From the NCBI GenBank assembly GCA_027605045.1, contig JAQFWX010000020.1, positions 496,001-560,000 on the forward strand: a stretch of 64,000 nt of DNA, read 5' to 3'. The notes below the pieces were generated by a model. That model was given only the letters and a program-made list of their open reading frames with translations. It searched no databases and was not told where the DNA came from. This document shows positions 1 to 64,000 of this stretch, piece after piece (position 1 is the first letter of the stretch; every line of letters begins with the position of its first letter). Source of the stretch: Phallus indusiatus. Taxonomy: Eukaryota > Basidiomycota > Agaricomycetes > Phallales > Phallaceae. Position numbers and translations under genes: made by a program.

Positions 1-342
1 CTGCGCGAAGTAACAGATTCGTCGTCCCCAGAGCCTTTGTAGAGCCTGACCGAGCTGAACATACGATGACAACACGGTGTTGGTCTAGATATGCTCTGAA
101 CGACACTTTGTAAGAAATTCTGTGGAAACATGACGAAAGACGTACGGTATGATGGTCTCCGCAATCTTTACAGCAAACTTGCCAACACTTGTGCCTCCAA
201 ACTTTTGTACCAGCCATCTAGTGTCTGGGAGCATGGTATTTTGGTGCAGATTCGGTGGAGTGCGTGGGGATGACATGGGACTCGAGACTGTGCTATCTGA
301 GGGGCTTGCGAAAGAAGGTGTTGAAAGTTCTGAAAGAGACAT
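1..342 (-). CDS. HOM3: Aspartate kinase, 5' part (gene runs off left edge)
   Basis: Aspartate kinase phosphorylates L-aspartate, the first step to threonine, methionine and isoleucine. Exon 1 (342 down to 146) encodes a Ser/Pro-rich leader followed by the family signature VQKFGGTSVGKF at about residues 45-56. A 50-bp intron (145 down to 96, GTACGT...TTCAG) joins it in phase to exon 2 (95 to 1), which reads VVIVCSARSGSTKALGTT, the second conserved block of fungal aspartokinases. The rest of the catalytic and ACT domains lies outside the window. The ATG at 342 is the first in frame and lies about 70 bp downstream of a TATA box. The frame is intact as far as visible. Confidence 0.93.
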
Positions 343-395
343 TGTTCTGGTTCTGATTATCTTTTATATCTGAATATGAGAGCTCAGTTCAGGTC

Positions 396-417
396 GAGTC
401 AGCCCTGTCGTTTTATA
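396..417 (-). promoter_or_regulatory. Aspartokinase core promoter: TATA box and TGACTC element
   Basis: Read on the minus strand, TATAAAA lies at 417-411, about 70 bp before the aspartokinase ATG. TGACTCG lies just downstream at 401-395, close to the Gcn4/CPC1 general amino-acid-control site TGACTCA. Such control would fit the enzyme, but this copy has one mismatch at the last base, so regulation by a Gcn4-like factor is inference. Confidence 0.45.
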
Positions 418-768
418 CTCGCCAATGATGTAAGCGGTGTCACACTTGGTCACGTCTGTTCTCAGCTTTGCCGCATGCTATGGAAGCTTGGGCGATGACG
501 CGGACGGTCTTTTTGACCTACATTTCTAACGCTCCTTCCACCCCAACAGAACAGTTTTCATTCAAAAAAAGTCGCACATTAATGTTCTGGTCAAGGAAAG
601 GGCCGTTGGCAGCCGCTCATCCTTGAGGAGATCCGAAGTAGTACGGGAGGTCGTGATCCTATAGAGAGAATTTGCAAAATAGCATTCTTGAAATTGGTTT
701 TCTTGTTTTGGTATGTATCAATACCTTGAAGTGGATAGTTTGTACGATTTACGGTTTGTCAAAACAAA

Positions 769-776
769 TGACGTCA
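769..776. promoter_or_regulatory. Perfect CRE/ATF palindrome TGACGTCA
   Basis: An exact TGACGTCA palindrome lies about 430 bp upstream of the aspartokinase start. bZIP factors of the ATF/CREB class bind this sequence. Whether it serves the aspartokinase gene is not shown by sequence alone. Confidence 0.35.
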
Positions 777-1935
777 ACGTTTCTTTTCATAATTGAGCTG
801 CTGAAGTTGGTGAATGAACAGACGTTTTAAGTTTGAGTTTTATGATGTAATTTCTCTATTAGATGTACATCATCGAGCCAAGCCATTACAGCAAAGAAAA
901 TAATCTTAGACTAAACAGCGGAATGCTATTTCGACGAGGTGCCATTTGATGATGAGGCCTGTATAGTATACGATGAAAAAACGACTAAAAGAGCGTATGT
1001 TTATAACACAAGAATGTGGGTATTGAGATACAGTATAGAAATAACCGGATTTACTCTCGCATAGTAAACTGGACTACAGCTGCTCCTCCCCAAGCAGCCC
1101 CTCCCCTCCCCCAGCTGTCACTCCTCCAACGCATCCAGTAACGTTTGGTTTATGTATAGACGTCTTCTTACACTCTTTACAGATGAACACGCGCGTACGC
1201 CACTAACCCACGGTTTACCGTTGATAGTTGCCCTCAGGTCAGCTTGGCACAAATTCCGGTGTCCCGACAACGATATCTTTCGGTATGCTTGTGCTTGTCA
1301 CCTGAGTGAGCATAGGAGTTTACGGAATATCCGCGAGAAGATTCATCTTTACGAAAGAGTAATAGAAAACGCGTGGCATCAGGCGTAGGCCATTTCTAAC
1401 TGATAACACGTCATAGAGTCGATTGTATTCTACTTTGAAAGGAATTGAAGAATATGAATATAGAATGCGGCGTTCAACATGAGACATAAGTATAAAACGA
1501 ATCAAACCACTCACAGTTTTGCAGACTACAAGGATTTAGAAAAGCGGTTGTGGGCGACGAGCGTTGCTCTTGATTATATGCGTACAACTGCGGCTTTACG
1601 CCAACAATAAATATCTCTGATCTCTCTATCCAAAGTTTGCTGGTATTTGCCCACATTACACAGGTAAATTGGGTGGTTTTTGATGTGAAACGTTTGAACA
1701 CTGAACAGAAGTATTCGCTGAGACGTGATAACAAACCAATGCTTAGACACGAGTGTTCTCCTGGCATTTAACAAACCGAAGTTTGCTCAGTGATATAATC
1801 AGTTTGGATAGTTATCCGGGTGGACGCGTCAAACTCAAATCAATAATCTTAGTTTTGGCTCTGACGAGCATCCCCCATCCTGAAACCTTGTCGAAGCGGA
1901 TGGCGTCGAAACGAATACAATACCAAGAAAGTTTG
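777..1935. other. Gene-free stretch
   Basis: I see no supported gene here. Short open frames exist on both strands but lack splice partners, family motifs or codon patterns typical of the neighbouring genes. A C/T-rich tract lies around 1080-1130. Confidence 0.5.
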
Positions 1936-3082
1936 TAGGGCCCGGAGTTTCCAATTTAAAGTCTAATTCTGCAGCGAGTACTCTTTGTCGACGACAACTT
2001 GCTTCGCTGGCATCCGAGTCAGTCAAGTGCCACAGGAGATACATGCATGAGTTGAACGAGTCAACACGTGATAGTGTCTTCGGAATAAGTTGTCTGGCAT
2101 GATGGCTGACGATGAATGCTATTTCATATGAACATGGAAAACTGACGTCTTTAATAACAAAGAAGGCGTTTGGGGAAACGTTCAACCCGGATACCGTAAA
2201 GGGAAATAATCGGCCAGAAGGGCCAAGGGTACAACCTGGAGGGTACAGATATGTACGGAAGTCAAAACCATGGGTGGCTGCAGACGCTGCTGACCAAGTT
2301 GCTTGTTCAGTGTCAGAACACTCACGTAACGTTTTGACGCGTGCAGCAAAACAACTCACATCTCACCACCACCATCACCACGACGTTACGACATTGCTAC
2401 AACTTGTTGGAATACGAGTTACTCCTGTATATAAATAGTACTAGTCACGGCGTTTATAGACTACACCTTCGTGTCCGCTACTTCATCGTGCCTGGGATTC
2501 CAACACAACTACTCACCACTTTCACTACGAACATAATACCGCAACCATCGTAACTTCCGCTCTCAAGCCGCGGCCCGCTTCCGCTTTGGGGCACGTGAAT
2601 TTATTCGTTCAATGACGCATATACTCATATGAGTTAGGTTAAGCAGCATTGTCGTACAACTGGTGAGTCACATTACTCATTCATGCATACACCCATGCAT
2701 ATAGCGGATCTCAGTCTTTCTCACATAATATGCTATCAACGTATCAAAAACTATGTGCACATTGTAAAAAAAGCCGGTTCGTGTTCTCTGTGCTTTTTGT
2801 GTCCTGCAATGAATTTCTCACAAAATTTATGAATCTTTGTGCTCACATAGGCGATCATAAACACAAGTACGTTGGGAAGTAGGTGCAGAAGTGATGGCCC
2901 GTGGTGCCTTCCGGACGCTGAGGGAATGTATCCCGAAACCCACGATGTTCTTGATTCGCGGACACGAATTATTTGGCCGACATTATGGAATATGAGGACG
3001 GCACGCCGGAAAGTGATGAAAACCCTGGAGCACCAATGGACAATTAGAGACGGCGACTCAAGGATCCAACTTAGCTTTTAAT
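1936..3082 (+). repeat. Diverged duplicate block, copy A
   Basis: Several patches here match 5048-6365 in the same order and orientation: the stretch around 1950-2075 (shared CTTTGTCGAC, AGTCAAGT, CCACAGGA and ATACATG), the stretch around 2610-2640 (GACGCATATACTCAT), and the small-gene remnant at 2780-3080. The copies are clearly diverged with indels, so the duplication is old. A CAC-rich tract around 2365-2385 has no counterpart in copy B. Confidence 0.6.
2785..3081 (+). pseudogene. Decayed copy of the small Cys-containing gene at 6065
   Basis: The text around 2785-2930 aligns with the intact small gene at 6065-6364. Recognisable pieces are a stretch like NEFLTKFMNLCAHIGDHKHKY matching DFLTELFADLCIQTGVNKHTY, then DGPWCLPDAEGMYPE matching NGVWCPEGPKGRYPK. 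Two in-frame stop codons and a frameshift separate these pieces, and the acidic tail of the other copy is missing. It is best read as a pseudogene of a family that I do not otherwise recognise. Confidence 0.55.
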
Positions 3083-3590
3083 CATTGTTTCTGTTTATTT
3101 TTTTTTTCGTTCATGCTTTCATTCATTTTCCCCGCTATACCATTTCTGATATAAAACAAATGAGGTTCATTTTTCACACATCATGTATATATAGATGATA
3201 GATAGTATTATGTTATGTACTAAGGATGTGCTTATACAGCCGAAAGAACTGCAGTGAACTAGCACAACAATATATGACAGACGTACTTTACTTTTAACGG
3301 AGCGATTATTCTGCAAGGCGTACATGACAAAAGTTACGGAGATTCCCGCGATGAAACAATCTTGCAGTTCCCTGAGTCTGACAACGGACGTAGGCTCGGG
3401 TCTCCCAGCCGTGGGAAAGTAGGGGCTGGGTTCGAGTCTAAACTTGACATGAACAGTAGCGAGCGTGTCACGTGGAATTTTCACAGGCGCTCACGCATTA
3501 TGCTTATCGTTGTGCACTCACCGGAAGTAAATTTGAAGTTTAAACCCCCTTTCCTCATAACTCAAACTACATATTCCCTCGTTGAAAAAA

Positions 3591-4595
3591 ATGCATACAA
3601 CCAACAAAAGCAAAAATTACATCGATTTGCTTCCCGATGAACTCGTTTATCTCATTTTGGAACACCGGCTCTTCGTCCACTATGATACGTTTTCTCGCCG
3701 CAGACCAACTCACCTTCTTAAACATCGCGCTAAATTGAAGGCCCTTTCTTTGGTTTGTCGTCGCTGGAGACGAATAATTAAGCCTATATCTTACGACACC
3801 GTCATTATTACCTCCATACCGGAAGCGAATGCTTTGGCATTCAAGCTGCGACAGAGACACCAGCGCATCGGCTGCTGTATCAAGAGACTTCGCATCGAAA
3901 GAGGACAAGGACGAGCCATCTACACAATTCTCTCCAAAGTTCCTAGACTCATATCCTTATGTATAACATTCAATGATATATCTAAACGGAATGCGGGAAG
4001 TCTCTGTCGCGGTCTCAAATTAGTCAATCCTAAACACCTTGTCCTCCGCGATCTGGAATATCTGGGAAATCAGGGAACCAAACGGGTTATGAACGTCCTT
4101 ATTGAGTGTATGACATCTATTTGGTCGAATTTGGTGTGTTGTATTGCTATCATATAGTTTTGTCTAAACGCGATTCTGTTTGCATAGGTTTTGTACGATC
4201 ATCCTTACAATAAATTTGATTGGGGCGATTACCCTGATTCGCCTTCCCAATGCCGGGCATCTAAGGACCGCAACAAAGCTCTTTCAAGATCTCTTGCATA
4301 TATACCAAACCTCCAAACTGTATATGTTCCAAGAGTATGCTACAGCGGCTCTAAAGACAACATCATCACCAACGCCTTCAAAAGACCTTCGTTAAAAAGG
4401 ATTTATTGTAGACTCGGCTGGAGACATGTGTTTTTGCGTGATCTTGAAGAGGGCACGAAAATCTTTCCCCGATTTGGTGAAATCGTTCATCTTCCGTTGT
4501 CTGAGTCATGGAGACCACATACCCCGCTTCAAGTTCTAGACTATGCTCCCATTGGCGATAGGACTATGTGTGTATTTCTTCATGAGCACAAGTAG
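3591..4595 (+). CDS. F-box-like protein, copy 1
   Basis: Two exons (3591-4133 and 4188-4595) joined over a 54-bp GTGTGT...CATAG intron give 316 residues. Residues about 10-65 look like a fungal F-box: LLPDELVYLILEHRL near the start and ALSLVCRRWRRIIKP later, split by a basic insertion. The remainder resembles the LRR-like tails of basidiomycete F-box proteins (SLCITFNDIS, GLKLVNPKHLVLRDL). F-box proteins recruit substrates to SCF ubiquitin ligases; that role here is inferred from family. The ATG at 3591 is the only good start. A paralogue of exactly the same length lies inverted at 6942-7956. A further short intron after 4592 would replace the last residue with a tail ending near 4677, but at 33 bp it would be unusually short. 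Confidence 0.75.
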
Positions 4596-4599
4596 AGAT

Positions 4600-5047
4600 G
4601 ACTTATCTCTCAATTTTTTTCCAGATCAGAAATTCAGGAAACCTTTGTGTACTTGAATCGAGATCCAAACTACGGTTAGCGAAGCGGACCAAGATTTAGG
4701 CTACTTGAAACTGAACAATAGCTTTCTATCTCTCATCCTTCATCTTTGATCATATTTCGTTTTCCTTGCTTCCGTCATTAGCCTTTCTTTGATTTTAATT
4801 CACTTTCACAACGTCTATCTTGCTGATGAAGCGACGACTCTGTTTAATCTCGCTCCCCTTAAATTGTAGCGGTATCATTATTCTGAAATTCAACGGGTGA
4901 TTTTTAAAACATCTCATCGAAAGCATTGGGAAATGAAGTGGAGACTTGCAGGCATTCGTACACCGACCGGTACTACATTATGCGCCGAACGCAGAATTGA
5001 AAGTGTTCATTCTGACTAACTGTTAATGCCATTTCCAAAGCCGGGTC
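4600..5047. other. 3' flank of F-box copy 1, no gene seen
   Basis: The first 200 bp belong to the inverted duplication. The rest shows no supported coding sequence. Confidence 0.5.
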
Positions 5048-6365
5048 GTGTAGGGGTTCAGAGTCCAATCCTGCAGTGACTAGTCTTTGTCGACTTGAAC
5101 TTGCTCCGTCAGCACGGCCCAGTCAAGTTCCACAGGAAATACATGTTTGAAAACGGGTCAACATGAGTTGTCTCTGATTCCACGCCCATTGCGACGTTAT
5201 GGTGAGTGGACGTATCAAAGAGTCCAATGGATTGTTTAACCATGGTTAACGGACCGACGCGTGTTACAGGTCATCCTAAGTAAGGCCGTCCGGCGGCCTT
5301 AGAGTGTTCCTCTTGAATCTTGATTTATACGCGTGACGCGTCTGACTACAGCTCTACGCCAACAACGAAGAACACAACGACGATTAGACTTGGGGGGGGC
5401 GTAGTTATGAATCTGCTGGACACACCGTAGTGAACCTGTGCACGATTTGTATGTCCACACATGTTTCATGGAGAATCATGGTCACATATTCCGAATTTCC
5501 GAACGCTCGAGAAAGATGTCACGCTAAACCGGTGACGCGCGTGACGCGCTGAGTCTCAATTCAGAACAGGGATAGTACTTCAAGCTTCAAGTTCATTCCC
5601 CCCGTCCACCACATCCACAATTTTATTGCGTACCTCTGGCCTCCTTCTTTAAGTCAACATCTTTCATTCTTTGTAATCTCCTCCAGGCCCACATTCCCAA
5701 TCTGCATTTTCGCATTAAGGTTCTTATAGCCAGATACGAAGCTGACTCGAAATCGACTCTTATCTTTCTAATTTCCTTAGACTTCCATCACCCTCGTATC
5801 TTCGTCGAAAGCGGGTTCTATTGCTTTGGCCGCAAGCCTCAGCCGTGAGTGTATCTACTTCTCCGATCATGCATATACTCATGAGCTAGATTGAGTACAG
5901 ATACTTACATACCCTTTATTTGTAAGCGACGTCACCCATCCGATGACGCATATATTCGTGCAGTTTAATGTAGATTTTAGAAATTTTGGTAAACCAATGT
6001 GCTATGAACTTAAAATTGCTTATGCCTTTTGTAACCTCCGCGGTTTGTGTTCTCTGTCATCCTGATGATGGATTTTCTTACTGAACTTTTCGCGGACCTT
6101 TGTATCCAAACAGGCGTGAACAAACATACCTACCGGGAGAAATACTGCTGTGACCCAAACGGTGTGTGGTGCCCGGAGGGACCGAAAGGAAGATATCCCA
6201 AAGCGAATGAGCAACTACGACCACGTAGAACATTGGTTTGCGGAAGGTGTAATCATACGAAGATCGTCGAAGACAATCCCGAAGAAGATGATGATGGTGA
6301 TGATGAGGAAGATGGAGATGACGATGGAGACGGAGACGGAGCAGAGGGGGGTGCGGAGGAGTAGG
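5048..6365 (+). repeat. Diverged duplicate block, copy B
   Basis: This is the counterpart of 1936-3082. Shared patches include the segment near 5070-5165 and two copies of an ATGCATATACTCAT-like motif (around 5870 and 5944). An exon-like stretch at about 5685-5846 (reading ...FVESGFYCFGRKPQP before a GTGAGT) may be an upstream exon of the small gene at 6065, but I could not fix a complete model. Confidence 0.5.
6065..6364 (+). CDS. Small Cys-containing protein with acidic tail, unknown family
   Basis: From the ATG pair at 6065 an open frame of 99 residues runs to the stop at 6364. The first 70 residues contain a double Cys (KYCCDPNGVWCPEGPKG) and a CGRC pair, a pattern that could bind metal or form disulfides. 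The last 30 residues are almost only Asp, Glu and Gly, encoded by a GAT/GAC/GAG-rich tract. A decayed relative lies at 2785-3081, which supports this being a real gene or exon and not chance. Upstream exons are possible because the frame is also open before the ATG. I do not recognise the family. Confidence 0.45.
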   Translation: MMDFLTELFADLCIQTGVNKHTYREKYCCDPNGVWCPEGPKGRYPKANEQLRPRRTLVCGRCNHTKIVEDNPEEDDDGDDEEDGDDDGDGDGAEGGAEE

Positions 6366-6941
6366 TTAAATCATCTAATTTTGTTTAGGGGAAGCTCGTC
6401 ATTCTTTTATGTAATCCGCTCATTCAAATACCCATAATAAAAAAGAGCTGGGCTCTTTCATTTGTATAAGCCCTCGTGCACATGATGGATCAGGCCTGAT
6501 CAGGCACGAAACTGACGGTTGGGAAGGGACGTGATACACCGCTTGCACCAAAGACAGCGAATGTCAGGACAAATATCTTCCGCATAAAACATACTTTATT
6601 AAAAATCTGTTTACAATTGACGTTGCGCTAAACGCTCAGCTCGAGCTAGCAATAATCATTTCATCATTCGTTTCAACACTATTAAGTGAACAATTATGAG
6701 AAGAAAGGATGAATAGTGTTTTGGTTGAAGAAAGACTAATGACGGAAGAAAGCCAAATATAATTAAATGAAGAAAAGATATTAATGAAATTATGCGACTA
6801 TTGTCAGTTTCAAGTCGAGGGTTCGGGCCGCTTGGCGGCCTAGCCTGGCTAGTTGGTTCGCTTCGAGGCTCAATTCGATCGAGGTCTTTATGAATAATAA
6901 AATTCAAATGTCTCGCGAGTTCTAGAAAGAAGGTACAGATA

Positions 6942-7956
6942 TCAGCCTTTTCCAATTAACATATGAACAAATACACACATAGTCTCATCGCCAATAGGAG
7001 CATAGCGGGCTGGAGGATGTTTCCACGAACCAAGCAGCGGAAGATGAAAAATTTCGCGAAATCGGGTAGGGACTTTTATAACCTTTTCAAATCTTTGCCA
7101 AAGGGAATTTGTCCAGCCAAGCGTACAGTAAATCCTCTTTAACGACGGTCTTTTCAAAGCGTTGGCAACGACATTGTCTTCGGTGAGGTAACGTGCTCTT
7201 TGAACATATACAGTGTGTAGGTTTGGTACGTATGCGAGAGCTCTTGAAAAAGCTTTGTGGCGCTCGTCAAATGCGCGCTCTCGGGAAGGTGAATCAGGAT
7301 AATCACCCCAATCGGCGTCATTGTAAGGATGATCGTACAAAATCTATGCGAACAGAATTGGGTTAAGACAAAACAACAAAAGTATATGATAAAAAACTAC
7401 AACGCACCAAATTCGACCAAATAGATGTCATACACTCAATTAGAACGTTCATAACCCGTTTGGTTCCCGGATTTCCCAGATATTTCCGATCGCGGAGGAC
7501 AAGGTGTTGAGGATTGACTAATTTGAGACCGCGACAGAGACTCCCCGCGTTCTGTTTAGATATATCATCGAATGATATACATAAAGACGTGAGTTTTGGA
7601 ACTTTGGAGAGAATTGTGTAGATGGCTCGTCCTTGTCCTCCTTCGATGCGAAGTTTCTTGATACAGTAGCCGATGCGCTGATGTCGTTGTTGCAGCTTGA
7701 ATGCCAAAGCTTTTGCCTCAGATTTGGAGGTAATAATGACGGTTTCGTAAGATATTGGCTCAATGATTCGTCTCCAACGACGACAAACCAGAGAAAGGGT
7801 CTTTACCTTAGCGCGATGTTTAAGAAGACGAGCGGGGTTGCGATGAGAAAACGTATCATAGTGGACGAAGAGCCGGTATTCCAAAATGAGGTGAATGAGT
7901 TCATCGGGAAGTAAATCAATGTAATTTTTCCTTATTTTGGACGATTTCGTTTTCAT
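6942..7956 (-). CDS. F-box-like protein, copy 2 (inverted paralogue)
   Basis: Exon 1 (7956 down to 7408) and exon 2 (7343 down to 6942) are joined over a 64-bp GTGCGT...GCATAG intron and give 316 residues, the same length as the copy at 3591. The F-box-like part (LLPDELIHLILEYRL and LSLVCRRWRRIIEP) and the tail are strongly conserved with copy 1. The intron has the same position and phase but a different length. The two genes converge. Both frames are intact, so both may be expressed. Assignment to SCF-type substrate recruitment is by family resemblance only. Confidence 0.75.
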
Positions 7957-8263
7957 TGCTTGTGTTATTTCTTGGTCAAGTGGGTGTGCAGTCTGGAGTT
8001 CCGGGAAAAGGGGAGTTCAAAACGTCAAATTTACTTCCGGTAAATCGGAGTCCATGAGATAGGAGAAGGCCGGTAGGGCGGCGACGCCGGCAAGGAGCAA
8101 AGTTTGCATTTTTTTTTACTTCTGCCAAAGCTTATCTTTCTCAAACATTTATAAAATACAAGTGAACAAATGAAATACAAGTTTATGTTTTTCAAAAAGT
8201 ATGAATACAATTGTAAGAAAGTTAGTTGCTAACCTCCTGAGTTACCAGTTCAAAGCAGCTGCC

Positions 8264-8296
8264 GGAACGCGGCAGTGTGCGGCAGTGCCGCGTTCC
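8264..8296. repeat. Perfect 11-bp inverted repeat (hairpin)
   Basis: GGAACGCGGCA at 8264-8274 is followed, after 11 bases, by its exact complement TGCCGCGTTCC at 8286-8296. Inside the loop the core GCGGCAGTG is partly repeated. It stands alone in an otherwise featureless stretch (8050-8410). Confidence 0.6.
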
Positions 8297-8412
8297 ACGC
8301 GAGTCGCTGAACCCTCTTCGGCATCCAACCTTTAAGTTGTTCGCCGTACAGTCTCGATTTGCGAGCAATGCGCCACACTATTTGGGTTTTTGTTCGGTAC
8401 TATTGAAATAAA

Positions 8413-8825
8413 TTAAACAGCGGGGCCGAATATTACTCGTCGCATCATCAACATTGCATCAACGCCAATGAACAGCGAGCGAAATGGTGCTAATGCAGCC
8501 TTGACATCAAGATCCTTGTTCAGAGGTTCAAACGAGGTCGCTCCTTTCAGAAAGTTCTTGGCTGGTAACCCTAGTCTCGTACTACAACTCCAATCATCAA
8601 TTGACAAATGGTAGCGCACTGGTACTAAGTCTTTTACGAAGCGGACACATTCCAAGGTCTGGCGAAACAGTAAGATTCTCGGTTTGAGTGATTGTAAAGA
8701 CAGGCAGTCGGTTTGCATCGACGATGAAATATAGATATCTTTCGACCGTTCACATAGTTGATTGATGTTGCTGTTCCGAGTTACTTAAGTGCGCTTCCAT
8801 GCTCTATAGACTGAGAACGTAATGT
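8413..8825 (-). pseudogene. Deletion relic of the neighbouring NLR gene
   Basis: Read on the minus strand, this segment matches two separate parts of the NLR gene at 10483-13641. It first matches the helical region before NACHT (FRQTLECVRFVKD and LPAKNFLKG), then jumps directly to the region after NACHT (NKDLDVKAALAPFRSLFIGVD). The whole NACHT ATPase (about 1.2 kb) is missing, as is the 5' end. Its last part keeps the usual NLR continuation, which shows what the neighbour looked like before it was joined to VHL domains. An open frame of 101 codons survives, but no complete gene can be built. Confidence 0.7.
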
Positions 8826-8891
8826 TTAAAGACCAAGGGCCGTTCGCTGCAGAACGGGTCACATAATCTGAGTAGGCATTTAGTACGAATC

Positions 8892-8976
8892 TATGAACTA
8901 GCGTTTCTATGACTCTGTATACATACTAGAGCGTATGAGGATGGTTTACGAATATTGACGGCTTACAGTAATGCCA
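8892..8976 (+). repeat. Intergenic repeat, copy 1 (partner at 14627)
   Basis: About 85 bp are close to identical with 14627-14714 in the same orientation, including the shared GACGGCTTACAGTAATGCCA. Together with the NLR relic this shows that the 8.4-9.0 kb segment is a shortened duplicate of the 11.3-14.7 kb region. Confidence 0.75.
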
Positions 8977-9242
8977 ATTATTTGAGGGGGCCCTTAAATA
9001 CCTCGGGATAGATCATTTCATAGATTGAACACACAAATACGTTCATACTTAAGAAAGCCCTTGGATATCAAACGCAGCCAACAAAAACAAAATGTCAAAG
9101 CATAATTGGTTTACAAGATGCCAAAGAACTACGTGATCGATGTTTTGCATTTTGCCCAGCTTGTACCATGTAGAAATTTGTTAAAATTTAGTTTTATAAA
9201 CCTTTCTCTGGCCGCGTTGGCACTGCATAACACAGATGGACG

Positions 9243-9493
9243 CTACAAATAACTTCGCATTCTCGAAGGGACCCAAAATAAGAGTTCGTCGTGAAGATCT
9301 GTCATCCAGCCTTCGTCCATCTTCGTAAAGAGCGAGAAAATTGCTTTATAGTACCACACCTTCAGCGCATAGTCCAACCTCACCACTGGCACGTTTTCGC
9401 AGCTTGAGCGATATTCCTCAATTGACCTGTCAATCATCATTAAAAATTTAATGGAAACATCAAATGAGAAACATACCATCTAATAACTTCCAT
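9243..9493 (-). CDS. Short two-exon open frame, possibly a gene fragment
   Basis: ATG at 9493, a 17-nt exon, a canonical 50-bp intron (9476 down to 9427, GTATGT...GACAG) and a second exon to the stop at 9243 give 66 residues. The second exon has coding character (VRLDYALKVWYYKAIFSLF). It may be the 3' end of a decayed F-box/LRR-type gene and not a gene of its own. I do not recognise a family. Confidence 0.3.
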
Positions 9494-9534
9494 GTCAGTG
9501 CTGTCGAGAGCGATGCCAGATTAAAGTTATCGGA

Positions 9535-9738
9535 TTGCCGGAAAACAAAACTGCTGAATTCAGACTTGGGTACTTGAAACTTGAAACTCTCATTTTGGAC
9601 ACATTTGATGGGATATCCTTTGATGACAATTCTTTTCTGGACGCGGTTCTGAAAATTGGAGTCAAGGTTTTGATAGTACAGAAAGGCAATTATAATGAAG
9701 CTAGAGATTCTGGATTTATCAATGTTTTACAAAAGGTA
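9535..9738 (+). pseudogene. LRR-like coding fragment
   Basis: The frame reads YLKLETLILDTFDGISFDDN and then NSFLDAVLKIGVKVLIVQKG, an alternation of Leu and polar residues as in the LRR-type tails of fungal F-box proteins, and ends at a possible GTATTC donor. There is no start codon and the upstream frame is closed, so I read it as a remnant. Confidence 0.3.
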
Positions 9739-9769
9739 TTCGTGTCTGTTTGGAATAAAACCTAATATG

Positions 9770-10482
9770 TCTTTTATGCTTTAAATCCATCCTCACAACT
9801 GGAATCGTTCAAGTTTTCTCATACTATTAGACGACCATCGTTGCTATAATTCAACGTAGTACTGCTGCATTTGCGAACTTATGGCTGTTGATGGAGCGTT
9901 GACGACATACCTGTAGCAGCGCCTTAAACACCATCGATGATAGACATCTACCGCTCTGTTTTATACCCTTTCCACTCGTGGTTTTTTTAAAGTTTCATAA
10001 GCAAGAGTTGTGAAATTTATGAAAGCCGGAGTTTTCCACTTACATAGTTACATTCGAACACAAACGTGTTTCACTTCCGAAGAAGGACCCCGACGAATCT
10101 TCATCGATCATCCCTATGACCCCTTCGAAACATACACATCCTAATCTCCTCAAAAGATTGCAACGTTTTATATTTTCAAAACAATTTCCTTGAGAATGTT
10201 TTCTTCTCCTCACCTTGCAAGTCTCAATTATTCTCACGGGATTTGAAGTGCGTTGGATCCTTGTAAACACTTTCCCTTTTGCTTGATTATATATATATAT
10301 ATCACTAGAACACGACGAACAGATGACTTAGGTCATATTCAAACAACACAGATCCTACGCTCCATCATATTGCGGTTAAACAAGAAATTCCTACAAACAG
10401 CATTTAATCGTGGAAATAGACATAGACATATCTCTTATTGAAGTTATGCAAACGCTTAAAACTAGATCTCTTTCCCTAGCAC
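9770..10482. other. Gene-free stretch
   Basis: I see no supported gene. A short TA microsatellite lies at about 10290-10303. Confidence 0.5.
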
Positions 10483-13400
10483 TCATATGAGAACGTTGGC
10501 ATCAGAGTCGATGGATGCGTAACAAGTCTTGCTCCCATTCGAGGCGACTACTTGCCAGAGATGGCCAACGAACGTATTCTGGGTATGTGTTTCTCCAGAT
10601 TTGACCGTTTTGTAGAAATTAAGCTCTCCTACGAAATTGATCCAAAAGATACTCGCATCTTTGGTACTGTTATTAACGAACTCGACTGTCGTTGCGAGGA
10701 CACTAGGTGATGATTTAAGGCCCCCGCATCCACTAAGGGGAACAAGTGCCTAACCGAAGGTATCAGCAAAATAATGTCGAACGAAGATCAATTTCGTGAA
10801 ATGACTGACAGGCTTTTCTGTAGCACCAACGAACACATAGTATTCAACCCCAGCGGTTGGGAGGAATACAGAAGAGCGGCCTCCGACGATAATCTCCCAA
10901 GGATGAGTAGTATAAGTTTGTTGTCGGTAGTTGTCATACGATCCGAGGGTTTTGTATAACTGTCGGTTACCTGCGAAATTGATCCAACTGATGTCCACGC
11001 TTTGTGTCGTTAGATTGTAGAATGTGATAAATGCGACTGTCTTGCTTTGGAAGGATTTGAGACCAACGATGCTCCGATTTCTCGATAAAGGGTAAAGCTT
11101 ATTGAAAGAATAGTTTGTTTAGGAGAAAGGTGTACAAAGAGAAAAATTGGACTTGCCCCCATCGCATTCTTAGTAGCAAGATTCTAAATAATATCAGTGA
11201 CATCTGCAATGATCTATCATACATATATCATGTGTAAATTACCTGATTCTCAATTGAAACCTTCCGACTATCGGCATCGATAACAAGAAACTCGTCTAGC
11301 GCCAAGGCGGCCTTGACATCAAGATCCTCGTTCTTAGGTTCAAACAAGGCTGCAAGGTCGTGATTGGATACAGTTTCCGCGATACTATGAGTGCCTCAAT
11401 GATAGTTTGAAATATAGCAAAAGAATCCTCGTCCTGAATACCTTGCTTATCATCGAGAACTTTGTGATACATTTTAAATAAGGAAGCTGGAGCGGCCTTC
11501 GATAAGAGAGTCTTCAGCCGAACTATGTGGTTATATTCGACGATGTAGTGACATGCGAGATATGCCCATTGAAAATGACCTTGAGCTTTTTCTGCTAATT
11601 GTGACGACCAGGATGTGTCGAATATTTTGTCCAGGATCTCCGCGACGTCGGAAAGCTCGGAAGAAACATATTTTTGTATGTCGTTTTGCGTATCATTCGG
11701 GTCGATGTCCGCCATACGTATACAGTGAACGTTGAGCTCCTGATTTTCATATTTCTGTTCAATATCATATTCGGGACGAGAGGTGATTATAAGACGATAA
11801 TTCTGTGGGAGCTCAGAACTCCGTTTGAAGAGTAAATCCAGCAATGTTCGGCGGCTCTTCCTGTCCCCACTTTCATCCAAGGCATCTATGATTATAACCA
11901 CAGGCTTTGTCGTGCTTCTTGAAGGCTTGACAATCAATTCGTTGAATTGGGTCGTGGGATCATGAGACTTCCTAATCTCAGTCTCTCCAATGAATTGCAC
12001 GAGATTCTGTAGCCACATAGCGTCGTCTGCCAAGTTGCGAGATATAGTACTAAAGCAGGAATTGCGACGATTTTGATCATTTCGATTAAAGCAAAACATC
12101 GTGGCGAGCTTCTCGTCATTTTTCATATTCTCGTAAATGGTGTGAGCAACGGCCGATTTTCCCATTCCGGCTTGTCCGCTCAAGACGAGAACCCGTTGTG
12201 TAGTATCTGTATCAACCCAGTCCAAAATCTTCTTGATAAGCTTTACACGAGTTCCTGGTAAGCATTTCTTCTCTGCTTGGAATCCAGCATTTGCAGTATA
12301 TGGCAATTCTCCAAGAAGGTTGAAATTATCTGATATGAATAATAGAATGTGAAAAACTATTAGGCAACTAAAAAGAAAACTTACGAATCAAATCAAGCAT
12401 GTTGAATACGACAATGTGTGCTTCTATATTAAGAGCGCTGAATGGCATCAAAAAGTCGACCAAGCGACCTTTGGAACTCTTGAATTTTGTTGTCGATGAT
12501 CGGTCCTTTCAGAAAGTTCTTGGCTGGTAACCCTAGTCTCGCACTACAACTCAAATCATCAATTGACAATCAGTGGCGCACCGGTACTACTCCCGCAGCA
12601 GTCTTTCACGAAGCGGACACATTCCAAGGTCTGGCGAAACAGTAATTTAAGATTCTCGGTTTGAGTAATTGTAAAGACGGGCAGTCGGTTTGCATCGACG
12701 ATGAATTTATAGATGTCTTTCAACCGTTCACATAATTGATTGATGTTGCTGTTCCGAGTTAAGTGCGTTTCTATGCTCTATAGACTGAGAACGTAATGGT
12801 GTAAAATGTACAAAGCACTTACATCTGGTATAATCAATAAGACGTTCCAAACTTGCTGAACGTGGGAATTTAACTAGATTTTGTTTAGAAACCACATAAA
12901 TTTGACAATGAATTTGATATAATGGTCCACAAACCACAGAAACAGAGCTTATGGCATTTTTCACTATTTTGAAATACGAAAAGAACGTCAGCCAAGTCTT
13001 TCCTTCGTTGAAGTGTACGTCTTTCATCTGTTCAATCACCTCATTGAGAGCGTCTTGTACGAGGGTATCCTTGAGAGTAAAACTTAGTACCAATTCTTCT
13101 CCGCTCAGCTGGCATGATCCTGACGTTTTTGAGAAAACGGAGAAATTTGAGCCCAGTAAAACACACCAGATGATCTTTGCATCTCAATGAGGGACGACAC
13201 GAAAGTCTCATACCTCCTCACTCCCTTCTTGCGACCAGCAAAACCATTCTTAAGAACCGTGAAAATAACTGTAGACTGAGGAGTGACATCGCTGTTTTTA
13301 GTTAGACAATGATCGCCGAAGATTTACCCAATCTTATATTCTCACAGATGAATTTGTTCGTTGGAACATTGATTATCAAAAAGTATCTCTTCCGAGATCT

Positions 13401-13641
13401 TTGAGATCTTTGAGACCTTATCGCTGCCAGCGATCTCAGTTCTCAAGGTATAGTTGCACTTATTTGAAGGAGCTGGGCTCAGTAATTTGATATCTGCAGA
13501 GCATTTCAGAAATCTGTTCTCAGGTAAAACATCTCACGCCTCACCAAAAATCGTTATTAACCACCGTTCATGTCTATAAAAACGGCGTTCTGAGTAACAC
13601 TAGTCTTATAGTTCCATTGAAACTTACGACAAAGATGTCAT
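10483..13641 (-). pseudogene. NLR-like C2/NACHT gene joined to tandem VHL beta domains
   Basis: Eleven exons can be placed: 13641-13628, 13513-13346, 13291-13222, 13174-12935, 12873-12823, 12777-12582, 12532-12385, 12329-11243, 11183-11157, 11097-10810 and 10749-10483. The order is an N-terminal C2-like domain (QIHLDVTPQSTVIFTV), a helical region (VQQVWNVLLIIP, FRQTLECVRFVKD), NACHT (Walker A LSGQAGMGKSA, Walker B VVIIIDALDES, then YRLIITSRPE), and a post-NACHT region up to DLDVKAALA. The text then switches within a codon or two to DEFLVIDADS, the sequence preceding the VHL domains of the gene at 41579-42721, and runs through two VHL beta domains (SWINFAG...YKTL...TYTTHPW and FWINFVG...YKTV...TFVGHLW). 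Two single-base frameshifts (near 12425 and 11345) break the frame, so I call it a pseudogene, but sequencing error is possible. The intron at 11156-11098 uses a GC donor. NACHT proteins are signalling ATPases; VHL beta domains bind hydroxyproline peptides in animals. Confidence 0.75.
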
Positions 13642-13649
13642 CTTGAGTT

Positions 13650-14090
13650 GACAATTCAAACGAAGTGGGAGGGTAGAGTGAAGTCAAATGGAAAGAGGCA
13701 AGGCTTCGTTAAGGTTTCGCTTACGTTGTCAGTAAGCTCAAGAGAAGCGCGCTGAGACCAATGCCATAGGTCGCATAGCTTTCCACGTCAAAATGAGATT
13801 ATTTTGATTATCTTTGAGATGCACAGCTTTCTCTCTTAAGACAGGAATTCAGTAAAATTCCATTCATGGATCATGTATCGGATAAATATAGTGGTATACA
13901 ACTAACTGTACGATTATTTTGATCTCAGATGTCCTTCAGCACGCTTATACCTTAAATAGCTAGTTAATGAGTTAGGCTTTTATATCCGTAGACCGTCGAC
14001 ACACCTTGAACCGGCTTCACACTCCTTACATCCAATCATTGCCAGAATCCGCCTTTCGAACATCCTTTATCAACTCCGTGCATTCAACAA
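13650..14090. other. Upstream region of the NLR-VHL gene
   Basis: I see no supported gene. It should hold the promoter of the minus-strand NLR-VHL gene, but I see no strong core element. Confidence 0.4.
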
Positions 14091-14349
14091 TCATGTCTTC
14101 ATATCCACATTTACTGGCGGCCGAGTTGGATACACTACCAGGCCGGTGCAGTCTTGGCATCCCCGAACGATCTTCGTGACATCGTAATCATGATAAGTAG
14201 TTTGAGGACAAAAGGCTAATGAACAGGGTGGGCAAGGACCGATGAACCACAATGGCTGAGTCACCGTCTGCAGAGCGGTATACAAAGAATCATAATTGTA
14301 CAGCGTCCAGGCAAGAGAGACGCTTTAGAAGTAAAGATTCCTTCTCCAT
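14091..14349 (-). CDS. Possible Cys-rich small protein
   Basis: ATG at 14349, exon to 14302, a 34-bp GT...CTGCAG intron, and exon 14267-14091 give 74 residues. The second exon is Cys-rich in a spaced pattern (GPCPPCSLAFC and GCQDCTG), which is unusual for chance sequence. The intron is shorter than its neighbours (45-65 bp), so the first exon may be wrong and this may be only the last exon of a larger or decayed gene. No family recognised. Confidence 0.27.
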
Positions 14350-14626
14350 AGAACCACGAGAGCCGATGTTTCTATGCCGTGAATAGGCTCATTCGGAAGC
14401 GCTAGCCCGAGAGGCTACAGCAAAAAGTAACCCGGTATACAATCCAAACTCAAAGGCTTACTATGTTGGCCGTTGACTATGCTTGAACTGAAACGTGAAA
14501 CTTGAAAACATCAGCCGCAAAGAAGCTGGGGGCACATCCAGTTGATTATCCGTCCGTTACCTTGCAGGTCTAGTACCGTTCTCTACTGAGCAGGTCAATC
14601 TAAGCAAGCAAATTAATACGGGTCCC

Positions 14627-14714
14627 ATGAACTAGCGTTTCTATGTATGACTCTTTTTACATATTAGAGCGTATGAGTATGGCTTACGAATATTGACGGC
14701 TTACAGTAATGCCA
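14627..14714 (+). repeat. Intergenic repeat, copy 2 (partner at 8892)
   Basis: This is the partner of 8892-8976. It marks the outer end of the duplicated NLR region. Confidence 0.75.
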
Positions 14715-14719
14715 GCTAG

Positions 14720-16222
14720 TCTTGATTCCGATGGCACCAATGGCGCGAAGAGGATTTGAGCCAACGATAAATACAACATAGATCGTTGATGATAATTAGG
14801 GTTTACATATGCTTGTAGCAAAAACACGGTCTGGGTGCGGAATAAGAATGAAACGGCGCTTACCAGATTTTTCCATCATGGCATCTGTCGTGGTGGAACT
14901 CCGCCCGGTGTCAGCCGGGCTTTCTGTTTTTATCGTCAACTCTTCACGCCGCCATTCACCTCTGCTTCGGTCAGATTCAAGCAGTACTGTCACGGTGATA
15001 TTTACTAAAAGTATAAGCGTTACTCCGAGCATTCCATGGAAGGAATCATGTGTAGGCCATCGCGAATGTGTTTCACTTAAAAATCTGCCAAAAAAGTTGC
15101 TCGTTCCTCCGGTTAGAAACAAGTATGTTCCTTCTTTTGTTCTAGAGTATATACATGACACGGCAGGTCACGAGGATAATCAGGTTCTTATTCGGGACCT
15201 AAACCTTGCGGTGGGGTGGCAATAAGCGATAGCGACATAGAAATCAAACTAAATCTATCGATATTCATCGGGCTTCCTTGAATGACAATACCCATATTTA
15301 ATATGTAACCTTGTTTGAATCGGTGCCCGATTAGTATTCTCGACCTGTCAAAACCAACTCTCCTGAAAACTCGGTTCTGACCGGAACGACGTCCATCTAT
15401 TCAACATATGCACGAGTCCTTTTTGTATTTGAATACCATATGACAACTTGTCCCTCACTAACCTAATAAACAAATGAGACCATACAGAAGCTATTTCTTT
15501 AACTTCGTTCTGGCTAATGGGAATCTGCTGATTATGTGAAAGGAACACCCCATGGTATGCACATAAAGAATACATCAAGCTTTGCGCGATTTTCGCCACC
15601 CATTGCGCTAAAAATGCACTGGTTCGACGAATCACGTTCCTTCCTTGCAAGCACAGCCTGAATCACCTGGGGCCAATACAATGTAATCAATGTCAAAAAC
15701 TTCAGTGGCAGCAAATAGCTTTAGACTGAAACGGGTTCTTTCCCCCTAAGTAGCAATTGCGCAATAATACCTTCCGTTATGCTGTCGGGGACTCGGCTCT
15801 ACATTTTAATTGATTTCAACGGGCTTAAACATTCAAGGTGTAATTTTACATGGCTTGCTTTCAAAAGCTTTGCGTCAGTGCGTGCGCATGTGCGCCGTGC
15901 TTCAACGGTACTGATACGAGAATCCGGAGCCTCAGTTCGAGTTCGAGTTCTATGTCATTCCCGGGCCGGCCCTTCACGTATCAGCTCAACATTCAAATCA
16001 TGATGAAGAAAAAAACCAGCATTCGCGCATTATGATTCATGTCGCATCGTCGCATGCACGCACTCTCATTATACCTCAGACAGCTGTGTTCACTAGAAGC
16101 CGTGAAGGCTCGACTGGGTCATATATATCAATCGAGATTTTCATACCCCTGGTTCGATTCATTCTAACGGCCGTGTTTAGTGTTACTGGCGAGTCTAATT
16201 AGCAAAGGATCACTGTTTGCTG
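14720..16222. other. Gene-free stretch
   Basis: Open frames of 100-140 codons overlap on both strands at 14796-15225 and 15348-15650 but show no family motif, no splice structure and no consistent coding side. I do not support a gene here. Confidence 0.45.
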
Positions 16223-16447
16223 ATGCAACTTGCACTGCTGTCCCTTTTTACTCTGATTGGTCCGGCAACCACCATTGACCGGCAGGGTGAAGATGCCGAT
16301 AAAAAAACAGACGCGCGGACGCGACGTGAACGGAACCTGGCACGTCTTCGGCTTAGGGCCCTCAAACATCTTCGCTTAGGTTCCTATCCTTCCATTCATG
16401 TACTTGAAGAACATCAAAAGGTTTTTGACCTGGAGTTCTCTTCCTGA
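16223..16447 (+). CDS. Possible short secreted or membrane peptide
   Basis: The ATG at 16223 opens 74 codons. The first 17 residues (MQLALLSLFTLIGPATT) look like a signal peptide; the rest is short and very basic (TRRERNLARLRLRALKHLRL). There is no relative in the window, and the frame lies only 330 bp upstream of the laccase, so it could be chance. Confidence 0.22.
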   Translation: MQLALLSLFTLIGPATTIDRQGEDADKKTDARTRRERNLARLRLRALKHLRLGSYPSIHVLEEHQKVFDLEFSS

Positions 16448-16735
16448 AGATGGAAATTCGCTTGTCCGATAGCGCAGGCACGGTGTATCCAGGTGTCCGG
16501 TACAGTGCCATCAAGCCAAAATGCCTTGCTTTGCGCTAAAATCTGATTTTCAATTGATTGAATTTAATAGCCGTTGACACTGTTGTCCTACTGGTTCTAC
16601 TGAAAAGGAGGGCAAGGCGCCTTCAGTAGTATGGTCATGTTTATTCATTCAACCCTCCAAATGACTTAGTTGATCAAACATTCCGTACCCGCGCTGATGA
16701 TTGAACCTCATTATTTGAATTGGATGAGCAATCCG

Positions 16736-16744
16736 TATAAAAGG
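16736..16744 (+). promoter_or_regulatory. Laccase TATA box
   Basis: TATAAAAGG ends only 33 bp before the laccase ATG at 16778. With a usual TATA-to-start distance the 5' leader of the mRNA would be very short. Confidence 0.6.
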
Positions 16745-16777
16745 TGTCATTGTTGCATGCCTGACTCTCCACGAAGG

Positions 16778-19401
16778 ATGCGTCTAATCTCCAAGTCATT
16801 ACCTTTTGCTCTCTTGGCCCTCGCTGGCTTCAGTGAAGCGGCGGTTGTTACACAGCAGTGGACATTGGGCAATGAAGATATTTCACCCGATGGCTTCACG
16901 CGAAGTGCTGCTTTGGTCAATGGTCAATATCCTGGCCCTTTACTCTCCTTCAACAAAGGGGATACTGCCTATGTCACCGTCAACAACCATTTAAGTGACC
17001 CAACCATGCGTCGCAGTTCTAGTATTGTGAGCTTTCATCTAAGCTTTTCACCCCTTGGCTTGGCAATCAAACTTATGTATCTCCCGTTTAGCATTGGCAT
17101 GGTATTGTATGTGCACACCCTATTCATCTCGCTTCAGTGAACTGACTGACCTTGTTGCACCCTTAGTTCCAGCACCGTAATGCAGAGTCAGTCATTCATG
17201 TTTATTACATTTCCCCTTTTGTGATGCTAAATTCACTCTCAGAAACGACGGCCCATCGTTCGTTACTCAATGTCCAATTTCTCCCAAGTGAGTTGACGGT
17301 TGAATTAACCAAACAACATGGTGACTCACCTACACCGGCAACCAGTCACTCATATACATACTTCATCGCACCCGGAGAACAATCGGGAACGTATTGGTAT
17401 GGTAATTTAATTAATCGAGGTTGTATACGGTATTGATTGGGAACACATAATCACAATCACACAGGTATCACAGTCATTTGAGTACCCAATACGTTGACGG
17501 AATTAGAGGTCCATTGGTAATTTGTTAGTGTTCAAAAATTTATCGGGTATATCGGCTTTTTTTCTCATTATTGATGTGCATCAGATGATCCAAACGATCC
17601 TAATAAGCATTTATATGATGTTGACGATGCATCCACGTAGGCCTTCTTGTTCAATCATTCCCGATTTGATTTGGTTTTATTCTAACCGTTTCTTCTTTAC
17701 AGGGTCATAACACTGACAGATTGGTACCACGACACAGCGCTAAATTTAGAGGGTGAGTTCGTTCAATACCGATGATAAAGGGTCCGTTGATCTAATATTC
17801 ATTAGACGCATGGTTTGCTGGTGGTCCTGAACCTGTACCCGATTCGGGATTGATCAACGGAGCAGGCCGCTATGTTAACGGATCACTCGTCCCGCGAACG
17901 AGAATCAACGTTCAGCATGGCAAGCGTTATCGTTTGAGGTTTGTTTCAGTGTCTGCCAATGGTATGCATGGTCACTTGCCATCATTCGAGGAGAACGCTG
18001 ACACAGGTTCCATTCAACGAAGGCTTCTTTAACGTTTCCATACAAAACCATCGCTTGACTGTCATCGAAGCAGATGGTGCGTACCTTAAAGAATAAATTC
18101 ATCCCATAGTTCATTGATGATTTTTGCGCCACACAGGCATTGCTGTCGAACCTTACGTTGTCGATTTCTTACCCATTCTCCCAGCTCAACGATACAGTGT
18201 TGTTGTAAGTATCTATAGATACCACCTTATTGCGTCTTTTGACAGCTAGAACAGATAACTGCCAATCAATCGGTCGACAATTACTGTAGGGATTCTTATC
18301 AAAATCTTCAAACTGTGGCTAACAATAGTGGCTTCTTTAGGGATTAGCGCTCAACAAACCGTTCGCGGAGCTACTACTTCTTCGACGAATCCCAATTGTA
18401 AGTTGTCAAAAGTTTAATAGGGCTCCTCGCTCACAAAAAAACTGTATTACTCAGTCAATGGCACGGATACTTTCGCTGTTCTTCACTATGCCGGTGCTTC
18501 TTCAGGCGAGCCGACTAGCTCCCAGATATTTGCGTCAGGACCAGTTCAATTCAACGAAACAGGTTTAATTGTGCGTTGTTGATCGACTCATGAATACGGC
18601 CTATCATTGAACGTTTATATTTAGCCTGTTCTCCACCCGGGCGCTCCAGGTGGCGACACCCCTCCTGATTATCTTTTCAACTTCACCTTCGGTACTAATA
18701 CGTCTAATGGTGATGTCTGGGTAAGGTTCTAAGAACGCGCCAATACCATCCGGTACTCATCCCTTCCGTAGCTAATTAACAATATTCAATATAAATCACC
18801 GTCGGTGCCCACTCTTTTAAATATTCTTACCCATCAAAAGTAGGCTTCAGTTCTGTGCTATGAATTACAATTATTTACCATCTTTTCAGCGCAACATTTG
18901 GTCTAAATGAACATACACTAACGTTGCCTTTTAATGCTACCATTGAGGTTGCTTTCATCGGTACAGCAGGACACGCCTTCCACTTGCAGTATGTCCTTAT
19001 TTCTAAATCTAAGAAATGACTGCTGATACACGAATTAAGCGGCCATGCATTCTCTGTTATCCAATCTGCTTCCGGTGGCGCTCCCAACTACGTGAACCCT
19101 CCTCGTCGCGACACAGTTGCCAGCGGTGGCACGCCTGAGGCACCTGTCCGTATCCGTTTCCGTACCGATAATCCTGGACCTTGGTTCATTCACTGCCATA
19201 TTGACTGGCATTTGGGTATGAGATAGTTTTATTCAGTTGGCGTACGCCTTGACACTGATTTCTTTTGCAGAGGCTGGTCTGGCTGCCGTATTTGCTGAGG
19301 ACCCGGCAGGTATACGTAGTGGACCGCAGTCTGTTCAACCCGATCCACAATGGGAGCAGCTGTGCAATATTTATAACCAACTTCCAGAATCCGAGAAGTA
19401 G
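16778..19401 (+). CDS. Laccase (secreted multicopper oxidase)
   Basis: Laccases oxidise phenols with O2 using four coppers. I could place 19 exons (18 introns) in one frame, giving 533 residues: 16778-17026, 17092-17106, 17167-17186, 17243-17287, 17346-17396, 17465-17523, 17585-17636, 17703-17752, 17806-17961, 18023-18076, 18137-18204, 18246-18285, 18341-18397, 18455-18570, 18625-18720, 18772-18839, 18890-18988, 19040-19215 and 19271-19401. A signal peptide ([14 protein letters not shown]) starts it. All four copper motifs are present: HWHG, encoded by a 15-nt exon; YWYHSH; HAFHLHGH; and [12 protein letters not shown], where Leu occupies the axial T1 position. The usual Pro of HPFHLHG is Ala. 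Exon 12 may start 9 bp later. The frame is intact, so the gene is probably functional. Confidence 0.94.
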
Positions 19402-20295
19402 AAGTATTTTTAATGGAAGGGTTTTGATATATTCGAACTTTTATTGGTCTAAATATTGCTTTTATCTAATTAAATGTGTTATTCAATAGTCATTGTCTAA
19501 TCACTACTCTATAATCTATCGAATAAATCAGCAAATTTCAATTATTTGGGTCCCAACGTGACTGAGATTGCGGCTCTTCGAGTTGATTCGAAGTCAGTTC
19601 AGGGAATTCCCGGCAGGCGCTCGCACAACTTCTGCCCAAACCCACCATGTGCTCCAACCACCTTTTAGACGCGATTCGATCGTTGAGAAGCTCTTTCCCG
19701 ACGTTGTCATAGGCCCACTTTTACCGGCTTATCATATGCAATGAATGGTGCCATGGTCGGCCGTGTTAGCGAATCGTCACCGCTGATGTCAGTGGTTCTG
19801 GTAGTATCCCATTTTGAACTTTTCACAAGAGACCGGTGAGATGCACAAGTCGAGCGATTCGTCGGCTCTTGTCGTTTGCATGCTGGCTCGTGTCTTATCA
19901 GGTTGATAAACAAAGTCATTTAATCCAGCGTTAAAAAGAATGCCGTCGTACCAGCTGACAAAAGGTGTCCTCTCGCTCTCATCCTATTCAGCCAGCAGCA
20001 TATCATGCTGATAGGGAAATAGGTCACGCATGCTATGCCGCAATCCTGCTTGATACTCATCACTGCGCCTCTAACCTTTCCGAGCAGTGATAGTTACATT
20101 CTTCGCCAGTAGAAACCAGTCATATGCCCCTAAAAAATACAATGGCGAAAAATTGGCGATCTCTTTTATAAAGCCAAAGATGGTGATATATCCATATAAA
20201 CGAGATTCCAAAATGTTCCGCTGACTCCCGGAACATCCATCCCAATACACGACACTAGTATAAAGGACAGATTAGTTTCGCCTTTTCTTATTATT
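19402..20295. other. Laccase terminator region and S28 peptidase promoter
   Basis: I see no supported gene. TATAAAG at 20167-20173 lies about 120 bp before the start of the S28 peptidase. Confidence 0.45.
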
Positions 20296-22358
20296 ATGGC
20301 TTTGATGATTTCATCACCATCACTGGTTTTACTACTTTTCCTCCAATTCACGGCTGTTCTAAGTGCAAAGTCTTTCGGTACCCACTCAGTCAAGTTATGG
20401 CAAATTCAGCAACGGTATGTCTGTCTCAAAACATGAACTGTTGCTTAAATTTAAGTGAACAGAAATAAACCGTCTGCGACTGTCGACACTGCCCGGGCTC
20501 TTCCTTCGGGTCTCATTGAAGGAACATTCACCCAACCCCTTGATCACTTCGACGCCAAGAATTCATTCACCTTTGAGCAACACTACTGGGTCAATCCAGT
20601 ATACTATAAACCTGGTGGACCTGTCATTCTTATAGATGGAGGAGAAGATACAGGTTTAGACAGGCTGCCATATATCGTTACTGGTATAGGCGCAAAACTG
20701 GCTAACGCGACTGGTGGACTCGCATTGGTACTGGAACATAGATATTATGGACAGTCTGTCCCAGTCGCGAACTTCTCTACGGATTCCCTCAGATGGCTTA
20801 CCAACGATCAAGCATTCGCCGATTCCGCCAACTTTATGCAAAACGTTGACATTGGCGCAACGATTGGCATAAAAGGAGATTTCACGGCTCCAAAAACGCC
20901 TTATATATACTATGGAGGCTCGTATGCCGGTGCTCGCGCAGCCATCATGAAGGTCAAATATCCAGATATTGTGTTCGGCGCAATTTCGTCCAGTGGTGTT
21001 ACACATGCAACTATCCCATTGTGGCAATATGGAGATGTTGTTCGAACTGCAACGTCAAATTGCTCTGGCGCAGTCGCAAAAGCGATTGAGACGGTTAATC
21101 AGGCATTGGATCAGCCAGCTCTGAACGCAGAATTGAAGGAATTGTTTGGACTTTCGGGTTTAGCCGATGATGATTTTGGTTCAACGCTAACGGTAGGAGG
21201 GTGCTGTGGATTTTGAAGCTTAATTTGATGAATAATGATATATCCTAGTTCAACTTGGGAGGTTGGCAAAATCATAATTGGGATCCTGCAATCGATGATG
21301 ATGCCTGGACCCCTTTTTGTGAACTGATAGCGACAAAGCCTTCCAACATCTCTGAGCAAAGTGGTAAGCTTGGTGATTTGGAACTTGGTTATGAGTTCAT
21401 AAACTACGCAAACTACGTTAAAACCGTAAGTTTTGTCGACTTCGATCTCGTGACACAATCTTTGAAAAGCCTGCAAGCAATTGGTGCCTTTGTATGGAGG
21501 CCAATCAATTGAAGAAGTGAGTCAAGCAAAAAGTGATGACTTTTCCTATACTTATGCTATACTTTTAGTGCTTTGGCACAACCAATGCCAGTCAGTTTGA
21601 GGTAGACGATCTATCGCAAACGTGGAGACCGTGGCAATTCCAAGGCATGAATAATGTTTTTACTGAGAATGGATTACTAAGTTGAAGTTATATCAGTTTG
21701 CACAGCGTGGGGATTCTACACTGTATGTTTCTATCATTTAAAATTTGTGCGTAAAGATTATAACGTCAAAACACCATTCTCTTAGAATGCGCCACCGGCA
21801 AATATTCCTCCAGTTATACCACAGTCAGTAACCGTTCCGTATCTTTCTAAAATTTGCAAACAGGTAAACATAATGGTTCTGCGATGTACTGTTTCTCACT
21901 TTATTGTTCAAGGCGTATCCCCCAGGAGAATTCTTCCAAGTTCCAGACGAACCGGATGTTGAATCCGTGAATAAATACGGTGGCTTCAATATCGCTGCTG
22001 ACTACTTGGCAATCATAAATGGCCAATGTCAGTTGTTTTCATGATCGTGCTAATGGCTCTGATAAATTTTCTTTATTTCTATTAGTTGATCCCTGGAGAC
22101 CTGCAACGCCTGGTAGCTCTTATGCTAACCTTCCTCCTCGGGAAGATACCACATTGCGACCTTTCAAGTTAATCCCAGGTATGAGAATGGAAATGCTTAA
22201 TTGCTAAGCCAAACAAATCGACTAATTTATCATTTGAAGGTGCAGTTCATCATTGGGATGAAAATGGCCTTGCGGATACTTCCGACGAACCACCAGAAAT
22301 ACAGGCTATTCACAATGAGGAGATTGCCTTTGTAAAAGCATGGTTACAAGATTTCTGA
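20296..22358 (+). CDS. Secreted serine carboxypeptidase, family S28
   Basis: S28 enzymes cleave after proline near the protein ends. Ten exons (20296-20414, 20463-21192, 21249-21425, 21478-21516, 21569-21644, 21697-21722, 21786-21863, 21913-22027, 22086-22178, 22240-22358) give 523 residues in one frame. A signal peptide (SLVLLLFLQFTAVLSA) starts it. The nucleophile Ser lies in YYGGSYAG, the Asp in FDPWRPATP and the His in AVHHWDENG, so the triad is complete. The segment WQFQVCTAWGFYT is recovered only if the fifth intron (21645-21696) uses a GC donor (GCATGA...ATCAG); no GT donor keeps the frame. The gene is probably functional. Confidence 0.9.
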
Positions 22359-22824
22359 CCTTTTCAAATGTAAATTTTCTTTCATTTTACTGTCTATTAG
22401 ACGCATTCATTGTCACGGATATTCCATGTAAAAATATGCTTTGCTTTGCTTTTGCCAAGCTCCTAAGTTGTCTCCGGGTGATGCCGATGTAATGCCGGTG
22501 TGACTAACGCGTGACGTGAATTGTCACGGTGGTCAAGCGACCTTTTTTTCAGACTGCTTTTCCAATTCTCTTTTCAATCTTTCTTAAGAAAGCTCAATAG
22601 AACAGATGCACACTTCTTGCTTTCTTTGGTGTCAAAATCCATTATGTGTGTAAAAATCACTGATTCAGACACTTTCGCCTCTTTTTATTGATCGTAACGT
22701 TCAACTTCCGACTAGAGGATACCGCGGATAATTTGTTTTTCACAATGAGCAGATACGCATTTCTTTCCATTATCTTTACTATACCTCATACACGTATCCA
22801 AAACTCCTGTTCAAATTTTGTGTT
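22359..22824. other. Intergenic: S28 3' side and ABC transporter promoter
   Basis: I see no supported gene. A loose GTGACGTG...GTCACGGTGG dyad lies around 22512-22533. Confidence 0.4.
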
Positions 22825-25800
22825 ATGAAATTACCTCAATGGACGAAGCCAATTACGAAGCTGAATGGAAAACATTCCACGACTCAAAATAATGGTCAAA
22901 CGTCTCAGAATGAATCGAGCGAAGACAACTCCACGGGGGTCTCTTCAACAGGAGAATTCCGTTTCGACCACTATCTACAGGCTAGATGGAATCAGGCTAT
23001 GGATGAAGGTATCAAACTTCGCAGCGTCGGCGTTGTCTTCAGGGTAAGAAGTGTCGGCCAGGTTTATGTTTGATAAAGGAGAACCTACTAAGACCAATAT
23101 AGGACTTGCGAGTAGTTGGCTTAGGTGCATCCACGAAATACCAAGACACAGTCTTTTCGTATTTTAATCCTCTGAACTTTTCAAGCAAGATTCGAGACGT
23201 TCTCCAACCTCCCGTTAAGGATATACTGCACGGTTTTGAAGGTTCGGTGAAACCGGGTGAAATGCTACTAGTACTTGGAAAGCCGGGATCAGGCTGTTCA
23301 ACGCTCCTTAAAGTTCTTGCAAACGAGCGCAAGGGCTACAGATCCATTCACGGCGATGTCTCTTATGATGGTATTAGCCCATCTGTTATGGAAAACCGTT
23401 ACAGAGGCGATATCGCCTATGTCCCCGAGGATGATTTTCATTTTCCGTCTCTTACCGTTAGACAGACTCTAGTAAGGCAACCTTTTTTTCATTCATGTCC
23501 TGTCGGTGATAACGTATCTTTCAGGAAATCTCAACGGCCGCTCGCGCTCCCCGTTCACGTATAGGCGGACAATCCCGAAAGCAGTATATCAACAACCTAG
23601 TGGATATTTTGGGAAAGCTTTTCGGTCTTACTCATGCATTTGACACACCGATTGGCGATGAAAACATTCAAGGCATCAGTGGAGGGGAAAAAAAGCGTGT
23701 TAGCATCGCAGAAACGCTGAGCACGCGAGTTCGTCTAGCGTCCTGGGATAAGTAAGACACAAGTCTGGTCATTTCGAGATACGGATGCTAATTTAATCTC
23801 AAGTTCAACGCGAGGCTTAGATGCTTCAACGGCTTTAGAGTTCGTACAAGCTTTGCGAACTGCAACTGACGTGTCCGGCGCGACTTCCATCGTCTCTATT
23901 TATCAAGCTTCAGAGAACATCTACCATCTTTTCGACAAGGTCGTGGTTATAGGCAATGGTCATATGTTTTATTTCGGCTCTGCTAAACAGGCCCGCCAAT
24001 ATTTCATCGACATGGGCTACGAACCTGCCCATCGACAGACTTCTGCTGATTTTCTCGTCAGCGTCACGGATCCTCCGTCTCGTATTGTTCGTCGAGGTTA
24101 TGAAACGCGCGTTCCGCGGTTACCTTCTGAGTTCGCCGCGTACTTCTTGAACAGCGAATCTGGAAAATGTAATGGCGAAAGTACTAGGAGACGGTTCGAA
24201 GAGCTTGCTCATCATAATAATGCAGAAGAATATGAAGCATCTGCCCGAGCAGAACGCGCCAGACATTTGTTCAAAGGATCTCCGTACAACTTGGGTATGT
24301 TGAGGCAATTGAGTCTCTTGATGAAACGACGAGCCCAGATTCTACGTGGAAATGTCGCCCCTCAAGGTACTTCACCTTCACTTCTCATCCTGTGGATGCA
24401 ATATAGACGTTAACCGTTGGATCAGTTATAATAGCTTTCAACTTCATTACTCAGGGACTTATCATGGGATCTCTTTTTTTCAACATGCCAGTAGCAACAA
24501 GGGCTTACTTTTCGCGTGGAGGTGCCCTTTTCTTCGCCATTCTTTTCAGCGCGTTGTCCGCCATGTCTGAAATTCCAGCATTATATGCTCAGCGGCCGAT
24601 CGTTGCACGACACCATCGCGCAGCTTTATATCATCCATTCATCGATTCTTTGGCACTGACGGTCGTCGATATGGTATGTTTTAATTTTTGAATAATGTTT
24701 GCTACCTGCTGATAAATGTAAATTGCATTGTCCATAGCCAATATCGTTCCTCATACTTATATTATTCGATATCATCATTTACTTTATGACGCGCTTAAAA
24801 CGTGATGCCGGGAATTTCTTCATTTACGCGTTCTTCGTATTCGTTTCTAGTTTGACGATGAAAGCTTTTTATCGAAGTTTGGCAGCAAGTTTCAATAAAG
24901 CATCTGGCGCACAGGCTTTAGCTGGACTCGGAACTTTGGTCCTTGTCATTTATACGGGCTACACGATTCCCCGTCCGACGATGATTGGGGCTCTAAAGTG
25001 GTTCGTACACGTTACCTCGCTCATGAAAAACATAAATTAAAGACATCTTATCAAGGCTTACGTATCTGAACCCTGTCACTTACGCATTCGAGGGTCTTGT
25101 TACGAATGAATTCCATGGGCTCAAAGGGGCATGTTCAACCCTTGTTCCATCCGGTCCAAATTACGAAAACGTCAATCTTGCCAATCAGGTTTGCACGACA
25201 CTTGGCTCAGAGCCTGGATCCGCAACAGTAGATGGCGATCAATTCATTGGTGTCAATTTTGGATATAGATTTTCTCATATGTGGCGGAATCTGTGCGCAG
25301 TCTCTTTTGATTCATTTGAGTCAATCTATGCTAATTCATCTACAGGGGTATTCTCTTTGTATTCTGGGTTGGATTTCTCTGTTTCTTTCTTTTCATGACA
25401 GAAAGGAAAAGCTACGTATCGGCACGGAGTGCTACTCAACAACTCGTTTTTAAGCGTGGCGTCCCAGATCTTACTAGCCAGGCCCAAGATGATCCGGAGA
25501 ATGGACCGATGTCCCGTAATGAAGCTGAAGAGTCCACAGCTTCATCGCCTACTGTAGCTAATGGCGCTTCCGACTGTATTCCTCCCTCAAAAAGCATTTT
25601 TTCATGGCACCACCTGAACTATGATGTACAAATCTCATTTGGAAAGTATCGTCGACTATTAAATGACGTGTCTGGTTACGTAGTACCTGGGAAACTGGTA
25701 TGCCTATTTTGACAGTCTCTCGGCCAAGAAATTTCTCCTGACCCCTGGATCTAGACGGCGCTCATGGGTGAAAGCGGTGCAGGAAAAACCACTTTGCTGA

Positions 25801-28425
25801 ACGCTCTTGCTGAACGGCTTCCGGCAGGAATCATCACAGGCGATCGTCTTGTCGATGGACGACCGGTTCCTCCTGACTTTTCAGGTAAAACCGGCTATTG
25901 CCAGCAAATGGATATTCATCTAGAGACAACGACCGTAAGAGAAGCATTGCGGTTCAGCGCGGTCCTTCGTCAACCTGCTTCGGTTTCTAAGAGAGAAAAA
26001 TACGACTAGTATGTTAATTGTTTTTATTTTTCCACCAATTTGTAATTTGAATGAGTAATTTGACATTTTTGACGTGAATAGCGTTGAAGAAGTAATCAAG
26101 ATGTGTGATATGGAGTCCTACGCAGATGCGATTGTCGGGACTGTCGGCCAAGGTTTAAATGTTGAACAGCGGAAAGTAAGGAGTTGGGCTGTGGATTTAC
26201 GCAGGTTATCGTTTGGCTCATGGTTTATTTAGCGATTGACGGTCGGCGTCGAGTTGGCAGCGAAGGTGAACATGAGGTTTTTTACAACGAGATAGGTCTT
26301 CAACTGATAGGATAATGAATTAGCCTGAACTTCTGTTATTCTTGGACGAGCCTACATCAGGCCTTTCGTCACAAAATGCCTGGTCAATAATGAAATTACT
26401 TCGGTCTCTTGCGGATCATGGACAGGCTATTCTGTGCACAATACATCAGCCTTCGGCGGAACTATTCGAGATGTTCGACAGACTTCTTTTACTTCGGTCG
26501 GGAGGCGAGACATGCTACTTTGGAGATCTGGGTGAAAATACTACTCAATTGATCCAATATTTAGAGGAAAATGGGGGGCGTAAATGCCAGGAATCGGAAA
26601 ACCCTGCTGAATGTATGTGTTGATGGGCTGCAAATTATTGTGTTTTTCCTTTCTTTTTCTGATCTCGCGTGTGTAGATATGCTTGATGTTATTGGAGCGG
26701 GTGCCACAGCTAAGACTGATATTGATTGGCACGCTATATGGATCAATTCGCGTCAATACGAAGAGATGCAAATTGAGCTACAAGATATAATCAAAAGAGG
26801 GGAGCAATCGGCTGGAGGCGAAGCGCATGGCAAGAAGAGACATTCATCATTTCCCGCCCCGGTTAAAGTCCAGGTATCGGAACTCATGAAACGTGGCTAC
26901 CAAAACTATTTTCGTAATCCTCCTTACCTGTTGAGTAAATATGGCACGAACATCTTCGCAGGTGAGCTCGTTTCCTTTCCAACGAGGGTTTCGTCATCGT
27001 TGATCCGAGTGATGATGGAAGGATTGTTCATCGGATTTACATTTTTCAAAACCAAGCATAACCAAAGGGGGATTCAAAACAGTATCTTTGCATGTTTCAT
27101 GGCAGTGGTATTAGGTGCGCCGCTATCGAACATGATTCAAGTGCCTTTTATTCGGTTTCGGTGCGTTTTGTATAACTTATTAGTCAATCAAAAAGACATG
27201 TTTCATTTGAAAACAAATTTCATTTCTTTAGTCAAATTTACGAAACGCGCGAACGACAGTCTAGGATGTATCATTGGATATCTTTTATAACGTCATGCTT
27301 GGTTAGCAACATTTCACTTTCGGTTATTCTTGGTTTTTCATAAAACAATGATGTGGGTAGTTAATTGAACTCCCGTTCAACATCATTGGTTCCACCATCT
27401 TTTTCTTCTGCTGGTATTGGACGGTTGGGTGGCCTAACACTCCTAATCGAGCCGGCTATCAAGTACGTCCGGGTCGTGTGATTGAAACATGAATTAATAT
27501 CGGAAACCGACGCCGTGTAGTATTTTCTTTATGGACTCATTTTTCCAATGTACTACACGACGTTTAGTCAAGCTATTGCAGCCGCGTCGCCTACCCCGGA
27601 AATTGCAAGCCTCGTATTTGGTGCACTGTACAGCATAATTTTAGTGTTTAGCGGTGAGCAATGATGACGAGCTTGAATTTGAATTCTCCCCCTGACAAAT
27701 GACTTAGGTGTATTACAGCCATTGCCTCAGCTGATCAAATTTTGGCATTGGCTATACAATCTATCACCGTTTACCTGTCAGTTCCTTTTTCCGGACCTTG
27801 CTGCGTGATAGTTAATCTTGATCTGTGATATCATAATAATATATAGATTTAATAGCGGGGTTGGCAACCAATGGGTTTGGGAACACAGAGCTAAGGTGCG
27901 CTGAACCAGAGTTGGTAAGCCTAAGGCCTCCGAGTGGGCAAAACTGTCAAGATTTCATGAACCATTATATCTCAACACGAGGTGGGTATCTGATGGATGG
28001 AGCGGCGACAACGTTGTGTCGGTTTTGTCCAATTAGCTCTGCGAACACCTTTTTGTCAGTTCAATATGCAATTGTTCCTCCGAAATAACAAAAGCAATCA
28101 AGGGCTGACGTTATTTGCAGTGCAAACTCGAATATGTATTTCCGACACCGATGGCGCAACCTCGGCTTCTTGTTCGCCTACATTGTATTTAACGTAAGTT
28201 ACAGTTTATAGTTCGGTCGGCGATCTCTCTAGTCCTAAAAATTGATTGCTGCCACAATTTGTTTCATTTCTCCTTTTTTTTCAGACTTTAATGATCTATG
28301 TGAACATGTTCATCTTCCGTATCGGCGTGCCCAACCCGTTCCGGTCTTTGATCCCCACTTTCCGCAAGGTCGAAATGAGGATCAGGAGATGGATGCATAT
28401 GAATTCCGCGCGTGAAACTGTATGA
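22825..28425 (+). CDS. PDR/ABCG-type full ABC transporter
   Basis: This is a multidrug-type ABC exporter with the fungal order NBD-TMD-NBD-TMD. I could place 21 exons in frame, 1459 residues. NBD1 has Walker [13 protein letters not shown], signature [13 protein letters not shown] and the degenerate Walker B end WDNSTRGLD split by an intron. NBD2 has Walker [12 protein letters not shown], the degenerate signature [19 protein letters not shown] and Walker [11 protein letters not shown]. This asymmetry is normal for PDR pumps. Both membrane domains are present, including [21 protein letters not shown] in TMD2. The start at 22825 is the ATG that opens the frame into exon 1; an overlapping ATG at 22840 reads [11 protein letters not shown] in another frame and then stops, so the exact N-terminus is less certain. 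Confidence 0.92.
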
Positions 28426-28807
28426 TAGGATGTTGTATGTACTTGCGGCGAAGCGATTTTGCTTTTGTAATAAGAAACATGTTGTGTGTATATCGATGCT
28501 TTGTAGTTGGAAGGGGAGGATCATGACACAGACACAGTGTGACAGTTACGGTGACAGGACGGCCATACTGCCCTCAATCGGAGTCCAAAGCAATCACCAA
28601 GATTTCCCTTGCAGGTGGGATGGGCGCCTCTTCCGTTGATGGAAAGTGGTGACATTCGGCGCCTATTCAATGAGGGTTTCGTTCCAAGTGGGACCGCTTG
28701 GACCAAAACAACCACCACCGTCGACGACCACTTTCCTTTTACCCTAACCGACACTGTCACTGTCTAAACTCTTTAGACTTCGGCGAAACAAGTCCTTGGA
28801 TCTTTCT

Positions 28808-31049
28808 ATGATGCCTTCTCGTCTGCGTCCCCCCTCTCCAGACCCATTTAACCTGGCCCTACAGCCCCCACTTGACGAAACTTCAGAGGAGAAAGCAATC
28901 AGAGAAGGTTCGTTGATTTGGCCTAGATATTATCATTTAGCTGACCAGATTCAACGTTTATAGCGAGAGAGCAAGAAGCCCTACGTATAAGCAATGCCAT
29001 TGATGAATCCCTTAAAGCTGAACGGGCCGCTGAGAAGCGGAAAAAAGTGACTAGATTATTGTTATTGGGCCAGTCGGAATCAGGTATGGAAACGTTCAAA
29101 AATCATCATATCTTCTACCAGTAATGATATTAATTTGCATAGGGAAATCGACCACACTGCGACAATTCCAACTTCACTATACACCCAACGCCTTTCGTGC
29201 CGAACGATTGTTATGGCGATCTATCGTCCAGTTAAACGTTGTTCGATCAGTTCTTACTGTCTTGGATACCTTGTCCGAGGCGCAAACCGAATCGCTACAA
29301 GCCTTACAGTCAACAGGTGGACAGAGCGACGACCCAAATGAAGAGCCCCTTCTTTTCAGCGACGATTTTGAAATACTCAAAGCCCGCCTTGATCCATTAC
29401 GAAGAGTGGAAGAAATTCTTATTGCCAAATTGGGCGATGAGGAGGGCCCTGTAGGAGGCGGAAGTAACGGCAATAGCCTTCCAAATTCACCTGGAGGTAT
29501 ACCTCGGCCTGGTATTCAACAACCACAAAAGAAACGAAAACAGGAAGTAACAGTGCGCAGCACCGCTATGGACAAACTGCGTGTAAAGCTACTGGGTGGA
29601 CCCTCGGGCACCCGCCCACAGTCCGAAGGAGATGGCGCCAACTGGGATGAACCGACCGAGGTTATCTATCACTGCAGAGAAGAAATGATGGCCTTGTGGG
29701 AGGACCCGACGGTGCGAGAAGTTTTGCGACGCCGACGGGTCAGGGTTGAAGAAGGCCCTGGATTGTTAGTTTATTTTTTGCCTCTCTTTTTCCTCCGCTT
29801 TCGGCCTTCGTTGTTTAAAAGTGGAGTTTTAACCCTGTGTCTTTTTTAGTTTCCTCGATGATCTCGAACGCGTAACCAGTGCGGGTTATATCCCTTCAGA
29901 CGGTAAAAATCATAAAATTTTCTCCGTATTAATATGGGACTCTATTGAGAATTGAATTTTATAGATGACATTTTACGTGCTCGCCTAAAAACTGTTGGCG
30001 TTACCGAGTACAGGTTTGATATGGAGGCCTCAGCAGGCCGAGAATCAGGTTCCGAGTGGAGAATATATGACGTTGGAGGCAGCCGAAGTCAGGTAAACGC
30101 CAAAATCAATTCTTCCAAGATTGATACAAACAATACTAACTCAAATCGCAGAGACGTACGTAAATCTTTCCTGGAATTTCTCGGGAAAGGAAAAAAAGTT
30201 CGTTTGTTTGAACTAATATTCATACGCACGCCTTTTTTAGACTCTTGGGTCCCCTTCTTCGATGATGTGGACGCCATTATTTTTCTTGCACCAATCAGCG
30301 CTTTTGATCAGCCGTTAGCGGTAAGGAAAATCCTCCGTTTACTTTTCCGTATTTCAAAAGCACCTGATGCCTCGTGGTTCGTCTTCTTTAGGAAGATCAT
30401 TCGGTTAACCGTCTTGAGGACAGTGTCCTGCTATGGAAGTCCATATGTTCGAATAAACTGCTTGCTAAAGTCAGTCCTATTCCTAAAACTTGTAGTTGAT
30501 CTTTGCTATTGTTTTTTTTTTCTCACCCGTCGGTCTTTTCCTCATTAGGTGGAATTGATTCTTTTCCTAAACAAGTGCGATATCCTATCGAGCAAATTAG
30601 AAACCGGCATCCGGTTATCTAAATATGTTCGATCGTTCGGCGAACGATCTAATGATGTAGAAACAGCGAGTGCTTGTAAGTCCTTATACCCCCCCTTTTT
30701 TTTTCCTTTCCTCTGATATCAATTTAACGCTTAGATTTCAAATCCAAATTTCAAGCTATTGAGAGAGAGTATTCGCCAGAACCACGACGGTTTTACGGCT
30801 ATTGTACCTCGGTTACGGTATGCCTTATGGATATGGCTTTTTGCACTCCAAATTTGTCCTGATCCATCCCTTTTTTTTTCTCCTCCTTGTATCCAGGACC
30901 GTGAAACAACAAGGGGCATTTTGCACAGTGGTAAGTTATATTTAAATACCTCCTAAAGTTTTTTGATCAATTTTTTTTGACGCGCTTTGTCTTGGCCAGT
31001 ACGGGATATGATAGTCCGGGAACATCTTCGCAAATCCCGTCTCATTTAA
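28808..31049 (+). CDS. Atypical heterotrimeric G-protein alpha subunit
   Basis: Twelve exons (28808-28907, 28964-29083, 29143-29764, 29850-29902, 29965-30092, 30152-30155, 30241-30320, 30392-30469, 30549-30675, 30735-30817, 30897-30930, 31000-31049) give 492 residues. The P-loop GQSESGKST is at 69-77, switch I RLKTVGV at 305-311, switch II DVGGSRSQRHSW at 334-345, then FLNKCD and CTSVTD for guanine binding. The catalytic Gln of DVGGQ is Ser338, as in other atypical fungal G-alphas, which predicts slow GTP hydrolysis. The protein lacks an N-terminal MGxxxS and so the usual myristoylation site. A low-complexity insertion (GGGSNGNSLPNSPGGIPRPG) enlarges the helical domain. The sixth exon has only 4 nt (AGAC) and is needed to keep the frame and the conserved RH pair. 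Confidence 0.92.
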
Positions 31050-32765
31050 AAATCAAAATTATACCAAGAGCGCAATTTTTTATCTTTTTACGACCAAATG
31101 TCACGAGAAGCGGATATACTCGGAGAATGTTGCATTTTTTCCTTTCGCATCTTTTCTTTCGACTCTCGAGCTGTAAATTGTTCCCCATGTCTCTTGCAAA
31201 TACGAGGTTGTCCATGATAGGTTGTGTGGGTTGTATTTTCTATGCATGTGGTGGTGGTGTTGGTGCTGCAATTATTTTTATTGAACTACGGGGCGAAAAT
31301 TTTTTGATGGTTCATGAGTCGATGTGGCATGCTTTGCGGAATAGAACTATGTATGCAGTCTACGATTATTTTTCCTTTTCCGACATCCACTTGTTTCGTA
31401 TCCGCATTCCTCTTTGAACTTTCAATATATTCCCCTTTTTTCTCCTTTTTTTTCCATTCCTCACTCATTTTTGTATCCTGAGCATTCATTTGTTTGTTCA
31501 TAGTATGCCATTATATATATATATTATTCCCTCTTCCCCTCAACCTGTTTGCACAATTGAATGCAACGCACATCACAGACCCTTTATAATGTTACCTTTT
31601 AGTTCCGCTACACGATCTAGATCGTACATCATCTCTGTATGTAATAGCAATGACAAATGACCTCGTGTCATGCCATGTCATTTATGTGAACACCCTATTT
31701 TGGGAATGAATAGGGATCAAAGAGAGACTATATCTGATAGCGCTGAGATCCCGAGATAATGCTGAAGCTCAAGATCAGACCCCACTTTCGGACAGAAGCT
31801 GATATTGAGTAGCGTCTACATCTCAACAGGCTCCTCAGGGGATTGAGCTAAAATTTCACATGCAGATTCCGCGTGAGGGGATCCCGGCTCAAAGAGTAAG
31901 GAGGTACATACATATGTACCTCGTTAGAGTCGTAACCTTAGTGATCACGTTCATCAGTCATATGGTGAAATAGTAGCTTCAATTAATTTCCCTTGATCTC
32001 TTGAGTTGATCGTAGTGATATATGGAGTATTAAAATGATGTACATGACTGAATTGAATATTGGAACTCGGCCTCCGACGCCGATCGTTTGGAATTGCAAG
32101 CAGGTGTGGTTTATGTGTACCATCTGACATGATTCGTACCAGAACAGGCGGGGAGTAATTTAACGAAATCCTTTATTTAGCTGTGGTGAGATACGAGCGG
32201 CATGATCGTAGGCAGAGGGATTTGCGATTAGCAATTACCAGGTACACAATAGGCGTACGGTGGTAACCTAGCACTGGCACGCCCGAGCCATTTCCGATAA
32301 AAGTGGAACACCGATATAGTGACAACTACGGTCGTAGCGTCACAACCATGCACACATGATTTTTCATATTCGAGGAGTGCAGTAAAAATAGGCACGAAAA
32401 AGGGCAATTACTAGGTGTGATTCATCAAAAATTTGATTCCTCAGCGTTCGAGAGAATTTGATTAATTTCCTGTCGATATGGGCATCATGATGTATCGAAG
32501 CTCAACACGGTCTTCTAGTTCCTCACGGACCCAACAGGTTGGAGCATCCTGGCTCGAGCGGCACGCATAACCAATGAACTTCAAGTACTACTAAAGGAAT
32601 TGAGTAACTGGGCAACAAATAAAGAGTTCAAAACTGAGTAGGTTACATATTTGGCGTCATATTAAAACACAAATGTCTATAAATAATGAGCTACCTTTCA
32701 GCATCTGCATAGAAAAAAAACCAAAGTATCATGCGTAGTTCGCAATTGTGGTGTCGTGGACCCCT
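31050..32765. other. Intergenic between convergent G-alpha and DUF4336 genes
   Basis: I see no supported gene. A T-rich stretch (31120-31480) and a TA microsatellite near 31511-31524 are the only notable features. The 146-codon frame at 30977-31417 overlaps the last G-alpha exon and looks like chance. Confidence 0.5.
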
Positions 32766-34196
32766 CTAATTCAGGAAATCCGCGTACGCCGAAGCCCATG
32801 CCGCTTTACCGTTACTCTCAATGATTTCCTAAAAACGAGGGGTTATTCCCATTTCAACCATCATTAAATAAGCCAATGAATTCTTGAATTTCTAAACTTA
32901 CGCCATGGCACGGAATAATACGATCAAAATCCCAGGACATGACGGTCCTCGCATCTCGTTTGGTATCACTGCGCATAAAAAACCAAATGGGGAAAAACAA
33001 ACAAACAGATAAGCAAAGGTCAGTTTATAAATCCTAATTCTTTTGGGAAATTGCCGATCCAACGTGTGAAATCGTGTGGCGTGGCAAACAAGGACAGAGT
33101 TGGTGAAGGAATCGGACGTACTCTTTACCCGGATTTAGACTTTTGATTATTCTTCTGTAAGCGGCATTGTACGGATTGATGAAGTCATAAAGACTTTGAA
33201 AAAACGGTCTGGGAGCTTTTGAATACTACAAAGTTCGTTATACATGTGCTGGGAGAATAAGCAATCTGAAAGCATGAGATACCTGTTCCTTAGCGGGAAG
33301 ATTGAGTAACAAATCCGCTTCTATCAAAGTTCTTGAAGCTTTGTGAAAGAAAGCGACATCTATATTCCTAAACCCTGGAAAATAGCTGTATATTTGTTGA
33401 AGTCTCTTAAGCCTTGACAGTACTAATCCCAAAGAAAACGAAACGAACCATGCTTCGATCTACGGCGCATTAAGATGATGGTTCAGCTTTTCCAAAACTC
33501 CAGTTAATAACCGTAGAACTCTTACTTCATCTTCATAACCATACTTAGTGCCGGGCGGGTCGTTACCATACACTAAAAATGATTTAATTGATGCGCAAGA
33601 AAAATAGAGAAGCATGGTTTAAGATACCGCCATCTAGTTTTGGAACTTCCGGTTTGTCGAGTAATGGGGGTACGCCAATTACTTTTGCTTGAGGATAAGC
33701 ATCCTTGAACTCGCCTTGCATTACCGGTGCACTTAATTTAGCATGGGCGAAATAAGCAAATACTACGCAAGCTCTTACGAAGGAAGAGGTAATGACCGCC
33801 ATCGCCTGTTACAAGGTACCTTAGAATAATGATTAGTCGGTAATATATCAAAAGAACATAACTCGTGAAACTCTCACTTTACTTCTCCAAGGCCGTCGAT
33901 TGTTCTCTTAGTTTCGCTATCTAGCGTCGTGGAAGCCATAACCCATACACCGTCACTCAGCTTAATTGCTGTAGAACGTCCCCCAAAGGGTATGAATCCG
34001 TACCGAGCAAATGGTCTATTCGTGTTAATGAAAAGTTCATTTTTATTTTCATAAATCCTCTGAATAGGGGCTGGTCAACTTGCCTAGAGAATGTCCAAAC
34101 GTTCTCTGTAACCTTTCGCCGTCTTAGAACATTTACAAGGCTGCAGATGGAATTGAGTAAACTTACTTTCCGAATAACTGTTTCTGTTCCAGCCAT
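32766..34196 (-). CDS. DUF4336 family protein (metallo-beta-lactamase-like fold)
   Basis: Eleven exons (34196-34167, 34112-34084, 34015-33878, 33819-33779, 33714-33628, 33572-33526, 33459-33449, 33385-33283, 33225-33122, 32968-32902, 32828-32766) give 239 residues. Family landmarks are ENVWTFSRPFARYGFIPFGG, EFKDAYPQAKVIGV, NIDVAFFHKASRTLIEADLL and SWDFDRIIPCHG. The function of the family is unknown; the motif spacing resembles metallo-beta-lactamase-like hydrolases. The second intron (34083-34016) has a perfect GCAAGT donor, so it is a GC-AG intron. The seventh exon has only 11 nt. The gene converges with the upstream G-alpha. Confidence 0.87.
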
Positions 34197-34492
34197 ACTT
34201 GTGTGATTTGAAGAAGTTTGAGGGAGGGCGAATAATGTCGAAAAGGTGGCAAATGACGTAAGGGCGCGGAATTTTCCGTTACAGCCGGTTGGTCCTGCCC
34301 TCTGCCCTTATTTATAGCTGAAGTCACAATATCACATGCGTGTTCACACATCGGTTCAAACTTCAATCTCTCCCGAGTTGTCGGATAGTAAGGATCAAGG
34401 TCAAGATATATGACGATGACAATTGTTTTACATACATCAATAAATCCACAAAAGTTTTACATTAATAATACAGAAAATTTTTGTCTTCAAGT

Positions 34493-36368
34493 TTACTGTT
34501 CTAATTGATTGATTAACCCTTTCCAGAACTGACATCGAGTCAATTGAGTATTTGGTACATTCTCTACCGTAGTGCCATTGACTTGTAGAAGAAGTCTCTT
34601 TGGTGATTGACCGTTATACTGCGGCCAGGAGACGCTGCCTTTCGCCGGTTGAGCATTCGGATCAAGAAAACGGACAAAGTTGGTATAATAAGCTTGAAGC
34701 ACTGGCGTTATATCTTGAAAATCGAAACCTTCGGTGTCCGATCCAGCTGGCGCATTTCCGGGTCCGAAAAGGTAAGGTAGTTCGCTAACATGTGAAACGC
34801 CGATTCCCTGTTGTATTTCGGAGGACGTCAGGACGTTATACCTAGTCAGGAGAGCGTTAATCAGGGACTGTAGGTACATATTTTTTCAACTAAAATCGTA
34901 CCTGTAGTTCCATGACTTGGTGTGCTGAGATACAAGAGCGGACAATTCGAGCCCTGGACAGATAAAGGTCGATTCGCCATATGCCGCCGCGGCTGCTGGG
35001 AAAAACGCAGCATGTCCATTCAGGGGAGCTTCTGATGAATACATTTTTTCCATAGTTGCAATATCTTGGCTAGACATGTGAGGGTAGTTGTCTTGCATAA
35101 ATGATCCCACCTCCGCAAGGGATTTAGCGTTTGCAGCAAATATGGTTCCTTCGTTTGTGTCGTCACTGCAAATACGTACACGTAAGAATATGATAGAATA
35201 GGTAGGAGGTGAAAAAGTTGCTTTACCCGAATACAGCAGGCACTTTGACGAATTTGCCTTGTTCAAAAAGGCGATAAGGAGAATCAGGAAAGAGGTCGCC
35301 ATCAACAGTAGGCGTATATGGCCACAACGCGTTGGATTTTCTGCCGGGATACGACATGTTTTGATTGGCAAGCTGTAAGACTGTGCTATCTTTGTGGCGT
35401 AAACAGTTTAACGGATCCGCGCTTGAGCCACATCCCGCATTGGAGGCGAATAGCTTGAATTGCCATTCTAACTCATTGACACGAGGTTGATCTGGGAAAA
35501 AGGGTGATACGCCAAATACGCCAGCGAAAAGATTGGTCGGTGCACCACCGTTTGCGACCAGGTGAAGTGCGATACTGCCTGCTCCTGCACTGTCTCCCAC
35601 TAACACAACTCTACGAGGATCACCGCCGAACTTAGATGATATTAGCATATTTGTATGGAATTTATTGAATTGAATGGTGAAACCAACCAGAGTTATGAAA
35701 CTTTGAACCCATTGCAGTGCAAATCGCTCATCCAAAAAACCGGCATTTAAATCGCCATCTTTTTGAACCTTTTCGCTAGCCAAAAACCCAAAAGGGCCGA
35801 CCCGATAATTGATACCAACAAATACCATTTTATTCCCTGTAGATTTCACTAAATCGGATCCGTTATACTAAATCAATGTTTTTGCATTGAGCGCTGATAA
35901 TTTCAAGAGTAGTTGGAGTGTACATACGTTGGCATTAATATTGTAGCAATACCCGCCGCCCTGAATCCAAAAGAAGACAGGTAGTTTAGAATTCGGAGTT
36001 GCATCTGAAGGTGCCCAGACGTTCAAGAACAAACAATCCTCTCCAAAGCCCGACGCGAGCCCGTTCCCTACTCCATAACATACGGGTCCGAATTTTTTCG
36101 CAGGCTGAACACCGTTTGTTTTCAAAGGAGCTTGAGGTTTACGAAAGCGCAAATTCCCTAAAGGTGGCGCCGCGTAGCGAATTCCAAGGAACTCGTTTTG
36201 GCCATTACTTTGTGTTGTGCCTTCATAAACAGAGTAACCGAGGTCTACGGTCGGAGGTTTTGAAGGTTTGGGGAATTTTGGAGCTGAAGCAGCAAAGACA
36301 GGAGATAATGATAACGAGAGAAAGGCCAACGCTGCCTTGATCAGGAATGTCTTTCCTCCGACGAGCAT
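34493..36368 (-). CDS. Secreted type-B carboxylesterase/lipase
   Basis: Five exons (36368-35928, 35867-35688, 35630-35227, 35165-34902, 34841-34493) give 545 residues with a signal peptide (AALAFLSLSLSPVFAASA). The alpha/beta-hydrolase landmarks of the family are present: EDCLFLNVWAP, the oxyanion-hole segment IQGGGY, the nucleophile in VLVGDSAGAGS, the acidic residue in DDTNEGT and the His in GVSHVSELPYLFG. It should hydrolyse esters outside the cell; the substrate cannot be told. TATAAAA (minus strand, 36431-36425) lies about 57 bp upstream of the ATG. Confidence 0.9.
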
Positions 36369-39017
36369 GTTTCAGAGAGTGCAAATGAACACGAAGACGA
36401 GGCCTTTCCATTGCGCACCGTGCGTTTTATAACATCTCCGAGCTCCTTAGTTCAAGACCCTTCATTATTTTGTTTGTCTGGGAACACAGGGTATACGAAC
36501 TTGATATCAGGGTAAATACAAGACTGGAGGTGATTCGACGATGCCTGACAGGGCGGCACTTTCAATGGTTTTCACATAAGACCAATACTGAAATTTCAGT
36601 GGGACTCAAATGAATGCAACAGAAGCATACAAATGAATCCAACAGAAGCATAATCGAATACAATGGCGAACGGCATGTCTCGTCGTAATTGCACATGCCT
36701 AGTTGCTCCGAGCTAGGATACCACAAACTATACAGACTACATCTCGTAGTTGTAATAGCACTGGCTGTAGATTCATTTTGCGGTGTATTTGGATACGTGA
36801 TCTTGTTTCCAGTGATGTTGTAGACCTGCAAATATCACTTTGGGTTTGGTTTGGGACTCTGGAGCAATAGTTCCGGTGTGGATCGTCCTGCCCCAGCAGG
36901 GTTCTCAGATCCTTTAGATGTGACTCGGAGTTGACTCGGAGGCCAAATTCTGGTCCTAAATTTGGAACCCAATCGGACGTTGAAATGACTGGGAGGAATG
37001 AGTTGACCTATCGACGAAATGGCTTCAAATCTGCATCCAAATCCCCAGAGTTTGTAAAAACTGAAGTATATGAATCCATTTACATTGAAGAAATTGTGAT
37101 TTAGGACGTATATTAGAAAATATTAAGAATTCCTGTTCGGGTGTTCGAATTCTGGGTTCGAAATTGGTAAGGCAGGAATCTGCCGCCCCTTGCGGCGCTA
37201 GTTTTCAAGGCGTGCCGTGTAATCCTAATCTATTGCTTTAGAGATGCTCCCTCTATCCTAGGACAACTCGTGATCATTACATCTAGTTATGAGCGTGAAT
37301 GATCCATCGTAATATCTATCCGAAATGTTTTAGTGAAAGAAGCCCACCACCAACATGCCACTTTGACCACAGGGAGCCGGCAGAAGCCGCCGCCCATTGT
37401 CACGTGTGTAGGGTCAGGCTTGGTCTACGGCTCTACGTCATCGTCTCCAAAACAACGCACTGAACTCAGTGAATCAAAAAGAAATTACATCTCCTTGATA
37501 AAACGAAACCTATGTTCACATTTTTAAGGTATGAAGGCCCAAGATAATTCATCGTAGGACGCGCCGAATCTGACAACTCTTCAGGCACGTCTGATATTCA
37601 TATCATCGCTACCTGTATTTGGCACCCTGTCTCATCAAACCCTGTTAAATTTCGAAGAACGTGGTGAATAAGGTGAATGAGATTCAATAGCATTCTTGGA
37701 ACACTCGATCGTTGTGCGCATGCGATATGGCCCCTCGTGCGTATTTTTTGCCGCTATCGTACTCGCGCTTCATGACAGATGTTAACAGTGTTTGGTCCTA
37801 ATGCTCAATTCCCCGCTGGATTTGGAGGCTATCGTTTGGTCGTCACAGTGAAAGATAGTTGGAAAGAAGATTAAAATTTTGGTTCGTCCCGGTTTGGACT
37901 CCTTTGCATGTGAAGAACTCGGCTTCAATTGTGAGAGAGAAACCTGTTTTATTCTTATTCTAAACATACTGAGCATAGCGTGAGACTTGTCTTGCAGCGT
38001 TCGAATGCGTTTGACCTTGATACGACATAAAGAATCAGCAGGGGCACCGAGTGGCGGGTTAGCCTATACTTAAAGTAGCCTACTTTGAAGTAAGTCGCCG
38101 ATTAGTTGTGTTGAAAATTTCAGTCTATCTTCTGCTTTACTCGTAGTAATTTGCTTTTCTCATCCTTTCAAAACTCTAATAACACCCATCACAATGGTAC
38201 TGTGATTATTATCGCGTTTGACAAACCGAACTTTTGACATACGCACCGTATTCATTGATGAGACCCTGTCTCTTGCGTTCAAGTTCAACAAGCTTCAACA
38301 AGTGGAGCTCCTGAAGCCCTGAGCCCCTGTTCCATCTCAGCAATAATTTCTTCTTGGTGTCGGAAGGTTGACGTGTGGAAAATCTGATTTCATGTTACAA
38401 ATGGGGGCACGCAACTTCTCGCCAGCCATTTCTGTTCGACAGGGCCTAGAATCACCGAATTACACGTCCACGTAATTTGCAACTCTATTACCCTCCGCTG
38501 TCTTCTCTATATCATCTTTACAGACCCCGTTTTCTCCTCCTAGATTCTTGTGAATCATGTTGTCAGCCAGTATTGAACTTGCATTGAATAGACCTCTACA
38601 AATGGGTCAGATGGCTTCGGGTTCATGGACATCGGAAACCGGCTATAGCAACAATGTGATTTCATTTGAGATAATCTGTTATATAATTCAATGGAAGAGT
38701 TGATTCCATACGTACTACGAGCGCAAGTTAATTTATCATTACCAAAATTCTGTCTGGCAAATACTCAATAGTAACCTATAGTAACCGACCCGACACGTCA
38801 ATGATATCACGCATCAGGCTCGGCATTTCGGGACATGCCGTAAAAGCAAGCATTTTACCATGTTCTATCTGCCGCTGTGAAAAATTCCGCAATCCGATGA
38901 CAAATATCGCGAATTTCCTCCCTGATGATAAATATCAGACTCCCATGAGTTAGCTCCCACAATCCGCTACGCTCTTTGTCCTGTTAGACCGAAATTGTAA
39001 AATATCACAGGACGATA
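36369..39017. other. Large intergenic region
   Basis: I see no supported gene in 2.6 kb. A tandem pair of 23-bp units (CAAATGAATSCAACAGAAGCATA) lies at about 36607-36653. Confidence 0.5.
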
Positions 39018-40864
39018 ATGACTCGGAGTCAAGAAGATTTCAAAGAAAAGGATGAACTGGGAAGCGCAGAAACCGCTCAGTCTTCAGTGCTTCAGGCACA
39101 AGAGCCCCCGGATGGCGGATATGGATGGGTTATTGTAGGATGTATATTTATGTCAAGTGGTAAGCATTATGTTTGTTCAGCTTTGTCTTCGTTTTTATAA
39201 AACTTGTCCCAATGTGTTTTAGCCGCGACTTGGGGGTACGTCTTAGCAAAAATTTGTGTTCATTTGGTTGACGAAATGCCAAATCATCAGCGTTAACTCG
39301 ACTTTCGGCGTGTTTTTAAGCTTCTATACTAAGAACAATTGCAGGTATTACTTTGCAATCCATAATTCTATGTAAATAATCTTCCTTGATTTAGTCTTCC
39401 CGGGCGCAACCGATGTGGACTTCGCCGCCATCGGTGGTCTCGCCGTTGGATGCGCTATGCTCGTGGCACCTTTATCGAATTACCTATCAAAACGATATAA
39501 TTTCAAAATACCCTTGATCATCGGCGTGATAATGTATGTTCTTGCACAGATATTCGCCGGGCTAAGCACGAAAATCTGGCAATTGTTCTTGACGCAGGGC
39601 GTCATGTTCGGGCTCGGTTTAGGTTTGGTATGTTCATACGTCACTTTTGACGAACAGTAGTCAAATTTGCGTTTTGGCCTTTTTAGATATTCGTTCCAAC
39701 AGTCCCTTTGGGTAACGAATGGTTTTCCAAGAAACGGGCTTACGCGACGGTGAGTGATCGTTACAAGCGAGCGCATTGTGAACTAACAAATTTAACATTT
39801 TCTTAGGGCTTATCAGCAGCAGGTTGAAACTTTCTACTTGTTTTCACCGTACTTCTGTGTATTAATCAGTTGCGACGTATCAGGTTCAGGAGCGGGTACT
39901 ATCGTCTTCTCGCAGATCACGAAAGCATCCATAACCAAGTTAGGACTACGATGGGCATTCTTCATCAACGGAATTGTTTCTTTGGTAATCTTAGTTCCTG
40001 TGGTAATCTTTTTGAAAAGTAAACTATCCCATTTTCCTCCTAGCAATTTGCTTTCTAATTGAACAATAACCAGCTCGATCTCACGTGACAAAAGCCCGCT
40101 TCGAACCAATCCAATACACACTTGTATGGCATCCTGGTTTTATATGGGTATGGTCGTGGGGTTGTTTTACCATTTTAGGCTATACTTTGTGCCTTTACAC
40201 GACCGCAACATACGCCTCTTTGGGGTTGGGTCTCTCTCAGACCCATGCTGCAGCAATTCAGTCGATCATTGCAGCAGGTCAGATAGTCGGACGTCCTCTC
40301 TCGGGTTACGCGATGGACAGAGGTGGTAGATTCAACATTGCCATTCTATGGACGACAGTTGCAGGATTGAGTTGTTTCGTTATCTGGATGGTTTCACGGA
40401 GTTTTGGTGTTCTCGTCTTCTTTTCAATAATTCAAGGTAGCTTGCCAGAAATTCTTTATATTTTTTTGTGTCACTTAAGCCTCTGCCAAGGGATATCCGC
40501 TGGGATATTTTGGAGTGCAAGCGGTGCCCTAGTCACAGAGGTGGTGGGCTTAAAAGACCTTGGTTCAGCATTGTCAATCTTATGGTTAGCAATCGCCCCA
40601 TCATGCATCTTAGCCGAACCAATCGCGGTGTGGCTTCTCCAGGCATCCGAAAAACGCACTGGAATTTTTCTCTCGGAGAATGGAAACCAAGCCACTGGTA
40701 CTACAAACGCCGTTAGTGGTGCAGGGTCAGGAAGTACAAGGGCAGCTGTCGTGTTTGAAGCCTCCATTGGTTTCGCTGGTGCTACGTTTATAGTCGCAAG
40801 TCTGTTACTATATAACGCAAAACGGTGGAAACAGGGAAACTGGAAGCTGCTTGTAAAAACATGA
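39018..40864 (+). CDS. MFS monocarboxylate-type transporter
   Basis: Nine exons (39018-39159, 39223-39235, 39291-39340, 39395-39627, 39687-39749, 39807-39822, 39884-40018, 40074-40436, 40491-40864) give 462 residues. The family signature PPDGGYGWVIV precedes helix 1, and FPGATDVDFAAIGGLA and GRPLSGYAMDRGGRFN follow at the usual places. This group (related to yeast MCH proteins) imports small organic acids, riboflavin or nicotinate; the substrate is not predictable. The 13-nt second exon (ATWG) is short. The third intron (39341-39394) needs a GC donor (GCAGGT) to recover NNFFPGA; the GT two codons later breaks the frame. Confidence 0.87.
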
Positions 40865-41578
40865 GTTCAAAGGAATCAATGTTATTGACGATTGTAGAGT
40901 TGCATGAATAAACTAATGGCTGTTCCAGTACATTGCTCGAGCTCTTCCGTAGGTGCCCGTAGTTGACTTGAAGTCAAGACTTCACGAACAGCTGTTTTCG
41001 ATCAGCAAACGTATACCGATAAGACAAACTGTCCTCGAGTACCGGTTCCGCCTTACAACTAGAAGTCTCCCAAAAGAACTTCTATTTTACTGACCGCTGG
41101 CGCTGATCACACGCGCATGTCAGTGGATGTGTTATCATCTACAAATATTCCGATTCATTAACAAAGGATCATGGGCTCCTGAGTTTCTGACCACGCCTTT
41201 TCAGTAACTTTCACTTCAAAACGTGACGAGAGTAGATATAACGCATATCAGACGAGATATATATGTAGACATAATAGTAAAACAATGAAAATACGGTAAA
41301 TTCTTTTGTTTATTTTCAATTTCTTGTGCTTCTTCCAGAGAAAAACGTCGATTTCGTTTGCACACTGCCACCTGACAGTTCCTTCACCTTCATTCCTATC
41401 ACGCTCGACTCTTTTCAGATTACGTCCAACCAAAATCACGAAATTGGCCTGACAGATCAAGTCAAAATCAGAAGGTAATGGCCAAAAAATTAATCTATTA
41501 ACATTCTCAGACGAATCCAATTGTACGTTGATGTATCCATATTTTTACTTTCAAGAAAATGTAATCTTCCTTTTCCTA
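40865..41578. other. Intergenic between convergent MFS and VHL genes
   Basis: I see no supported gene. Confidence 0.5.
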
Positions 41579-42721
41579 TTAACATTCAGGTTCCTTAGCG
41601 ATATAAACGTAGGAATCAGAATCCACGGGCATGTAACACGTCTTTGGTCCGTTCGTGACATCTACTCTCCAGGGTTGATTGATGTACGTATGCTGGTGGT
41701 GTATGTCTCCTGGTTTGAGTGTTTTATAGAGAACAAGGGCTCCTTCAAAGTTGATCCAATAAATATCCGCGTCTTTGGCACCGTCATTAATGAAATTGAT
41801 GGACGTATCTGGCCCATTAGTCGTTGAACGAAGGCCCCCACACGTTCCAAGGGGAACAAGTGCCTGTGGAGAGAGAATTATCACCGAAATATACCCTAAG
41901 AAGAATGGTTTAATGAAATGGCTAACGGGAAGGCCGTCCATAGCTCCAATAACCGCAGTGTATTCAACCCCGGCAGTTGGGATGAACACAACACAGCGTC
42001 CTCCAACAATAACCACCCAAGGGTGAGTGACATAAGTTTGTACCCGATAATTTTCATAGCCCCCAAGCGTTTTGTATGGCTGGTGATAACCTTCGTGGTT
42101 TATCCACATAATACTAGTCTTGTATGCAGTTATATTCATGAACGTTATGTATGCCACTATCTCCCCCTTTGGGGACTTGAGATCTTTGAGATTGCGATTA
42201 TGGGCTAAAGGGTAAAGCTTCAAGTTTTACGACAGTTTGTTTGAAGATAAGAATTAGCAGACCAAAAAATCACTTACCCGGATTCCGTCGTTTATGGAGG
42301 CAAGATCCTGTCAAATAATATATCAAACAACGATGTTCGTGGCGATCTACTGAAATTGACATGTGGTTACCCGATTGCAAGCCCTCAGACTGTTGGCATC
42401 AATAACAAGAAGCTCATTTGTCTTCTTCACCTTCACAATTTGAGTCTGACCCTGAAAAGCGACTTCGAACATTTGGCCGATGGTCGCTTGCACCTCTGTT
42501 TTCCTATTTGACTGAACCGTGGCAACCAGATCCCCATTGGAGGTAACCGTGACATCGGGGCCGTTCAACAAATTATTTCGGATAGTGAAAGTAGCTTTTA
42601 TGCTGGGGGACGGCCTATCACTGCAGCGGGATTCCAGTTCCGGCTTCAAAATTGTGAGGAGTAGTGTTGAAAGAAGAAACGAAGAAACAATTTGAAGAAA
42701 GGTACCTCTGTGAAAGACATA
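41579..42721 (-). CDS. Tandem VHL beta-domain protein
   Basis: Five exons (42721-42707, 42643-42371, 42307-42278, 42217-41927, 41863-41579) give 297 residues without signal peptide. Residues 1-106 form a beta-rich N-terminal part of unknown type. Residues about 125-180 read MWINHEGYHQPYKTL...TYVTHPW and residues about 224-270 read YWINFEGALVLYKTL...HTYINQPW. Both match the beta domain of the von Hippel-Lindau protein (WLNFDG...PYPTL...HSYRGHLW). Human pocket residues W88, Y98, S111, Y112, H115 and W117 correspond to W144, Y154, T167, Y168, H171 and W173 in the first domain; in the second, H115 is replaced by Gln266. The Elongin-binding alpha domain of VHL is absent. A paralogue is fused to the NLR gene at 10483-11305 with the same intron positions. 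Function is unknown; binding of hydroxyproline peptides is inference. Confidence 0.85.
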
Positions 42722-44278
42722 ATACTTTGTGACAGAATTGATTGAACTGAAGGCAGGGATTGTGCGGTGCGTAATAGTGGGATGTGAAGATGGAAAACAA
42801 AGGACCTCCTTTGTTTGAGTGTCAATTGTCGCAAAAACCGGAAGGGGTTTATAAACCAACCGGAGTTTATAAACTTTTGGTAAACTCAATGCAATGTTAA
42901 TTTTGTACTTATATTTCAATTTCACAATGCATTTTCTTCCTTGTGCAATTTAATTTCGGGTCCTTTTTCCAATGAATGTCCTGCAGCTTCGCCTAAGCTG
43001 TGATCGGGTAAAAGTCATTCATCGGCTAATCGCTAATCGTCTCTGAACTATGAAAAAAAGAGGATGGTCTGTGCGCAAGATCAAGTTTTTATATAAACTC
43101 GGGACTTGGTTAAATTCTCAAGTCGCCCTTGTTGCCTCGATTGGTAGTCTATTAGAGCTGCAGTGACTTCTGAAAGGCAATGTTATATCAATATCTGAAT
43201 CAAACTGTCGCATTACAATACCGCTGTCAGAGATAACACCCGTTGATCCTTAATCAGTTTGATTAATTCTTGCGACAAGCTAAGAGCCTCTACACGAGAG
43301 GAAGTTTTGTATATGCATATGCCTTATATCAAATTTCAAATGATCTGTGCCGATATTCAGTTTAACACGTACCGCGTGTAGATGTAAATATATGCTGCCG
43401 TAACGTGAGGTGAAATATTCTTTCTGGAAGCCCTTTCGGAAGTTGAACAAATGACACGTACATGATAAAATCACGTGGTTGCACTGTTGTGGATTCTGAG
43501 AATGCTTTTCTGGAGGTGAATTTAATCAATGCCAAACGTTACAAGATTTAGTTGTCCAACAATCAATCAACACAGAATACGCTTGCTCCTTTTTTCGAAC
43601 GACTCACAATGCCTGTCAACGTGAAAAGAAGATATTGGTTCAGCGACGTGAATTACATTTTCTGAACCGCCTCTTTCCTTTAAATTTAGATCTGAACGCT
43701 GTAGGGGAGCGTAGCTCCCTACGTGGAATAGCGCTCATCATCGTCCTATCGTCCTCAAAGATTTTCTATTTAATCCTCACTAATGTTCGAATCAGATCAT
43801 CTTTTTACACCTTCAGTTTTATTCTGTATATTGAGTCGGCGCGCCGTGCAGCGACGACTTAGTATCTACAAAGCAGATCCCACGACTCTGTCCACTCACT
43901 GCTGAGGAGTATTCCTTTTTGTGTTTGAGAGAGACGTCATAAGACCCACAGAAAAAGAGGGTTTTGTAGTAATGCGGGAAATAATGTCGAGCGCATGAGT
44001 CCTGGGTCTGATGCCTGATGTTGGCTGACTGCCCGAAATTCTAAGTCATTTGTTGATAGATACTGCAGTTTGTATTTCCTAGTAGGTCATATCGTGTATG
44101 TTGATCGGAGTTCAGGTGATTAAATATTTGTTATGTGATGATTGTGTGTCTAGTAACAATGACAGATAACAAGAGAAAGCTTGATAAATAAGAGGTAATG
44201 GATACAACCTTTAAAACTAATTAATTATGCCGACATAGGGCGTGTCCAAATGCAACATATGTAAATGAACTCTACTCT
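42722..44278. other. Intergenic between the VHL gene and the M28 peptidase
   Basis: I see no supported gene. Two TTTATAAA elements (about 42848-42875) lie upstream of the VHL gene. Confidence 0.45.
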
Positions 44279-47200
44279 TCAAACATACGCAATGCCTCCT
44301 AATGTCCCGAACAGCATCGCATCAACAGAGTCACCTGTATTATGTTTGATCCAAGTGTGTATGCTTTCCAGTAACGCAAGATCCTGTCGGTCGTCTTCAT
44401 GTTCGATGAACTTGCCCTTTTTAGCAGGCCATTGGACATTTTCTTTTGTTCCAATAAAATTTACTTTCAGCTTCCCATCGTTCGTACCCTCTTCTAGTGG
44501 TATTTTGATAACGAGATCTAGATACCAGACGTCAGTGCCGTAAAAAGAAGCTTCTTTGACGTGGTGTCGAGCAAAGTCATCGGGGGGATTGTCGTCTAAG
44601 CTCCATTTTAAAACGTGTGCATCGAATGCGATAACTAAATTGATGCCAAATTTCAACGCGTTGTGTACATAGACATATAGGGAAGCACAAACCAGTCCAA
44701 ATTATTCCTGGGTGCTCTATCTGAAGAGTAAAACTCCGAGTACCAGCGGACAAATCGGTGATGTCATTTATTGCAGACACCTTAAATGTGTGTTCATCGG
44801 GATGTCGTCGACTGGCCGTCGTCAATTGCATTCGGTAGGGTGTTAGGAACTAGGTTTTGGAGAGTGAGAGGCTTGAGAGAATGAAAGTTTCATTTAAGCC
44901 TTACAAACGAGAATGGATACAAGGTGTCCCAGTCGCCGTTCCAATCATCTAGCAAGTAATTAGTGGCGGGTTTATCTTACACTACTAGCAGGGCTTACTC
45001 ATGATAACAGGACTTAGCTGGAATGCACCTTCGGGATGTTTGTGTCCGAATTCATCAGCCAAATCCGTCACCAGTAAATCAAACTTGGGGGAACCGTCAG
45101 CGGCCGCCAGGTTCAAGTAAAATTCACCAGTAGTTATCTGAAGTAATAAGGGAGTAAGGAATTTATGAAAATATCGGGTACATTTGCACTTACATTTTCT
45201 GAATGTATGATAAACACGCGTTTGGGATGGTAATCATCAAACGGCTCCCTTCTTGACATATAAATAATGTTCACAACAGAGAGAACACAAAGCGCTATGA
45301 CAGATTTGATAATAAATTTCCTCGGGAAGCGATGGACAAAGGCTGGAAGTAGCGGGAATGTATAAGACATAGTGAATCCAACTATCGACGCGATGATAAA
45401 CTCGGCCGGAGCTTTCTATACAATACAAATAAAGGTTTGTCAGGTGTTGCATGATAGAATGTAAACTAGGCCTTACTTCACCAATTCGACCGGTCTATGT
45501 TTATTGTCTTTCAGCCGAAAATCACTGATGAAGAGAAATATCAACACACCAAAGGAACGAAAACATCTCCAACGCCACACCACAGCTCCGTCCCCATGAT
45601 GAGGGGAGGTAAGCTACCTATAATGTGAGAGCCTAATAAAATAGGGTGCTTGGCGTCTCCACCAAAAGCCTTTTGAAAAAATAGCGCCATCAAAAAAGAT
45701 AGGGCTGGGAACGCGAAAACAGCGGATGAACCGAAGTCAAATACGACCTGGAAGACAAAGGCCAATGTGCTGTTCCACAATAATATGGAAGCAAACATCG
45801 AGCTCTCGTTATCTTCACGGGCAGAGCTCAACAACAACCGAGATATAAATATAGCTTTTAGAGTAAAAATTGAGTTTGGCGGAGTTTTTTTTAAAAAAAA
45901 GTAATACGACACACCGGCGATGGACGGCGGACCATAGAGGACAAGAGGAAGTGTTTCGTTAGAAAACCAGCTCAGTGATCTATGGAGAACCTTTGTCATG
46001 ATCAAAGCCACAACATTTGCGCCCAAAAGAGGAGCAAGCGTAGAGACCAAAACAAGTCCTAGTCCGCGGATTTGATTGATGGCAAACTGCGTTAGCGAAG
46101 ACGAGTCTGAACTCAGGAAAGTGATAGTGACAGATGCAAGCCAAAGCGTCGTGTATAATACTCTGGAGACGGAGAACGGGTATGAAAAGAACCATTTCCC
46201 GAGGAAGGAGTGGTAGGTGATTTGAGGTTTATGCGGGACTACAGACGACAGCCGAGGGAGAACCGATTCAGAATCCGCAAAATGCCTCAACAAGGCCAGA
46301 GTATTCTCCGCCATGTGCTGCGAAATGCGTGTCAAAATGACAGCTACACTAGAAGAAAACGATGGTACCTGAGCAACACCGGGTTCAATATTTTCAACTG
46401 TATCCTAAGATAACGATTAGCTAGTCTAACCGCAGCCACTTATCTTACACACAAACCTTCTGAGTGTGATAAAAATAACTGTGGCCAACCACAGCCATCT
46501 GTTATCTAACGTTATATGATAGTTCTTCTTTACAAATCTCGCATTGCTCACATCAATGCCAGATACATTCAAGTATTGTTCAAATTGCCGGAAGTCAGTG
46601 CTGCGAAACAAATTAGCCAAAATAATTCCTAAAAGGGAAGATTGAAACAAACTCAGATAGGATCATGCCAGAGCCAAATATATCACTGGCTATGATTGTT
46701 CCGTACGGATAAGGTACCTTTCCAAATGCCTCGACCATTTCTTCCGAAGTCGCCTGAAACAATAACTCAGGGCCCTTGCTACCCGCGGCTTGATACACTT
46801 TGTTCAGAAAGGCCGATAGATAAGTGGAAGACAATACCTTCTAGGTTGATGGCAGCACGGACTCTGCAAGAGAAAGGTTTAGTGAAGTATACTAACATTA
46901 AAAGAACAGCCTTACGTATTAGCTGTATGATGCTGTGTAGAATATAAATGAGAACCGTCCTGCAAAGATTCCTCGGCATTATTAAATACTAATCAAGAAA
47001 GAAAATGCTTGATTAGTTTATTCAAGCTTTTCAAACAGGCTTGCCCACAAAATATAATAGCGTGTTTAGGTTCCCATTCAGGTGTATGAAGCAAAACACG
47101 TAAGCACTCTAACATAACTCCAACAGCCAACGCGTCATCGGCCGCGCCAGGACTCGGGGGTGTACTGTCAAGGTGCGAGTTGATCAAGATTGCATGTTCT

Positions 47201-47793
47201 TTTCCAGCTTGTGTTCCGTTAGAAATCCGGACTATCATATTCGACAAATTGACGTAAGTTTTATAAAGTCTGTAACCCATCATGTCGAATCTGGCAAAGC
47301 ACGTAAGTTTAAGGGGGGTTTCATAAACGGCGGTATACACACCTGTGTTGTCCGTTCCCCTGTTGCCGCCACACCTCGCACTCAAGATTACGACCACCCG
47401 GGGTCCGCGCAACGAGTTCTTGGCATGACTTTTGAAACTGGAGAACCTGCTCAAACAGCCACGCGTCTCCTTCAGCGTGTTCTCGTGTGCCCACTGTTCG
47501 GAAGCCAATTTCGCTCGCCAGTTTTGTCACTGTATCCAAAACATTGAACTCTGATAGTGTCGGGTCATTGCTGTATGTATGAATCGGACCAAAACGAAGC
47601 ATTTAACTAGATTATTGTTCACTTACGAAGCCACCGGTCCTACCGGCGTTGGTAATGCTACACCGTACATGAATTGGTCAAACTGAAGCTTAAGAAGAGA
47701 GCAAAAACCCAGTATACTCAACCGTAATGTTGTTTCACAGAAAGATACGAAACGAGAGACCATAGTGGGACAATTAATAGTAACGTGGACCAT
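44279..47793 (-). CDS. ERMP1-like membrane metallopeptidase, family M28
   Basis: About 16 exons can be joined in one frame from the ATG at 47793 (or 47763) to the stop at 44279. The luminal M28 peptidase reads NSHLDSTPPSPGAADDALAV (zinc ligands His and Asp), FLFNNAEES (Glu pair), ASDIFGSG and SYFYHTQKD (last Asp and His). It is followed by a long multi-helix membrane part (for example KAIFISRLLL, VFAFPALSFLMALFF, KSVIALCVLSVVNIIYM) and a C-terminal soluble domain. This is the architecture of ER/vacuolar membrane M28 proteases related to animal ERMP1 and yeast PFF1. The junction motifs NLEAAGS and ILSDTDFRQFEQYLN confirm the splicing. The frame is intact. The N-terminus is the least certain part. 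Confidence 0.88.
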
Positions 47794-48300
47794 ATCCCCC
47801 ATCTACTTGAAGAATACATGTGAGATGAAAGGTGACGGTTTGGAGCAATGAGCGATGAGCAGGTCAGGGAAGACGCGTTTAAAAAAAGATGCTGGACTGG
47901 TTTGAATTAGCGCGCGCTTAATAAGCCCCAAGAGTGATAGCGCTCGTAAGTCGTGATAATGGTGCCGGTCTTAGTCCTACTGTTCCAGTACCAGCCTGTC
48001 AAAGTATATGTTATTATATGTACTTTGTGAAGACACATATTTAACAATTGCAAATAACTGCTCATCAACCATCCGAGCCTGATTCTAGTAGCTGCGGAAC
48101 AATTTCGAAAGAACTATACGCGAACTAAAAAGGCCATAATTCCGCATTCAGTTTGTGCCGCAGTATAAATTAACTGCGAGAACCGCGATCAAATTGGTAT
48201 TAGAGTTAACGGAAGCTCCACCCGATTGGTTTTGGAGTCCTTTACCCTATGTAAAAAAAAACCTTTCGGTAACATCGAATTGTCAAGGTAAGGACAAAAC
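47794..48300. other. Intergenic between M28 peptidase and P450
   Basis: I see no supported gene; it holds the M28 promoter and the P450 3' end. Confidence 0.45.
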
Positions 48301-50637
48301 CTACATCGGACTCATCAGACCCGCAGGGGCTCGAAGGATTTCTATATTTCCAGGTGCGGGTAAAAACTCAAAGTTCTCAATCAATTCCATCAAAATGATT
48401 TGCATCTCCATTATCCTTTTTTCGGAAGTTGGGTGAGTAAGAAAAGACGAGACCACGAGGAAAGTGGTGCACTTACGCGAATTTCCAACTGAAATGACAT
48501 CAGACCTCATGATCATTATAACGAGTGCAAGAAAAGAACAAAAGGAAAGAAACTTCTCTGACCCAATACAACTACGATTTCCGGTACCAAATGTAGCACT
48601 AATAGCGTTAAAGTGAGCCAATCTGGATCATTCGGGATTAGAAGTTGCGCTCACATATTGCCAACCACTCCTACATTTGTATTATGACTACGATCATCAG
48701 CGTCAATAAATCTTTCTGGGCGCCATTCATCGGCGTCCGAGCCCCAAACAGATTTTAGCCTGGGGAAGTAATTCTAAGATATTGAAAAGAAAAGGAATAA
48801 GATGAGGTCGACAAACCTATTATAAGTCAGAATTCCGAAAAACATTTGTTGACCACGTTCAACCGGAATGCTTGTGATAACTTCGCCAGTCGTAGTTTTG
48901 ATGGGTTCGGATAAAGGTATCACCATGTCTTTCCGCATCTCCCGTATAATTCCGGGAGTAGTTGGATGAAAACGGAGAGTTTCCTTCCAAGTGTGCGTCG
49001 TCATCATTTTTGTAACCTCGGTGATTTGATATTCGTACCTTGATGATCGCATTGAGGTAATGCATGGCGTCCAAATCTGCCGCTGTTATTTCAATCTGTT
49101 TATTCTGGACAAGCTTGGCTCGCATAGAGGTAATTTCCTCTCTCAATTTGGTTTGATATTGCGGATTTCTTGTAAGTTCGTATAGAATCCAACTCATTGT
49201 TGTGGCAGTAGTCTCGTGTCCAGCGAAAAAGAATGTCCTGTTTATTTTTGATTATACCATCAACGTTCAATTTTCTGCGAAAATAACTAACGTGAGTTGC
49301 GAGAGAACTTGCGTCTTGCTGAGCCTGCTTTTAGGATTTTCCGACAGATTTGCACGGACTAAAATAACATACATGTTATCATTACTTGTAAAGATGATAG
49401 CGGTGATAAATACATACCTAAAATACTCATAAGGTCTCTGGAGCCTTCTTTCCCTTCACGATATAAAGTCGTTTGCTTCCTGACAATTTCATCAGCAACG
49501 GAGGTAACTACGCTCATGTAGCTTGAAATCCGTTTTAGACGCTTCGTAGGCAAATACTTCATAATAGAGAAAACAAAGTCCGGGGCTTGCCCAAGGATAT
49601 AGGCTATTACAATATCCTTGTCGCTCTGACGATAAAAAGCATCCGCCCTAGTAGAAAACCAGTCATTGCCAAATCAATGAAGAAAACTTCGCGGAAAGAC
49701 AAATACATAAGATTACTGTAAGCTCGAGCTAATTTACTTTCAAACCCGCCTTCACTGAGTGCTCCAAAGTCATAATCGGCGGCGGCTACCCATATGCATC
49801 AATGATCAAATGTAACTAGGGGTAGGAATAGGACACTGAACCGGCTCCAATAATATCCAGTGTAGTCAGAGAAAGCCATGTTTTCACATTGATAACATTG
49901 GAATCTGAATCCGTTGACGACTGTATTTGATCCTTAAGTCTTGAAACTAGCTGAAAGACAGTAATTATTGTAGATCATTCTCGCTGACGAAAGCTGACAA
50001 GTTGATACAACCTTTTGAGCCTTGGAGCGAAATAAAGGAATAAATTCCTTCAGAGCACTAGGCGAAAAAGCTGGCATAATAATTTTTCTTTGCTGGACGT
50101 GTTCTTCACCTGTATGAATCTCAGAAAGGGCTACATTCAATAAAGGACGCTGGAACTTGGACCTTCAACCGAAACTATACCCTTGCCCATTAGAAGAACC
50201 GTTCCGGCACGACCATGCGGCGTCTTCCCAACGTTAGAACCGTTTATATTGAAGAGGTAATGCAAAGCCTTTATGCCGTAAGTTGCACATAAACTAGCCT
50301 TCTAAATCGGCTTGTACCTTGGGATCAGATATGAAAAGCATTTTGCCCTAATTCGTGACATCAATCTCGAATTAACAGCAAATGAAAGCAAGCGGGTTTT
50401 CCGTACTCCTAGCTCAGAATGCATCTTAACGACATTGCCATACTGTTTCGTCCACGCGAAAGCCGCATCGCCAACTTCCCGCGATCGCAGCAAGTCAGGC
50501 AAGTTACCTGTAAGCCATGTTGAAGGCGGAGGACCCCGTATAGTATTGACAACCGAAGACCGCGCAACCAGACGCTTAAACAGATATTGACAAGCCAAAA
50601 ATGCTAATCCATACAGTATGAGGCCTTGAAGATCCAT
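48301..50637 (-). CDS. Cytochrome P450 monooxygenase
   Basis: Fourteen exons can be joined in one frame. An N-terminal membrane anchor (LILYGLAFLACQYLF) is followed by the proline hinge RGPPPSTWLTGN. Core motifs are EEHVQQRKIIMPAFSP (C helix), FFFAGHETTATT (I helix oxygen-activation motif), KETLR (ExxR), EWRPERF (PERF) and the haem loop FGTGNRSCIG, whose Cys binds iron. The haem loop is followed by a 12-nt exon (48488-48477, WKFA) flanked by normal introns. The C-terminus APAGLMSPM is typical of basidiomycete microsomal P450s. A TATATATA at about 50706 lies 70 bp upstream of the ATG. Substrate unknown; needs a P450 reductase in the ER. Intact. Confidence 0.92.
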
Positions 50638-52473
50638 AATCGCGGACCCTCTTTTCAGTAGTGGGAAAACTGGGAACGTAAGGAGTCGCCTGTCAAATGC
50701 TTGTATTATATATAGCGCCTGAAATAAAGCCTATTATTGGGCTCCAATGAAACAATGGCGTCTGTGTGCTTCTTATCAGAATCGTCACTGAAACACAAAC
50801 AACAACTTTACCGAAAGTGATAACATAGGAATTACACAATTCAAAAAACCTTCACTGACGCAGGTTCGACACGGTCAATCGTGATTCTCGGCGCTCGCTG
50901 GCAAGCCACGATTCCGTACCCGCAAGATGTGATTATTATTAGTGGTGATATTCGCATACGACATCACGGATTTGCATATCGATATCGTAACAAATATCTT
51001 GAGAAGATGAGCCGAATGCTCGACTGGGTCATTATTTTCCACATCCCGCTGGCCGTTCAAATTTTCGAGATCCGATAGGCGGGCTGTAGAAGGACACCGA
51101 TTTGTTAATATGTTTACGAACTGCAGGAGCTGTAGTCGCAGTCTAACAAATAACATGCGTCAACGACTGTCTTACACTTATGAAGATGGTCTTTGTCAGA
51201 CAATCCATTCGCATGGTGAAAACGGCGTACGAACATCATTCATAATCCAATCAGCCCAGTACTCTTTATGAACGCGAACCGGCTCAACGCAACTCATCAA
51301 CCAATCTTCTCTTCGTCTTTTCATCAACATCATAATATGATTTCTGGATAATATAGTCAACTGAGGCGTCGTCGATGGTCGTGCGGTGACACATCCTTAT
51401 TGACTGTGCAGTTGCTTGTTTGAAGGTCAAGTCGTATACGAGGGTCCTTTGGTACTTTCTTCAGCTGCTGAACGTGCTTTTCGTACATTGTTTTGCTCGC
51501 AGACTGAAGCGGTGCTAGCTTAGGAGACACGGATGTCTTTTTTTTTTCATGGAGGAACAGTGTGTTCTGTGTACCTTGTTGATGATTGCTGGAAATAAGA
51601 AGTGTTCGTGTTGCTTCTGATGTAACCAGAGTAACCGTCGCGTCGTAGTACCGAACAACGAATAACTGGCCAACGAGATACATACTAGTAGATGTGACAA
51701 GTGTGATGCGATATATGATACGCGTCGTATTACGCGACCTGTAGGCTCAGCAAGAGTCAGCATGCATCACCCACGTAATGGACTTTGAATCTTTTCTCTT
51801 TCCAACGAGTCCAGATTCTGCGGTGAATCTCATTAACCATCACCGTCTCATCTTCCGAAGCGGACTGACTGCGAATTGAGCTGTGGGGCAAGCGTCGAGC
51901 GAGCTGCGAACTGCAGAGAGTTTGTTGTACAGGACCACAAATCCGCAAACGAAATTCTATCGTGAACACACTTGGGGACACGTGCGCATAATCTGGATAA
52001 AGGCAAAGGCTATGAAAATTAAATGGTGATCTAATGACAATGTCTTAAACAGTTGATACTAACTTGTGTAATCTTTGATCCGGGTCAGGAATATGTATAT
52101 CTTTCTCCAATTTCAATTTGTGAAGTTGACTGATTTCCTTCCGTACAGAATCTCAGCTCTTATGGATGATCTAACATTGAGTTCTCGAGGTCAGATCCTA
52201 CCACACACTTCGGCTCGAGTCCCAAGGGTATACAGCCTAGGCAACCCGAAGCGCCAACTTCTGACTCCTGAATCAGCCAGCGCTGAACAAGTACACAGAC
52301 AATGTGCCTTAAAGGGTATAAGTGTCGACACATAAATAATTGCCTGGCTGCGATCTACGAACAGTCTATAAAGCAGGTGAGATCCGTAGCAAAAATTTAG
52401 TTTTCTCTTACTCTCCTCGTATTATATCTCCCGCTCTCTTCGGGTACAGGATTTGTTTCTTCGCGTTCCAATC
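50638..52473. other. Intergenic between divergent P450 and 7TM genes
   Basis: I see no supported gene in 1.8 kb. Open frames on both strands lack motifs and splice partners. Confidence 0.5.
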
Positions 52474-53948
52474 ATGACAGTAAACCTCACCCCCGGGCAA
52501 TTTCAAGGACTAGCGAAAGGAGAACACCCTTCTCTTGTTAACTTAGGTTGCCCCTAACTTAATTCGTTTTAAATGAACCAACTTACTTTCTCGTAGTATC
52601 TGCTTGTACTTTGATAACATGGGATTTTCTTGTGACTTTGTCTGAAGAGGCAAGATTCTCAAATTTCGCATCTAACTGCTATAGGCTAACAATGAGCCTA
52701 CTCCGACAGATCAGATTAGTTTGGAGGTGAATCACATTCCCGTCGTTATGTTCCATCTTTTTCATTGACAATACGAATACAATCAGATCGAAACCATCTG
52801 TCATTACAGTTGTTTTTCTCGTCATGCGATACCTAGCTCTCGGTACCCAATTGTACGTATGAACCGCTCTTTTCTTCTGATGTGGTTTCATGATTAGTTC
52901 TCTTAGCGTCAGCGTCGCAATCCTTTTATCAAATACCCCAGCAGCACATTCTACATGCAAGGCTTATATCTGGTTTCGGTCATTTAGTTCCGCGATCTTG
53001 ATTTGCGCCTCCCAAATAATACTGATCTACCGAGGTGAGGGTTGGACTACCGATGAAGTTTCATCTTTCATATTTTTTCTTTTCAGTTCTTGCCGTCTAT
53101 AATTGGAATTTCATGCTCCAGCTACTCCTGTGGGCTCTTTTTGTGGCGACGAATGTTTCCATCCTCGTATTTCTGATAATAGGTACATCGTCTTACACGA
53201 TAATACCAGATGCCTTCCCCGCTCTTAACCCAGTACTTGGGAGGTGTATCACATTTTCATATCCTAAAGCTCTCTCAATCCTTTGGTAAGCATTCTGCTA
53301 TATCAAAAAACATTCACCGTGACCGATAATAAATTCCTAGGATAACCGAGTTGATCTTCCAAAGCATTTTGTTCATTTTCATGTTTTCCAAATTCTCCTC
53401 TGTCTATTTTAATTTCCGCAACGCGGGAATACCCAAAGGACAGAGACAGGTGTCTCAGATTTATACTGTGTTCTTCCGAGATGGCGTATGGGTTTACGTG
53501 GTTCAGCTAGGTGGGTCGAACATCGTTTTTTTTTTGGAGGAAATGGATCCCATAAGTGTATCATTTAGTCAGTTTACTCCTCTGTGTTATATATAACAGA
53601 CATACAAGCTATTTGGGAATTGATTTTATATTGTAAGTGCTATAGCTTTAACTCGCTTTCATGATTCTGCAATCGTATGATCACAGTTGGCAGGTCACTG
53701 TATCAAGCATATGTGTAGGCGTCAATCCAATTTTACAGTAATTCAGATGGTCTTAATCTTTATTATATTAGTGCACTCGCTTGATTTTGAATCTACGTTC
53801 GTTAGGGCCTCAAGGAGTCGAGACTCGCGTAGGAGACGAAAGTATTGACCTTATGCCGGAGAGACAACAGCAGGGCAATGTGCGTGTGGTTGAAACATCG
53901 GAGACTAATACTCTGACATTTACAGCGCAGCGATTTAATAGTTCCTAA
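52474..53948 (+). CDS. Seven-helix membrane protein, DUF6533 type
   Basis: Ten exons (52474-52546, 52597-52649, 52710-52726, 52787-52852, 52907-53034, 53087-53285, 53341-53510, 53569-53632, 53687-53714, 53772-53948) give 324 residues. The first helix region reads WDFLVTLSEEIRLVWR, the hallmark of this large basidiomycete family. Further helices include SVITVVFLVMRYLAL, LQLLLWALFVATNVSILVFL and ELIFQSILFIFMF, then IYTVFFRDGVWVYVV and CTRLILNLRS before a polar Glu/Gln-rich tail. Members are orphan receptor-like proteins with no known ligand. The second intron (52650-52709) has a GC donor (GCAAGA), required to join SEE to IRLVW. The third exon has only 17 nt. Confidence 0.85.
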
Positions 53949-54188
53949 ATCTTTAGTCTAGTAGCTGTATCATAGTAGTGTTGGGTCCAGTTCGGTTCGA
54001 AACCGCGGAAACTGGTTTAAACCAACGGTTTGAGAACTGAACTCAAACCAGTTTGGAACTGGTTTCACTAGAGCAAATGTAGCTAGATTTCGTAGAATGA
54101 AAATAGCTTCCGAACTGTATAGTTCGGAGGCAGATCATCCACACACAAACATCAGTGACCTTTCCTGTGCTTCAACATTGGCCTAAAC
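53949..54188. other. Repeat-like flank of the transposon stack
   Basis: GGTTTAAACC-type dyads and AACTGGTTT repeats lie at 53995-54070, starting next to TAGTGTTGGG (about 53978), which looks like a hAT-type end. No matching right end was found. Confidence 0.35.
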
Positions 54189-54906
54189 TGTCAGGGTACG
54201 TGCTAGGACCATTAGGACTAATCTAGTACACTGTAGTGTGGCCGCGGTTCGGTTTTTGGACCGAACTGAACCGAACTGAACCGAAAAAAAGACCAAAATG
54301 AACCGATTTATCGGTTCGGTTCGGTTCGGTCTTTTAAACGGTTCGGTTCGCGGTTCGGAAATTTTTGAAAAATTGCTGAACCGATAGGAACCATTTCGAA
54401 CTGGTTCAGAAACCAATTCACATATTGCCATATAACTAGGTCAAAATGGTGAATTTTGTCGTGATTTTTTTTTTATTTTGGCTCTAGAGAGCTCAAAAAT
54501 TGCTCAAAATGGAAATAAAAAAATATGTCATAAATATTTTTCGAATATCTACAAGATAAGACGGGCGCTTAAATAAGCGCCCGTGTTACATAAGCAAAAA
54601 AGCTGTCCAAAATCATCTAAATTCATCGAAATCTAGAAAATTTCAAGTACTATTGTGAACCGGTTCGAACCACTGAACCGAACCAATAAAAACCGAACCG
54701 AACCGAACCAATGTAAAATGGTTCGGTTCAGTGAAATTTCCCGAACCGAACCATCGGTTCGGTTTTTGGTTCGGCAAAAAGGGTCAAAAAACCGGACCGA
54801 ACCGAACCGTGGCCACACTAGTACACTGTGCGTATAGTATAGACATATATGCTGACCTACGCATTATCATATCCATCATATGGTACCCGGTATGCCGGTC
54901 CGTGTT
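54189..54906 (-). mobile_element. LTR fragment of family 2, interrupted by a MITE
   Basis: Read on the minus strand, the parts flanking the MITE match the 3' half of the solo LTR at 61453-61848 and the fragment at 58075-58433 (CGGACCGGCATACCGGGTAC; CTATACTATACGCA). It begins TGTCAGGGTACG at 54189, the inverted form of the LTR end, and is cut off at 54906 by the next element. Confidence 0.65.
54234..54820. mobile_element. hAT-like MITE built of GGTTCGGTTC repeats
   Basis: The element starts TAGTGTGGCC and ends GGCCACACTA, an exact 10-bp terminal inverted repeat that continues imperfectly inward. It is flanked on both sides by GTACACTG (54226-54233 and 54821-54828), an 8-bp target duplication as made by hAT transposases. 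It has no coding capacity. The two ends are packed with CGGTT/AACCG units of opposite polarity, so the whole 587 bp could fold on itself. It sits inside an LTR fragment, so it inserted after that LTR. Confidence 0.8.
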
Positions 54907-55260
54907 TGTTAGGGCTACTCAGCTCAGACTAGAGGGAGGTGATCCTAAGTAAATATATTGAGAGAACTACACTACTCACCTAGAGGGAGGGGATCCTAAC
55001 TTCTAAGAGAACAAGCTTAGGGACCCTCACTCTAGGTACAGTGACTATATACATGAAAAACGGAGATACGGCGTGCAGCCCTGACACAACTAAGTGCCAG
55101 ACGCCTGAACCGAACCTAAGTGACGTGATGTCACGGGCATCATGCCAGGTACAAGCGCGCAACGCATGTGAGTAGAGAAGGTGAATTAGGGACAGAACGA
55201 ATGAAGGGAAGATAGATATAAAATACAGAAATGATAAACGAAATAGAAATAAAGTAATGC

Positions 55261-56059
55261 TGTCAGGGTACGCTACCGCCGTCTCTCATTTTCTTATTTA
55301 TTATCATCGGCTTCATTTTATTCCTATTCCATTTATCGTTCCCGTTGTCAGGGTACGCTACCGCGTCCCCTCATTTTTCCTTATTTATTATCATCGGTAT
55401 ATATTCCCCTATACTTTATTTATATTTCCCATATATTATTTCCATCCTCCGTTTGCTCCCCCCGTCTCTATTTCACTTTCTCTACTTGCGCGCGTCGCGC
55501 GCTCGTACCCGGCGTGACGCCGTAGGCGTCACGTCGCTTATGTTCGGTTCGGGCGTCTGGCACTTAGCTGTGTCAGGGCCGCACGCCATGTTATCGTTTT
55601 TCATGTATATAGTCGCAGTCCCTAGAGTGAGGGTCCCTAAGCTTGTTCTCTTAGGATCCCCTCCCTCTAGGTGAGTAGTTAGTTCTCCCCAATATATTTC
55701 TCTTAGGATCCCCTCCCTCTAGTGTGAGCTGAGTAGCCCTAACACCCGTATTTTACTTTTACTTTCCGTTTCCTTATTCTGTCTCTATTTCACTTTCTCT
55801 ACTCGCGCGCGTCGCGCGCTCGTACTCGGCGTGATGCCTGTGACATCACGTCGCTTAGGTTCGGTTTGGGCGCCTGGCACTTAGCTGTGCCAGGGTCGCA
55901 CGCCGCGTCGTCGTTTTATGTATATAGTAGCTGTACCTAGAGTGAGGGTCCCTAAGCTTGTTCTCTTAGGATCCCCTCCCTCTAGGTGAGTAGTATAGTT
56001 ATCATCCAATATAGTACTTAGGATCCCCTCCCTCTAGCCTGAGCTGAGTAGCCCTAACA
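55261..56059 (-). mobile_element. Middle solo LTR of family 1, inserted in the previous one
   Basis: Opposite orientation: begins TGTCAGGGTACGCTACCG and ends GAGCTGAGTAGCCCTAACA. It is flanked by perfect 5-bp target duplications AATGC (55256-55260 and 56060-56064). It is split at 55345/55745 by a third LTR. Confidence 0.85.
55346..55744 (-). mobile_element. Youngest solo LTR of family 1, inserted in the middle one
   Basis: A complete LTR of 399 bp with TGTCAGGGTACG...GTAGCCCTAACA ends, flanked by perfect target duplications CCCGT (55341-55345 and 55745-55749). Removing it with one duplication restores a normal LTR of the same family. Confidence 0.88.
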
Positions 56060-56114
56060 AATGCCAATGATAATAAATAAAGAAAAATGAGAGACGGCAG
56101 TAGTGTACTGTTGA

Positions 56115-56764
56115 GGACGAGAACGACTTACGAGGCAAACATGGGAATAGACGTCGTTTACCTGTGCTGCACAGCCCAGCACAATGAGCTAATTTGTGGT
56201 CAATAAAACTCGAATCTTGACATATGCGTGTGCCATGGACGAAGAAAGCATTGGAAATTCGCTACAAGACGATTCCGTGTTACGGAGTAGCAAATTAAAT
56301 GGGATTATTAAGGGAAGAATGCTCTAATCTCTTTAAATTCAATTCCGTCTTTCCATTTTCTCCTTTTCTTACAAATTTATGCCTATGCGAAGTGCTTTTG
56401 ACTACTTTTGACTAGTTTACATTTTATTTAACAGTTTTCTAAACTCCTTTTGTTCGTTTCCTTGTTTTCCTTGACATTTTGACCCTGGGCCGCGAAATCC
56501 GTAGTTATTTAGCTTAGTAAAACACTCTCCTCAAATTGTATATAAAAAGACGTCATTTTCGACACAGAATAACATCTCATTATCCCTTGTTTACACTCAC
56601 TAAAGCCCTCTTTTGCAAAAAGCTTCTCTTTATTCTCAAAACTACTCTACAATCTCTATCCTACACACTACACTGGTTCCCTCTCCGTCTCTGCCTACTC
56701 CTGAGACGCGCTCTTCATATTGGTGACCACCGCAGGGAACCAGTTTGTTTTGTGTTGTCATTTT
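56115..56764. other. Likely LTR or 5' leader of another retroelement
   Basis: TGTTGAGG near 56113 and CCTCAACA at 57189-57196 form an 8-bp inverted pair that may be the ends of a third LTR type interrupted by the family 1 LTR at 56765. ATTGGTGACCACCGCAGG near 56720 resembles a retroelement leader. This assignment is uncertain. Confidence 0.35.
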
Positions 56765-57160
56765 TGTTAGGGCTACTCAGCTCAGACTAGAGGGAGGGGA
56801 TCCTAAGAGATATATTGGAAGATAACTATACTACTCACCTAGAGGGAGGGGATCCTAAGAGAACAAGCTTAGGGACCCTCACTCTAGGTACAGCTACTAT
56901 ATACATAAAACGACGACACGGCGTGCGGCCCTGACACAGCTAAGTGCCAAGCACCCAAGCCGAGCCTAAGCGACGTGATGTCACGGGCATCACGCCGGGT
57001 AGGAGCGCGCAACGCGCGCGAGTAGAGAAAGTGAAATATGGACGGAGAGAATAAACGGAAGGTAGAAGTAATGCACGAGAAATATAAATAAAGTAGAATT
57101 AGATATATACCGATGATAATAATGAGGAAAAATGAGGGTGCGCGGTAGCGTACCCTGACA
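56765..57160 (+). mobile_element. Solo LTR of family 1
   Basis: Complete 396-bp LTR, TGTTAGGGCTACTCAGCTC...GGTAGCGTACCCTGACA. Flanks are ATTTT and GTTTT, a 5-bp target duplication with one mismatch. It has the same interior as 55346-55744 in the opposite orientation. Confidence 0.8.
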
Positions 57161-57205
57161 GTTTTACTTCACACGTCATCATTATTCCCCTCAACATCGT
57201 CTATT

Positions 57206-57784
57206 TTGTCTCGAGAAACAACTACACATCGTTACAACCTACGATCTAGGTCAAACCACCGTTCTCTACACCATGAATCCCCCGAGAATTTCCCCATTGT
57301 GTCCAACCAATCCCCAGACTCCCTTAGCACTCTTTCTTCGTTACCTACGCCCCCTACATTGTCTACAGCATCGTTCAAACTACCGTCTCTGAGTCAATCT
57401 TCTTTAAATCAGGAAAACACAGAACCGAGTAACAATGCACCCAGCGACCAAGCACTTATGGCGACAGCTAATCCAGTACCGCTGCCTACCAGGAACTCTG
57501 ACAAAGCCCCGCGTTTCGATGCGGACAGCCCTTTAACTCTTTGGGACTATTTCGTCGACTACGAAATCCTAGCCAACACTGCAAAGTTAGATGAAGTCAC
57601 GAAAATCAGGCAGTCCATTATTTACCTGAAACGAGCTGAAGCCGACTTTTGGGAGTCTCTGCCTGAGTACCATTCCGCAACGGATTGGGAAACATTCAAG
57701 AAGGCGGTATTGAAGCAATACCCTGGCTCTATCCCCAAGGACCGATGGACGCTCGAGGACTTGGTGTCAAGCGCCGTGTTCTGA
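57206..57784 (+). pseudogene. Gag-like fragment of an LTR retrotransposon
   Basis: The frame reads a Ser/Thr/Pro-rich leader, then a retrotransposon gag capsid-like segment (PLTLWDYFVDYEILANTAKL, then FWESLPEYHSATDWETFKKA). There is no clear ATG at the beginning (the first in frame is near 57458), and the frame is cut near 57765 by a repeat starting TGTCAAGCGCCGTG. It is a truncated remnant. Confidence 0.65.
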
Positions 57785-58074
57785 GCCTATCCCGGATAAG
57801 TCCGGTCTAGTACGAAGCACGTGTGTGTGGATAATGAGAGTACGGAGAGTACAGGTGTGAGGGACTTGGCTTCAGCTTGTATGCTGCGCCCACTCGCCCA
57901 ACTTCAGATATCCCTCGATTTCAGAGAACGAGAGAAGTACGTAGCTAGTACGCACAAGGCCGACATTAAGTACAACGATGAACTTAGATTGCCCAAGAGG
58001 TCTGACGACGACTGGGACTTGAACTACGTGCAAGTCCGCAACTAAGTACGGGACGAGCACGCAGAGTACTGTAA
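57785..58074. repeat. Repeat with partner at 58434
   Basis: Shares GGGACTTGGCTTCAGCTT and surrounding text with 58434-58560. It is part of the mosaic of elements that cut the gag fragment. No intact gene. Confidence 0.5.
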
Positions 58075-58433
58075 GGATACGATCGTTCAGCGGTGGAGAC
58101 TTAAGGATCAGACGTTATAACCCAGTAGTCCAATCTTTAATAACGCAAGGAGCTACTCTTGCGCGCACAGGTGTATATATATACATGAGTGGGCTATCTC
58201 TACCAATAGCGCTCAGGTGCTTTATCTACCAATAGGAAAGGAGGCAGTCGATGGCGAATGAGAAACATGAGTAGAAAGGAAGATGGTGACAGTATGAAGC
58301 ATACGGAGAAACGGGGAAAGTATGGGAGAATACGGGAGGATAACACGGACCGGCATACCGGGTACCGTACGATGGATATGATAACGCGTGGTCAGCATAT
58401 ACGTCTATACTATACGCACAGTATACTAGATTA
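58075..58433 (+). mobile_element. LTR fragment of family 2
   Basis: Matches 61453-61848 over most of its length (GTTCAGCG...GACTTAAGGATC, then TATAACCCAGTA, CGGACCGGCATACCGGGTAC) but lacks both ends; it is cut at 58434 by the next repeat. Confidence 0.7.
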
Positions 58434-59028
58434 GTGTCACGCGCCGTGTTCCGGGCGTCTGGGCGGAAGTCCGGGGAGTCCGGACTACGGAACAGAAGGG
58501 ACTTGGCTTCAGCTTATGTGCTGCGCCGGCTCAATCGACCCTGGATATCCCTTAATTTCGGACTAGAAGTCCGAGACAGCCCGGACAAGTACTGGGAGCG
58601 GACTTTAGACGAGATAGGTAAGAGAAGATTTGATTATAAAGAGTTTAACTGGGCTAGACTTAAAATAGACTTGAATATGACTTGATATTCAGACTGGGGA
58701 GCCCCAGACGAAGTCTGGAGGCTTTAAATACAAAAAGCTAGACTACTAGAACTAAAGGAGATATAACTAAAAGGAGACTAGTTGCACAGCACCAGAAACA
58801 TATCTGGCACTTGCTTTCTAATGCTCCGGACAGAATGTCCCCATAAGGAAATGTCCTAGTCCGGACGAAGTCCGGACCTTGGACTTACCGGACGTGGACA
58901 GAATAACGGACTACGCACTGTTGGACAAGTACTGACGCTCGGACTTGGCGGATATACTAAATATGGACGGGGTTTGGGCGCCGGACCTCGGAGAGGTCCG
59001 GATTGGGATCGGGTGGCACGAGGGTCGT
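58434..59028. repeat. TCCGGA-rich repeat block
   Basis: About 600 bp with more than ten GTCCGG/TCCGGA units, many in short inverted pairs such as GTCCGGACGAAGTCCGGAC. The left part is a relative of 57765-57920. No gene is supported. Confidence 0.55.
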
Positions 59029-59529
59029 TGTTAGGGCTACTCAGCTCACACTAGAGGGAGGGGATCCTAAGATAATATATTAAGGAGAATACTAACTACT
59101 CACCTAGAGGGAGGGGATCCTAAGAGAACAAGCTTAGGGACCTGTCAGGGTACGCTACCGCCGTCTCTCATTTCCTTGATTATTACCATCGGCATCACTT
59201 CATTTCTATTTTATTTATTATTTCCGTGTTTTACTTTTACTTTCCGTTTCCTTGTTTTGTCTCTATTTCACTTTCTCTACTCGCGCGCTCGTACCCGGCG
59301 TGATGCCCGTGACATCACGTCGCTTAGATTCGGCTTGGGCGCCTGGCACTTAGCTGTGCCAGGGCCGCACGCCGCGTCGTCGTTTATGTATATAGTAGCT
59401 GTACCTAGAGTGAGGGTCCCTAAGCTTGTTCTCTTAGGATCCCCTCCCTCTAGGTGAGTAGTTAGTATCTTCCCAATATATGTTCTCTTAGGATCCCCTC
59501 CCTCTAGCCTGAGCTGAGTAGCCCTAACA
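59029..59529. mobile_element. Two abutting family 1 LTRs in opposite orientation
   Basis: 59029-59142 is the first 114 bp of an LTR in plus orientation (TGTTAGGGCTACTC...). It stops abruptly at a complete LTR in minus orientation (59143-59529, TGTCAGGG...CCCTAACA). No target duplication flanks the second one, so the junction is likely a rearrangement or a later deletion. Confidence 0.7.
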
Positions 59530-59693
59530 GTAGAACAAGCTTCTACTCGCAGACTGGCCGTTTTTATCGACACTCGTTATCGAAAAATCGCGCTCGACAC
59601 CGACTATCGCAGTGTCGTATTTTTCCTTCGAGTCCCGTCTATAACCGACCCCTCTGCTCCATCTTAAAAACACCATTTTCCTTTCTCTCTCTC

Positions 59694-60425
59694 ATGGACT
59701 CTTCTCCTCCACCCTCTGCACCCCCACTCGTCACCCTCAACGATGTGGCGACTATTATTATGCGGCAGTTCGCGGAAATGGATGCCCGCTTGGCAAGACA
59801 GGAATCCCAGGCCTCGCAGATGATTGAGGTGCTGCAGAGCATCAGAGACGCGGCTAGAGCTGCTCCAACCCAAAACCCCCCTGTGGGCGACGCGTCCTCG
59901 TCTGGACAACCACCGGCTCCTGAGCATCAAGCCAGTTCACGCTCTTCCCGAAATACCCGACCTGCTGTACCTCCTTCGTTCGACGGAGATCGCTCCAAGG
60001 GTCGTGCCTTCTGGAACACTGTCGAGTTCTACATGAGTATATGCAGTCGCGACTTCGAGACTGATGAACTCAAGATCGGCTGGGCGATGTCGTACATGAA
60101 TGAAGGTCGTGCCCTCACCTTCAGCGAATCTATGCTGAAAAGGTATCAAAGAGGAGAGAAGCCTTTCACTGACTGGGATGCCTTCCGAGAAAGATTCAAG
60201 GCTGATTTCTTTCCACAATCCGAGCAAGAAGATGCCATCAACACCCTCTACTCCAACCGCTATGTCCAAGGCAACAGGACTGTGGAAGAATATGTAGACG
60301 CCTTCCGCGTACTCATTGAGCACGCTGGCTTTACGGAAGGACTCGCCATTAACACGTACTTTCGTAACGGTCTAGACCCGGCAATTGCATCTCTGGTTGT
60401 AACGGATCCACCGCATGCAGTGGAT
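59694..60425 (+). pseudogene. Ty3/gypsy gag, first part
   Basis: ATG at 59694 opens a gag polyprotein: a Pro/Ser-rich start, a coiled-coil-like stretch (FAEMDARLARQESQASQMIE) and a capsid domain (PPSFDGDRSKGRAFWNTVEF, DWDAFRERFKADFFP, RTVEEYVDAFR). The frame ends in a TGA at 60426 where the hairpin-rich insertion begins; gag resumes at 60722. Confidence 0.85.
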
Positions 60426-60716
60426 TGAGTATATGCCACTTAGGCATATGCAGAGGGCTTCGCCCTCTGCAGTAGTTACTATTACTTACTCTAATAACAG
60501 AGGCGCTTAACGCCTCTGGCTGCGGCGAGCCATTATGTAATAACTATACATTAGTAGTAGCTACGCGCGTGCTGATTCAGCACGCGCAACTTGTTTTACT
60601 CCACAAAGAAAATACAGCACTTTGGTCTGTTACTTGTGGCGTGAAACTACAGCGTGATATAAACTGTGTACCGCAAGCGGTACACTATAAAAAGTAACGA
60701 AACGTTACACTGGTAG
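60426..60716. mobile_element. Hairpin-rich insertion inside gag
   Basis: About 290 bp interrupt gag. They contain six perfect small inverted repeats: 60431-60449 (7-bp arms), 60449-60471 (10-bp arms, loop TTC), 60498-60518 (8-bp), 60565-60587 (11-bp, one central base), 60666-60685 (9-bp, loop AA) and 60694-60708 (6-bp). The spacers are AT-rich. There is no open frame and I could not identify terminal repeats or a target duplication. Confidence 0.7.
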
Positions 60717-60721
60717 CGACG

Positions 60722-61452
60722 ATGAAAGACCGACCCGCACTCCACGACTACGAAGGCTGGATCAGGCAAGCACGCATGTTTGACATGGACAGGCGTTCCA
60801 ACGAGGCCTTCACCGCTGCTCGCCGCCGACTCGTAGGCTCTGGAACAGCTCAGACAAATCCCGCAGCTGTCCCCGTTAATCGACCTCGTCCCAACCCTTT
60901 CCCGTCGTATCAGACCCTCCAGATCCAGAGGAGGCCCCTGCCCCTTCCTATCAGGCTCCTCCCTATCCACCTCCCAGGCCATCATCTCAAATCATGCCCG
61001 TGTTACCTCCGAGACCTGCGGCTCCTGCTCCTGCACCACAGGTTAGGCATGACCCGATGGACGTTGACGCTGCCCGTCGACGTGCTGGCCTAGAATCAAC
61101 CAGGTGCCGTCGCTGTGGAGCAACAGGCCATTGGGCTCGCGAATGCCCTCGTGCATATGACATCCGATATCTCCAGCCCGAGGAATTAGACGACAGTATC
61201 GCGCATCTGCTGGCCCAGAAAGACGCGCTAGAAGCCCAGACACATGGTGACTCTGCTCTGACAGAAGGAGAGACTGTAGCCGCAGCAGAGGTAGAGGATT
61301 TTCAAAACGGCGACGAGTGATAGATGCACCCTCGTTGCCGACATCTAATAGATTCGACGTTTTGTACATAGATCGCGAACAAAATGACACTTCTGATTCG
61401 AATCTAACTACCCCTGCTGCATCCCCTGCTAAACCCGAAGAATCGTCTCCAC
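60722..61452 (+). pseudogene. Ty3/gypsy gag, second part with zinc knuckle
   Basis: Gag resumes with ALHDYEGWIRQARMFDMDRR. A one-base shift occurs between about 60900 and 60930; the frame then continues through a Pro-rich linker into a CCHC zinc knuckle (CRRCGATGHWAREC, 61110-61151), as in gag nucleocapsids. The frame stops at 61320. The flanking text runs on to the solo LTR insertion at 61453. Confidence 0.75.
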
Positions 61453-61848
61453 TGTTAGGGCACGACCGTTCAGCGATTAGACTTAAGGATCGGACTGCTA
61501 CTATAACCCAGTAACCCAGTCTATAATAGCGCAAGGAACTACTCATGCGCGCACGGAAGTATATATACATGTTTACGTTATCTCTAACCAATAACTAACA
61601 GGTGCATTATCTGCCAATAGGAAGAGTCGGCAGTCGAGGACACACGGACGACATAGAGAAAGAGGGAGATGTGACAGAATGAGGCGAACGGAGAAACGGG
61701 GAGAGTTCGGAAGAATACGCGGGGGATGAGTACGGACCGGCATACCGGGTACCGTATGACCGACGTAGAGCGCGTAGGCATCTAAGTAGGTTATACTATA
61801 CTACGCTAATATACTAGAATGACCGTAAACCCGGGACGTACCCTGACA
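61453..61848 (+). mobile_element. Solo LTR of family 2 inserted in the gypsy element
   Basis: A 396-bp LTR, TGTTAGGGCACG...CGTACCCTGACA, with perfect target duplications TCCAC (61448-61452 and 61849-61853). It shares the termini, but not the interior, of family 1. Its removal with one duplication reconnects the retroelement text on both sides. Confidence 0.88.
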
Positions 61849-64000
61849 TCCACCTGCTACACGCTCTGTTTCAACTCCATGTATGCTGTCGCCTTCTCTA
61901 CGTCGCGCATTACCAAGCGAATACCGACTCGCAGCTACTGCTGGCACGCAGAAGCTAGAGATCCCGGTGGAACTACAGAGTGTTGACACTGGAGCCCTGC
62001 TGCACAGCAAGGCCATGCTGGACACTGGAGCTAGCGGTATGTTCCTCGATCGCGACTTTGTCGAGAAGCATCGGCTTCCCTCCGTACGTCTTGCTAAACC
62101 AATTCCCGTGTTTAACGTCGACGGTACGCCCAACCATGCTGGTTCTATCACCCACGTCGTCGACCTCGTTGTTCGCTTTCGAGATCACTCTGAACGCACC
62201 TTGTTCGCCGTTACCTCGCTCAAGTATCCCGTCCTATTTGGGCTGCCATGGTTCAAGGCTCACAATCCCGTCATAGACTACGCAACTGGTCGAGTAGAGT
62301 TCATGCGCTGCAGCCCCAGTTGTCGGTCTTGTGCTCCACGCTGGCCAGCGGGTAAGCTCTCTAAGCGTGCATTCCAACAGATCCGACGCGCACCTCTACC
62401 AGAGCTTGACGACACCGAGGCCGATGATCCTGATATACCAGACCTGGTTGACGTCGAGTCTGAGATTGAGGAAGGTGATCGACTATTCGCGATATCAATA
62501 CTGCCTGACGAGCCCGACACTCACCGCATATATGCCACCGAGACCATCTCCCAGCGACTGGCTCGGGCTCACGCCAACAACGCAGACGCACCAGCACCCA
62601 AAGGCTTTCGGGATATCGTGCCAGAGATGTTCCACGACTTTGCCGACATTTTCTCGAAGGAGTCGTTCGACTCGTTGCCGCAGTCGAAGAAGTGGGACCA
62701 CCCGATAGAGCTTGTGCCGGGTTCTGAGCCTAAGTCTTGCAAGATCTACCCACTGTCGCCTAATGAGCAGGCCGAGTTAGATGCGTTTCTGGAAGAAAAC
62801 CTTGCATCTGGACGAATCTGACCCTCGAAGTCGCCTATGGCGTCCCCAGTCTTCTTCATCAAGAAGAAAGATGGCTCTCTCCGTCTTATTCAGGACTATC
62901 GCGCGTTGAATGCCATGACAATCAAGAATCGCTACCCGCTACCTCTGATCTCCGAGCTCATCAACAAGCTACAGGGTGCCCGGTACTTTACCAAACTGGA
63001 CGTGCGCTGGGGCTATAACAATGTACGGATAAAGGAAGGAGATGAGTGGAAGGCTGCTTTCCGCACCAATCGCGGCCTCTTCGAGCCCCTGGTGATGTTC
63101 TTTGGTCTCACTAACAGCCCTGCCACCTTCCAGACGATGATGAACGAGATCTTCGAGGATATGATCTCTGAAGGTGTTGTTGCCGTCTACATCGACGACA
63201 TTCTCATCTACACGCAGAGTCGGGAACAGCACGACCAGATCACCCGACGTGTTCTCGAACGTCTCCGCGATCACAAGTTGTACCTCAAGGCGGAGAAGTG
63301 CGAGTTTTGCCGGACCAAGATCGAGTACCTGGGTGTCGTCATTTCCGAGAACACCGTCGAGATGGACCCCGCGAAAGTCTCGGGTGTCAGAGACTGGCCA
63401 GTCCCGAAAAATGTCACTGAGGTCCAGTCCTTCCTAGGTTTCGCCAACTTTTATCGTCGGTTTATCAAGGACTTTGCGCGTATCGCCAATCCCATGTTTG
63501 GGTTAACCAAAAAGGACACCCCCTTCGTCTGGTCTGACAACTGTCAGCATGCCTTCGATACACTAAAGTCGTCTATCACGTCCGCCCCCATCCTCCTCAT
63601 TCCCAACCCCGCTAACCCTTACAGAGTTGAGGCCGACAGTTCCGACTTTGCAACAGGTGCAGTTCTCTCACAGTTGTCGAACGATGACGGCAAATGGCAC
63701 CCAGTTGCTTTCTTCTCGAAAGCCCTTAGCCCCGTCGAACGCAACTACGAGATTCACGACAAGGAAATGCTGGCTATCATACGGTCTCTAGAGGAATGGC
63801 GACACTTTCTTGAAGGCGCGTCTCACCCTATCGACATACGGACTGATCACAAGAATCTCGAGTACTTCATGTCCGCGCGTAACCTCAATCGTCGTCAAGC
63901 CAGATGGTCAGTATATCTCTCGCGTTTCGATTTTACTCTACAGCATATACCGGGTAAATCAATGGGTAAACCTGATGGTTTATCCCGTCGGTCAGACCAT
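61849..64000 (+). pseudogene. Ty3/gypsy pol: protease, reverse transcriptase, RNase H (runs off right edge)
   Basis: One frame runs from the solo LTR to the window end, broken only by a TGA at 62819-62821. The aspartic protease has LDTGASGMFLD (about 62018-62050). Reverse transcriptase starts after the stop with SPVFFIKKKDGSLRLIQDYR and contains FTKLDVRWGYNN and the catalytic YIDDILIY (about 63190-63213). RNase H shows RVEADSSDFATGAVLSQ and EMLAIIRSLEEWRHFLEGA with TDHKNLEYF. Integrase should follow beyond the edge. The stop lies where relatives have Arg (CGA), so a single C-to-T change explains it. The element is fungal and inactive as read. Confidence 0.88.

Follow-up and report, generated by a model that had tools for sequence, protein, structure and literature searches.

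The window, a stretch of 64,000 nucleotides corresponding to C112:496001-560000 in a 67.2-Mb assembly that contains two haplotypes, carries on its reverse strand (the strand of all features below unless stated otherwise) a chimeric gene, locus A, whose front part derives from a fungal NLR. The N-terminal NLR exons (13290-13168, 13117-12935 and 12873-12823) were placed by tblastn of an intact paralog and by reading the exons in both alleles; they are homologous to intact NLR paralogs, with the start codon and first exon provisional. The exon before NACHT (12583-12777) is open in both alleles and has 150 genomic matches scored from 182 candidates. It is followed by a linker exon (12385-12523), in which the window allele lacks two bases at 12435 compared to the allele on contig C128 and runs into a stop that the C128 allele reads through. 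The NACHT/NPHP3_N exon (11443-12329) was recognized by Pfam and by its motifs, a Walker A-like GQAGMGKS and a Walker B-like VVIIIDALDES found by eye, and it is open and free of indels between the alleles, which identifies this part of the gene as the NACHT core of a fungal NLR of the STAND type. The NACHT region closes with DLDVKAALA, and its final part (11301-11442) contains two allele-specific 1-base indels (11351 and 11412). In the N-terminal part, for which a C2 domain had been proposed, no Pfam family was found, either in the window copy or in the intact paralog L052. NACHT genes are abundant in this genome (at least 128 matches scored among 202 candidates, both haplotypes pooled), and the species-named relatives of the NACHT part among the matches listed are mushroom-forming fungi.

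Downstream of the NLR part lie the exons of a VHL gene, beginning with a truncated first exon (DEFLVIDADSRKVSIENQ, 11243-11296) from which the gene's own N-terminal domain is missing. Two VHL beta domains follow, VHL1 (10810-11097; PF01847, supported by a structural model and an alignment to pVHL) and VHL2 with the stop codon (10483-10749; PF01847). Between them is a possible 60-nt intron (10750-10809) with TAG at its 3' end, and unless this stretch is removed an in-frame stop codon (10750-10752) stands ahead of VHL2. The VHL exons are open in both alleles of locus A. The initial annotation had proposed tandem VHL beta domains here, and both the PF01847 match and the predicted fold (VIA-align) identify the 3' part as a true VHL beta domain; the structure was predicted from a 9-row alignment, the single-sequence prediction reaching a pLDDT of 46. 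By alignment VHL1 retains most of the human pocket residues, with W, Y, H and W present and T replacing S; the human hydroxyproline pocket is formed by W88, Y98, S111, H115 and W117. PF01847 was the only Pfam family matched in the tail, and the VHL alpha domain, which binds elongin C, gave no match there. The tail thus differs from pVHL in being fungal, in having two beta copies and in having no matched alpha domain. No RNA family reached its gathering score in window 8000-14500.

The passage from NLR-derived to VHL-derived DNA can be located to 11297-11300, with the NACHT exon (12329-11443) on one side and, from 11297, the VHL-beta exons (11296-10486) on the other. Such a junction could in principle be a chimera introduced at assembly. 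Contig C128 (93700-133400) is collinear with the window region over -8838 to 907 (95.6%) and 14423-26061 (96.4%) and carries locus A as a 4.1-kb allele block (95.8%); the contig differs from C112 by 0-9%, depending on the segment. A query spanning the junction (11130-11460) matched C128 over bases 2-331 at 95%, and it matched two further VHL loci of this genome, genes B and C, only from base 164 onward, which is window position 11297. Because both haplotypes carry the identical join, a local misassembly is excluded for practical purposes; we found no point in favor of it and give it a negligible probability. The proposal that two unrelated genes are joined here is borne out.

The VHL exons did not arrive alone. 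The segment from 11297 to 9520 was copied, with 91% identity, from 1.8 kb of a locus lying 132 kb away (C112 about 639086-640884, also present on C192), where gene C, a full-length VHL-beta gene, is located (L019 about 4400-5576, at C112:639k, and L020). It comprises the 5'-truncated VHL gene, which starts at the end of the first long exon of gene C, then about 1 kb of sequence from downstream of it, partly intergenic, and a fragment of the neighboring gene (9526-9735, forward strand); at the source this neighbor has an open frame of 567 aa, with relatives close by. The extra N-terminal part of gene C matched no Pfam family over the cut-off. Directly after the copied segment the interrupted NLR gene resumes with its last exon (9168-9425), which was found by tblastn with the intact paralog (E 4e-16) and also matches the last-exon region of L052 at the DNA level. 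Homology to L052 ends at residue 341, and the NACHT core is not followed by a winged helix/ARC part; beyond that residue L052 has matches in the window only in this last exon and in a second NLR relic (8377-8830), where a pre-NACHT exon is joined to the part following DLDVKAALA, with the NACHT core missing, and where the start of the winged helix is kept at 8508-8377 (L052 residues 350-392, E 0.001). The winged-helix and WD40 parts of the paralog found no match in the window at E 0.01. As a C-terminal repeat sensor, WD40 was likewise unmatched at that threshold, and the tail exons match VHL only. The expectation that fungal NLRs usually end in WD40 or other repeats agrees with the two intact relatives that we examined, both of which run from NACHT into WD40. 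Because the last NLR exon follows the segment, the winged helix and WD40 are unmatched and intact relatives continue into WD40, homology shows that the copied segment has overwritten a NACHT-WD40 NLR gene in its middle, with removal of its winged helix and WD40. A clean fusion of two gene ends was rejected, as about 1 kb of the VHL segment is unrelated DNA and the segment is followed by the last exon of the NLR itself. At the source, a group of related genes lies beside gene C (C112:640-664k and C192:93-115k), several of them with open frames of 540-570 aa.

A second fusion uses the same base. In gene B (L018:4030-5493, at C112:140.9-142.4k, and L022) the VHL cassette starts at AGACGAG, as in A and in the same frame, and the second VHL unit is partly deleted. 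The front part of gene B is unrelated to NLRs, contains one likely membrane-spanning stretch recognized by eye, and matches nothing in the genome other than its own two alleles. A public protein, P0121 (379 aa), corresponds to the gene B fusion after removal of three introns, of which one has a GC donor, and it retains the 60-nt stretch before VHL2; because of these removed introns it looks transcript-derived, which would support expression of gene B. Searches for proteins related to the VHL tail (1502 and 814 candidates, with shared 5-residue words needed) returned P0121 alone. Genes A and B have the breakpoint in common, even though the source of A is the C locus. A copy of A from B was considered and is not supported, since the match between A and C extends farther downstream and the informative sites group A with C at 40 positions, A with B at 19 and B with C at 10. 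For comparison, the window contains a divergent full-length relative, VHL gene D (41579-42721).

Whether the two parts of locus A could yield one protein depends on the reading frame, and NACHT read straight on misses the VHL frame in both alleles, each carrying a different 1-base indel ahead of the junction. In the window allele a base missing at 11351 offsets the NACHT frame from the frame that joins DLDVKAALA to VHL; the C128 allele has this base but lacks one at 11412, and its NACHT frame is likewise offset. Read straight, both alleles reach a stop soon after NACHT. A candidate GT-AG intron of 92 nt (11441-11350), common to both alleles and covering both indels, runs from AAG|GTATTC to TTGCAG in the window and to TACAAG in C128, and its splicing could restore the NACHT-VHL frame in both. 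Because in-frame introns of 45-199 nt can be chosen in nine ways in the window allele and in two ways in C128, we regard this intron as a possibility and not as a result.

The two haplotypes also allow selection on the two parts to be compared. Between C112 and C128 the NLR exons differ by 27 synonymous and 22 nonsynonymous changes (22/49), where the codons and the observed transition bias predict 70% nonsynonymous (P 0.00017), and the NACHT exon alone shows 8/17 nonsynonymous (P 0.034). The VHL exons of A have 5 synonymous and 17 nonsynonymous changes (17/22), a near neutral ratio (P(>=) 0.33), and the contrast between NLR and VHL exons has a Fisher P of 0.019. These counts exclude 11442-11299, the first exon, and a gapped codon of the linker together with the part of the linker that follows it; a microexon was counted in its 12-nt form, the 27-nt form giving the same 5 and 17. 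By a simpler counting, dN/dS in the VHL tail is 1.01 for A, 0.90 for B and 0.10 for C, the last from 4 changes only, of which 1 is nonsynonymous, too few to test. The NLR exons are thus constrained between haplotypes and the VHL tail is without detectable constraint. Since the 5' NLR exons are more diverged between alleles (about 6%) than NACHT (1.9%), some of the NLR signal may predate the copy event. A dN/dS near 1 can also be compatible with diversifying selection on a recognition module.

We consider it probable that locus A is a decaying chimera that arose by ectopic copying into an NLR gene. As the homologies show, such copying placed a 1.8-kb segment of the gene C locus in the middle of a NACHT-WD40 gene, removing its winged helix, spacer and WD40 and stranding its last exon behind the segment. 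The event is likely to be older than the haplotype split at this locus because both haplotypes have the junction in common. Selection would keep, or have kept, the N-terminal and NACHT part, which as written runs into stop codons shortly behind NACHT in either allele; the VHL exons, given their substitution rates, would be passengers probably without function. If anything is made today, it is most likely a shortened N-NACHT protein encoded by the C128 allele, with neither the autoinhibitory winged helix nor a sensor. In a STAND switch without a winged helix autoinhibition is not expected. One might go further and regard this short protein as the functional product, with the VHL DNA merely its 3' region. 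The constraint on the NLR exons and the stop soon after NACHT in both alleles are in keeping with this, as are the C128 exons assigned so far, which, linker and NACHT included, are in frame throughout; however, the constraint in the diverged 5' exons may predate the event, the window allele has a stop in its linker exon, and the first exon and start codon are provisional, so that we find this reading quite improbable.

The initial annotation had suggested instead that a VHL sensor was placed on a NACHT switch, and here the evidence has largely turned against it: the VHL part arrived within a copied segment that also brought about 1 kb of unrelated sequence, the winged helix was replaced, NACHT and VHL are out of frame with each other in either allele, and between haplotypes the VHL codons drift whereas those of the NLR do not. 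The idea stands only if the 92-nt intron is used. Splicing would then yield an N-terminal module, a NACHT core without winged helix and one or two VHL beta domains, which might bind hydroxyproline or another peptide as a sensor or decoy. It speaks for such a protein that the shared intron restores the frame and contains both indels, that the VHL exons are open with their pocket residues mostly retained, that the sibling fusion B is known as an intron-free public protein, and that Sordariales NLRs with non-canonical C-terminal domains are described in passages of PMC12258605. With nine and two in-frame choices, however, one shared solution is weak evidence, the window allele has its further frameshift at 12435, the VHL codons evolve neutrally, the winged helix is missing, and the sole protein found among 1502 candidates, P0121, is not a NACHT protein. 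A functional spliced protein of this kind is unlikely, and a working NACHT-VHL receptor is probably absent. We hold as very doubtful the broader view that this fungus has repeatedly captured the VHL cassette as a recognition module, the truncated cassette being joined from one and the same base and in one frame to a membrane-type protein (the intron-free sequence) and to a NACHT protein spliced through a new intron, and diversifying under selection in the NLR as a sensor or decoy for hydroxyproline peptides.

A NACHT-VHL product, if made, would to our knowledge be the first NLR with a hydroxyproline-type sensor. Among fungal NLR/STAND proteins of the HET-E-like type, NACHT is combined with WD40, which prevails in basidiomycetes according to passages of PMC4986451. 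Locus A belongs to the same family as these in its N-terminal exons, linker and NACHT core, but a VHL segment replaces winged helix, spacer and WD40. With NLRs that have integrated or non-canonical domains, in plants and, in passages of PMC12258605, in Sordariales, it shares an unrelated domain downstream of the nucleotide-binding domain; unlike in those, the domain of locus A arrived with an intergenic flank, is out of frame as written and is under no detectable constraint. A VHL-ended NLR is not named in the titles and abstract openings of the literature surveyed, mostly non-subscription, and "VHL" occurs 0 times in the passages of PMC4986451 and in the passages and section 20 of PMC12258605. 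Locus A shows at base level how a fungal NLR can acquire a foreign domain through the overwriting of its sensor by a copied segment, and not through clean exon shuffling. Together with gene B it forms a matched pair in which one VHL cassette is joined at the same base to two genes, B being represented by an intron-free, transcript-like sequence and A apparently decaying.

The surroundings of the locus also differ between haplotypes. The NLR relic at 8830-8377 was not found in C128 93700-133400, and VHL gene D was found on one haplotype only in the assembly. Between flanks that are 95-96% collinear, C112 and C128 show a large structural difference over window 907-10258. The stretch 42824-43028, beside gene D, recurs at C128 109436-109622 (79%), where the match of the A allele to the window ends (10258), and it may be the end of a repeat or transposon.
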